From Rhodospirillaceae bacterium (GTDB lineage: Bacteria > Pseudomonadota > Alphaproteobacteria > GCA-2731375): a DNA stretch of 40,473 nucleotides. A model generated the notes under the pieces. That model saw only the letters and a program-made list of their open reading frames with translations. It did no database searches and was not told the DNA's origin. Shown here one piece after another: positions 1-40,473 of the stretch (positions are counted from its first letter, which is position 1; each line of letters begins with the position of its first letter). The DNA lies in assembly GCA_018660265.1 (NCBI GenBank), contig JABJKS010000099.1, positions 1 through 40,473 of the forward strand, written 5' to 3'. Position numbers and translations under genes: made by a program.

Positions 1-72
1 GTTATCACCGCCGGGGTTCCATTCGGCACCCCAGGGGCAACCAACACATTACGCGTCGCTTGGGTACCTTAG
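1..72 (+). CDS. pyk: Pyruvate kinase, C-terminal end only (partial)
   Basis: The reading frame is open from the first base and ends at TAG 70-72. It encodes 23 residues that include AGVPFGTPGATNTLRVAWV, which matches the extreme C-terminus of proteobacterial pyruvate kinases, where an AGxPxGxPGxTNxLR strand closes the allosteric C domain. Pyruvate kinase converts phosphoenolpyruvate and ADP to pyruvate and ATP in the cytoplasm. The catalytic barrel lies outside the window, so nothing can be said about its activity. The identification rests on this short tail and is a family match by eye. Confidence 0.65.
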   Translation, partial: VITAGVPFGTPGATNTLRVAWVP

Positions 73-73
73 G

Positions 74-223
74 GTGGTCAACAATGAGATCAGCCGGGGA
101 CGATTTCGCTTTACGGCGATGGAGCAGGTTATTTTTGGCTCTCCCGCAGCCGAAACAATCGCCAGGGAGGCAGAACGCCTGTCGGCGGAGCGGGTGGGTA
201 GTTCAACCTCGAAAATGGTCTAA
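74..223 (+). pseudogene. Remnant of iron-containing alcohol dehydrogenase N-terminus
   Basis: A GTG at 74 opens a frame that runs to TAA 221-223 (49 residues). The segment RFRFTAMEQVIFGSPAAE, then a helix ending in RLSAERV, resembles the first strand and helix of iron-containing alcohol dehydrogenases and maleylacetate reductases, which are normally 350-400 residues long. Here the similarity stops after RV, where the family normally continues with its next beta strand. A short unrelated tail (GSSTSKMV) and a stop follow. The frame begins 2 bases after the pyruvate kinase stop and overlaps the end of the convergent ABC ATPase gene by 4 bases. I read it as a deletion remnant. It could instead be a chance small ORF, since the recognised part is only about 35 residues. 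Confidence 0.5.
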
Positions 224-1218
224 TCGTCCGACTGCGCGCGTCTGGTCAAGGCCAGGAAAATATCCTCCAGATCGCCTTCTTCCGTCGTCAGATCGGCGAT
301 GGTCAGATTGGCCTGACGCACGGCGGCCAGAATTTCCTCTATCCCGGTCTCAGATGGCCGATAATGGATCGACAAACGCCGTGGCGGGTGCAGCTGGCAG
401 TTAAATGACGTCAAGCTATCCGGCAATGCCGCCAGATCATCGGCCAGCAGGATCGTCAGTTCCTTACGGTCCAGACGCTCGATCAAGCGATCCGTACTGT
501 CATGGGCGACGAGCTCCCCATGATGAATAATGGCAATGGAATCGCAAAGCTGTTGCGCTTCTTCGAGATAATGGGTCGTCAGCACGACCGTGACCCCTGC
601 CTGGTTCAATTCCCGGATATGGTCCCACAGCTGTTGCCGCAATTCCACATCGACGCCCGCAGTCGGTTCGTCCAGCACCAGAATAGGCGGGCTGTGCACC
701 ATGGCCTTGCCCACCAGGACCCGCCGGCGCATCCCCCCCGACAGGCTGCGCGAGGTGGCATCGGCCTGGGCGCTAAGATGAACTGCCTTAAGGATTTCAT
801 CGGTCCGCCGTTCAGCAGGCGGAACGCCATAAAGGCCGGCCTGAAATTCCAGCAATTCCCGTGGCGTAAAAAAGGCGTCGATGTTTATTTCCTGTGGCAC
901 AACGCCAATGGCGCTGCGGGCCCGGCGGCTGTCCCGGTCAATATCAAAATCCCAGATATGAACGTCGCCGGCAGTCTTGATGACTAAGCCAGCCAGAATA
1001 TTGATGAAGGTGGATTTGCCTGCCCCATTGGGCCCCAACAAGCCGACAATGGCCCCACGGGGAATGTCCAAGTCAACGCCGCGCAGAGCCTCCACCGGTT
1101 TCTTTCTGCCATAGGCCTTGCGCAAGCCACTGGCTCTAATGGCAAGATCGGGCAACAACACTGACCGGGCGGCAGCCTGGGAAAGACGAGGATTTGTGGT
1201 CTTGGAATGCTGTGACAT
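220..1218 (-). CDS. ABC-2 type transporter ATP-binding protein
   Basis: This 332-residue protein is the cytoplasmic ATPase of a type-2 (export) ABC transporter of the drug/polysaccharide exporter kind. Walker A GPNGAGKST is at 62-70, the Q-loop Gln at 109, the signature LSGGM at 159-163, Walker B ILVLDEP at 179-185 and the H-loop His at 216. A C-terminal extension of about 90 residues, including ITxLTTEEGDLEDIF-like sequence, is usual for this subfamily. The partner permease would be expected just downstream on the same strand, but that space holds the alcohol-dehydrogenase remnant and pyk, so the ATPase looks orphaned here. An N-terminal tail of about 25 residues precedes the first beta strand. 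ATG at 1218 was kept as start although the ribosome-binding site is weak. The substrate cannot be predicted. Confidence 0.85.
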   Translation of the reverse strand: MSQHSKTTNPRLSQAAARSVLLPDLAIRASGLRKAYGRKKPVEALRGVDLDIPRGAIVGLLGPNGAGKSTFINILAGLVIKTAGDVHIWDFDIDRDSRRARSAIGVVPQEINIDAFFTPRELLEFQAGLYGVPPAERRTDEILKAVHLSAQADATSRSLSGGMRRRVLVGKAMVHSPPILVLDEPTAGVDVELRQQLWDHIRELNQAGVTVVLTTHYLEEAQQLCDSIAIIHHGELVAHDSTDRLIERLDRKELTILLADDLAALPDSLTSFNCQLHPPRRLSIHYRPSETGIEEILAAVRQANLTIADLTTEEGDLEDIFLALTRRAQSDD

Positions 1219-1267
1219 AGCGCGCCTGTTGATTGTCGGGCCGCAATGGGTATCATCCGCCCTAGGA

Positions 1268-1284
1268 ACGGGTCAATGACCCGT
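1268..1284. promoter_or_regulatory. Perfect 8-bp inverted repeat upstream of the ABC ATPase gene
   Basis: ACGGGTCA and TGACCCGT are separated by a single A, giving a 17-bp near-perfect palindrome that ends about 50 bases upstream of the ABC ATPase start codon. No T-run follows on either side, so a terminator is unlikely. The spacing and symmetry suit a dimeric repressor operator in the ATPase promoter. No regulator is adjacent, so the cognate protein is unknown. Confidence 0.4.
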
Positions 1285-1307
1285 GAAATTGATATTTGTA
1301 TAAGCGC

Positions 1308-1422
1308 AATTTGCTATTCGTTGGTTTTGCCCCACCGCCTATTTGGTGCGATCCAATTGATCGGTTGAATTGCTCTTTTCCTAAAAGTCCAAGTGTCTGG
1401 GCATGTTTAATGTGAACATGCC
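1308..1422. repeat. Paired-hairpin intergenic repeat, copy A
   Basis: This non-coding block ends in a clear hairpin (GGCATGTT 1400-1407, 7-nt loop, AACATGCC 1415-1422). It is preceded by a weaker outer stem made from CAATT near 1308 and AATTGCTCT at about 1368-1376. It aligns with the block at 10451-10559 over a shared core (GCGATCC, then TGAT.GG, AATTGCTCT, TTC.TAA.AGTC), followed in both by a second hairpin starting near GCAT. The two copies are diverged but share the same two-stem plan. It lies between the divergent ABC and zinc-finger genes. Confidence 0.5.
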
Positions 1423-1450
1423 GTAATGAAATATACGAACGGAAAATACT

Positions 1451-1633
1451 ATGACCAGCGATGTGCGGGACGCGCCGGAAACTGTTGAAATTGACCAAAC
1501 CACGGCCCGCTGTGACGGCGGCGGCGCATTGGGTCATCCTGCGGTCTATTTGAATATGGGCAGCAAAGGCTGGGTCGAATGCCCCTATTGCGACCGAAAA
1601 TTCGTTCTCAAGGAAGGCGCGGGGGGGCACTGA
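1451..1633 (+). CDS. Small zf-CHCC zinc-finger protein
   Basis: This 60-residue protein carries the CHCC zinc-finger signature: Cys21, His29 in GHPAVYL, then Cys44 and Cys47 in ECPYCDRKFVL. The fold is that of the C-terminal part of the mitochondrial complex I accessory subunit NDUFS6. Stand-alone bacterial versions of about 60-80 residues are widespread in alphaproteobacteria, where their role is not firmly established. The whole protein is the zinc domain plus a roughly 20-residue acidic leader. It is transcribed divergently from the ABC ATPase and converges on the receiver-domain gene. The start at 1451 is the only ATG that gives this protein, and its Shine-Dalgarno is weak. Confidence 0.85.
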   Translation: MTSDVRDAPETVEIDQTTARCDGGGALGHPAVYLNMGSKGWVECPYCDRKFVLKEGAGGH

Positions 1634-1670
1634 TTTTTCCGACAAGGCGCGATAACCTAGCGTTTGGGAT

Positions 1671-2177
1671 CTACTCGCTTTTGCGCCGGCTCGGGCCGGT
1701 ATAGGAATTGTCCGGCACCCGGCGTCTGTCGGGGCCAACATATCGGTACACGGTTACCTGCTTCATAGGGAAATCGCACAAATGTTGCGCTAATTCGCGC
1801 AGAGCCGTGGCTGAAATTGGCTTCACCATCACATGATCCACGCCCGACTTAACAAGGCTGCGCACACGATCGGGGCTGCTTTCCGACAACAGACAAATGA
1901 TCGGGATACCTTTGCGTGGTGTCTTGACCGGATCGCGTAACGCCTGCAACAGGTCCGTCGTTTCAAAATCCGAGGTGCCAATATCAGCGATTACCACATC
2001 GGCGGGAAACTCCTGTAAGGCCGCCAGCGCATCAACGGCTTTTTGGGTTGTCCGAATATTAAGGACAGCTTCAAGCGCAATGCGGTCCGTCGTTGAAACC
2101 CGAAGCAAAAGTGCGTTAAGGGGCGAGGCGTCCAATTTAGACGAAATATCCGGCGATGGTACGGGTGCTTCGGGCAA
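1671..2177 (-). CDS. Degenerate receiver-domain protein with GPDRR tail
   Basis: This 168-residue protein has a CheY-like receiver fold at about residues 20-138. Asp65 in VVIADIG is in the phospho-acceptor position, Ser98 or Ser100 is in the switch region and Lys119 is in MVKPIS. The acidic pair that normally binds Mg2+ after beta-1 is missing: the strand ALLLRVSTTDR has no DD or DE. Phosphorylation may therefore be weak or absent. The C-terminus holds two copies of a short motif, YVGPDRRR (146-153) and YTGPSRRK (159-166), a tail seen on many alphaproteobacterial single-domain regulators. There is no DNA-binding output domain, so it probably acts by protein contact. It converges on the zinc-finger gene and diverges from the MFS gene. 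Confidence 0.75.
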   Translation of the reverse strand: MPEAPVPSPDISSKLDASPLNALLLRVSTTDRIALEAVLNIRTTQKAVDALAALQEFPADVVIADIGTSDFETTDLLQALRDPVKTPRKGIPIICLLSESSPDRVRSLVKSGVDHVMVKPISATALRELAQHLCDFPMKQVTVYRYVGPDRRRVPDNSYTGPSRRKSE

Positions 2178-2300
2178 GGGTAGATTCCATTAAGAGAAAT
2201 TGGATGCCGACTAATCTATCTTGGACGCGCAGAATAAACAAAGGCAGCCCGCCTTCAAAGCAACAGTGACAGCGACCCTTAAAACAGTTAGTACAATGCC

Positions 2301-3647
2301 ATGACGACAACTACAAGCAACGGTGCCGGGGCGGGCGAAGATGATGCGGTCCCTGCGCAAGGTGAAAGTGTGGACCGGCAAGTCATTGGCCTGGTCGGCG
2401 GCGCGCATTTCCTAAGCCATTATCTGATTTTCCTGCTGCCGCCCATTTTACCCCTGATGAAGGCCGATTTTGCCGTAAGTTACGCCGCCCTTGGCCTGAT
2501 CATTACGATTTTCAACATATCCTCCGGCTTGACCCACGTCCCCATGGGTTTTTTGGTCGATCGGTTTGGTGCCCGGCGCTTGCTGATTTATGGCGTCGCC
2601 GTATCGACCATCGTCTATGTCTCCATGGGCGCAATTGGAACCTATGGTGCCATTTTGGCTTTGGCCGTGGTGGCGGGCGTCGCCAACAGTGTCTATCACC
2701 CGGCGGACTATGCCTTATTGTCAGCCTCTATCTCGCACAAACGCATCGGACGAGCGTTCTCGCTACATACCTTTGCCGGTTTCGCGGGCGGCGCTGTAGC
2801 CCCCCTGGTGATGGCCTATGCCGCCCTGCAATGGGGCTGGCGCACAGGTCTTATGCTGACAGGTATTATCGGCATCGCCGTTTTACTGTCATTGGTGTTC
2901 GGGCGGCGATATCTCTCGGACAGCAGGTCACAGCCGGCGACGGCCCAAAAAGCGCCTATGGAAGCGCCCCCGAAAGCGCGCGCGGACGCGAACGATAGCC
3001 AAGACATCAGCCGGAAAACCACGCAAAGCGCCGAAAAGTCAGAGAAAAGCGGCATGGCATTATTACTGTCCATGCCAATTCTGATGTGTTTTCTATTTTT
3101 CGTCATGCTGTCCATGTCCCAGGGCGGGTTGTCTACTTTTGCCGTGGCCGCCTTTGTCTCGATCCAGGACATCTCCCTCAGGGGGGCGCAGATGGCGCTA
3201 ACAGCATTCCTGGTCGGCAGCGCGGTGGGCGTCTTGATCGGTGGGCAGATCGCGGACCGTACCCGGCATCATGAATGGGTTGCGGTCAGCGGCTTTCTGA
3301 CCACCGCCGTGGTGGTTTTTTTGGTGGGTAACATCATGCTTTCGGCGGGCTGGATCATTGCGGCCATGGCCCTGGCGGGTTTGAATTTCGGGGCCATCAT
3401 GCCGTCGCGGGATATGCTGGTGCGGGCCGTGACGCCGGAAGGCTCCATGGGCAAGGTATTCGGCTTTGTCTCCACCGGGCTTAACCTGGGCGGTGCCATT
3501 ACACCGGTATTTTTCGGCTGGTTGATGGACCAGGGGGAACCGCGGTTGCTGTTCTGGTTCGCGCCCATATTTATGCTGCTGGCGACTGTTACCGTCCTGG
3601 CCGCGCGCTGGGCCCGGCCGAATGTTGAAGCCCCCCTTAAAGTATGA
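2301..3647 (+). CDS. MFS transporter (fosmidomycin-resistance-like)
   Basis: This 448-residue inner-membrane protein has the twelve hydrophobic segments of the major facilitator superfamily in two six-helix halves. They are joined by a long charged linker at about residues 210-250 that is rich in Ala, Lys and Ser. The loop between helices 2 and 3 carries the MFS motif A variant GFLVDRFGARR. The first helices (GGAHFLSHYLIFLLPPILPLM) resemble the Fsr group of drug exporters, but the substrate is not predictable. The gene overlaps the longest possible surA frame and lies where many alphaproteobacteria have lptD ahead of surA-pdxA-rsmA. The 2301 ATG follows a poor ribosome-binding site. Confidence 0.8.
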   Translation: MTTTTSNGAGAGEDDAVPAQGESVDRQVIGLVGGAHFLSHYLIFLLPPILPLMKADFAVSYAALGLIITIFNISSGLTHVPMGFLVDRFGARRLLIYGVAVSTIVYVSMGAIGTYGAILALAVVAGVANSVYHPADYALLSASISHKRIGRAFSLHTFAGFAGGAVAPLVMAYAALQWGWRTGLMLTGIIGIAVLLSLVFGRRYLSDSRSQPATAQKAPMEAPPKARADANDSQDISRKTTQSAEKSEKSGMALLLSMPILMCFLFFVMLSMSQGGLSTFAVAAFVSIQDISLRGAQMALTAFLVGSAVGVLIGGQIADRTRHHEWVAVSGFLTTAVVVFLVGNIMLSAGWIIAAMALAGLNFGAIMPSRDMLVRAVTPEGSMGKVFGFVSTGLNLGGAITPVFFGWLMDQGEPRLLFWFAPIFMLLATVTVLAARWARPNVEAPLKV

Positions 3648-3762
3648 GAAACAGCACATTTGGGCTATACTGCATCGCAAGCTGTTAGGCCTGTTGACGA
3701 TGTATACGGGCTGTAAACAAGTTGATGACCATGAACAGATTTCGCCGGGGGACGTTCGCCGG

Positions 3763-5088
3763 ATGGTGCCGCAATTGAAACAAGTAAGATCGATCAAGCC
3801 GCGCATGACCTCGGCCTTCCGAGGGCACGCTGTTGTGACCCTGGCGCTGGCCGCCTGCATTGGTGCCATATGTCTGAGCAGCACGCCGTCGCGGGCCCAG
3901 GATGTCCAGCGTATTGCGGCTATCGTCAATGACGAAGTGATCTCGCGCTTTGATGTGGAACAGCGGATGCGCCTTGTCATCTCCACTTCCAATCTGACGG
4001 ATTCAAAGAAACTGCGCCGCCGCCTGCGCCAGCAGATTTTGCGCAGTCTGGTGGATGAAAGCCTGCAATTGCAAGCTGCCAAGCGCCATTCTATCCGGGT
4101 CAATAAATCGGATATAAAGCGGGCCTACCAATTTATTGAACAGCAGAACAAGGTCCCGTCGGGGGGGTTAATTCGCTTTCTGAAAGCTAAAAAAATCCCT
4201 GTTTCAGCTCTCGAATCACAGATTAATGCGGAAATTTCCTGGTCCAAACTGATCCGCCGCCGGTTGAGCCGCAATGTGCAGATCGGTGAAGAGGAAATTA
4301 ACGAGGTTTTGGCCAGGCTGAAAGCCAGTGCAGGACAGTCGGAGCATAAGGTATCCGAAATATTCCTGCCCATAGACACGCCGGAGCAGGAAGAAGAGGT
4401 CCGCCGCGCCTCAATTGGGCTACTAAAGCAATTGCGGGATGGGGCCTCGTTTGCCGCCATGGCCCGGCAGTTCAGTCGAGGTGCCACGGCGGCACAGGGC
4501 GGCGCGGTTGGCTGGGTAAAGCCTGGGCAATTGGATACCGGCCTGGATCTGGCCATCATAAAGCTTGATGCCAAGGCCATCTCGGAGCCGATACAAACGG
4601 TCGGTGGTTATTACCTGATATATCTTCATGAACGGCGGAAGATTACGCCGGGCAGTCGGGGCAGCGTGAAGCTGGGTCTAAAACAAATCCTTCTGCCCCT
4701 CGGCAAGAACGCTGGCGACGCGGATTATCGCGCGAAGATGCAATTGGCCGCCACAGTCGCCGAAAGCGTCCAAGGCTGTGACGGGGTGGAGGGTGTTGCA
4801 AAGGAACTGCAAAGTAACGCTGCCAACGATTTGGGCACCGTGGCATTGAAGGACCTGCCGGGGCCCATTGCCGCCGCCGTGAAGGATGTGGCGGTAGGCC
4901 GTTTCGGCGCGCCAATTAGGGGCAAGGGTGCGGTGATGTTGTTGATGGTTTGCTCGCGGGAGGAAACCAAGGGCAAAGGCCCCGACCGGGAAAGCATCTC
5001 CAACACCCTGGCCCGTCAGCGCCTGGCCATGCTGGCGCAAAGATATTTGCGGGACTTGCGGCGATCGGCGGTCGTGGAACTGCGCTGA
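3763..5088 (+). CDS. surA: Periplasmic peptidyl-prolyl isomerase / chaperone SurA
   Basis: This protein escorts unfolded outer-membrane proteins through the periplasm. A signal peptide with a basic n-region and the core VVTLALAACIGAICLSS ends at SRAQ, and is followed by IAAIVNDEVISRFDVEQR, the typical start of the SurA N-domain. A parvulin domain follows (SEIFLPI... GGAVGWVKPGQL... VGGYYLIYLHERR). A second, degenerate isomerase-like region then runs to the C-terminus. The frame is open back to 3622, inside the MFS gene. ATG 3763 is preferred because GGGGGA lies about 11 bases upstream and the signal peptide fits; ATG 3805 is an alternative. The stop overlaps the pdxA start (TGATG), which shows translational coupling. 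Confidence 0.88.
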   Translation: MVPQLKQVRSIKPRMTSAFRGHAVVTLALAACIGAICLSSTPSRAQDVQRIAAIVNDEVISRFDVEQRMRLVISTSNLTDSKKLRRRLRQQILRSLVDESLQLQAAKRHSIRVNKSDIKRAYQFIEQQNKVPSGGLIRFLKAKKIPVSALESQINAEISWSKLIRRRLSRNVQIGEEEINEVLARLKASAGQSEHKVSEIFLPIDTPEQEEEVRRASIGLLKQLRDGASFAAMARQFSRGATAAQGGAVGWVKPGQLDTGLDLAIIKLDAKAISEPIQTVGGYYLIYLHERRKITPGSRGSVKLGLKQILLPLGKNAGDADYRAKMQLAATVAESVQGCDGVEGVAKELQSNAANDLGTVALKDLPGPIAAAVKDVAVGRFGAPIRGKGAVMLLMVCSREETKGKGPDRESISNTLARQRLAMLAQRYLRDLRRSAVVELR

Positions 5089-6197
5089 TGTCCGAAATGG
5101 CTCCGCCAGAAACGGCCCCACGTCTATCGGCCCCAATTGCCATGACCATGGGGGAGCCGGCGGGCATTGGTGTTGAAATATCCCTGAAAACCTGGAACCG
5201 GCGGGCCAATTACGATCTACCCCCCTTTTATTTGATTGCTGATCCCGACCATGTACGCGCGACGGCGGCGCATATGGCAGCAATCAGTCGCTTGAAGTCT
5301 CCCAAGGCGACCCCGGTGATCGAAATTGCCGACCCGGGCGAAGCGACCGCCCATTTCGAAAGTGGTTTGCCCGTTCTGCCCCAACCATTGTCGGAGACCG
5401 CCGTGCCGGGCAAGTTGAACAAGGCCAATGCCGGTGCCGTGATCAACGCCATCGAGACCGCTGTCCGCCATGTTCAAACGGGCCGGGCCGCCGCCGTGGT
5501 AACCAACCCGATCCAGAAATCGATCCTGCATGCGGCGGGCTTTGAGCATCCCGGCCACACGGAATTTTTGGCCACCCTATGCGGCGGGCAGACCCCGGTG
5601 ATGATGCTAAGCTGTCCCGGCTTGAAAGTCGTGCCCGTGACCATTCATCTGCCCCTGAAAGACGCGGTCGCCAGCCTGACCACCGAGTTGATCGTGGAAC
5701 GCGCCACAATCACGGCGGAGGCTCTGGACCGGGACCTGGGCTTTTCCCCGCCACGCCTGGCCATTGCCGGCTTGAACCCCCATGCGGGTGAAGCGGGCGA
5801 TCTGGGCAATGCCGAAATGGAGATCATCCAGCCGGCAATCGATCAGCTGCGCGCCAAGGGCATCCAGGTGACGGGCCCCATGGCATCGGATTCCATGTTT
5901 CACGCGGCCGCACGGTCCAACTACGACGTCGCCATCTGCATGTATCACGACCAGGCCCTGATCCCGGTAAAGGCGTTGGGTTTTGAATATGGCATCAATC
6001 TCACCCTCGGCCTGCCGATTATCCGCACTTCGCCCGACCATGGCACCGCCCTGGATATTGCCGGGCGGGGGCAGGCCAATTCATTGAGCCTGACATCAGC
6101 CGTCGCCTATGCCGGCCTGATCGCCCGCCATCGCGGCCTGGTAACGGTGTCGGCACAGGAAGCAGCAAACGATTTGGGCGCAAAACGTGGCCGATGA
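5088..6197 (+). CDS. pdxA: 4-hydroxythreonine-4-phosphate dehydrogenase
   Basis: PdxA oxidises 4-phosphohydroxy-L-threonine with NAD+ to a product that decarboxylates to 3-amino-2-oxopropyl phosphate, a precursor of pyridoxine 5'-phosphate (DXP-dependent vitamin B6 route). The 369-residue length is normal. Visible signatures are MTMGEPAGIGVE near the N-terminus, HPGHTEFLA with a metal-binding His, GLNPHAGE, MYHDQALIPVK and the C-terminal RTSPDHGTALDIAG. The start is the ATG overlapping the surA stop by one base; the frame is open further upstream inside surA, but that part has no PdxA similarity. The end overlaps rsmA by 11 bases. Order and coupling match the conserved surA-pdxA-rsmA run. Confidence 0.95.
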   Translation: MSEMAPPETAPRLSAPIAMTMGEPAGIGVEISLKTWNRRANYDLPPFYLIADPDHVRATAAHMAAISRLKSPKATPVIEIADPGEATAHFESGLPVLPQPLSETAVPGKLNKANAGAVINAIETAVRHVQTGRAAAVVTNPIQKSILHAAGFEHPGHTEFLATLCGGQTPVMMLSCPGLKVVPVTIHLPLKDAVASLTTELIVERATITAEALDRDLGFSPPRLAIAGLNPHAGEAGDLGNAEMEIIQPAIDQLRAKGIQVTGPMASDSMFHAAARSNYDVAICMYHDQALIPVKALGFEYGINLTLGLPIIRTSPDHGTALDIAGRGQANSLSLTSAVAYAGLIARHRGLVTVSAQEAANDLGAKRGR

Positions 6198-7053
6198 CGC
6201 TGCTGATGACGCGGCTAATGGCTCTGCGGCTTTCCTGGAAGACCTGCCGCCCCTGCGAGATGTTTTAGCGGCCCACGAGATCCGCGCGACGAAAACCCTG
6301 GGACAGAATTTTCTGCTTGATCTGAACCTGACCCGCAAGATTGCCCGCGCCGGCGGATCCATCATGGGCAAAACCGTCCTGGAAATCGGTGCGGGGCCCG
6401 GCGGATTGACCCGGGCTCTGTTAGCAGAGGGCGCGGGCCATGTGGTCGCCATAGAGCGCGACCGACGCTGTTTGGCCGCCTTGGAGGAATTGGCCGCCGT
6501 AGTGCCCGGCCGCCTGACCTTGGTGGAAGGCGATGCGTTGGAGGTCGATGAATATGCCCTGACGCCCCGGCCCAGCCGGATCGTCGCCAATTTGCCTTAC
6601 AACATTTCCACGCCCTTGTTGTTCAAATGGCTGGATCGCCTGGATTTGTTCGAGAGCATGACGTTGATGTTCCAAAAAGAGGTCGCCCAGCGGATCATTG
6701 CACCGCCTGGCGGCAAAACCTATGGCCGCCTGTCCGTCATGGTGCAGTGGCGTTGCGCGGCCACAGCCCTGTTCGACCTGCCCCCGCGCGCCTTTACCCC
6801 GGCCCCAAAGGTGACCTCCACCGTGATCGGGCTGACACCGTTGGTTGAACCCCGGGCCCCAGCCGATGCCGCCATATTGGAGCGGGTGGTCGCCGCCGCC
6901 TTTGGCCAGCGGCGCAAGATGCTGCGCGCCAGTTTGAAGCAAGTCAGCAGTGACCCCCTCGCCTTGTTGGCGGCCGCGGGCCTGGAACCCACCCTGCGGG
7001 CGGAAAACCTCAGCGTCGAGCAATTCTGCGCCCTGGCCCGCGCTGCGACCTGA
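6187..7053 (+). CDS. rsmA: 16S rRNA (adenine1518-N6/adenine1519-N6)-dimethyltransferase
   Basis: RsmA (KsgA) dimethylates two adjacent adenines in the 3' terminal helix of 16S rRNA during small-subunit maturation, using S-adenosylmethionine. This 288-residue protein shows KTLGQNFLLD at 37-45, SAM motif I LEIGAGPGGLTRALL at 65-79, the acidic end of the next strand at Glu90, and the catalytic NLPY at 135-138. The start is GTG 6187, which lies inside pdxA; no ATG gives the KTLGQNF motif, so a GTG start is needed. A 35-residue acidic N-terminal extension precedes the core. It closes the surA-pdxA-rsmA run; the 167 bases that follow hold nothing I recognise. Confidence 0.95.
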   Translation: MADDAADDAANGSAAFLEDLPPLRDVLAAHEIRATKTLGQNFLLDLNLTRKIARAGGSIMGKTVLEIGAGPGGLTRALLAEGAGHVVAIERDRRCLAALEELAAVVPGRLTLVEGDALEVDEYALTPRPSRIVANLPYNISTPLLFKWLDRLDLFESMTLMFQKEVAQRIIAPPGGKTYGRLSVMVQWRCAATALFDLPPRAFTPAPKVTSTVIGLTPLVEPRAPADAAILERVVAAAFGQRRKMLRASLKQVSSDPLALLAAAGLEPTLRAENLSVEQFCALARAAT

Positions 7054-7220
7054 CGTCGCGCCGCTATTGCCGAGGCCGTGACGCAGTTTGAACAATGCTT
7101 GGCAGACTTGGGCAACAGACTGTTTCCCCATCGGCTACTTGTACCGCCTCATCGCGACCCCACATTTTCTATCAACAGACGCTATTTCGCGTGGAATATT
7201 TAGGGGAAAGGAGCACCACT

Positions 7221-7868
7221 ATGGCTTTAACCGGGATCAATCACCTCGCTTTCATCACCCATGACCTTGAGGCGACGATCAGGTTCTACAGGGACTTGTT
7301 GGGTATGACGTTGGAGGCCGGCGTTGGCCATGACGGCTATCGCCATTATTTCTTCCGCGCGGGCGAGGCCCAGGTCGCCTTTTTTGCCTATAACGGTGCG
7401 AAGCCGATGAAAGCGAAATCCCATGGTTCTCCCAGCCGGGAGCCTTTGGGTTTTGACCATGTTTCCATGACCTGTGAGAGCCGGGAAGATCTGTTCGCCG
7501 CCAAGGACCGGTTAGAGGCGGCGGGCTTTGATGTTTCAGGCGCAGTGGATCATGGCACTATGTGGTCGATCTATTTCTTTGACCCCAACAATATCCCGCT
7601 GGAGATTAGCTGGGATATCATGAAGATTACCCAGCCCCCCGCCGTGGCCGACGACCGGCCCCTGGCCATCGTTGCTGAAGGTGCCCTGCCACAGCCCGGT
7701 CATTGGCCGGCGGTGACAAATCCAACCCCGGTGTCTGAAATGACCGCACATCAGGGCAACGGCTTCGAAATGCGCGACGCCGTTTTGTCCGGGAAACGCG
7801 GCGACTATACGGCAGAATACAGCGCCCTCATGACGGGGAACACCAAGACAGCCAATGCTGCGGAATAG
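7221..7868 (+). CDS. VOC family (glyoxalase/extradiol dioxygenase fold) protein
   Basis: This 215-residue protein has one vicinal-oxygen-chelate module pair. His8 (GINHLAF), His80 (GFDHVSM) and Glu128 (PLEISWD) occupy the positions of the usual metal ligands. FYRDLLGM at 22-29 is the typical first-helix motif. The family includes glyoxalases, dioxygenases and resistance proteins, and the substrate cannot be assigned. A tail of about 75 residues after the metal Glu is longer than usual and has no recognised motif. ATG 7221 is chosen over upstream in-frame starts because GGGGAAAGGAG precedes it at good spacing and the fold begins immediately. Confidence 0.85.
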   Translation: MALTGINHLAFITHDLEATIRFYRDLLGMTLEAGVGHDGYRHYFFRAGEAQVAFFAYNGAKPMKAKSHGSPSREPLGFDHVSMTCESREDLFAAKDRLEAAGFDVSGAVDHGTMWSIYFFDPNNIPLEISWDIMKITQPPAVADDRPLAIVAEGALPQPGHWPAVTNPTPVSEMTAHQGNGFEMRDAVLSGKRGDYTAEYSALMTGNTKTANAAE

Positions 7869-8033
7869 GTGACTCCACCGCGCGTCCCCGCTATAACAGG
7901 ATCACTTTCTGAGGCGGTTAGTTGGGGTCGACGTGACAGTATTGATATTGCCGACCGCCGGTGCGTGTTTTAGTGCCGGTGTTTGGATTATTGCCCCACC
8001 ACCCGTACCCGTTATCCATATTTGGTGCAGGCG

Positions 8034-9029
8034 ATGACCGTGCGCGCAGCAGGCGATCCGCGCGCCATTCCCAAGACCTTGAAGCTTTACGCCTTTGCTG
8101 GCTTCATGGTCATTGCGCTGATTATGCCCTTCGTCCTGGATGGCTACACGACCTATCGCCTGGCCATGGCGTTGGCGATGGCCATGGCGATCCTGGGCGT
8201 CAATCTGCTGACCGGGTTGAGCGGGCAGTTTTCCATTGGCCATGGGGCATTTTTCGCCATCGGGGCTTACACGACAGCCATTTCCATGAACCATCTTGGC
8301 CTGTCCGCCTATACCGCCATACCGCTCGCCGCAGTGATTTCATTCATCGCTGGCTTTCTGTTTGGCTGGCCGGCCCTGCGCCTGAACCTCATCCACTTGA
8401 TGTTGATGACCTGGGGTCTGTCCCTGGTGCTGCCACAGATCCTGAAACTGGAAGAATTCCAGGACTGGACTGGCGGCGTCAGCGGCGTCTATCTGGACCG
8501 TCCCGACCCGCCCGATTGGACCCATCTGACTGATGATCAATATTGGTATTTTGTCGCACTGATCATTCTGGTAATTTTTTTCTGGTTGGCGGGCAACCTT
8601 GGCAACAGCCGCTCCGGTCGGGCGCTGGCCGCCATTCGCGACAATCAGATCGCCGCCGCCCCCATGGGCATCAACGTGGCCCTGTTCAAAACTCAGATTT
8701 TTGGCGTTTCCGCCATGTACGCCGGTATTGGCGGGGCGGTAACGGGCCTGTTAACGGATTTCGTCGCGCCTGATTCCTATGGCCTGTTCTTTTCCATCAC
8801 CCTTTTGGTGGGCGCGGTGATGGCTGGTTTCCGCTCCGTCTGGGGGGCCTTGCTGGGTGCCCTGATAGTGCTGTTTCTGCCCGGTGCCACCGGTGCCCTG
8901 CCCGCATCCCTGGCCGTGCCGCCGTTCGGGTTTATGGTCCTGGCGATCATCTTTTTTATGCCCGACGGTATCTCCGGCCTGGCCCTGCGCACCTACCGCC
9001 GGTACGCAAACGGAAAAAAGGGCCGTTAA
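8034..9029 (+). CDS. Branched-chain amino acid ABC transporter permease, LivM type
   Basis: This 331-residue inner-membrane permease has about eight to ten hydrophobic helices. The LivM hallmark NLLTGLSGQFSIGHGAFFAIGAY lies near residues 55-77, and RALAAIRDNQIAA-like sequence, the cytoplasmic coupling loop for the ATPase, sits in the middle. Homologues import branched-chain amino acids, amides or aromatic acids together with LivH, LivF, LivG and a binding protein. None of these partners is in the window, so this permease gene stands alone. ATG 8034 is preferred because GGTGCAGG precedes it and the hydrophobic part starts soon after; a TTG at 7983 would add 17 residues without character. A nearby catabolic cluster makes an organic-acid substrate possible, but this is inference. 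Confidence 0.82.
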   Translation: MTVRAAGDPRAIPKTLKLYAFAGFMVIALIMPFVLDGYTTYRLAMALAMAMAILGVNLLTGLSGQFSIGHGAFFAIGAYTTAISMNHLGLSAYTAIPLAAVISFIAGFLFGWPALRLNLIHLMLMTWGLSLVLPQILKLEEFQDWTGGVSGVYLDRPDPPDWTHLTDDQYWYFVALIILVIFFWLAGNLGNSRSGRALAAIRDNQIAAAPMGINVALFKTQIFGVSAMYAGIGGAVTGLLTDFVAPDSYGLFFSITLLVGAVMAGFRSVWGALLGALIVLFLPGATGALPASLAVPPFGFMVLAIIFFMPDGISGLALRTYRRYANGKKGR

Positions 9030-9042
9030 TTCAGCTTTTTTT
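9014..9042 (+). terminator. Weak terminator-like hairpin after the LivM-like gene
   Basis: AAAAAAG at 9014-9020 can pair with CTTTTTT at 9035-9041 around the stop codon of the permease gene, followed by another T. The stem is almost all A-T, so it would be a weak terminator at best. Its position at the end of the gene is the main support. Confidence 0.3.
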
Positions 9043-9135
9043 ACAATTTCTCCCATACGGGTGATTTTCGTCACATAAATGTCGCAATTCCAGGACCATA
9101 GTACATCCAGACGATTTCGCTGGAGGATTATCATC

Positions 9136-9204
9136 ATGCCCACACTGGCAGACTTCCCCAACATGGCCGTGGCATTGTTAATGGTCATCGTATTTATGCT
9201 TTGA
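9136..9204 (+). CDS. 22-residue hydrophobic micropeptide
   Basis: ATG 9136 is preceded by TGGAGGA at nine bases, one of the best ribosome-binding sites in the window, and the frame ends at TGA 9202. The product starts MPTLADFPNM and continues with twelve residues that are all hydrophobic (AVALLMVIVFML), so it could cross or lie in the membrane as a single short helix. It lies in the 189-base gap between the LivM-like gene and the convergent acyl-CoA dehydrogenase gene, with no other gene overlapping it. I do not recognise it. Candidates are a small membrane-protein partner or a toxin-like peptide. The strong Shine-Dalgarno argues against chance, but 22 residues is too few for certainty. Confidence 0.45.
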   Translation: MPTLADFPNMAVALLMVIVFML

Positions 9205-9218
9205 GCACGAATTCGCTC

Positions 9219-10424
9219 TTACATACCCAACACAAGTTTCGCCATGATGTTGCGTTGGATTTCGTTTGATCCACCATAGATGCTGCCCGCCCGGTCGTTT
9301 AGGTAGCGGGCGGTGAGGGACATTTCGTCCCGCTGGCCGATGGGCTGCAAATTGGTGCCGGCCAGGCGTTCTTCCGGCTGATGGGGCGCGGCGTAATAGG
9401 CAATGGCGCGCATGCCCAATTCACTGACCGCCATTTGCACCTCTGTCGCCCTTGTTTTCAACATCGAGGATGCAGCACCTGGGCTGCCCCGTTTGGCGAT
9501 TTCCGCCATGGTGCGCTGTTCGGTGAATTCCACCGTCGTCAGCTCGATCTCCAAGGCCGACAGCTCGCGGGCAAAATCGGCTTCCTGCAACAGGCAGGTG
9601 CCATCGCTTTGCCGCCTTTCTGCTGCCAGGGCGCGAATTTGATTGAGCCGGGTGCGATGGCCCACGGCGCGCGCCCCGCCGCCGCGCTCAAACTCAAGGA
9701 GATATTTCGCGACTGTCCAACCATCGTTCTCGGCCCCAACCCGATTGCTTTTCGGCACCCGGACATCGCTGAAATGCACCTGGTTGAATTCATGATCACC
9801 GCCCAGGATATGGATCGGTTCGACCGTGATGCCGGGGATGCCCATTTCCAACAACAAAAAGGTGATCCCCGCCTGTGGCTTGCCATCCGTAGAGGTGCGG
9901 ACCAGGCAGAACATGCGGTCAGCATGATGCGCCGACGTGGTCCATATTTTGGAGCCGTTAATCACGTAATCATCGCCATCGCTGACCGCCCGGCATTGCA
10001 GGGAAGCCAGGTCCGAGCCCGCGCCCGGTTCGGAATAGCCTTGGCACCAGACATCCTCACCTGAGAGAATGCGAGGCAGATAAAAGGCCTTTTGTTCATC
10101 GCTGCCATGGCCCATCAATGCAGGGGCGACCATGGCCAGGCCCTGGGGCGGCAAGCGCGGCGCGCCGGCGCGGGCGTATTCCTGGGCAAAAATATAGCGG
10201 CGCATGACGTCCCAACCAGGTCCGCCGTATTCTTCAGGCCAGTTCGGTGCGGCCCAACCCTGGCGATACATGATCTTGTGCCATGCCTGGGTCGCCTCAT
10301 GCTCGGCAATAATGGTGGTGCACAGACGCCCGGCCTCGCGGATTTCCGCCGGTATGGCATCGGCCAAAAAAGCCCGAACCTCCTGTTGAAAATTTTGCAG
10401 CTCGCGCGACAGTTCAATATGCAT
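9219..10424 (-). CDS. Acyl-CoA dehydrogenase family protein, copy 1
   Basis: This 401-residue flavoprotein of the acyl-CoA dehydrogenase fold would introduce a double bond into an acyl-CoA and pass electrons to ETF. FAD-binding segments CQGYSEPGAGSDLASLQC and YVINGSKIWTTSAHHAD are in the middle domain, and the terminal segment IYGGSNEIQRNIMAK is at 382-396. In medium- and short-chain enzymes the base lies in YEG; here the residue after Tyr383 is Gly384, so the base must come from elsewhere or be absent. It is highly similar along its whole length to the protein at 11171-12385, which shows gene duplication. Similar proteins work on steroid, dicarboxylic or pimelyl-type acyl-CoAs. ATG 10424 is the natural start. 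Confidence 0.88.
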   Translation of the reverse strand: MHIELSRELQNFQQEVRAFLADAIPAEIREAGRLCTTIIAEHEATQAWHKIMYRQGWAAPNWPEEYGGPGWDVMRRYIFAQEYARAGAPRLPPQGLAMVAPALMGHGSDEQKAFYLPRILSGEDVWCQGYSEPGAGSDLASLQCRAVSDGDDYVINGSKIWTTSAHHADRMFCLVRTSTDGKPQAGITFLLLEMGIPGITVEPIHILGGDHEFNQVHFSDVRVPKSNRVGAENDGWTVAKYLLEFERGGGARAVGHRTRLNQIRALAAERRQSDGTCLLQEADFARELSALEIELTTVEFTEQRTMAEIAKRGSPGAASSMLKTRATEVQMAVSELGMRAIAYYAAPHQPEERLAGTNLQPIGQRDEMSLTARYLNDRAGSIYGGSNEIQRNIMAKLVLGM

Positions 10425-10450
10425 TCGAACGCCCCTTTGTACCGCAATCT

Positions 10451-10559
10451 AGAGCAATTCCGATCCAACGTGAATCGCCCAAAGCACTGGGGCGATCCTA
10501 AGTGATTGGAAAAATTGCTCTATTCTTAAGAGTCTGAGCATTTCCTGATCGGAAATGCT
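10451..10559. repeat. Paired-hairpin intergenic repeat, copy B
   Basis: Hairpin 1 pairs AGAGCAATT (10451-10459) with AATTGCTCT (10513-10521) and has an inner stem ATCGCCC/GGGCGAT (10474-10480 with 10490-10496). Hairpin 2 pairs AGCATTTCC (10537-10545) with GGAAATGCT (10551-10559) around a 5-nt loop. The unit fills the gap between the b561 gene, whose stop codon abuts hairpin 2, and the acyl-CoA dehydrogenase start. It shares its plan and core words with the block at 1308-1422. The AGAGCA...TGCTCT ends resemble palindromic intergenic repeats known from other alphaproteobacteria. Confidence 0.6.
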
Positions 10560-11090
10560 TTAGGCGTTTCGCCCAAACCACATCCTGCCTATGAGATTAT
10601 CCCGCCGGATGAACTGGCGGAAGATAAATCCTGCAAGATGCAAAAGGATCATCGCCATAAGAACCGTACCGAGAATACCGTGGACGGCATGCGGCGCTAC
10701 GGCATGAAAATTTTCAGGCAAAGGCGCCCCGGAACCGCCAAAAAGAATCTGCGGCAAATCGGTCAAAATTGATACGGCAAGGCCGCTGACTGCCATGGCG
10801 ATAACAACCACATAAAACAGTTTATGGATCAGGGGTCCAAGGCGATCCAGAATGGCATTGCCGCTTTCCACCGGCGCAGGTCGCGGTTTCAATATCCGCA
10901 CAATAAAGCGGACGGCCATCAGGACCAGGATCAGCGTACCCATAGTCATATGAAGCTGCAGGTACGCCAGTTTATCCGGATCTGAATTGGGTATCTCCTC
11001 AAGGACAGCCACCCCCATGCCTAATGAGAAGATGATCATCACTGCCAGCAGCCAATGCAGGGCTATAAGAAGGGGATGATAACGCTTCAT
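10560..11090 (-). CDS. Cytochrome b561 family protein
   Basis: This 176-residue integral membrane protein has four predicted helices and histidines placed as in bacterial cytochrome b561: His12 (ALHWLLA), His47 (LQLHMTMG), His89 (IHKLFYVV), His137 (VHGILG) and His151 (LLHLAG). Such proteins hold two b hemes and move electrons between quinone and another carrier; some dispose of superoxide. ATG 11090 is chosen because GGGAG precedes it at six bases; an upstream in-frame start has no such site. The gene sits between two duplicated acyl-CoA dehydrogenases on the same strand, but is bracketed by a palindrome and a hairpin repeat, which suggests an insertion into an older dehydrogenase pair rather than a functional partner. 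Confidence 0.85.
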   Translation of the reverse strand: MKRYHPLLIALHWLLAVMIIFSLGMGVAVLEEIPNSDPDKLAYLQLHMTMGTLILVLMAVRFIVRILKPRPAPVESGNAILDRLGPLIHKLFYVVVIAMAVSGLAVSILTDLPQILFGGSGAPLPENFHAVAPHAVHGILGTVLMAMILLHLAGFIFRQFIRRDNLIGRMWFGRNA

Positions 11091-11118
11091 TTTCCACTCC
11101 CTCAATACGGGCAATACG

Positions 11119-11160
11119 GGGACACAATACCTATATCGACCGATATAAGTATTGTGTCCC
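11119..11160. repeat. Long palindrome, possible RAYT-associated REP/MITE
   Basis: The arms GGGACACAATAC-C-TATATCG and CGATATA-A-GTATTGTGTCCC (11119-11138 and 11141-11160) pair at 19 of 20 positions around a 2-nt centre. No T-run follows in the minus direction, so it is a poor intrinsic terminator. The core GGGGACACAATAC is a word often seen at the ends of palindromic elements moved by REP-associated tyrosine (IS200-like) transposases; this link is from memory and would need a search. CAATACGGG is repeated twice just beside it at 11103-11120. It lies in the leader of the b561 gene, so it could also affect expression of that gene. Confidence 0.65.
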
Positions 11161-11170
11161 GGTATTAAAT

Positions 11171-12385
11171 TTACATACCCAGAACCAGTTTCGCCATGAT
11201 ATTGCGCTGGATCTCGTTTGAGCCGCCGTAGATGGCGGCGGCCCGGTCGTTGAGATAGCGGCCGGTTACGGACATTTCATCGCGCTGCCCGATAGGTTCC
11301 AGATTGGCACCGGGCAGGCGTTCCTCGGGCTGATGGGGGGCTGCATAATAGGCGATGGCCTGCGTCGCCAACTCGCTGATCGCCATTTGCACCTCTGTCG
11401 CGCGGGTCTTCATCATCGAGGATGCCGGGCCCGGACTGCCCCGTTTGGCGATCTCCGCCATGGTGCGGTGCCCGGTATATTCCACGGCAGTCAACTCCAC
11501 ATCCAGGGCTGCCAGGGCGCGGGCAAAGCCGGCATCTCCGATCAGGGCATTGCCGTCACTGTCCCGCCGAGCCTGGGCCAGACCACATATTTCGTCCAGT
11601 CTGGTACGCAAGGGGCCGACACCCACCGCCACGCCCCGTTCAAATTCCAGCAAATACTTGGCCACGGTCCAACCATCGTTCTCCGCCCCCACCCGGCCCG
11701 ATTGGGGCACGCGGACATCCTGGAAAAACACCTGATTGAACTCATGATCCCCGCCTAAGATATGGATCGGCTCCACCGTGATGCCGGGGGTATCCATCTC
11801 CAGCAACAGGAAGGTAATACCGGTCTGTGGTTTGCCATCCGTATTGGTACGCACAAGACAGAACATGCGATTGGCGTGATGCGCGTCCGAGGTCCAGATC
11901 TTGGACCCGTTGATGATGTAGTCGCTGCCATCCGGCCCATCGGCCACGGCCCGGCATTGCAGATTGGCCAGGTCGGAGCCCGCGCCCGGTTCCGAGTAGC
12001 CCTGACACCAGACATCTTCGCCGGACAATATGCGGGGCAGATAGAACGCTTTTTGCGCCGCGCTGCCATGCCCCATGATGGCGGGACCCACCATGGCAAA
12101 GCCCAGGGGTGATAGCGGCGGCGCGCCGGTGCGGGCGTATTCCAAGGAATACAAATAACGCTGCACTGCGTCCCAGCCGGGGCCGCCGTATTCCACCGGC
12201 CAGTTCGGCGCAGCCCAGCCCTGGCGGTGAAGGATCCTGTGCCACTTCCAGGTCGCTTCATGCTCCGCCATAATGGTGGTGCACAGACGGCCCGCCTCCT
12301 TGATATCCGGTGTCAGATTGTCGTTCAGAAAGTCCCGCACCTCGGCCTGAAAGACCCGCTGTTCGTCTGATAGGGATATGTCCAC
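11171..12385 (-). CDS. Acyl-CoA dehydrogenase family protein, copy 2
   Basis: This 404-residue paralogue of the 9219-10424 protein has the same key segments: CQGYSEPGAGSDLANLQC, YIINGSKIWTSDAHHAN, GGDHEFNQV and the end IYGGSNEIQRNIMAK. Gly387 again replaces the YEG catalytic Glu. Differences are spread evenly, as expected for an old duplication. Two such large subunits can form heteromeric dehydrogenases in sterol and pimelate breakdown, so the pair could be subunits of one enzyme; this is inference. Translation begins at GTG 12385 with AGGAG eight bases before it. It lies 22 bases downstream of the acyl-CoA dehydrogenase at 12408 and is probably co-transcribed with it. Confidence 0.88.
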   Translation of the reverse strand: MDISLSDEQRVFQAEVRDFLNDNLTPDIKEAGRLCTTIMAEHEATWKWHRILHRQGWAAPNWPVEYGGPGWDAVQRYLYSLEYARTGAPPLSPLGFAMVGPAIMGHGSAAQKAFYLPRILSGEDVWCQGYSEPGAGSDLANLQCRAVADGPDGSDYIINGSKIWTSDAHHANRMFCLVRTNTDGKPQTGITFLLLEMDTPGITVEPIHILGGDHEFNQVFFQDVRVPQSGRVGAENDGWTVAKYLLEFERGVAVGVGPLRTRLDEICGLAQARRDSDGNALIGDAGFARALAALDVELTAVEYTGHRTMAEIAKRGSPGPASSMMKTRATEVQMAISELATQAIAYYAAPHQPEERLPGANLEPIGQRDEMSVTGRYLNDRAAAIYGGSNEIQRNIMAKLVLGM

Positions 12386-12407
12386 GGCGAATTCTCCTTC
12401 GTCAAGA

Positions 12408-13541
12408 TCAGCTTACCAGGTCCCGCACGATGACCAGTTTCTGAATATCGTTGGTGCCTTCATAAATCCGCGCACCGCGGACACCACGATATATCCGCTC
12501 CAGCGGGAAATCCCGTAAATAGCCATAGCCGCCAAGGGTCTGGATGGCATCGGAGCAGACTTTCTCGGCCATATCGGTGGAAAACATTTTCGCCATGGAG
12601 GCTTCCGTCAAACATTTCCGGCCCGCACTGCGCAGGGCGGCGGCATGCCAAATCAATTGCCGGGCCGCCTCCAACTGCGTTGCCATTTCCGCCAGGCGAA
12701 AGGCCACCGCCTGGTGTTCCATGATGGCTTTGCCGAAGGCCTCCCGCTCCTGCGCATATTCCAGGGCGACTTCAAATGCCGCCCGCGCCATACCCAGGGC
12801 TTGCGCCGCGATGCCTATACGCCCGCCTTCCAGGTTGCCCAGGGCGATACGGTAACCCTGGCCCTCCGCCCCCAATAAGGCATCGTGGGACACGCGCATA
12901 TCCGTAAAGGCCAGCTGGGCGGTGTCAGAGGCATTCAGGCCCATCTTTTCCTCCACCCGTACGACCTCGTAGCCAGGTGTATTGGTTGGTACGATGAAGG
13001 CGGAAATACCCCGCTTGCCCTGATCGGGATCGGTGACGGCAAAGACAAGGGTCAGTTCCGCATTCTTGCCCGTGGTGATGAATTGTTTGGTGCCATTGAT
13101 GACATAGCCATCATCATCACGCACCGCACGGGTGGTCAGCGCGCCGGCATCGGAACCGCCCTTGGCCTCTGTCAGGGCGAAGGCGCAAAGCATTTCGCCC
13201 TGGGCCAGGGGGCGTAGATAGCGTTCCTTTTGCGCCTGACTGCCGTACTCCAGGATTGGCATGCAGCCGACGGAATTATGTCCGCTCATCACAATGGCGA
13301 TGGCACCGTCGCCAGCGGCAATCTCCTCCAATGCCATTGCGTAGGTGACATAGTCCAGACCAGCACCGCCCCATTCCTGCGGCACGGTCATGCCCATCAG
13401 GCCCAGCTTGCCCATAGCCTCGTAAATATGGCGGGGGAAATGCGCCTCGGCTTCCCATTGGGCGGCATGCGGGGCGATTTGCGCGGCGGCAAAGGCCCGG
13501 GCCATATCGCGGATCATGACTTGTTCTTCGGTTGCTATCAT
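12408..13541 (-). CDS. Acyl-CoA dehydrogenase (short/branched-chain or alicyclic type)
   Basis: This 377-residue enzyme has all features of a canonical acyl-CoA dehydrogenase. FAD segment CAFALTEAKGGSDAGA is at about 119-134, YVINGTKQFITTG at 146-158, QAFG-like EREAFG near 265-270, and the catalytic base is Glu361 in RIYEGTNDIQ. It would make an alpha,beta-unsaturated acyl-CoA and hand electrons to ETF. Its position beside two CoA ligases and badHI-like genes suggests the role played by AliB, the cyclohexanecarboxyl-CoA dehydrogenase of Rhodopseudomonas, but short-chain acyl-CoAs are equally possible from sequence alone. ATG 13541 follows GAGGACGGAC and is preferred over an upstream in-frame start that lies inside the preceding gene. 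Confidence 0.9.
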   Translation of the reverse strand: MIATEEQVMIRDMARAFAAAQIAPHAAQWEAEAHFPRHIYEAMGKLGLMGMTVPQEWGGAGLDYVTYAMALEEIAAGDGAIAIVMSGHNSVGCMPILEYGSQAQKERYLRPLAQGEMLCAFALTEAKGGSDAGALTTRAVRDDDGYVINGTKQFITTGKNAELTLVFAVTDPDQGKRGISAFIVPTNTPGYEVVRVEEKMGLNASDTAQLAFTDMRVSHDALLGAEGQGYRIALGNLEGGRIGIAAQALGMARAAFEVALEYAQEREAFGKAIMEHQAVAFRLAEMATQLEAARQLIWHAAALRSAGRKCLTEASMAKMFSTDMAEKVCSDAIQTLGGYGYLRDFPLERIYRGVRGARIYEGTNDIQKLVIVRDLVS

Positions 13542-13555
13542 ATGTCCGTCCTCAC

Positions 13556-15112
13556 TCAGTTCACCTGCCGTTCGTGGCCGTCCCAATAGGGTTTGCGCAA
13601 CTCCCGCTTCAGGATCTTGCCGGACGGATTGCGAGGCAATTCAGCGATAAAGTCGACTGAGCGGGGGATCTTGTACCCGGCGATTTGCGTGCGGGCGTAG
13701 GCGATAATTTCATCCGCCGTCAGTGCCTCACCTGGTTTGGTGACCACGATCGCCTTCACACTCTCGCCCCATTTTTCATCCGGCACGCCGATCACCGCCA
13801 GATCAGCGATCCCCGCCATCCCGGCCAGGGCGCTTTCCACCTCTGCCGGGTAGATGTTCTCCCCACCCGAGACGATCATGTCTTTGACCCGGTCGTGGAT
13901 ATATAAATAGCCTTCGGCGTCGAAATAGCCGGCATCGCCGGAATAGAACCAGCCATTGCGCACCGCCTTGGCGGTTTCTTCCGGTTGGTTCCAATAACCT
14001 TTCATAATCAACGGTCCGGCAATGATCACTTCCCCCACGTCGCCGGGCGCGCAATCGTTGTCATCTTCATCCACCACCCGAATTTGCAGGCCACGCATAG
14101 GCTTGCCGCAGGATTTCATCTTTTCGCTGCCGTCATGATCCTCGGGCGGCAGAAAAGTCACGGCACCCGTGGTTTCGGTCAAACCATAGAGCTGGGCAAA
14201 GCCACAATCGAATATTTCCATTGCTTGTTGCAACACAGGCAGGGGAATGGGGGATGCACCATAGAGCACCATCTTGACGGAAGAGACATCGGTCTCTGCC
14301 GCACCGGGGGTCTGGATCAGGAACAGGATTACCGCCGGGACAAAGATGACCTGGGTAATTCTGTATTTTTCGATACTTTTCAGAATTGCCGGCGGATCCA
14401 CTTCGGGCAACAGAACGTTGGTCGCACCCACATGGAAAGCGCAAAAGGCCCAGACACAGCCCGCAACATGGAACAAAGGCATGGCGACCAGGGAAACATC
14501 ATCCGCCTCCCATTCACCGAAAGTGGTCAACGATATGGGGAAGAATTTGATGAAATTATCATGCGTCAGCTCCACCCCCTTGGGGCGGCCCGTGGTGCCG
14601 GACGAATAGGCCTGCAGGGCGGTATTAGTTGAAGTACCTTCCCGGTGCGGATCATCCACCCCTTGGCTGTCGCGCCAGGCCAGATGATCACCGTTCAGGG
14701 CAACGACCAGGTTCAGCCCCGGTGTATCGCCCCTGACAGCCAGGGCCAGATCCGCGAATTCTTCCGCCACGAACAGCACCTTGGCATCCGCGTCATTGAC
14801 GACAAAGGCAATTTCGGGTGGGGCCAGGCGAAAATTGATCGGCACCAGAACCGCACCTGCCTTGGTCGCACCGTAATAGACCTCAAAAAACAGGTCGATA
14901 TTTTTGGCCAGAATGGCGATCCGCTGGCCCGGTTCCACACCGGCGGCAATGAGGCCGTTGGCAACCTGGTTGGAGCGTTGGTCAAGCTGCGCATAGGTGG
15001 TTTCCCGGCCTTCGAATATCAAGGCTGGATGGTCTGGGCGCTCACCGGCAAACCGGCGGATCGGATCCGCCATGAAGTCAAAGTCAAAACGAGGGTCTAT
15101 TACAGCACTCAT
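13556..15112 (-). CDS. AMP-forming acyl-CoA ligase (FadD family), copy 1
   Basis: This 518-residue ligase activates a carboxylic acid with ATP to an acyl-AMP and then to acyl-CoA. The P-loop YSSGTTGRPKG is at 169-179, the adenylate motif YGLTET at 309-314, YSGDAG at 390-395, and the catalytic C-terminal Lys499 is in NPSGKILK. There is no membrane segment. It is a paralogue of the next upstream gene, with high similarity over the whole length. Start ATG 15112 follows one base after the stop of that gene, with AGGTG as ribosome-binding site, so the two are translationally coupled. Its place next to an acyl-CoA dehydrogenase supports a role at the entry of a degradation pathway; the acid is unknown. 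Confidence 0.92.
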   Translation of the reverse strand: MSAVIDPRFDFDFMADPIRRFAGERPDHPALIFEGRETTYAQLDQRSNQVANGLIAAGVEPGQRIAILAKNIDLFFEVYYGATKAGAVLVPINFRLAPPEIAFVVNDADAKVLFVAEEFADLALAVRGDTPGLNLVVALNGDHLAWRDSQGVDDPHREGTSTNTALQAYSSGTTGRPKGVELTHDNFIKFFPISLTTFGEWEADDVSLVAMPLFHVAGCVWAFCAFHVGATNVLLPEVDPPAILKSIEKYRITQVIFVPAVILFLIQTPGAAETDVSSVKMVLYGASPIPLPVLQQAMEIFDCGFAQLYGLTETTGAVTFLPPEDHDGSEKMKSCGKPMRGLQIRVVDEDDNDCAPGDVGEVIIAGPLIMKGYWNQPEETAKAVRNGWFYSGDAGYFDAEGYLYIHDRVKDMIVSGGENIYPAEVESALAGMAGIADLAVIGVPDEKWGESVKAIVVTKPGEALTADEIIAYARTQIAGYKIPRSVDFIAELPRNPSGKILKRELRKPYWDGHERQVN

Positions 15113-15113
15113 A

Positions 15114-16676
15114 CTAATTCACCTGTCGGTCATAGCCTTCCCAATAAGGCGCGCGCAGTTCACGTTTGAGGATTTTGCCCGACGGATTACGCGGTAACTC
15201 TTCCACAAAATCTACGGAACGGGGAATTTTGTAGCCGGCAACCCTGGTCCGGGCAAAGGCCATGACATCCGCCGCCGTCAGCGTTTCCCCCGGCATAACG
15301 ACAACGACGGCCTTCACGGTTTCGCCCCATTTTTCGTCCGGAACACCGATGACACCCACATCGGCGATTTTCGGATGTCCCTGCAGGGCGCTTTCCACTT
15401 CCGCCGGATAGACGTTTTCCGCGCCAGAGATGATCATGTCCTTGACCCGGTCATAGATATATAAATAGCCTTCGGCATCGAAATACCCCGCATCGCCGGA
15501 GTATAGCCAGCCATCCCGAATAGCCCGGGCGGTTTCCCCGGCCAGGTTCCAATAGCCCTTGGTGATGGTCTTACCCTTGATGATAATTTCGCCCACCGCT
15601 TCCGGTTCGCAATCCTTGCCGTCCGCATCCACCACACGGATTTCAGCCCCCAGCATGACCCTGCCCACGGACTTCATCTTGCGGCTGCCGTCGTGATCCT
15701 GGGGCGGCAGATAGGTGACGCCGCCGACGGTTTCGGTCAAGCCATACAGCTGGCCAAAACCACAATTGAACATGGCCACCGCTTCTTCCAACACCGGCAG
15801 GGGAATGGGCGATGCGCCATACATGATCATCTTGACGGAGGAGACATCCGTGTCCGCAGCACCTGGCGTTTGCAGACAAAACAGGATCACCGCCGGCACC
15901 AACAGGGCCTGGGTTACTCTGTATTTTTCGATGGTTTTCAGAATGGCCGCCGGGTCAACCTCCGGCATCAGGACGTTGGTGCCGCCCACATAAAGTGCTG
16001 TGTAGGACCACACGCTGCCAGCCGCATGAAACAGCGGATTGGTCACCAGACAGACATCGCTGTCATCCCAGGCACCCCATTCATCCATGGCATTGGGCAG
16101 ATATTGGATGAAGTTGTCATGGCTGACTTCCACCCCCTTGGGATGCCCCGTGGTTCCCGATGAATAGACCTGGATAACAGTGTCGTGTTCGGATACCTCC
16201 GCCCGGGGATCACCAAAAGCCTGAGCCTCCCGCCATGTAGCATAGTCCGTCCAATCCCCATGCCCGCTATGAAGCGTAAATATCTGCCGTACCAAGGGCA
16301 GTTCTACGCGGATGCCATCGATCAGATCATAATAGTCCTCCCCCACCAACAACAGCGGGGCCTGGGCATCGTTGAGGACATAGGCCACCTCGGGCGGGGC
16401 AAGGCGGAAATTGACGGGGGTGAGGACGGCGCCCACTTTGGAGGCACCGTATAACAGCTCGTAAAACAGATCGATGTTCTTGGCCAAAAGCGCGATGCGC
16501 TGGCCCGGCTGGACCCCGGCTGCGACCAGGCCATTGGCAACCTGGTTGGCGCGCCGGTCCAATTCGGCATAAGTGGTCTTTCGCCCCTCGAAAATAACGG
16601 CGATATTATCGCCCTTTTCAGCGGCGTAATGGCGGATCGGGTCCGCCTTAAATCGATAGCCATCACGATTACTCAA
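15114..16676 (-). CDS. AMP-forming acyl-CoA ligase (FadD family), copy 2
   Basis: This ligase of 520 residues shows the same motifs as its neighbour: YSSGTTGHPKG, YGLTETVGG, YSGDAGYFDAEG and the C-terminal NPSGKILKREL. The frame stays open upstream through the enoyl-CoA hydratase region, but that part is the reverse-frame shadow of the badI-like gene and has no ligase similarity. Translation most likely starts at TTG 16676: GGGGAGG lies eight bases upstream and the product then aligns with the first residues of copy 1 (DPIRHYAAEK against DPIRRFAGER). No ATG fits. The leader contains the end of a terminator-like hairpin only about 35 bases before the start. The acid substrate is unknown; an alicyclic acid is plausible from context. 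Confidence 0.9.
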   Translation of the reverse strand: MSNRDGYRFKADPIRHYAAEKGDNIAVIFEGRKTTYAELDRRANQVANGLVAAGVQPGQRIALLAKNIDLFYELLYGASKVGAVLTPVNFRLAPPEVAYVLNDAQAPLLLVGEDYYDLIDGIRVELPLVRQIFTLHSGHGDWTDYATWREAQAFGDPRAEVSEHDTVIQVYSSGTTGHPKGVEVSHDNFIQYLPNAMDEWGAWDDSDVCLVTNPLFHAAGSVWSYTALYVGGTNVLMPEVDPAAILKTIEKYRVTQALLVPAVILFCLQTPGAADTDVSSVKMIMYGASPIPLPVLEEAVAMFNCGFGQLYGLTETVGGVTYLPPQDHDGSRKMKSVGRVMLGAEIRVVDADGKDCEPEAVGEIIIKGKTITKGYWNLAGETARAIRDGWLYSGDAGYFDAEGYLYIYDRVKDMIISGAENVYPAEVESALQGHPKIADVGVIGVPDEKWGETVKAVVVVMPGETLTAADVMAFARTRVAGYKIPRSVDFVEELPRNPSGKILKRELRAPYWEGYDRQVN

Positions 16677-16711
16677 TTTACACGCCTCCCCAAATCTCCC
16701 TGCGCACAAAA

Positions 16712-16748
16712 AAAGACCGCTCGCTACAGGGCGTAGAGAGCGGTCTTT
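16712..16748 (-). terminator. Intrinsic terminator or attenuator between badI-like and ligase genes
   Basis: AAAGACCGCTC (16712-16722) and GAGCGGTCTTT (16738-16748) pair perfectly, and the stem extends inward with CTAC/GTAG after one mismatch. Read on the minus strand, the stem ends in GGTC followed by eight T, a standard intrinsic terminator, 25 bases after the badI-like stop codon. It also lies within the leader of the next gene on the same strand, so read-through control is possible. Confidence 0.85.
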
Positions 16749-16773
16749 ACTATACAGATTTTCACGGCTGTCA

Positions 16774-17565
16774 TCAGCGTGGTTGATACTTCCGAAAATC
16801 CGGTTTGCGTTTTTCCTGGAAGGCGGTGACGCCCTCTTTGGATTCCTCAGATTCGTAGTAGGCCTTAACCGATTGGAAGCCCAAGATGCCCAAACCCCGG
16901 ATATGTTCCGTATCCGCATTAAAGCTGCGCTTGGCGATGGCCAGGGCAGTGGGGCTTTTGGCCATGATTTCCTGGCACCATTTATCCACTTCAGCGTCCA
17001 ACTGATCGGCCGGCACGACTTCGTTGACCAGACCCATATCCTTGGCCTCGACGGCGGAATAACGCCGACACAGATACCAGATTTCCCTGGCCTTTTTTTC
17101 TCCCACCAGACGGGCCAGATAGGCGGTGCCATAACCGGGATCAACCGACCCCATGGCCGGTCCAACCTGCCCGAAGATGGCCGTATCGGCTGCAATGGAT
17201 AGATCACAAAGAACATGCAGCACGTGACCACCGCCAATGGCATAGCCATTGACCCGGGCAATGACCGGCTTGGGTATATCGCGGATAATGGTGTGCAATT
17301 CCTCCATCGGCATGCCCAAGGTGCCCCGGCCGCCATAGCTGCCGTCGTGGGAATCGGAAGATTGATCACCACCGGTGCAAAATGCCTTGTCGCCCACACC
17401 GGTCAGCACCACGACGCCAATGTCGGGGTTCCAGCCGGACATACTGAAGGCCTTGATCAGTTCCTCAGCCGTTTGATTGCGAAAGGCGTTGTATTTGTCC
17501 GGGCGGTTGATGGTGATCGTCGCCACGCCGTCCTTCTCGGTATAGATGATGTCCTGGAAATCCAT
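16774..17565 (-). CDS. badI: 2-ketocyclohexanecarboxyl-CoA hydrolase-like crotonase (BadI)
   Basis: This 263-residue crotonase-fold enzyme is close to BadI, which opens the ring of 2-ketocyclohexanecarboxyl-CoA to pimelyl-CoA in Rhodopseudomonas palustris. Characteristic segments are NRPDKYNAFR at 20-29, AFCTGGDQS at 61-69, PMEELHTIIRDIPKPVIAR, the oxyanion GYAIGGGHVL at 107-116, FGQVGPAMGSVDPGYGTAYLARLVGEKKAREIWY at 131-164 and QEKRKPDFRKY at the end. The group also resembles MenB (dihydroxynaphthoyl-CoA synthase), but the FGQVGPxMGSVDPGYG pattern next to a BadH homologue favours BadI. It starts 4 bases after the SDR stop and is followed by a terminator. The assignment is by remembered sequence similarity. 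Confidence 0.82.
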   Translation of the reverse strand: MDFQDIIYTEKDGVATITINRPDKYNAFRNQTAEELIKAFSMSGWNPDIGVVVLTGVGDKAFCTGGDQSSDSHDGSYGGRGTLGMPMEELHTIIRDIPKPVIARVNGYAIGGGHVLHVLCDLSIAADTAIFGQVGPAMGSVDPGYGTAYLARLVGEKKAREIWYLCRRYSAVEAKDMGLVNEVVPADQLDAEVDKWCQEIMAKSPTALAIAKRSFNADTEHIRGLGILGFQSVKAYYESEESKEGVTAFQEKRKPDFRKYQPR

Positions 17566-17569
17566 GATC

Positions 17570-18319
17570 CTAACCGTGCATGGTCAAGCCGCCGGAAACC
17601 GAGATGGTTTGCCCGGTGATATAAGACGCATCGTCGGATAGGAAGAAGGAAACCAGGCCCGGATAATCCTCCGGCTCGGCAACCCGCTTCATAGGTACGG
17701 CACGCTCCAGCGCGGCGACGAGTTTCGGCCCCTGTTCTGCCAGCAAAGGCGTATTGGTGGGTCCGGGACAAATGGTGTTCAAAGTGATCTGCTTGCGCGC
17801 CAATTCCCGGCTCATGGTTTTGGAAAAGGCGATCAGGCCGCCCTTGCAGGCGGCATAAACTGCCTCGCCGGAGGAGCCGACCCGGCCCGCATCGGAGGAG
17901 ATGTTGACTACCCGGCCACTGCCCCGTTCCGCCATGCCCTTGAGGATGACATGGCACAGGTTCAAGGGGCCGTACAAATTGATGGCAACAACCTTGTGCC
18001 AAAGTTCCAGGTCCGTATCCAGGAAGGGCATGGATTTATCCCAACCCGCGTTGTTGACCAAGCCATCGACTGGACCGTGATCGCCTTCAAATGCGGTAAC
18101 GGCAGCATCAACAGCGCCATAGTCGGAAATATCCAGGGCATAGCCGCTGGCGGAACCACCCGCTGCGCGAATTTTCTCGGCCACTGCATTGGCACCGTCG
18201 CCGTTCAGGTCGAAAATGCCTACATTGCAGCCTTCTTCACCCAGGCGCAGGCTGATGGCCTGGCCAATGCCGCTGGCACCGCCGGTTAAAACGACATTCT
18301 TTCCTGTTAATCCGCGCAT
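17570..18319 (-). CDS. badH: 2-hydroxycyclohexanecarboxyl-CoA dehydrogenase-like SDR (BadH)
   Basis: This 249-residue short-chain dehydrogenase has TGGASGIG at 12-19 for NAD binding, the acidic FDLN at 36-39 that favours NAD over NADP, NNAG at 89-92, and catalytic Ser142, Tyr155 and Lys159 in the order S-x12-YAACK. SSDAGRVGSSGEAVYAACKGG and the end SVSGGLTMHG match BadH closely. BadH oxidises 2-hydroxycyclohexanecarboxyl-CoA to the 2-keto compound, the substrate of BadI, whose homologue is the next gene. ATG 18319 has GGAG nine bases before it; longer starts were rejected. The gene is divergent from a lactonase gene across a 133-base region containing an operator-like dyad. Confidence 0.82.
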   Translation of the reverse strand: MRGLTGKNVVLTGGASGIGQAISLRLGEEGCNVGIFDLNGDGANAVAEKIRAAGGSASGYALDISDYGAVDAAVTAFEGDHGPVDGLVNNAGWDKSMPFLDTDLELWHKVVAINLYGPLNLCHVILKGMAERGSGRVVNISSDAGRVGSSGEAVYAACKGGLIAFSKTMSRELARKQITLNTICPGPTNTPLLAEQGPKLVAALERAVPMKRVAEPEDYPGLVSFFLSDDASYITGQTISVSGGLTMHG

Positions 18320-18396
18320 TATCAAATCTCCACTAAGCTGGTCATCATGAAATTCCCTGAAACATAAAAGCAAACAAACTTCGAGTCTCGATTTTG

Positions 18397-18412
18397 TTGT
18401 AGCCTGCTACAA
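18397..18412. promoter_or_regulatory. Operator-like dyad between badH-like and lactonase genes
   Basis: TTGTAGC and GCTACAA are perfect inverted 7-mers separated by CT, centred in the divergent 133-base region, 78 bases before the badH-like start and about 40 bases before the lactonase start. The size (16 bp) fits a dimeric regulator of the MarR, GntR or TetR kind. In R. palustris the badHI genes are controlled by the MarR-type BadR; no regulator gene lies in this window, so the match to BadR is only a guess. Confidence 0.55.
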
Positions 18413-18452
18413 TCAGCCGCAACAACCGCAGCTACTATAAGGACAGAGAATT

Positions 18453-19214
18453 ATGACTGTACGCCTTTTCGCCATGACTTGTGGCTGGCTGACCATGCCC
18501 ATGACTAATTTTCTGGTGGGGGAAGAAGGCGACATTCGCCTGCCTGTCCCTGCCTTTTTAATAGATCACCCCAAAGGCCAGGTTCTGTTCGACACCGGTC
18601 TGCATACGGATTTGTTGAATCCCATCGATAGACGCGCCCAGGTCATCACCAAACATTTCAACCCGGAGTTTAAAGCCGGAGAAGAACTGGCCGCCCGTTT
18701 GGAATTTTGCGACGTGGACGTGACCAAGGTTCGTTATCTGATTAATTCCCACCTGCATTTTGATCACGCAGGCGGCAATCACCAGGTCCCGAACGCGCAA
18801 TTGATCGTGCAAAAACGGGAATGGCTGGCCGGTCATGACCCGGACCTGATGCAATCCAACGGGTTCGCGCTGGCAGATTATGACCATGGCCACGATTTGA
18901 ACCTTGTGGATGGGGAACATGACCTGTTTGGCGACGGCAGTGTCGTCTGCCTCCCCACCTATGGCCACACGCCGGGCCATCAATCCCTAAAGGTGCGTCT
19001 GGGTAGCGGCGATGTGCTGTTGGCAGGCGATGCCTGTTATTTGCGCCAGACATTGGAAAATCTGCATCTGCCAAAGATAGTCCACAGCAAGGAGGAGATG
19101 CTGGAAAGCCTGCACCGTATCCGCGCCCTGCAAACGGCGGGCGCCCGCATCTTCTATGGTCATGACGCGGATTTCTGGAAAACCGTGCCCCAAGCCCCGG
19201 CGGAAGTGGTATAA
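18453..19214 (+). CDS. Metallo-beta-lactamase-fold lactonase (AHL-lactonase family-like)
   Basis: This 253-residue protein belongs to the metallo-beta-lactamase superfamily. The dinuclear metal motif is HLHFDH at 100-105, with further ligand candidates His172/His176 in YGHTPGH and Asp193 in LLAGDA. SHLHFDHAGGN and FLIDHPKGQVLFDTG are typical of the N-acyl homoserine lactonase branch (AttM/AiiB), which hydrolyse lactone rings. Since the gene diverges from a badH-like gene across one dyad, a catabolic lactone may be the real substrate rather than a quorum signal; that is inference. No signal peptide is visible, so it is cytoplasmic. Start ATG 18453 follows AAGGACAG. Confidence 0.8.
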   Translation: MTVRLFAMTCGWLTMPMTNFLVGEEGDIRLPVPAFLIDHPKGQVLFDTGLHTDLLNPIDRRAQVITKHFNPEFKAGEELAARLEFCDVDVTKVRYLINSHLHFDHAGGNHQVPNAQLIVQKREWLAGHDPDLMQSNGFALADYDHGHDLNLVDGEHDLFGDGSVVCLPTYGHTPGHQSLKVRLGSGDVLLAGDACYLRQTLENLHLPKIVHSKEEMLESLHRIRALQTAGARIFYGHDADFWKTVPQAPAEVV

Positions 19215-19257
19215 TCACGCCCTTCTAGCGCAGTTACGGGCTAATGGAGGGTTGGAG

Positions 19258-19680
19258 ATGAAGTTCATCTGTGATGCGCCACAGGGCAAAACCTGGTTCC
19301 GGCTGGAGACGGAGGTGGAGGCGACGTCGGAATCCACTCTGCTGGGGCATGCGGTAGAGAAACATTTCCGCCGTGACTGGGACCGCGCGGCGACCACTTA
19401 CAAATCGGCCTCAAGCGTCTCATTCGAACAGAACATCGGCCTCAGCGCCCATGTGCAACGGGAAATGGCGCTGTTTCTGACCTTGCGGAATAGCGAGGGC
19501 AAGGGCCTTGCCACGGCCATGCTGCCCCCGAATGGTAAGGCAAAAACAGGCTTTCGCATCATTATCGTCGGCGAAAACAATAGCGACCCGTTTGTCGTGC
19601 ATACAGATGCCATCGAGGCCCTGGGCCGGCATTTTGGCCTGACGCTGACGCGTAACGACTGTTTCCCATATGGCGGCTAG
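19258..19680 (+). CDS. Conserved-looking hypothetical protein, 140 residues
   Basis: I do not recognise the family. The 140-residue product has no signal peptide or membrane helix, starts MKFICDAPQGKTWFRLETE, has one Cys near each end (Cys5, Cys135) and ends FPYGG. It looks like a mixed alpha/beta soluble protein. ATG 19258 is chosen because GGAGGG lies just upstream and because an earlier in-frame start would lie inside the lactonase gene. It begins 43 bases after the lactonase gene on the same strand, so the two are probably co-transcribed. Confidence 0.7.
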   Translation: MKFICDAPQGKTWFRLETEVEATSESTLLGHAVEKHFRRDWDRAATTYKSASSVSFEQNIGLSAHVQREMALFLTLRNSEGKGLATAMLPPNGKAKTGFRIIIVGENNSDPFVVHTDAIEALGRHFGLTLTRNDCFPYGG

Positions 19681-19794
19681 CCGTCCCCTCGTCCCGCCCT
19701 TGCCTCTCTGCGCGGGGGGTGTATGTTGCGGCCTTGGAAAAATGTAACCGCAATGGGCGCGCGTTGCTGCGCCAATAGATGAGAAGGTCAGGTC

Positions 19795-20727
19795 ATGACA
19801 GTTGAAATCAATCCCGGCGAAATGCTGAAAGACAAAGTAATCCTGGTAACCGGCGCTGGCCGCGGCGTGGGCCGTGACATCGCCCTGATGGCGGCCAGCC
19901 AAGGCGCCAAAGTGATCGTCAACGATCTGGGCGGTCAGGCTGATGGCGAGGGTGAGGATAAGACCCCGGCCATGGAAGTTGTCGGTGACATCAAGGCCGC
20001 CGGTGGCGAAGCTGCTGCCAACTATGGCTCTGTTGCAGATTTCGGCGCGGCCGAGGCGATGATCCAACAGGCCGTGGACACCTATGGCAAGATCGACGGC
20101 GTCGTCAACAACGCCGGCAGCCTGCGCGATGTCATCTTCCACAAAATGACCGAGGAAGAATGGGACATCGTCATCGCCGTGCACCTGAAAGGCTGCTTCA
20201 ACGTGGCCCGTGCCGCCGCCACCCGTTTTCGGGAGCAGAAAAGCGGTGCCTTCGTGCACATGACCTCCACCTCCGGTCTGGTGGGTAACTTTGGCCAAGC
20301 CAACTATGCCGCCGCCAAGTTGGGTATCGTCGGTCTGTCCAAGTCCCTGGCGCTGGATATGTCACGCTTTGGTGTGCGTTCCAACTGCATCTCTCCTTTC
20401 GCCTGGAGCCGCCTGATCGGCACCATTCCCATTTCTTCGGACGAGGAAGCCGCCCGGGTCGAAAAGATCAAGGCCATGACCCCGGCCAAGATTGCCCCCA
20501 TGGCCGTGTTCCTGCTGTCCGATGCGGCAAAGGACGTCACAGCGCAGATCTTTGGCGTGCGGCACAATGAAATCTTCCTGTTCAACCAGCCCCGTCCGGT
20601 CCGTTCGGTCCAGCGTACGGATGGCTGGACGCCCGAGACCATTGCCGAGCACGCCTTGCCCGCAATGGCTTCCAGCTTCATGCCGCTGGAACGCAGTGGC
20701 GACGTCTTCAGCTGGGATCCCGTCTAA
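19795..20727 (+). CDS. MFE-2-like short-chain dehydrogenase (3-hydroxyacyl-CoA dehydrogenase type)
   Basis: This 310-residue SDR resembles the dehydrogenase part of peroxisomal multifunctional enzyme type 2. TGAGRGVG at 19-26 and VNDLGG at 42-47 form the nucleotide site, NNAG is at 105-108, and the catalytic set ends in Tyr171 and Lys175 (ANYAAAK). The long insertion after the second strand (GGQADGEGEDKTPAMEVV) and the C-terminal extension of about 60 residues are typical of the MFE-2 branch and absent from small SDRs. It would oxidise a (3R)-hydroxyacyl-CoA or a similar substrate with NAD+. The MaoC-type hydratase that would supply the substrate is the next gene, so the two look like a split MFE-2. 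ATG 19795 follows a GAGAAGG site. Confidence 0.85.
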   Translation: MTVEINPGEMLKDKVILVTGAGRGVGRDIALMAASQGAKVIVNDLGGQADGEGEDKTPAMEVVGDIKAAGGEAAANYGSVADFGAAEAMIQQAVDTYGKIDGVVNNAGSLRDVIFHKMTEEEWDIVIAVHLKGCFNVARAAATRFREQKSGAFVHMTSTSGLVGNFGQANYAAAKLGIVGLSKSLALDMSRFGVRSNCISPFAWSRLIGTIPISSDEEAARVEKIKAMTPAKIAPMAVFLLSDAAKDVTAQIFGVRHNEIFLFNQPRPVRSVQRTDGWTPETIAEHALPAMASSFMPLERSGDVFSWDPV

Positions 20728-20746
20728 GACGGTATAATCAAATTAT

Positions 20747-20777
20747 AGCCGGGCCCCGAATTAGTCAGGGCCCGGCT
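20747..20777 (+). terminator. GC-rich hairpin between the SDR and hydratase genes
   Basis: AGCCGGGCCC (20747-20756) and GGGCCCGGCT (20768-20777) pair perfectly around an 11-nt loop, followed by GTATTTGTT. The stem is strong and the U-rich tail moderate. It would stop or slow transcription between two genes that should act together, so it may be an attenuator or an RNA-processing and stability site rather than a complete stop. Confidence 0.65.
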
Positions 20778-20812
20778 GTATTTGTTCCGGCACAAATCAA
20801 AGGAACGCAGCA

Positions 20813-21670
20813 ATGGCAATCGATTACGACAAAATCATGAATTGGCCGTTCGAGGAAGTGGTGCAAAGTTATGACACCCGCGACAGCATTCTGTATGCCC
20901 TGGGTGTTGGCCTGAACATGGACCCCTTGGATGAAGAGCAACTGCGCTTCACCTACGAAGACAACATGAACGCCCTGCCGACCATGGCGGTTGTGCTGGG
21001 CACGCCCGGTTTCTGGGTCAAGGATCCCGACAGCGGTATTGATTGGGTCAAGGTTCTGCATGGCGAACAGGGCATGGTCCTGCACAAGCCCCTGCCCCCC
21101 GCAGCCACGGTAACGGCCACCACCAAAGTAACCGAGATTATCGATAAAGGTGAGGGCAAGGGCGCGTTGTTGCTGCAAGAGCGCACGGTTACGGATCAGG
21201 CAACCGGCGACAAACTGGCGACCCTGTATTCCACCACCTTTGCCCGTGGCGACGGCGGTTTCGGCGGTCCTACGACAGGTGCCCGTCCGGTCCATAGCCT
21301 ACCGGAGCGGGAACCCGACATGGTCTGCGATTTACCCACCCTGCCCCAGGCGGCCCTGATCTATCGTCTGTCAGGCGACTATAATCCTTTGCATGCGGAT
21401 CCGAACGTGGCCAAGGGCGGTGGCTTTAAGGCACCGATCCTGCATGGCTTGTGCAGTTTTGGTGTGGCCGGTCATGCCATTCTAAAATCCTGCTGCGATT
21501 ATGATCCATCGCGCTTTAAATCCATGAACCTGCGCTTTTCCGCTCCGGTGTATCCGGGCGAGACCATCCGTACAGAGATGTGGAAAGACGATAACGTTAT
21601 CTCGTTCCGCGCCAAGGTTTTGGAACGGGACGTTATGGTTTTGAACAACGGTCGGGCCGACGTCGGTTAA
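20813..21670 (+). CDS. MaoC-like (R)-specific enoyl-CoA hydratase (MFE-2 hydratase-2 type)
   Basis: This 285-residue protein is a double hot-dog hydratase like the hydratase-2 part of MFE-2. The catalytic motif YRLSGDYNPLHADP gives Asp189, Asn191 and His194, and the downstream PILHGLCSFG is the conserved helix after the active site. It would hydrate a trans-2-enoyl-CoA to the (3R)-hydroxyacyl-CoA. The N-terminal half (residues 1-140) is the catalytically inactive hot-dog that holds the acyl chain. It lies 85 bases after the MFE-2-like SDR with a hairpin between. The stop codon TAA overlaps an ATG of a 38-residue frame that follows. ATG 20813 has AAAGGAACG upstream. Confidence 0.9.
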   Translation: MAIDYDKIMNWPFEEVVQSYDTRDSILYALGVGLNMDPLDEEQLRFTYEDNMNALPTMAVVLGTPGFWVKDPDSGIDWVKVLHGEQGMVLHKPLPPAATVTATTKVTEIIDKGEGKGALLLQERTVTDQATGDKLATLYSTTFARGDGGFGGPTTGARPVHSLPEREPDMVCDLPTLPQAALIYRLSGDYNPLHADPNVAKGGGFKAPILHGLCSFGVAGHAILKSCCDYDPSRFKSMNLRFSAPVYPGETIRTEMWKDDNVISFRAKVLERDVMVLNNGRADVG

Positions 21671-21786
21671 TGACGGCGAACCAGACACGTTACGTCGTTG
21701 CTGCCCCAGACCCGACCATCATCAATGATCTGGCCCCCTGGGCCGAGCGGCTGGAGGGAACTCTGGCCACTGCACAAGGAAATTAG
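21670..21786 (+). CDS. Possible 38-residue coupled small protein
   Basis: ATG 21670 overlaps the stop of the hydratase gene (TAATG), and the frame ends 3 bases before the start of the 2-hydroxyacid dehydrogenase gene, so it exactly fills the gap between two genes. The product reads as a soluble peptide (Tyr-Val-Val-Ala-Ala near the N-terminus, then a Trp-containing acidic helix). I do not recognise it. The tight packing and stop/start overlap support translation. It could equally be a remnant of a longer gene or simply a leader that couples the downstream gene. Confidence 0.4.
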   Translation: MTANQTRYVVAAPDPTIINDLAPWAERLEGTLATAQGN

Positions 21787-21789
21787 GCG

Positions 21790-22767
21790 ATGCCAAAGCT
21801 ATTACTGGCCGGTACCTTTCATCCCGACATAAACATTTTGTTGAACGACCGCGCTGACGTTGAAGTCGTAATCCTGGTGGAACCGACGGAACAGGAATTG
21901 ATCGACGCAATTCCGGGCTTTGACGGTCTGGTCCTGCGCACAACGCAGTTTGGGGCGGAGGCCTGCGCCAAGGCAGATAAGCTGAAGATAATCTCCCGCC
22001 ACGGGGTCGGCTACGACAATGTTGATGTTAAAGCCGCCACCGCCAACGGTTTGCCTTTGGCTGTGGTGGGGGAAGCCAATTCCAATGCGGTTTGTGAACA
22101 TGCCTTCATGTTGATGCTGGCCACAATGAAAGACGCCCTGCCCCTGGATAATGCCGTGCGCAAGCAAGATTATGCCCGACGCAATGCCATGACCTCCGGC
22201 GAGGTGGCTGATAAAACCATTCTTATCGTTGGCTTTGGCCGGATCGGCACCCGCATGGCGCGGCGTTGCGCCGCCTTTGATATGAAGGTGATCGTGGCCG
22301 ATCCATATGTGCCCCGGCGTGTGGTTCAGGGCCATGGCTATGAATATGTTGAGGATTTTCGCGATGCGCTGGACCGCGCAGATATCGTCACTTTGCATAT
22401 GCCTGGCAGCCACGACGGCAGTGCGGTACTGGCCGGGCAGGAATTTTCCCGTATGCGCAAAGGGGCTGTGTTGATCAATACAGCACGCGGCAGCTTGCTG
22501 GACGAAGACGCCTTGTATCAGGCGCTGACCAACGGGCCGTTGGCTGCAGCAGGTTTGGATGTGACGCGGGATGAACCGCCGGCATCCGATCTAGCCCTGT
22601 TGAGCCTGGATAATGTCCTCCTCAGCCCCCACATCGCGGGCGTCACGCGGGAAGCCTTCCGCGCCATGGGAATGCAGGCGGTGCAAAATTGCCTGGATGC
22701 CTTCGATGGCAAGCTGGATGATTACTATGTGATCAATCCTGAGGCGATGCAGTCGGGCAATGGCTAA
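21790..22767 (+). CDS. D-isomer-specific 2-hydroxyacid dehydrogenase
   Basis: This 325-residue NAD-dependent dehydrogenase interconverts a D-2-hydroxyacid and a 2-ketoacid. The Rossmann motif is VGFGRIG (147-153). The catalytic Arg233 (NTARGS), Glu262 (RDEPP) and His281 (SPHIAG) are all present. RHGVGYDNVD at 70-79 is typical of the phosphoglycerate-dehydrogenase-like subgroup, but no ACT or ASB regulatory domain follows, so D-3-phosphoglycerate is not assured. It overlaps the HAD gene by 8 bases, which suggests coupled synthesis of a dehydrogenase and a phosphatase, perhaps working on one phosphorylated hydroxyacid; this is inference. ATG 21790 was kept, with AAGGAAAT upstream. Confidence 0.9.
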   Translation: MPKLLLAGTFHPDINILLNDRADVEVVILVEPTEQELIDAIPGFDGLVLRTTQFGAEACAKADKLKIISRHGVGYDNVDVKAATANGLPLAVVGEANSNAVCEHAFMLMLATMKDALPLDNAVRKQDYARRNAMTSGEVADKTILIVGFGRIGTRMARRCAAFDMKVIVADPYVPRRVVQGHGYEYVEDFRDALDRADIVTLHMPGSHDGSAVLAGQEFSRMRKGAVLINTARGSLLDEDALYQALTNGPLAAAGLDVTRDEPPASDLALLSLDNVLLSPHIAGVTREAFRAMGMQAVQNCLDAFDGKLDDYYVINPEAMQSGNG

Positions 22768-23401
22768 GCCGACAACATTCGTGGACGATGACGGCGTCTG
22801 GTGCGAAATTCTGGGTCAGCGTCGATCAGCGCCGGCCCTGTTCCTGGACCGGGACGGCGTCGTGGTGGTGGAGACCCACTATCTGCACGAAGTCGAAAAG
22901 ACCACCCTGATCCCCGGCGCGGCGCAGACCATTGCCCAGGCCAATCAACGGGGCCTGCATGTGGTTCTGGTGACCAATCAATCCGGCGTCGGGCGCGGTT
23001 ATTACGGCTGGGAAGAATTCCGTCTGGTGCAGGACAAGATCAAGGCGGACCTGGCCTCTTTTGGTGCCCATGTGGATGCGGTCTGTGCCTGCCCCTACCA
23101 TCCGGAGGCCGAGGCACCTTACGATAGGGAGCATCCCGACCGCAAACCAAACCCCGGCATGTTGCTAAAGGCTGCCGCAGCCCTGGATATCGCGCTGGCC
23201 CCGTCCTGGATTGTAGGTGATCTGCCAACGGATATGGGTGCCGGGCGCAGTGCCGGATTAACGGGCGGCGTCCATGTCCTGTCGGCATTCGGCGACGGCT
23301 TTCGCACGGAGGCCCTGGCCCACGGGGACAAGGACTTCCAGGTTCACGCCGCCGACAGTATCGATGACGCACGCGGCCTTATCCCGCTGCTGAACGACTA
23401 G
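22760..23401 (+). CDS. HAD-IIIA phosphatase, GmhB-like
   Basis: This 213-residue phosphatase has all four HAD motifs: DRDGV with nucleophile Asp30 and acid/base Asp32, VTNQSGVGRG with Thr72, Lys129 in RKPNPGM, and GDLPTD with Asp154 and Asp158. GmhB removes the 7-phosphate of glycero-manno-heptose bisphosphate, and histidinol phosphatases share the fold. The zinc loop of GmhB normally has CxHx(n)CxC; here CACPYHPE (109-116) provides the first part, but the later cysteines are replaced by YDREHPD. The zinc site may thus be altered and the substrate may differ. A 25-residue N-terminal extension is unusual. No heptose genes are nearby. ATG 22760 lies inside the 2-hydroxyacid dehydrogenase gene. 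Confidence 0.8.
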   Translation: MAKPTTFVDDDGVWCEILGQRRSAPALFLDRDGVVVVETHYLHEVEKTTLIPGAAQTIAQANQRGLHVVLVTNQSGVGRGYYGWEEFRLVQDKIKADLASFGAHVDAVCACPYHPEAEAPYDREHPDRKPNPGMLLKAAAALDIALAPSWIVGDLPTDMGAGRSAGLTGGVHVLSAFGDGFRTEALAHGDKDFQVHAADSIDDARGLIPLLND

Positions 23402-23424
23402 CGTACCCTCAACTGGCCTACCCT

Positions 23425-24204
23425 TCAGCGGCCTTGAAACTCCGGCTTTTCCTTGGCCAGAAAGGCTTTGTATCCCGTCTGGAAATCTTCTGTGGCGAAA
23501 CAGTCATAGCTTTCTTCGATGTCGGCGGCACTCAAGGCTTCCGGCTGGCTTAGCCGGCGGGCGAATTTCTTGTGCCAGCGGGCCACTAAAGGCGCGCCGT
23601 CAGCGATCCGTTGGGCCGTGGCCTCTACCTCCGCTGTGACCTGATCATCCGCGACGATGCGATTAACCAGTCCCATCTGTTGGGCCCGTTGGGCATCGAA
23701 TATCCGGCCTTCCAGGACGATCTCCAGCGCATTGGCCCGGCCCACCACGGCGGCCACGGCCTGCATTTCATTCAGGGCCACGACCAGACCTAGGTTTTTG
23801 ACGGGTACGCCAAAACGGGAAGCGGTCCCGCAAATGCGCATGTCGCAACAGCATGCCAGCTCCAACCCGCCACCAACACAGGCACCGTGGATCATAGCCA
23901 CCACCGGGTGCCGACAGTTCTGGATCGCCTCTAGCGCCTCTGCCATAACCGCGCCATAGGCCTGCGCACTGTCCCGATCAAACCGCTCCTTGGCGAATTC
24001 GGCGATATCGGCACCGGCGGCAAAGGCTTTTTCGCCCGCCCCCCGCATGATGATACAGCGCAGATCATCGACCATATCCAGGACCGTGAAAGCATCGGCG
24101 ATGCCCTGCCACATGGCCAAGTTCATGGCGTTCAAACGGTCAGGCGCAGACAGCGTTACGGTTGCAACATGGCCGTCCCGTTCAACAAGGACCTCTCCGC
24201 TCAT
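23425..24204 (-). CDS. Enoyl-CoA hydratase/isomerase family protein
   Basis: This 259-residue crotonase-fold protein has the oxyanion segments FAAGADIAEF at 61-70 and HGACVGGGLELACCCD at 106-121. Glu115 matches the first catalytic Glu of enoyl-CoA hydratase. The second catalytic Glu, in the family pattern FGxPE, is replaced: FGVPVKNLGL has Val135. With one Glu it may act as an isomerase or on a different acyl-CoA, or hydrate poorly. Residues 141-150 (VVALNEMQAV) also differ from the usual PGxGGTQ. A BadK role (cyclohex-1-ene carboxyl-CoA hydratase) is tempting from context but not supported by these residues. The ATG overlaps the stop of the AsmA gene by ATGA, so the two are coupled. Confidence 0.85.
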   Translation of the reverse strand: MSGEVLVERDGHVATVTLSAPDRLNAMNLAMWQGIADAFTVLDMVDDLRCIIMRGAGEKAFAAGADIAEFAKERFDRDSAQAYGAVMAEALEAIQNCRHPVVAMIHGACVGGGLELACCCDMRICGTASRFGVPVKNLGLVVALNEMQAVAAVVGRANALEIVLEGRIFDAQRAQQMGLVNRIVADDQVTAEVEATAQRIADGAPLVARWHKKFARRLSQPEALSAADIEESYDCFATEDFQTGYKAFLAKEKPEFQGR

Positions 24205-26240
24205 TTCTTTTTGCCGAACAGGCTATCCAGGCCTTTTTTCAGACCTTCCAAAGGTGCCTTCACGGCATCCGTGGCGGTGTCAGTTGCGGACTTTGCAGGT
24301 GCCTGCGCGGCCGGCTTTTTGCCACCGCCTTGGGCTATTTTCAGGCAGGGGTTATCGTCGCCGCTGCCCAGATCGCCCAATGCCAGCAAGGCTGCGGGTG
24401 GGAACAGGGTTGCGCCCAACAAACCACCCAAACGCCGCGCCGTCGCCAATTCGTCGGGACGGAAGCTGGGCTCTGCGAAGGTACCGCCGATCTTGATGGG
24501 CACGGCAACATTCAAGGTAGCGGATTTCGATTGTGGCGAGACCTTCATGGCCAGAGTTTCTTCCCCCAGGTTCATGCTGCCCTCACCCACCACCGTGGAA
24601 TATTCCGTATCCGCCAACAGGACCATGGAGGTGGCGATGCCTTTCTTGATATCGAAGCGGGAAGCGACGCAATTCAGTACCGTCCACTCCGATTTCTCCC
24701 CCGACATCATACCCATGACGGCGGACAGACCACCAATAGCCGTATCGAACGCGGCGGTTTTCACCTTGCCTTGGTTCATCAATAACGAGGTGCCGCCATT
24801 CAGGCTTCCCGCGATTGCAGCCACGGATTTGCCGGAGCCCAACAACTTCACTTTCAGATTGCCCGTACCCTGAAGCAGATCCGTTGCCTTGGCTTCCGTC
24901 AACAAACGGCCCACATCCAATTTCGGTGCGGCCATTTCAAAGGCCACACTGGGCACCTTGCCGCCTGCATTTACGATGGCTGAAAGGCTCACCGGGCTGC
25001 CGGCCACGGTCAAGCTCATGGGTTTAAGGGCCAGGCGGCCCTTTCTCACCGTGACCGTGGCTGTGACATCACGCAGGGTTATTTCCGGGGTGATCACTTC
25101 GGCAAAGGCGATTTTCGCGTCTGCCTCCACAGTCTTCAGGACATCCAAGGGCAGGGGATCATTGGGCAGTACTTTGCCGGGCCGGGAAGGTTTCTTGGTC
25201 GCCTCGGGTTTTGCCGCGCCGCCCTCACCAGAAGCCGGTTGCAGTTCTGCCAGATCCAGCCGCTTGGATGACAGATCCACCTTGATCATCGGCAGCTTGC
25301 CGCTGCTGTCAACGCTGATATTGCCAGCCAAATCGCTGTTTCCCAAGGCCAGTTTCAGATCGGTAATGGTCGCCTTATCCCCTGCCGCGCGCACAGCGGC
25401 GGTAAGCTTAAGGGGCAGGTTTGCCGGCACCCCATCACCCGCCAGGGGCTGTAATCCGGACAGATCCGAAGCTGAGATATCAATCGTCGCATCCACGGTC
25501 TTAGTGGGCACCTGGGCCGCGCCCTTGACGCCGATTTTCAGACCCAGAACTTCGGCCAGCAAATCCACCTGCATGGGTGCCACCGGATCCATGGCATTCT
25601 TCAACGGACCCGCCTTGCCTTTGAGTTTCACGGGCATATCGTTGTAGGCGGCCTGAACCACAAAATTCAGGGGATCCGAGGTCGAGGCGGCATCTGCCTC
25701 AATAGACGTCAGCTTGACCTTTATGGTTTCACCACTGACACCATCGTTATATGTCAACAAACCGTTCTTGATCTGCAGTTCGCCAATATGGGGGATTGCC
25801 CCAGCGCCCTCATCTGCTGCCTCTGTCTCCGACTTCGCGGCGGCAGCTTCGTCGAATACCCAGTTGCCCTTACCATTTTTGTCGGTTTCCATCAGGATAT
25901 CAGGCTCAATCAGTATCAGACGATTGATCTGAATATCGCCAAATAACAGGGGTATCAGGCTCAACTGCACTTCGAAGCGGCGCAGGGTCAGCATCTGCGG
26001 TCTTGAACCCCAGGTCGCATTGGCAAAGCTAATTCCTTCGCCAGAGACCGTGGGGGTCAGGGATACTGCCAGGGATAGGGTCCCTTCCAATTTCAAGGTC
26101 CGCCCCGTGGCGTCTTTTGCCGCCTTGGCAATTTCCGGGCGATAGGTATCCATATCCAGGCTGGCAAGATATGCCGCACCGCCACCAATGACGACCACAA
26201 TTATGACAGCTACGATGGCAACTATTTTGCCGATCTTCAT
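24201..26240 (-). CDS. AsmA family protein
   Basis: This 679-residue envelope protein has a short cytoplasmic start (MKIGK), one hydrophobic helix at about residues 5-25 and a long periplasmic part rich in beta strands. AsmA-type sequence follows the helix (YRPEIAKAAKDATGRTLKLEG) and the C-terminal module is also typical (GTGNLKVKLLGSGKS, KIGGTFAEPSFRPD). AsmA-like proteins are bridge-like lipid-transfer proteins that supply phospholipid to the outer membrane. The C-terminal 50 residues are rich in Ala and Lys and end GKKK. ATG 26240 has AGGGGA upstream; a TTG at 26264 would add eight residues. It is upstream of, and overlaps, the crotonase gene, which is an odd partner for an envelope protein. 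Confidence 0.88.
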   Translation of the reverse strand: MKIGKIVAIVAVIIVVVIGGGAAYLASLDMDTYRPEIAKAAKDATGRTLKLEGTLSLAVSLTPTVSGEGISFANATWGSRPQMLTLRRFEVQLSLIPLLFGDIQINRLILIEPDILMETDKNGKGNWVFDEAAAAKSETEAADEGAGAIPHIGELQIKNGLLTYNDGVSGETIKVKLTSIEADAASTSDPLNFVVQAAYNDMPVKLKGKAGPLKNAMDPVAPMQVDLLAEVLGLKIGVKGAAQVPTKTVDATIDISASDLSGLQPLAGDGVPANLPLKLTAAVRAAGDKATITDLKLALGNSDLAGNISVDSSGKLPMIKVDLSSKRLDLAELQPASGEGGAAKPEATKKPSRPGKVLPNDPLPLDVLKTVEADAKIAFAEVITPEITLRDVTATVTVRKGRLALKPMSLTVAGSPVSLSAIVNAGGKVPSVAFEMAAPKLDVGRLLTEAKATDLLQGTGNLKVKLLGSGKSVAAIAGSLNGGTSLLMNQGKVKTAAFDTAIGGLSAVMGMMSGEKSEWTVLNCVASRFDIKKGIATSMVLLADTEYSTVVGEGSMNLGEETLAMKVSPQSKSATLNVAVPIKIGGTFAEPSFRPDELATARRLGGLLGATLFPPAALLALGDLGSGDDNPCLKIAQGGGKKPAAQAPAKSATDTATDAVKAPLEGLKKGLDSLFGKKK

Positions 26241-26541
26241 GACCTGAATTCCCCTGTTGAACAATTTGTATTGTTAACCATACGTTACCATAACAGGTTG
26301 GACTTGGCAGTGATGCATTACACAGTTTGGTACTTAATCCGGCGATTGTGGATAATTTTCTGCCCACAGGCACCGGGCCGATACAACGTGACGCCGGGCG
26401 GATAATGCTGCCTTGTTGTTCCTGTTCGAATATATGCGCGGTCCAGCCCAAAACCGGGCCCGATGTCTAAGAGAGCAACCGCAGCTAGCGCGAAACAACT
26501 ACAGCGCCTAAGATCAAGGAAATAGGACGGAGGGCGGGACA
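26241..26541. other. Divergent intergenic region with a short dyad
   Basis: This 301-base gap separates the AsmA and amidase genes. AACAAT (26260-26265) and ATTGTT (26270-26275) form a small dyad just upstream of the AsmA start and could be an operator or part of the promoter. The amidase end has GGAGGGCGGG before ATG 26542. Both promoters must lie here, but I could not choose convincing -35/-10 pairs. No further gene or repeat is seen. Confidence 0.4.
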
Positions 26542-28002
26542 ATGATCACATTCGCAGAGTACCGGAAGCTGGATGCCACGGCCTTGGCCGAAGCAATCGC
26601 AAAGGGTGATTTGGGCGCTGACGAAGTGTTGGAGGCCGCCATCGCCCGGGCCCAAGCGGTCAATCCGGAACTGAATGCCATTGTGCACGAACAATACGAC
26701 AAAGCCCGTAATTGGGCCCGCAATTGGGCCCGCAACCTGGCGCGCAATGAAGATGCCTCCGACGGGCCTTTCAAGGGCGTGCCCTATTTGTTGAAAGATC
26801 TAGGTGCCTTTGATGCCGGGGAACCTTGCACCATGGGCAGTCGCTTGTGGGCGGATTTCGTACCCGACCATGACGCCACCTATACGGAACGCTGCAAGGC
26901 CGCCGGGCTGGTCATCATGGGCCGGACCAATACGCCGGAACTAGGCCTGAATGCCACGACGGAACCCACATTGCATGGTGCCACGCCAAACCCGTGGAAC
27001 CCGGGCCATTCAGCCGGCGGATCATCAGGCGGTTCAGCCGCCGCAGTAGCGGCAGGCATTTTACCTATGGCGCACGCCACGGATGGTGGCGGCTCGATCC
27101 GCATTCCGGCAGCGAATTGCGGCCTGTTCGGCCTGAAACCGACCCGGGGTCGCAACCCGGCAGGCCCTGATGTGGGCGAAGGGTGGAGCGGTATGTCCAC
27201 GGGCCATGTGGTCAGCCGTTCGGTACGGGATTCCGCCCGGATGATGGACTGCACCCATGGCCCCGCCCCCGGCGATCCCTATGCCGCACCGCCTCCCGAT
27301 CAGCCTTTTATTGAGGAAGTTGGGGCGGATCCCGGACAGCTACGCATTGCGTTGATGACGGATGGATTTGATGGCCGCCCCCTTGATCCCGAATGCATCA
27401 GGGGTGTGGAGGATGCCGCGAAACTGTGTGCGGATCTGGGTCACAGGGTCGAAATTGCCCGGCCCGCACTGGATGTAGCTGCTGTCTTGCAAGCCTCCCG
27501 TACGGTGATCGCCGGCAATGTCTGGACCGCCGTGCGATTGCGCTGCGAGGCTTTGGGCCGGGAACCCAGTGGTCAGGATGTGGAAGCCGTAACCTGGGCC
27601 TTCGCCCAAGAAGGGCTTAAATCCAGCGCAGGTGATTATGCCGCCGCCGTCATGGTGATGCACCAGTGCGGGCGGCAATTGGCGGCATTCTTTGCCGACT
27701 ACGACCTTATTCTGTCGTCAACTCTGCGCCATCCGCCCCTGCCATTGAAGGCCATCGATATGCAGGACACGGATCTGGATCATTATTGGCAGGCGTTGTT
27801 CGAGGACGAAATCGCCATCACGCCGTTCTATAACAGTACCGGTTGCCCGGCCATGACAGTGCCCTTGCATATGAGTGCGAACGGCCTTCCCGTGGGCGTT
27901 CACTTCGGCGCACCATTTGGCGACGAGGCAACATTGTTCCGCCTGGCGGCACAACTTGAAACAACCGCCCCGTGGTTCGACCGGGTGCCGGACCTCAACT
28001 AA
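26542..28002 (+). CDS. Amidase signature family protein
   Basis: This 486-residue enzyme hydrolyses an amide or ester bond through the Ser-cisSer-Lys triad of the amidase signature family: Lys85 (YLLKDLGAF), Ser161 (AGGSSGGSAAAVA) and Ser185 (DGGGSIRIPA). TNTPELGLNATTEP and NPWNPGHSAGG are also characteristic. It is nearest to the acylamidase/6-aminohexanoate-cyclic-dimer hydrolase type; the substrate is open. Residues 56-69 contain a short four-residue repeat, RNWARNWARNLARN, encoded by a 12-bp tandem repeat. It converges on the DUF1330 gene with a 4-base overlap of stop codons. There is no signal peptide. The start has a good ribosome-binding site. Confidence 0.9.
   Translation: MITFAEYRKLDATALAEAIAKGDLGADEVLEAAIARAQAVNPELNAIVHEQYDKARNWARNWARNLARNEDASDGPFKGVPYLLKDLGAFDAGEPCTMGSRLWADFVPDHDATYTERCKAAGLVIMGRTNTPELGLNATTEPTLHGATPNPWNPGHSAGGSSGGSAAAVAAGILPMAHATDGGGSIRIPAANCGLFGLKPTRGRNPAGPDVGEGWSGMSTGHVVSRSVRDSARMMDCTHGPAPGDPYAAPPPDQPFIEEVGADPGQLRIALMTDGFDGRPLDPECIRGVEDAAKLCADLGHRVEIARPALDVAAVLQASRTVIAGNVWTAVRLRCEALGREPSGQDVEAVTWAFAQEGLKSSAGDYAAAVMVMHQCGRQLAAFFADYDLILSSTLRHPPLPLKAIDMQDTDLDHYWQALFEDEIAITPFYNSTGCPAMTVPLHMSANGLPVGVHFGAPFGDEATLFRLAAQLETTAPWFDRVPDLN
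26705..26752 (+). repeat. 12-bp in-frame tandem repeat inside the amidase gene
   Basis: Four consecutive 12-base units read cccgtaattggg, cccgcaattggg, cccgcaacctgg and cgcgcaatgaag. The first two differ at one base, the third more, and the fourth only keeps the phase. They encode the repeated ARNW/ARNL/ARNE step of a surface helix between the first helix and the amidase core. Because the unit is a multiple of three, slippage would lengthen or shorten the helix without a frameshift. Confidence 0.7.
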
Positions 28003-28421
28003 CCCAGGGCGTCGCCACCGGCGCGACATTGGATTAGTTGCTGATGCTCCAGGCCGGCTTCCCGGTGCATATGGGCTGCGTGATAGTCGGGCATGGCCAG
28101 CATCTGTAGAAAAGCGTCGCGGGAGGGATATTCCACCACGACCACCTCGTCCCACAGATCCGCATCTTCGCCAATAAACATGACTTCCGGCTGACCGGAC
28201 CAGACGATACGTCCCCCCAACGAGGCGACGATGACACTTATGGCAGCGCCATAACGGAGATAAGCCTCCCGTCCGGAAACATCCGGGTCCGCCACCTCGC
28301 CGTCCTGATAGCGCGCGCGGTCGCGAAACTTCAACAAATTGATCATCTGCACGGGGCCCTGGCGGGGATGATCACGAAAATTGCGAAGTTGTTGGCCACT
28401 CGGTTGCCGCTTTTTGTTCAT
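27999..28421 (-). CDS. DUF1330 family protein
   Basis: This 140-residue protein has an alpha/beta-barrel (ferredoxin-like) fold of the DUF1330/NIPSNAP-like group: VQMINLLKFRDRARYQDG, then REAYLRYGAA, VWSGQPEVMFIGED and the diagnostic WDEVVVVEYPSRDAFLQML, with a final PDYHAAHMHREAGLE. These proteins are small cytoplasmic dimers of unclear biochemical role. The frame is open far upstream across the gpsA leader. ATG 28421 is chosen because GGAG lies seven bases before it; ATG 28448 is the alternative. The gene is divergent from gpsA with only about 95 bases between the starts and converges on the amidase gene. Confidence 0.8.
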   Translation of the reverse strand: MNKKRQPSGQQLRNFRDHPRQGPVQMINLLKFRDRARYQDGEVADPDVSGREAYLRYGAAISVIVASLGGRIVWSGQPEVMFIGEDADLWDEVVVVEYPSRDAFLQMLAMPDYHAAHMHREAGLEHQQLIQCRAGGDALG

Positions 28422-28515
28422 GCTTACACTCCAATATTTGGTCGCCATATTACTTTCCCAGCACACTAGCGCATTGCACTTGCGGGCGGGGGGTCTTTTA
28501 GGGCTAACTACGCCG

Positions 28516-29508
28516 ATGGAAAGAATATCAGTCATCGGCGCGGGTGCCTGGGGGACAGCACTGGCACAAATGCTGGCCGCCGCGGGCCGGGCGACCCGGA
28601 TCTGGGCCCGGGAAGAAGACGTGGTCGCGGCCATCAATACAGATCACGCGAACCCTTTGTTTTTGCCGGACGTATCCCTGCACCAAGACCTACGCGCCAC
28701 CACGGACCTGGCCGAAGCGGCGGCGGCGGATTTGATCCTGTTGGTTACCCCGGCGCAATTTTTGCGCCCGGTGACGGCTGAATTGGCAAAACACCTTAAA
28801 CCCGGCATTGCCGCCGTCGTCTGCGCAAAGGGCATCGAAAAGGGCAGCTTTGCCCTGATGAGCGAGGTTTTGTCGGACACCCTGCCCCAGGCACCACAGG
28901 CAATTCTATCGGGCCCGACCTTTGCCATCGAAGTGGCCAAGGGCCTGCCCACTGCCGTGACCCTGGCCTGCGCTGATGAAGCCCTGGGTGGGCGCATCGT
29001 AGAGGCTGTGGGACAGCCGCATTTTAGGCCCTATTGGACGGATGATGTGATCGGCGCGCAGATCGGCGGCGCGGTCAAGAACGTGTTGGCTATCGCCTGC
29101 GGCATTGTCGAAGGCCGCAAACTGGGTGCCAATGCCCGCGCCGCCCTGATGACCCGTGGTCTGGCCGAAATGGTCCGATATGGCACCATGCGCGGTGGCC
29201 GCGGGGAAACCCTGATGGGCCTGTCGGGCCTCGGCGATCTGGCCCTGACCTGCAATGATGCCCAATCCCGCAACATGTCCCTGGGCATGGCACTGGGGGC
29301 GGGACGCAGCATGGCGGATATTTTGGCTGAGCGGCGATCTGTTGCCGAAGGGGCCCATACGGCGGGGGCCATTTCAGGCCACATCGCGCCCATGGATTTC
29401 GAGATGCCCATATGCACGGCCATGGATGACGTACTGAATAAGGCAGCCGATATTGACGCGACAATCCAAGGCATGTTGGGCCGGCCCTATCGACCGGAAC
29501 AAGGTTAA
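28516..29508 (+). CDS. gpsA: Glycerol-3-phosphate dehydrogenase [NAD(P)+]
   Basis: GpsA reduces dihydroxyacetone phosphate to sn-glycerol 3-phosphate for phospholipid synthesis. The 330-residue length is normal. ISVIGAGAWGTALAQML at the N-terminus is the nucleotide site. VVCAKGIE, LSGPTFAIEVAKGLPTAV, IGGAVKNVLAIACGIVEG with the catalytic Lys, and GLSGLGDLALTC are all diagnostic. The frame is open for 45 codons further upstream, but that part has no GpsA similarity; ATG 28516 starts the Rossmann fold directly, although its Shine-Dalgarno is poor. In many alphaproteobacteria gpsA follows tsaD and precedes YciI and EVE genes; here only the EVE gene is kept. Confidence 0.95.
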   Translation: MERISVIGAGAWGTALAQMLAAAGRATRIWAREEDVVAAINTDHANPLFLPDVSLHQDLRATTDLAEAAAADLILLVTPAQFLRPVTAELAKHLKPGIAAVVCAKGIEKGSFALMSEVLSDTLPQAPQAILSGPTFAIEVAKGLPTAVTLACADEALGGRIVEAVGQPHFRPYWTDDVIGAQIGGAVKNVLAIACGIVEGRKLGANARAALMTRGLAEMVRYGTMRGGRGETLMGLSGLGDLALTCNDAQSRNMSLGMALGAGRSMADILAERRSVAEGAHTAGAISGHIAPMDFEMPICTAMDDVLNKAADIDATIQGMLGRPYRPEQG

Positions 29509-29557
29509 CCTGTAGACATTCTCATAGCATCGCGCCGAACATTATTGGGGGGAACAC

Positions 29558-29977
29558 ATGGCCTATTGGCTATTTAAATCAGAACCGGGTGCTTGGTCCT
29601 GGGATGATCAGGTCAAGGAAGGCAAAAAGGGTGCCGAATGGGACGGGGTGCGCAATCATCAGGCCGGCAACAATATGAAGGCCATGAAAATCGGCGACAA
29701 GGGGTTCTTCTACCACTCGGTCAATGAAAAAAGCGTCGTCGGCATCGTTGAAGTGTGCAAGCTGTGGTACCTGGACCCCACCGACCCCAAGGGTAAGTTC
29801 GGCATGGTTGATATCCGCGCCCTGGAAGCCTTCCCCAAACCGGTCACCCTGGCTGATGTTAAGGCGGACGAACGCCTGGCGAAAATGCCCCTGGTTACCA
29901 ATACCCGCCTATCTGTGCAGCCCGTGGATGCCAAAAGTTGGAAGATCATCTGTCGCATGGGCGGCATCAAAGCATAG
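29558..29977 (+). CDS. EVE domain-containing protein
   Basis: This 139-residue protein consists of one EVE (PUA-like) domain. It starts YWLFKSEPGAWSWDDQVKEG and contains WDGVRNHQAGNNMK, GDKGFFYHS, VVGIVEV and an MPLVTNTRLSVQPV segment, all typical of the THYN1-like group. EVE domains bind modified bases such as 5-methylcytosine in their human and bacterial members; the bacterial role is open. Its position after gpsA is common in alphaproteobacteria. ATG 29558 follows GGGGGGAAC. Confidence 0.92.
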   Translation: MAYWLFKSEPGAWSWDDQVKEGKKGAEWDGVRNHQAGNNMKAMKIGDKGFFYHSVNEKSVVGIVEVCKLWYLDPTDPKGKFGMVDIRALEAFPKPVTLADVKADERLAKMPLVTNTRLSVQPVDAKSWKIICRMGGIKA

Positions 29978-29997
29978 AGTAGAAGGATCAAAAGTTC

Positions 29998-31518
29998 ATG
30001 ACGCCTGTTCCCGCCAATGACTGGATTGCCCACCACGCCCGCTTTGTTCCAACGCACGAGGCCATGCATGATCTGGCCTCTGACCGGCATTTCACCTATG
30101 CGGAGATGGACCGCCGCGTTGACAAGGTGGCGCTGTACCTGCGTGACGGCCTTGGCGTGCAAGACGGCGACCGGGTGGCGGTGTTGTGCCACAACGATAC
30201 CGACGTTCTGGAAATACAATTCGCCTGCCGCCGCCTGGGCGCGATCTTCCTGCCCTTGAATTGGCGTCTGGCTGTGCCGGAATTGGAATATATCTGCAAC
30301 GATGCGACCCCAAGGACACTCCTTTATGGCACAGAATTCGCCGGGGAGGCCGCCGAAATCCAGCGCCTGGCCGGGGTTCCTAGCCTTGCCAGCCTGAATA
30401 ACGGCGGCAACAGCGATTATGAGACGGGCCTGGCGGCGGCATCCGGCAAAATTTCCGCGCCCGCGCGGACCTTGGGCGATATCTGGACCATCATGTATAC
30501 CTCCGGCACCACGGGCCGGCCCAAGGGTGCCAAGATCACCTATGAAATGGCCACATTTAATGCGATCCAATGCGCCATGACGGTTGAAATCCACGGCGGC
30601 TCTAAAAATCTGGTGATCTTGCCGCTATTCCATACCGGCGGTCTGAACGTTTACGCCAATCCCGTCTTTCATGTCGGCGGCAGCAACGTTGTGCCCCGGT
30701 CATTTGATCCGACTTATTTCCTGGATCTGTTGTCGGACAAAGAAATGCATCTGACCCACGCGCTTGGCGTACCGACAAATTTCCTGATGCTGGCCCAGGA
30801 GGCGAAATTCGCTGACGCGGACCTCTCCCATGTCATTTGTCTAAGCGTCGGTGGTGCAGCGGCACCGCTATCCCTGATAGAGGAATATGGTGCCAAGGGC
30901 ATTCAATTGCAGCAAGGCTGGGGCATGACGGAAACCGGCCCCCTGGGGCTGATGCTTTCGGGTGAACAGGCCTTGGCGAAAGTCGGCTCTTCCGGGCTGC
31001 CGCCCCTTTATGTCGGGCTGCGTATTGTCGATGAGGCCCGCGATGAAGTGGCCCAGGGGGAAACGGGCGAATTATTGATCAAGGCACCCACCGTCACGCC
31101 GGGCTATTGGAACCGGGAGAGCGAGCACGATGAATTCTTCACCCCCGATGGCTGGTTCCATACCGGTGATGCCGCCCGTCAGGACGACGACGGTTACTAT
31201 TATATCGTTGACCGGACCAAGGATATGTTCATTTCCGGCGGAGAGAACGTCTATCCGGTGGAGGTGGAGAACGTCATTTTCCAACTGGATGGGGTATTGG
31301 AAAATGCCGTCATCGGCATCGAAGACGAAAAATGGGGCGAGGTTGGCCGCGCCTGCGTCGTGCTGAAGCCGGGTGCCAATCTGGACGAAGATGCCGTTAT
31401 TGGGCATTGCCAAGGCCAGCTGGCCCGCTACAAGATGCCAAAGCAGGTCCGCTTCATGGATGAATTGCCCCACAACGCCACGGGCAAAGTCCTGAAGCAC
31501 GAATTGCGCCGGGAATAA
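29998..31518 (+). CDS. AMP-forming acyl-CoA ligase, tandem copy A
   Basis: This 506-residue ligase has P-loop YTSGTTGRPKG at 167-177, GWGMTETGPLG in the adenylate site, HTGDAARQDDDGYYYIVDR and catalytic Lys497 in NATGKVLK. It activates a carboxylic acid to its CoA thioester. It is a full-length paralogue of the next gene (31578-33095) and clearly separate from the pair at 13556-16676, whose motifs differ (YSSGTTG, YGLTET, NPSGK). There is no membrane segment. It begins 20 bases after the EVE gene. The acid is unknown; homologues include medium- and long-chain acyl-CoA synthetases. Confidence 0.92.
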   Translation: MTPVPANDWIAHHARFVPTHEAMHDLASDRHFTYAEMDRRVDKVALYLRDGLGVQDGDRVAVLCHNDTDVLEIQFACRRLGAIFLPLNWRLAVPELEYICNDATPRTLLYGTEFAGEAAEIQRLAGVPSLASLNNGGNSDYETGLAAASGKISAPARTLGDIWTIMYTSGTTGRPKGAKITYEMATFNAIQCAMTVEIHGGSKNLVILPLFHTGGLNVYANPVFHVGGSNVVPRSFDPTYFLDLLSDKEMHLTHALGVPTNFLMLAQEAKFADADLSHVICLSVGGAAAPLSLIEEYGAKGIQLQQGWGMTETGPLGLMLSGEQALAKVGSSGLPPLYVGLRIVDEARDEVAQGETGELLIKAPTVTPGYWNRESEHDEFFTPDGWFHTGDAARQDDDGYYYIVDRTKDMFISGGENVYPVEVENVIFQLDGVLENAVIGIEDEKWGEVGRACVVLKPGANLDEDAVIGHCQGQLARYKMPKQVRFMDELPHNATGKVLKHELRRE

Positions 31519-31577
31519 GTGGGGCTAATTGGGGACTAATTGTCAAAGATGTACACAAACCAGTTGGAAGTAATATT

Positions 31578-33095
31578 ATGAGCATCCCCGTCAAGGACTG
31601 GATCAAACACCACGCCGACTTTACGCCAAACAAGGAGGCATTGGTCGACCTTGCCTCTAATCGCAAGTTCACCTATGCCGAGATGGACGCCCGCGTCACC
31701 CGCGCCGCACTGTATTTGCGCGATGGTGTGGGTGTCGCGGACGGCGAACGGGTTGCCCTGCTGTGCCATAACGACAGCGACGCCTTTGAAATTCAGTTCG
31801 CCTGTCGCCGGATTGGGGCCATTTTCATGCCCCTCAACTGGCGCCTGGCCGTGGCGGAACTGGAATACATCTGCAACGATGGCGAGCCGAAAGTCCTGGT
31901 CCATGGTAAGGAATTCGCCAGTCAGGCAAAGGAAATCCAGGCATTATGCGGCACTGCCCATTTGGTCGGCCTGAATAACGGCGGCACCAGCGACTACGAA
32001 ACCGGTCTGGCCGCGGCCAATGGCGAACTTGTCCCGTTGGCGAAAGATCTGACCGATACCTGGACCATCATGTACACATCCGGCACCACGGGCCGGCCCA
32101 AAGGTGCGCGCATGACTTACCAAATGGCGGTCTTTAACGCCATTCATTGCGCCATGACAACATCGTTGACCGAAACTTCGAAAAATTTGGTCTTTCTGCC
32201 GACCTTCCATACCGGGGGCCTGAACGTTTATGCCAACCCCATCTTCCATACCGGCGGCACCAACGTTGTCCTGCGGGAATTCAATTCGGCGTATTTTCTG
32301 GAACTATTATCGGACAAGGAATTGCATCTGACCCATATGTTCGGCGTGCCTACGAATTTCCTGATGATGGCCCAGGAACCAGGATTTGCCGACGCCGACC
32401 TGTCCCACCTGATGACCCTGGGCATCGGTGGTGCCGCCGCACCCCTGGCCTTGATCGAGGATTTCGCCGCCAAGAATATCATACTGCAACAAGGTTGGGG
32501 CATGACGGAAACCGGGCCTTTGGGCCTGTTGCTGTCGCCGGATCAGACCTTGGCCAAGGTTGGCTCCTCCGGCCTGCCGACAATGTATGTCAGCCTGAAA
32601 ATCTGTGATGCAACCGGTGCCGAAGTCGCAAAGGGGGGCGAGGGCGAATTGATGATCAAAGGCCCCACGGTCACGCCCGGCTATTGGAACCGGGAGGCGG
32701 AGCATGATGATTTCTTCACCGCCGATGGCTGGTTCCACACCGGTGATGTGGCCCGGCAGGATGAAGACGGCTATTACTACATCGTAGACCGGACCAAGGA
32801 TATGTACATCTCGGGTGGAGAGAACGTCTATCCGGCAGAGGTGGAAAACGTCATATTTGAAATGGACGGGGTGCTTGAAAACGCCGTCATCGGTGTGCCG
32901 GATGAAAAATGGGGCGAGGTCGGACGCGCCTGCATCGTCCTCAAGCCGGGCTCCAACCTGGACGAGGATGCGGTCATTGACCATTGCAATGATAAATTGG
33001 CCCGCTTCAAGGTCCCAAAACAGGTCCGCTTTATGGACGAATTACCCCACAACGCCACCGGCAAAGTCCTGAAGCATCAGATCCCACGGGACTGA
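31578..33095 (+). CDS. AMP-forming acyl-CoA ligase, tandem copy B
   Basis: This 505-residue paralogue of copy A has the same motifs in the same places (YTSGTTGRPKG, GWGMTETGPLG, HTGDVARQDEDGYYYIVDR, NATGKVLK with Lys496). The two copies share most residues over the core, while the ends differ (HQIPRD here against HELRRE), so this is a duplication that has diverged rather than an assembly repeat. The 59-base gap between the copies has no hairpin. Differences around the acyl pocket, such as FNSAYFLELLSDKELHLTHMFGVPTNF against FDPTYFLDLLSDKEMHLTHALGVPTNF, may shift chain-length preference; this is inference. The start is ATG 31578. Confidence 0.92.
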   Translation: MSIPVKDWIKHHADFTPNKEALVDLASNRKFTYAEMDARVTRAALYLRDGVGVADGERVALLCHNDSDAFEIQFACRRIGAIFMPLNWRLAVAELEYICNDGEPKVLVHGKEFASQAKEIQALCGTAHLVGLNNGGTSDYETGLAAANGELVPLAKDLTDTWTIMYTSGTTGRPKGARMTYQMAVFNAIHCAMTTSLTETSKNLVFLPTFHTGGLNVYANPIFHTGGTNVVLREFNSAYFLELLSDKELHLTHMFGVPTNFLMMAQEPGFADADLSHLMTLGIGGAAAPLALIEDFAAKNIILQQGWGMTETGPLGLLLSPDQTLAKVGSSGLPTMYVSLKICDATGAEVAKGGEGELMIKGPTVTPGYWNREAEHDDFFTADGWFHTGDVARQDEDGYYYIVDRTKDMYISGGENVYPAEVENVIFEMDGVLENAVIGVPDEKWGEVGRACIVLKPGSNLDEDAVIDHCNDKLARFKVPKQVRFMDELPHNATGKVLKHQIPRD

Positions 33096-33138
33096 TTATT
33101 GTGGGCGGCGTCGGATAAATGGTGATAAGGACATGGTG

Positions 33139-33714
33139 ATGTCAGACCTTCGGTTGCAATGCGGCTGCGGAAGCGTGAGGGGGCAGGTGCGGGATTTCGC
33201 CCAGCGAAGCCGCACACGGACGGTATGCCATTGCGTCGACTGTCAGGCTTATGCACGCCATTTACCCGACACGGTCAGTATATTGGACGAATTCGGCGGT
33301 AGCGACATTGTGCAGCTGACGCCAGCACAGGTCACCATCGACCAAGGCATGGATCAACTCCGCTGCTTGCGCCTGACCCCCAAGGGGCTTTATCGCTGGT
33401 ATGCGGACTGCTGCAAGACGCCCATCGCTAATACCGTGTCACCTGGGTTTCCCTTTGTTGGCTTGATGCACAATGCGCTGATCATCAATGGCCCCTTGGA
33501 TGGGTGCCTGGGGCCGGTGAACTTTTATGTTCAAGGCAAGTCCGCGAAAGCGCCACGCGCGAACCAAAAGGTCCATGCGGGCTTTCCTGTCTCATGGTTT
33601 CTGGCCAGTGCTCCCTGGATGATATGGGGCAAAATTCGCGGCAAGCACAAACCCTCGCCTTTTTTTGATGCGGACGGCAAACCGCCAATCAAGCCAGAAG
33701 TCTTGCAGGGCTGA
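33139..33714 (+). CDS. GFA/CENP-V-like zinc protein (DUF6151-like)
   Basis: This 191-residue protein has cysteines arranged for zinc as in the glutathione-dependent formaldehyde-activating (GFA) group: Cys8 and Cys10 (LQCGCGSVRG), Cys30, Cys32 and Cys35 (VCHCVDCQAYA), and Cys91 and Cys92 (YADCCKTPIANT). It has a long C-terminal part (from about residue 100) with FPFVGLMHNALI and WFLASAPWMIWGKIRGK, typical of the DUF6151 members rather than small GFA proteins. The function is unknown. ATG 33139 is preferred over ATG 33133 because AAGG is then eight bases away. It converges on the binding-protein gene. Confidence 0.8.
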   Translation: MSDLRLQCGCGSVRGQVRDFAQRSRTRTVCHCVDCQAYARHLPDTVSILDEFGGSDIVQLTPAQVTIDQGMDQLRCLRLTPKGLYRWYADCCKTPIANTVSPGFPFVGLMHNALIINGPLDGCLGPVNFYVQGKSAKAPRANQKVHAGFPVSWFLASAPWMIWGKIRGKHKPSPFFDADGKPPIKPEVLQG

Positions 33715-33735
33715 AACCCCGGCGTCTCAACTCGG

Positions 33736-34464
33736 CTAATAACCCGAGGCCACAATAAGCCGCCCTTCTACACCGTGACGTTTGATCAATTCGGCGACGA
33801 GACCGCTTTCTCTGGCTTCCTTCACGAAGGCTTCCAGAAACGGTATGGCGGCTTTGTTTTCCGGTTTTGTGCCGATGGCCTGTTGTACGGTGGCGTAATA
33901 GCCGTCCAGAATTTTGGCACCGGGTAATTTCAGGATATCTTCGTTCAGGGCCGGGCGCAATCCGGCCAATGCGTCGAAATTGCCGGAGGTATATAATTCC
34001 AATGCGCCGGCCAAACCCTTGGCGCGATGCAGTTCGGCATGTTGCAGCGTGCGGGTCAGGTAAAGGTCATAGGCGCTGCGATCGGATACCGCGATGCGGA
34101 TGCCAGGGCGGTCCACCTGGTCTATGGCCGTCAAAGAAGAACCCTCAGGCACCAGATAGGTTGCCTCAATCTCCGTATAGGCTTTGGAAAAGGCGATTGT
34201 CTTGGCCCGCGCCGGCTCCGCACCTATCAGGCCAATATCCCAGGCATCATCGCCAATGGCATCGGCCACGGCACCGGGGTTGGGGAATTTGACGTATTCA
34301 ATGGCAACGCCCAAACGTTCCGCGACGGCGCGGGCCATATCGGGGGAAACGCCGATGGGATCACCACTATCCCGGCCCCCCGTGACCAACAGCGGGTTCG
34401 ACATGTTGATGGCGGCGCGCAAAGTGCCGTTGGCGGCCAGTTCTTTGACGATATCCTGTGTCAT
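33736..34464 (-). CDS. Substrate-binding-fold protein without signal peptide (SBP_bac_3 type)
   Basis: This 242-residue protein has the two-lobe fold of polar amino-acid binding proteins: GTLRAAINMSNP, DPIGVSPDMARAVAERLGV, AWDIGLIGAEPARAKTIAFSKAYTEIEATYLVPEGS and RIAVSDRSAYDLYLTRTL. Such proteins are normally periplasmic, but here the fold begins at about residue 13 and there is no hydrophobic signal or lipoprotein box. ATG 34464 has a GGGGAG site and the longer frame upstream belongs to the overlapping SDR gene. It is therefore likely cytoplasmic, perhaps a sensor or sequestering protein. It is the last gene of the thiolase-DUF35-SDR operon, and no permease is nearby. Confidence 0.8.
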   Translation of the reverse strand: MTQDIVKELAANGTLRAAINMSNPLLVTGGRDSGDPIGVSPDMARAVAERLGVAIEYVKFPNPGAVADAIGDDAWDIGLIGAEPARAKTIAFSKAYTEIEATYLVPEGSSLTAIDQVDRPGIRIAVSDRSAYDLYLTRTLQHAELHRAKGLAGALELYTSGNFDALAGLRPALNEDILKLPGAKILDGYYATVQQAIGTKPENKAAIPFLEAFVKEARESGLVAELIKRHGVEGRLIVASGY

Positions 34465-34493
34465 GGCAAATTTCTCCCCTACTGCTTTATGCT

Positions 34494-35291
34494 TTATCTG
34501 GGCCAGGCGCGCAGGGCACACAGGCCACCGTCTATGGGCAGGATCAGCCCGGTGACCCAGCGTGCCTCTTCCGATGCCAGATATACAGCGGCCCAACCAA
34601 TATCCCAGCCTGTGCCTTCGGTCTGCATGGGCACCATGTCGATGCGGCGTTGGCGATATTCCGCCCCTGCCGCTGCCACCATGGGCGTGGCGACGGAGCC
34701 GATCACGATGCAATTGCAGCGAATGCCTTCTGCGGCATAGTCGGCTGCGGTAGACAACGTCAAGCCATGGGTGGCCGCCTTTGTCGCGGCATAGGCGGCG
34801 GCACCTGGTCCCCCGGTCAATCCCAAAGCACCGGCGATGGAGGAGATATTGATGATCGAGCCGCCACCGCCACTATCCCGCATCAGGGGCACGGCGACGC
34901 GGCTGCATTTCATGGCTGTGGTCAGGTTGACATCGACCAGCCTGTCCCAAGTCTCGTCCGTGACGTCTTCAACCCGGTTGGCACCGCCACCCGCACCAAT
35001 TCCGACGTTGTTGCACAGGATATCGAGGCGGCCATAACGATCCATGACCGCCTGGCCCATGGCCGCAACGTCGTCTGTATTGGTGACATCACCGGCAAAG
35101 ACAGAGGCCTCCCCACCGTCGGCGGCGATATCGGCGGCAAGTTTCTCCGCCCGCTCGGTCGAGCGATTGACCAGCAATACCTTGGCGCCTTCACGGGCCA
35201 TCAAAATGGCCATGGCGCTGCCATTGCCGACGCCTGGCTCCCGCGGGGCGGCACCTGTCACTATGGCAACCTTGCCATCCAATCGTCCCAT
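34494..35291 (-). CDS. Short-chain dehydrogenase/reductase
   Basis: This 265-residue SDR has TGAAPREPGVGNG at 12-24, an extended variant of the TGxxxGIG loop, NNVG at 94-97, Ser151, Tyr167 and Lys171 as catalytic set, and the end GLILPIDGG. It would oxidise or reduce a hydroxyl/keto group on a CoA ester or similar acid. The length is normal. ATG 35291 with GGAG six bases upstream was chosen; the longer open frame belongs to the reverse of the DUF35 region. It is in a four-gene minus-strand run with the thiolase-like and DUF35 genes, so it may supply a hydroxy or keto substrate for the carbon-carbon cleavage step. Confidence 0.88.
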   Translation of the reverse strand: MGRLDGKVAIVTGAAPREPGVGNGSAMAILMAREGAKVLLVNRSTERAEKLAADIAADGGEASVFAGDVTNTDDVAAMGQAVMDRYGRLDILCNNVGIGAGGGANRVEDVTDETWDRLVDVNLTTAMKCSRVAVPLMRDSGGGGSIINISSIAGALGLTGGPGAAAYAATKAATHGLTLSTAADYAAEGIRCNCIVIGSVATPMVAAAGAEYRQRRIDMVPMQTEGTGWDIGWAAVYLASEEARWVTGLILPIDGGLCALRAWPR

Positions 35292-35319
35292 GTACGCTCC
35301 GATTGACCGTTCGGTCTTA

Positions 35320-35856
35320 CTATTCCGGATAGCGCCAGGGCGACCCGGGCTGTTCCGCATCTTCATCAATGGTCCATTGCGGCATGGCCAGACCATCCGT
35401 AATGTCCGTGAAAACCATACGCACCCGGCTGCCGATGCCGACACTGGCCACCGCCTCGGGCGGGGCCAGGACACCGTCGGGCGTGACCAGGTTACCAAAC
35501 ACACGCAGCGCCTCATGCTCCGTCGGCGCGCCCTTTTGCGTATCCAGATCCACCACCAAAACCATGTATGGCACATACGGCTTAAAGGCCGGCTGGATAG
35601 CGTGGGCCACTTCCGTATAGCTGTGCACGGCACCCTTACCCTCCACCGGCGTCCAGGTGAAGTTGCCGGAGGCGCACCAGGCACAGGCCGTGCCGACGGG
35701 ATAGCGGATCAGGCCGCAATCATCACACTTCTGCAGATGAAAATTATGCGCCGCGCAATGGGCGAAATAAGCTTGGTTTTCGTTGTCCAGGCTATCCACC
35801 TGAAGGGTCATGCCAAGGTAGTCGGCAACAATTGTCTCATTAGTTAATTTTGACAT
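35320..35856 (-). CDS. Zn-ribbon/OB-fold DUF35 protein, thiolase partner
   Basis: This 178-residue protein has an N-terminal helix, a four-cysteine zinc ribbon at Cys44, Cys47, Cys58 and Cys61 (KCDDCGLIRYPVGTACAWC), and an OB-fold from about residue 68. DUF35 proteins form complexes with thiolase-like proteins or with MaoC hydratases and place the acyl-CoA substrate, as in the ChsH2-Ltp2 steroid side-chain system. The thiolase-like gene lies directly upstream with an 18-base gap, which fits an obligate complex. The ribbon and OB parts are complete. The ATG start at 35856 has a GGGAGTGAGAGAG-type site. Confidence 0.9.
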   Translation of the reverse strand: MSKLTNETIVADYLGMTLQVDSLDNENQAYFAHCAAHNFHLQKCDDCGLIRYPVGTACAWCASGNFTWTPVEGKGAVHSYTEVAHAIQPAFKPYVPYMVLVVDLDTQKGAPTEHEALRVFGNLVTPDGVLAPPEAVASVGIGSRVRMVFTDITDGLAMPQWTIDEDAEQPGSPWRYPE

Positions 35857-35874
35857 TCTCTCTCACTCCCTAAC

Positions 35875-37134
35875 TCAGGCGCCGCGGCGCATGACCAATG
35901 CAGACCCGGTGCCCGGTGTGGCCCAGCCCAGATTGGCGCTTAATTCCGCATCCTTGACCTGGCGGCAACCGCCTTCCGAATAGTCATAGGTATGCTGGCG
36001 CTTGCCGTCCGGCCCGATGGGGCAACTATCATCCGCCTCGTGCCGCAATTGCCGGACATTTTCCACGACCATGGAGACACCGTGGGTATAGCCCTCGCAC
36101 AGATGGCCACCGGAGGTGTTGTTGGGCCGCTTGCCGCCCAAAAAGATCGTGCCGTTGGAGACGTAGTCCCCGCCCTCGCCCTTTTTGCAAAAGCCATAAT
36201 CTTCCAGCTGCAACATGGTGGTGAAGGTAAAGGCATCGTAGGAACCGGTAACGTCGATGTCTTCCGGGCCGACGTCAGCGTTACGCCACAGACGGGGTGC
36301 TGCATAGTGCCCGGCAACGGTGGAGATAGGCCCGGTCTCGTAATGCAAATCGGCCCGGGGCTTGGAGACCCGGCCCACCACACCACGGATCAAGGCGGGC
36401 ACCTGACGGCAATCCTTGGCCCTGGCGGCAGACGTCACGATGATTGCGGTGGCGTTATCGGTTTCCACACAGCAATCCAACAGATGCAATGGCTTGCAGA
36501 TCATCCGGCTGCCGACCACGTCATCGACCGTGACCCGGTTATTGTACAATGCCTTTGGATTGTTCGAGGCATGGTGGGAATGGGCCACCTTCACATGCGC
36601 GACTTGTTCGGGCGTCGTGCCGTAATCATACATGTGGCGCAGGAAGCTGGGGGCAAACAGCTGGCCTGGGCTCTGCCAGCCATAGCTGCGTTGATGCAAA
36701 AATTCAGAGACCACGGGGGCCACGGCGCGGGCACCGGTGCCGCCAACGCGGGTCTGGCTGTGACCGTTCATGGAGCGGAAGATCGCCACGGTTTCACACA
36801 TCCCCGCCTCAATCACGCCCATGGCGATACCGATCAACGCCTCGGTCGAGGAGCCACCGCCCAGGACGTCCATGTAAAAATTCAGGCGAATGCCCAGGTC
36901 GGACGAGACGAAGGTGGAGAGGGTGGAATCCATGCCCGAATAGGACAGCATGCCGTCCACCTGTCCTGGCTCCAACCCCGCATCTGCCATGGCGTTGCGC
37001 ACGGCGCGTACCGCCATGGCCCGCGTTGTGGTGCCGGAGCCACGGACATATTCCGTCTCTCCCACCCCGACGATGGCATATTTTTCCCGTAACGAGGCCC
37101 CAAGTTCCGGGTCCAATTGATCGATCTGCGCCAT
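35875..37134 (-). CDS. Thiolase-like protein lacking the thiolase cysteine (Ltp2/SCP2-like)
   Basis: This 419-residue thiolase-fold protein contains IVGVGETEYVR near the start, the segment VLGGGSSTEALIG at 90-102, and GGHLCEGYTHGVS at 342-354. In true thiolases the first segment carries the acyl-accepting Cys and the second the GHP histidine; here Ser95/Ser96 stand at the Cys site and Tyr349 at the GH site. A simple thiolytic cleavage is therefore unlikely. Ltp2 enzymes have such changes, use Tyr residues and cleave by retro-aldol reaction with a DUF35 partner, and that partner is the next gene. I infer a retro-aldolase role in side-chain or branched acyl-CoA breakdown. The upstream region holds a TATAAT box. 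Confidence 0.82.
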   Translation of the reverse strand: MAQIDQLDPELGASLREKYAIVGVGETEYVRGSGTTTRAMAVRAVRNAMADAGLEPGQVDGMLSYSGMDSTLSTFVSSDLGIRLNFYMDVLGGGSSTEALIGIAMGVIEAGMCETVAIFRSMNGHSQTRVGGTGARAVAPVVSEFLHQRSYGWQSPGQLFAPSFLRHMYDYGTTPEQVAHVKVAHSHHASNNPKALYNNRVTVDDVVGSRMICKPLHLLDCCVETDNATAIIVTSAARAKDCRQVPALIRGVVGRVSKPRADLHYETGPISTVAGHYAAPRLWRNADVGPEDIDVTGSYDAFTFTTMLQLEDYGFCKKGEGGDYVSNGTIFLGGKRPNNTSGGHLCEGYTHGVSMVVENVRQLRHEADDSCPIGPDGKRQHTYDYSEGGCRQVKDAELSANLGWATPGTGSALVMRRGA

Positions 37135-37155
37135 TCTCCCACCCTTACCTCTGTT

Positions 37156-37161
37156 ATTATA
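37156..37161 (-). promoter_or_regulatory. Candidate -10 box for the thiolase-DUF35-SDR operon
   Basis: On the minus strand TATAAT occurs 21 bases before the start codon, within an A/T-rich stretch of a 64-base gap. No good -35 was found at 16-18 bases, so the promoter may be activator-dependent. The position immediately upstream of the first gene of the four-gene run is the main support. Confidence 0.35.
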
Positions 37162-37198
37162 AACGTTATCCTATTGTTGCGCGTCAGAACGCCCCCGT

Positions 37199-38473
37199 CT
37201 ATCCAGAAGGGCGGTTTAATCTGCCCAAAAGCAAGATCAGCACACAACAAACCCCGGTCAAAAGGTACAGACCAACGGCAAACCCGCCGGTTAGGTCCGA
37301 TAAAGCGCCCAAGGTCAAGGGTCCCAGAACGCCGCCGACTTCAGCCGCCGAGAAGAACAACCCACCAGCCGCCCCGGCGTGGCTGCTGCCCACACCTTTG
37401 GTTTCCACCAGCGACAACATCAAAACCGTCATCAAAGATCCCCGCGCCAGGCCCTGCAGGATAAGACCAAGGCCCAAAGGCAGTGTCAGGTCGGCGAATT
37501 GCAATAACAGGGTCGATGCCCCCGCAGCCAGGATCAGGGCGAACAAGATTTTGCGGCGGCGGACCGGGATAGCCAGGCGCGGGATCAATAAAGACCCTAT
37601 AACGCCAATCGCAGTCGGTACGGCGGCCCAATAGCCGGCCTGGGAGGCTGTCATACCACCCCGTCGCAGAATTTCCGGCAACCAGTTATTCAGGCCATGG
37701 TTAAAAAAGAATGCCGCCACCGCCATGATCAAAATGGCGCGTACCGCTGGCAGCCGCAGCAGACCGCGAAAGACTGAAAGTTGTCCAGGGTGCCCTTGGC
37801 CCCGTTCCCCCCGCGCCATGCCCTCCAAGGCCCGGGCCTTGGGATGATGGTTGATTGCCAACCAGATTAAACCAATGGCCAGGGATATTGCCGCATAAAG
37901 GAACAACACATGCCGCCAGTTTTGATCCATCAAAGGCATGGCGACACTATTGGTGAGGGCCAGGGCGCTGACGCCGCCCAAGGCGGGACCGGTGATGTAG
38001 ATACCCATAGCCAGGCCCCGGTCGGGACCTTCGAACCACAAACTGACCAGCTTTGGCGCGCCGATGGAAATCAGCGGCCCGCCAATGCCGAACAGGGCCA
38101 CGGCGAAGAACAGCGTCACTTGATCATTGGCTGAACCCCGCGCAGCGGCCGATAGAGCGATAATCACGGCGGCGGCAAATAGCGCCCAACGGGGACCGGC
38201 ACGATCCAGAAAAGCCCCGCACGGCATGGCAGAGGCGATATAGACCAGGGGCCAGGCCCCCAGGACCAGCCCCATGGCGCTGTCGCTGAGACCCAGGTCG
38301 GCGCGCATGACACCAATAAGCGGTGCCATCGCGGCCATGGTCAGACCAAAGGCAAAATAAAGAAACCAAACGCCAAACAGCATCAACCAACGATAAGCGC
38401 CCGCAGCCGCGTCTGTGTGGTGCTGGCTTGATTGTTCCGGGGTAATTGGTGACGAACTAGGTTTTACGGACAT
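37199..38473 (-). CDS. MFS transporter
   Basis: This 424-residue inner-membrane protein has twelve hydrophobic segments and a cytoplasmic N-terminal tail of about 25 Ser/Gln/His-rich residues. GAFLDRAGPRWALF is the motif A equivalent between helices 2 and 3, and the middle loop (HHPKARALEGMARGERGQGHPGQ) is basic. The subgroup is the CynX/NimT or nitrate-like MFS type, and the substrate is unknown. It lies between the thiolase operon (64 bases upstream of that operon's first gene, same strand) and the adenylate cyclase gene, whose stop is 9 bases upstream. It may share transcription with the cyclase gene. Confidence 0.85.
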   Translation of the reverse strand: MSVKPSSSPITPEQSSQHHTDAAAGAYRWLMLFGVWFLYFAFGLTMAAMAPLIGVMRADLGLSDSAMGLVLGAWPLVYIASAMPCGAFLDRAGPRWALFAAAVIIALSAAARGSANDQVTLFFAVALFGIGGPLISIGAPKLVSLWFEGPDRGLAMGIYITGPALGGVSALALTNSVAMPLMDQNWRHVLFLYAAISLAIGLIWLAINHHPKARALEGMARGERGQGHPGQLSVFRGLLRLPAVRAILIMAVAAFFFNHGLNNWLPEILRRGGMTASQAGYWAAVPTAIGVIGSLLIPRLAIPVRRRKILFALILAAGASTLLLQFADLTLPLGLGLILQGLARGSLMTVLMLSLVETKGVGSSHAGAAGGLFFSAAEVGGVLGPLTLGALSDLTGGFAVGLYLLTGVCCVLILLLGRLNRPSG

Positions 38474-38482
38474 GTTTGGGGA

Positions 38483-40333
38483 TTATAGACCATCCGGATA
38501 TTTGATGCGCCATAGGCGGACCGGTTTTTCGACCCCGCGCAACATTGCCGCCTCCTCACCCAGGGCACCGGCCGGTAGATCAGCCAAATGATCCCGGACA
38601 CCGGGGACAGCCATCACGTCTTGGGACAGAACAATATCGTTGCCCAGGCTTTCCCCCTGCAAACGGGCTGCAACATTGACGGTGGAGCCGAAATAATCCA
38701 GGCGCTGGTTCGTCGTAACCGCAATACAGGGGCCCTGATGCAGGCCAATTTTCAGAACAATGCCACCATCAACCCGGCCCTGGTTGAAATCCGCGATACC
38801 CGACTGCATGGCCAGGGCCGTTCGCACACCAGCCCCGGCGGTTGAGAATGCCGCCATCACCGCATCCCCGATGGTCTTGACCAAGACTCCGCCATGCCGT
38901 TCGATTAAATCGGTAAGATAATCAAAATGATCCCGTACCAGATTATAGGCCGCCCCATCGCCCAGGGCCTCGTACATGGATGTGGAACCTTTCAGGTCAC
39001 TGAATAACAACACCACATTGGCAATGGCAACATCATCGCCGGGACGAAGAATCTGCTCCGGGCAATATTGTTGAAAGGCGGGCATGGCAATGGCCCGGTC
39101 ACCGGTCAAGGCATCCTGCCGCCAGGCCAACTGCTCTATAACGAATGTCAGGTTTCGATCTGTCTGGTTGTCCAACTTGATGCTGCCCGACTGCCCCGGC
39201 GCGCCGGGCAGTATTTGATCAGCCTTGGCCACAACAGTTGGAAAGCCCGCCGCACCATCCCAATCCACATCGGTTTGCGCCCCTGCCTGGGTCGTACGCA
39301 GGCTATAACCACCGGGCCTAAGAGGCGGGTCGACTTCCAGCGTGGTCCCGGCGGGGACATGACGCTGCACCTTTATGTGCGGAACGGACGGCGCACCCAT
39401 CATGCAATAGGCCCCTGCGGGTAGAGGCCGCAGCCACGCCTCCGGCTGGAACGTCAGTTCCACATTGGCGGAAAAACCCTGTTCGAAATCCACATTGCAC
39501 GTGCTGCAATGAACGGCATGGGGTAGATCCGCCAGATTGTCCGGCACGTCAGAGGCGTTGCGGCAGCGGGGACACAGCACCTCCCAGCGCAGACGCAACA
39601 AACCCGCGTGATGGGCCGCCAGGCACAGGACGACGACGGCATCCTGATCAGCGCCCCATTGCCGGGCCAGGACCAGGGGGCGGATGCGGCCCAGCCAGGA
39701 TTCCGGTGTCTGGCTAAGATATTCGCCGAGGCGCTTCGCCAAACCTGCGCTGCCCGTCTGCGACGCAATCAATGTCAACGCAGCATCCAGGCGCATCACG
39801 ACGTCAGAAACCAGGGGCGGCGGATCGAACGCCATGGCCTGTGGCTGATCACCATCATCGTCACCATCACCGGAGGCCGTTGATGCCAGTTCGGTCGACA
39901 ACATGTTTTCCATTGTCGCAATGACCTTGAGAACACTACGGCGCATCATCCCTGTCTGGGCACCGATCCAGCCAATGGGACCCGTGGTGGCCATTTCGAA
40001 CCGTAAATGCAGATCAAAGCCACTATCCAAAGGCGTCATGTGGGCGGTGAAATCCACATGGCGGAAGGCACCTTTAGAGAATGTTCGCAGTTGACGCACA
40101 TAGCGCTGTTCCACCCATTCGCCCAAGTCCTCTAACCAAATCGCGGCAACCGGCGGACCGAACTGCCCTTCCACCCGACGCATCACCGAGCCATCGGGCT
40201 GCAATTCATCGACCGCCAAATAGGGCGATTGACCAGCCAATTCCGAAAGCAGGCTGCTATCGGAAATCAACGGCCACAGGCGTTCCAGGGACGCCTCGTA
40301 ATGCAGGGTTTTTTCGACGGTGATCAGCGGCAT
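38483..40333 (-). CDS. Class III adenylate cyclase with SRPBCC, zinc-ribbon and DUF5939-like parts
   Basis: This 616-residue protein starts with an SRPBCC/START-like domain (about residues 1-150: VEKTLHYEASLERLWPLIS), followed by an acidic linker (154-163). A helical region and a four-Cys zinc ribbon (Cys254, Cys257, Cys276, Cys279) come next, then a beta-rich module and the catalytic domain from about residue 436. Metal Asp446 (FSDLKGST) and Asp490 (IGDAVMA), Lys486 before the second Asp, and Asn553/Arg557 (VNVAARL) indicate an active cyclase. The Lys suggests ATP rather than GTP. There is no membrane helix. The start codon at 40333 is immediately preceded by a TAG and by insertion-element DNA, so the native leader, and perhaps a few residues, have been lost. 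Confidence 0.88.
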   Translation of the reverse strand: MPLITVEKTLHYEASLERLWPLISDSSLLSELAGQSPYLAVDELQPDGSVMRRVEGQFGPPVAAIWLEDLGEWVEQRYVRQLRTFSKGAFRHVDFTAHMTPLDSGFDLHLRFEMATTGPIGWIGAQTGMMRRSVLKVIATMENMLSTELASTASGDGDDDGDQPQAMAFDPPPLVSDVVMRLDAALTLIASQTGSAGLAKRLGEYLSQTPESWLGRIRPLVLARQWGADQDAVVVLCLAAHHAGLLRLRWEVLCPRCRNASDVPDNLADLPHAVHCSTCNVDFEQGFSANVELTFQPEAWLRPLPAGAYCMMGAPSVPHIKVQRHVPAGTTLEVDPPLRPGGYSLRTTQAGAQTDVDWDGAAGFPTVVAKADQILPGAPGQSGSIKLDNQTDRNLTFVIEQLAWRQDALTGDRAIAMPAFQQYCPEQILRPGDDVAIANVVLLFSDLKGSTSMYEALGDGAAYNLVRDHFDYLTDLIERHGGVLVKTIGDAVMAAFSTAGAGVRTALAMQSGIADFNQGRVDGGIVLKIGLHQGPCIAVTTNQRLDYFGSTVNVAARLQGESLGNDIVLSQDVMAVPGVRDHLADLPAGALGEEAAMLRGVEKPVRLWRIKYPDGL

Positions 40334-40473
40334 CTAGCAGTCTGTCGGATTAGCACTGCATTTATGTTATACTCTCTGCATGGCAAATTTCATTCCCTAC
40401 GACCGCAGCCAAGCTTTTCTGTTACCGCCCGATCTTCGCGACTGGATCGGTGATGATGACCTTGTGCATTTCA
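40334..40473 (+). mobile_element. Left end of an IS1182-like insertion element
   Basis: Directly upstream of the cyclase ATG, CTAGCAGTCTGTCGGATTAG (40334-40353) looks like a terminal inverted repeat of the IS5/IS1182 group, and the transposase starts 46 bases in. The other end and any target duplication lie outside the window, so the exact boundary and the duplication (perhaps CTAG) are not proven. TATACT at 40368-40373 lies 6 bases before the transposase ATG and would give a nearly leaderless transcript. Confidence 0.65.
40380..40473 (+). CDS. IS1182-like transposase, N-terminal part (partial)
   Basis: ATG 40380 opens a frame that continues past the window edge. The first 31 residues include MANFIPYDRSQAFLLPPDLR and then DWIGDDDLVHF. 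The pattern LLPPxLxDWxxxxxLVHF is the N-terminal helix-turn-helix (DUF772-type) signature of IS1182 and related IS5 transposases, which contain a DDE catalytic core further on. No Shine-Dalgarno is visible. Only the family can be given. The element is inserted between the adenylate cyclase gene and whatever preceded it. Confidence 0.75.
   Translation, partial: MANFIPYDRSQAFLLPPDLRDWIGDDDLVHF

Follow-up and report, generated by a model that had tools for sequence, protein, structure and literature searches.

A BadH/BadI-like gene pair and a probable dispersed bad-ali cyclohexanecarboxylate pathway in an alphaproteobacterium

Introduction

When a pair of genes resembling badH and badI is found next to genes for CoA ligases and acyl-CoA dehydrogenases, do these neighbors complete an alicyclic acid pathway, or are the partners of the pair encoded elsewhere in the genome? 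The question is raised by contig JABJKS010000099.1 of a Rhodospirillaceae bacterium (assembly GCA_018660265.1), an alphaproteobacterium that is probably marine; the whole 40,473-nucleotide stretch that was analyzed is referred to here as the window. A preliminary description had proposed an alicyclic acid pathway with its own activating ligase and an AliB-like dehydrogenase. Excerpts of PMC9795900 describe the bad-ali pathway as operating with and without oxygen, and badK as often lying outside the cluster.

Results

As the preliminary description had stated, a BadH-like SDR and a BadI-like hydrolase are encoded on the minus strand four base pairs apart (17566-17569). The BadH-like protein (17570-18319), a putative 2-hydroxycyclohexanecarboxyl-CoA dehydrogenase, has TIGR03206 (BadH) as its top NCBIfam model at 334.8 bits, with FabG second at 210.4 bits. 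The BadI-like crotonase (16777-17565), a putative ring-opening 2-ketocyclohexanecarboxyl-CoA hydrolase, has TIGR03210 (badI) as its top model at 445.9 bits, against 350.9 and 328.1 bits for the two best MenB models. Both candidates score below the curated cut-offs (431.2 bits for BadH and 467.6 for BadI). None of ten BadH proteins scanned, nine from other lineages and one from the relative L006, passed the BadH cut-off (325.6-426 bits). The BadI cut-off was failed by the best BadI in 21 of 50 genomes, five of which carry AliB within 3 kb, so that it does not discriminate function here. Profile searches of the whole genome returned a single strong match to each model, the next best scoring 178.6 bits for BadH and 149.4 bits for BadI.

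The residues and trees point in the same direction. The window BadI contains the motif FGQVGPAMGSVDPGYG, and its Ser140, Asp142, and Tyr237 align with a Ser, an Asp, and a Tyr of MenB, which are presumably the catalytic residues; the window BadH carries Tyr155/Lys159 of the SDR Tyr/Lys motif and GGASGIG. In a BadI tree built by a quick method (94 rows, limited to hits with identity ≥50% and coverage ≥85%; several repeated rows of genomes fetched more than once were retained, and the window's own copies L081, L097, L121, and L127 were omitted), a MenB outgroup of two rows split off with an SH-aLRT of 99. A BadH tree, also by a quick method and omitting 19 duplicate or AliB-search loci, clusters the window BadH with SDRs that adjoin badI elsewhere. 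Median identity to the other proteins is 70.7% for BadI (74.8% among the others) and 56.2% for BadH (60.4% among the others), with few clade-specific residues and neither protein an outlier; the comparison set consisted of the family models and other bad-ali clusters, not the Rhodopseudomonas palustris proteins themselves. Best models and trees thus agree with the identity first suggested and place the pair outside MenB and the generic SDRs.

Two CoA ligases and three acyl-CoA dehydrogenases do follow on the same strand, as had been described, two of the dehydrogenases lying beyond the range then given. Ligase 1 (15114-16676, with a TTG start codon in our own reading) is an AMP-dependent acyl-CoA ligase of the generic PRK06187 type (NF004837, 569 bits), and ligase 2 (13556-15112), 65% identical to it, is its tandem duplicate. 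Against the AliA model TIGR03208 (cut-off 792.3 bits) they score 222 and 221 bits, ranks 14 and 15 in the genome, and the best match is a protein on contig C14 (9960-11552) at 680.2 bits. AliA family membership of the proposed activating ligase of the locus is unsupported; the window ligases are generic and would be accessory enzymes, and most of the genes following badI do not look like the AliA or AliB of the pathway. They are missing after badI in three of seven relatives. Folding predicts a terminator-like element on the minus strand between badI and ligase 1 (16708-16748), with a hairpin at 16712-16748 (-23.0 kcal/mol; region z-score -3.06) followed by a T run, which was not among the predictions of a simple terminator scanner. 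This hairpin and the variation of the ligases among relatives weaken the idea of one operon from badH to acad3.

The dehydrogenase acad1 (12408-13541, minus strand) is of the short/branched-chain type, scoring 422 bits with NF042972 (best), 320 with NF043006, and 225 with the AliB model TIGR03207, where it ranks seventh in the genome and misses the cut-off of 575.35 bits; the best AliB match, on contig C109 (195027-196139), reaches 556.5 bits. Its motif is IYEGTND, with Glu, against IGDGT, with Asp, in 11 of 11 AliB rows. The AliB-like dehydrogenase once placed here is therefore not of the AliB family. An AliB-like job may still hold, because relatives of acad1 adjoin badI and aliA in two genomes (L063 and L069) in which AliB was not found. 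The acad1 clade comprises 11 rows (SH-aLRT 98), with badI, a BadH-like SDR, or aliA near its members, badI being about 18 kb distant in G003. The first acad1 tree omitted L127-L134, and its outgroup did not come out as one side of a branch because three AliB rows carried the label of distant sequences; the second, by a quick method, omitted L127-L134, L159, L209-L211, and L001. At E 1e-152, 50 of the 385 genomes searched in the class contain matches to acad1. Searches of solved structures with AliB and acad1 gave general acyl-CoA dehydrogenases as the only useful matches; the 7xp7 chain, named cyclohexanecarboxyl-CoA dehydrogenase, scores 227 bits against acad1, with many others higher, and is absent from the AliB matches at E 1e-40.

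Further along the minus strand, acad2 (11171-12385) and acad3 (9219-10424) are 76% identical to each other and flank a gene for a cytochrome b561-type membrane protein (10560-11114, minus strand; PF01292, 81.6 bits). Both are PimC-like, but we rejected them as PimC at 347.6 and 365.5 bits with TIGR03204 (cut-off 623.85), since better candidates, a PimC-like and a PimD-like gene next to each other, lie on contig C80 (447.4 bits against a cut-off of 623.85, and 450.8 against 652.7). The top PDB match of acad2 is 4x28, the complex of FadE26 and FadE27 that acts in oxidation of the steroid side chain. On the plus strand, a divergent AttM-like metallo-hydrolase, a putative lactonase (18453-19214; NF045700, 172.4 bits against a cut-off of 390), shares its intergenic region with badH and is present in five of seven relatives; a tie to the pathway is unproven.

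No BadK/MrcF-like gene lies within 9219-19214, in line with the earlier remark that BadK is not clearly present at the locus. The likely answer to the suggestion of a hydratase elsewhere is the BadK-like gene directly after aliB on C109, alongside which a TRAP transporter is encoded divergently. This candidate, 49-59% identical to hydratases that adjoin aliB or badI at nine loci, is named from identity and context, as no dedicated BadK model was among the profile matches. Candidates for aliA, aliB, badK, badH, and badI are thus all present, the four with models all scoring below cut-off, and they are unclustered on three contigs (C113, C109, and C14). The acyl-CoA repertoire of this genome is wide, with 79 matches to the badI model and 71 to the AliB model.

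This arrangement recurs in relatives. BadI and AliB lie on separate contigs in all seven close relatives and likewise in three unrelated genomes, against a distance of at most 10 kb in 27 of 43 other genomes searched, and aliB and badK are kept together in all four relatives fetched. The separation is not family-wide, because in G117, of another genus in the same family, badI adjoins an AliB.

Upstream of badH, conservation marks a 31-bp element (18392-18422, minus strand; core tTGCGGCtgAtTGtAGCAGnnnccAACAA), a possible regulator site, in the window and in all six relatives for which that stretch is available, the L004 sequence beginning at badI. As a link between loci it was rejected, with best scores of 7.7 on L101 and 6.3 on L102 against 41-47 at its own seven sites. 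Neither the C109 locus nor the C14 locus yielded a copy of the element, and the published BadR site CAAN4TTG does not occur in the three control regions scanned; common regulation is therefore without support. A palindrome in the badH control region, TTGTAGCCTGCTACAA, is exact only at window position 18397 and is not conserved among relatives. It was discarded as a regulon marker, with 10 sites at up to two mismatches against 22 for a reversed control pattern.

Discussion

We consider it probable that this organism encodes a dispersed, apparently complete bad-ali cyclohexanecarboxylate pathway, in which a genuine BadH/BadI pair would carry out the last two ring steps and the upstream steps would be encoded elsewhere in the genome. 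An alicyclic acid pathway, as first suggested, thus stands as the best reading. It draws on the family placement of the pair, on BadH and BadI each having one strong match in the genome, on where the best AliA and AliB matches and a BadK-like gene lie, and on the finding that badI and aliB are also apart in relatives, all read from sequence; from these we infer the substrates, the order of the reactions, and the joint operation of the separate loci. We propose that the substrate is activated by the AliA encoded on C14, dehydrogenated by AliB, and then hydrated by BadK from the neighboring genes on C109. BadH would oxidize 2-hydroxycyclohexanecarboxyl-CoA, giving the 2-keto thioester, whose ring BadI would open hydrolytically to yield pimelyl-CoA, which could enter beta-oxidation, perhaps via the PimC/PimD-like pair on C80. 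The enzyme acad1 may be a second, non-AliB dehydrogenase for ring or branched-chain acyl-CoA, and acad2, acad3, and the ligases could be accessory. Since the first steps are apparently encoded elsewhere and most of the adjoining genes encode enzymes of different types, this would be a known pathway in rearranged form. The ligase and dehydrogenase that happen to adjoin a BadHI pair should not be assumed to work with it, as the likely partners of the pair can be distant.

It is unlikely, though worth weighing, that the pair acts instead on a substituted ring, such as perillate-type monoterpene acids or naphthenic acids, with the local ligases and dehydrogenases handling such a compound and the branched product of its ring opening, as proposed for mrcDEF of Castellaniella. 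The local accessory enzymes are indeed unlike AliA and AliB. A plasmid of Azoarcus KH32C carries such a pair without aliAB, sharing 56% identity with the window BadH and 63% with the window BadI; we take it to be the pair reported in PMC4109377 as 85-88% identical to MrcD/MrcE. These BadH and BadI relatives have, in the excerpted text of that paper, an isopropenyl-substituted ring as proposed substrate, and badKHI clusters without aliAB are reported in excerpts of PMC9795900. However, the window BadI is nearer to BadI proteins beside canonical AliB (67-73%) than to that of Azoarcus, the genome has a candidate for every plain bad-ali step, and a BadK/MrcF-like gene is not directly at the pair.

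That the pair belongs to a block for catabolism of polycyclic rings, steroid-like or terpenoid, appears improbable: the FadE26-like acad2 and acad3 could be read as a pointer, given the 4x28 match of acad2 and the wide acyl-CoA repertoire, but BadI clusters with BadI of bad-ali clusters and none of the scanned window proteins passed the cut-off of a steroid-specific model. We give hardly any credence to a misnamed MenB and generic SDR. The nearest solved structures by sequence are MenB and the two best MenB models score 328-351 bits, but the badI model exceeds MenB by 95 bits and the BadH model exceeds FabG by 124 bits, and the tree positions described above separate BadI from the two MenB rows and join BadH to badI-adjoining SDRs.

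Alongside the dispersed bad-ali pathway, we tentatively raise the possibility, on balance doubtful, that alicyclic acyl-CoA dehydrogenases include a second lineage, of the Glu type, to which acad1 belongs and which was recruited from ordinary short/branched-chain enzymes. Such a lineage might replace AliB in L063 and L069 and, joined to badHI in the genus of the window, give two ring dehydrogenases per organism, perhaps for different ring substrates. This names acad1 and its relatives (L063, L069, L162, and L182) as a candidate alternative to AliB which, if true, bears on predicting degraders of cyclohexane acids and naphthenic acids.

Among known systems, acad1 shares family membership and the Glu motif with the NF042972-like short/branched-chain acyl-CoA dehydrogenases but differs as a separate 11-row lineage tied to bad/ali-type genes. 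The pim dicarboxylate genes resemble the locus in that PimC is the best NCBIfam model of acad2 and acad3, but differ in that PimD is not beside them here. With mrcDEF of Castellaniella defragrans, as excerpts of PMC4109377 present it, the window has in common a pair of the BadH/BadI type that is not part of an aliAB cluster and is accompanied by other accessory genes. It differs in having no BadK/MrcF-like hydratase beside the pair (9219-19214) and in a BadI that is 63% identical to the Azoarcus mrcE-type protein against 67-73% to AliB-adjoining BadI. The bad-ali systems of Rhodopseudomonas palustris and Aromatoleum sp. CIB, as described in excerpts of PMC9795900, share with this genome the adjacent badH and badI and five activities for which it has candidates, and clusters lacking badK, as at the window, are already described there. 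This genome departs from them in that the control regions scanned showed no BadR-type site, the genes adjoining badHI encode generic ligases and a dehydrogenase that is not AliB, and neither aliA nor aliB-badK is on the contig of badHI.

Identity and layout of the pair

The putative 2-hydroxycyclohexanecarboxyl-CoA dehydrogenase and 2-ketocyclohexanecarboxyl-CoA hydrolase of the window belong to the BadH and BadI families. BadI scores 445.9 bits against TIGR03210 (best MenB models, 350.9 and 328.1), and BadH 334.8 bits against TIGR03206, with FabG next at 210.4. In a quick tree of 94 rows, where two MenB rows served as outgroup, MenB splits off at SH-aLRT 99 and the window clade falls inside the BadI part. 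There it meets the remaining 79 rows and a Marinobacter BadI adjoining aliB in a fork that is not resolved (83); outside all three, on a long branch, is a row from a Rhodococcus plasmid. The BadH tree groups the window protein with SDRs adjoining badI and leaves generic SDRs outside (support 94 for 54 rows). Since models and trees place both proteins in their own families, a position among MenB or generic SDRs, which would have spoken against the pair, is not what was found. Few fixed positions separate the window clade from other BadI and BadH. Both proteins fall below the curated cut-offs, which are strict: the best BadI was under its cut-off in 21 of 50 genomes, five of which carry AliB within 3 kb (G014, G031, G033, G048, G049), and none of ten scanned BadH proteins, nine from other lineages and one from the close relative L006, exceeded the BadH one. 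The window's genome (5.5 Mb, 97% complete) holds one strong match to each, both in the window, which is C113:1-40473 of that genome; the next best reach 149.4 bits (BadI) and 178.6 bits (BadH).

The coordinates bear out the arrangement given in the preliminary description. On the minus strand, badH (17570-18319) and badI (16777-17565), 4 bp apart, are followed by two PRK06187-type ligase genes, ligase 1 (15114-16676) and ligase 2 (13556-15112), 65% identical in product, and by three acyl-CoA dehydrogenase genes, of which the range first described, 12408-18319, takes in acad1 (12408-13541) alone. The PimC-like acad2 (11171-12385) and acad3 (9219-10424), 76% identical, flank a cytochrome b561 gene (10560-11114), also on the minus strand. 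Divergent from badH is an AttM-like metallo-hydrolase gene (18453-19214, plus strand), present in five of seven close relatives (the L004 sequence starts at badI) and not found in L006. At 19795-21670 (plus strand) a PRK07791-like SDR, also close to badH in several relatives, adjoins a MaoC/MFE-2-type hydratase. A second tandem acyl-CoA ligase pair (29998-33095, plus strand; 73% identical to one another) shares 35-37% identity with the ligases beside badI. Going by isolate names, the bacteria with the loci closest to the window are probably marine.

What follows badI varies among the close relatives. A ligase gene lies 3' of it in L003, L005 and L006, and was seen by eye in L001, where the contig ends; no ligase follows it in L002, L004 or L008, where acad1 comes next. 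In the L003 genome about 18 kb separate acad1 from badI. In the window, the gap from badI to ligase 1 contains a hairpin of -23.0 kcal/mol accompanied by a T run, and the folded region reaches z -3.06. At this position L005 and L006 have strong hairpins (-30.8 and -31.2) that lack a long T run, L008 has one of -17.3 overlapping the badI end, and a scripted search gave weak ones or none in L001, L002, L003 and L004. A simple terminator scanner did not list the window hairpin; it called eight sites in the region, fewer than in shuffles (mean 11.2). An element 5' of badH is conserved in all seven available sequences (window and six relatives). Common regulation of the loci is unsupported, since neither the C109 nor the C14 stretch, which carry candidate genes for other steps, showed this element, and CAAN4TTG was absent from three control regions scanned.

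Candidates for the remaining pathway genes

The pair had been thought to have its own activating ligase and AliB-like dehydrogenase beside it. The better matches lie elsewhere in the genome: AliA on contig C14 (9960-11552; 680.2 bits, vs 222 and 221 for the window ligases) and AliB on contig C109 (195027-196139; 556.5 bits, vs 225 for acad1). They share 46-53% identity with the ligase of bad-ali clusters and 50-65% with AliB of other loci, respectively. Acad1 as AliB was ruled out by its score and by IYEGTND in place of the IGDGT found in all 11 AliB rows. Directly 3' of the C109 aliB, at 196211-196972, lies a hydratase gene that, on identity and context, is a candidate BadK, in keeping with the earlier suggestion of a hydratase elsewhere; its product is 49-59% identical to hydratases adjoining aliB or badI at nine loci (L037, L043, L046, L051, L054, L068, L077, L079, L080), and other frames with it as best query reach at most 40%. 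TRAP-TAXI transporter genes are divergent from this aliB. PimC/PimD-like neighbours on contig C80 score 447.4 and 450.8 bits; these and the C14 and C109 matches are all under curated cut-offs. At E 1e-3 this 5.5 Mb genome matches the badI model 79 times and the AliB model 71 times, a wide acyl-CoA repertoire.

We surveyed the BadI-AliB distance in the genomes of 50 of 80 loci. In 27 genomes no more than 10 kb separates the two, in a further two (G041, G045) they share a contig at a distance of about 21 kb, and ten have them on separate contigs, namely all seven close relatives (L001-L006 and L008; BadI 87-91% identical to the window's) plus G011, G021 and G027; in 11, AliB was not found at E 1e-100. 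The relatives' contigs are fragments, though two with BadI reach 190 and 294 kb, and aliB-badK adjacency is kept in all four relatives fetched. The split is not family-wide, since in G117, from another genus of the family, badI adjoins an AliB that shares 60% identity with the C109 protein.

The acad1 lineage

The acad1 family is widespread: of 385 genomes from the class, 50 have a match at E 1e-152. Eleven of these 50 carry BadI anywhere, and, apart from the window's genome and three congeneric ones, none has acad1 next to badI. The flanks of 45 other members held no BadI, BadH or AliA relative of at least 40%. A quick second tree (78 rows) gave an 11-row clade (SH-aLRT 98, vs 64 rows outside) comprising the window clade (seven rows) and the loci L063, L069, L162 and L182; in a smaller, careful tree the window clade with L063 and L069 is supported at 100/99. 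In L063, acad1 lies beside badI and an above-cut-off aliA (832.9 bits), and in L069 beside badI, a BadH-like SDR (262 bits), aliA (747.7 bits) and a hydratase. AliB was not found at E 1e-100 in either genome, which may stem from incomplete assemblies. A VIT-family (PF01988) gene sits between badI and aliA in L069 (10844-11596, plus strand). At L182 (G232:C1:3813000-3832500) an acad1-type gene is near an AliA-like ligase (53%), a BadH-like SDR (48%) and hydratase-like frames; because the genome gave no BadI match at E 1e-85, a different ring-opening route may exist there. In L162 only a BadH-like SDR (47%) adjoins acad1, and BadI is on a different contig. The link of this lineage to bad/ali-type genes is suggestive, not exclusive, since G048, one of 19 distinct outside relatives in the smaller tree, also has its acad1-type gene about 10 kb from badI on one contig; in the other 18 the two are on different contigs.

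Comparison with known pathways

The sequences establish family membership, the occurrence of single strong matches, the positions of the genes and their conservation. By analogy with the known enzymes, the ring acid would first be ligated, then dehydrogenated, hydrated and oxidized by BadH, after which BadI would open the ring hydrolytically to pimelyl-CoA, destined for beta-oxidation. The window pair might act on a substituted ring substrate, since PMC4109377 proposes that the Castellaniella mrc genes carry out the same reactions on an isopropenyl-substituted ring. PMC9795900 shows that the bad-ali genes of Aromatoleum sp. CIB function with and without oxygen, and according to the same paper dispersed or incomplete bad-ali clusters are known already. 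Searches of open-access text, not directed at this question alone, gave nothing on an acad1-type stand-in for AliB. Overall, the arrangement is best read as a rearranged variant of the known bad-ali pathway, in which acad1, as a possible replacement for AliB, is the one testable candidate for novelty.
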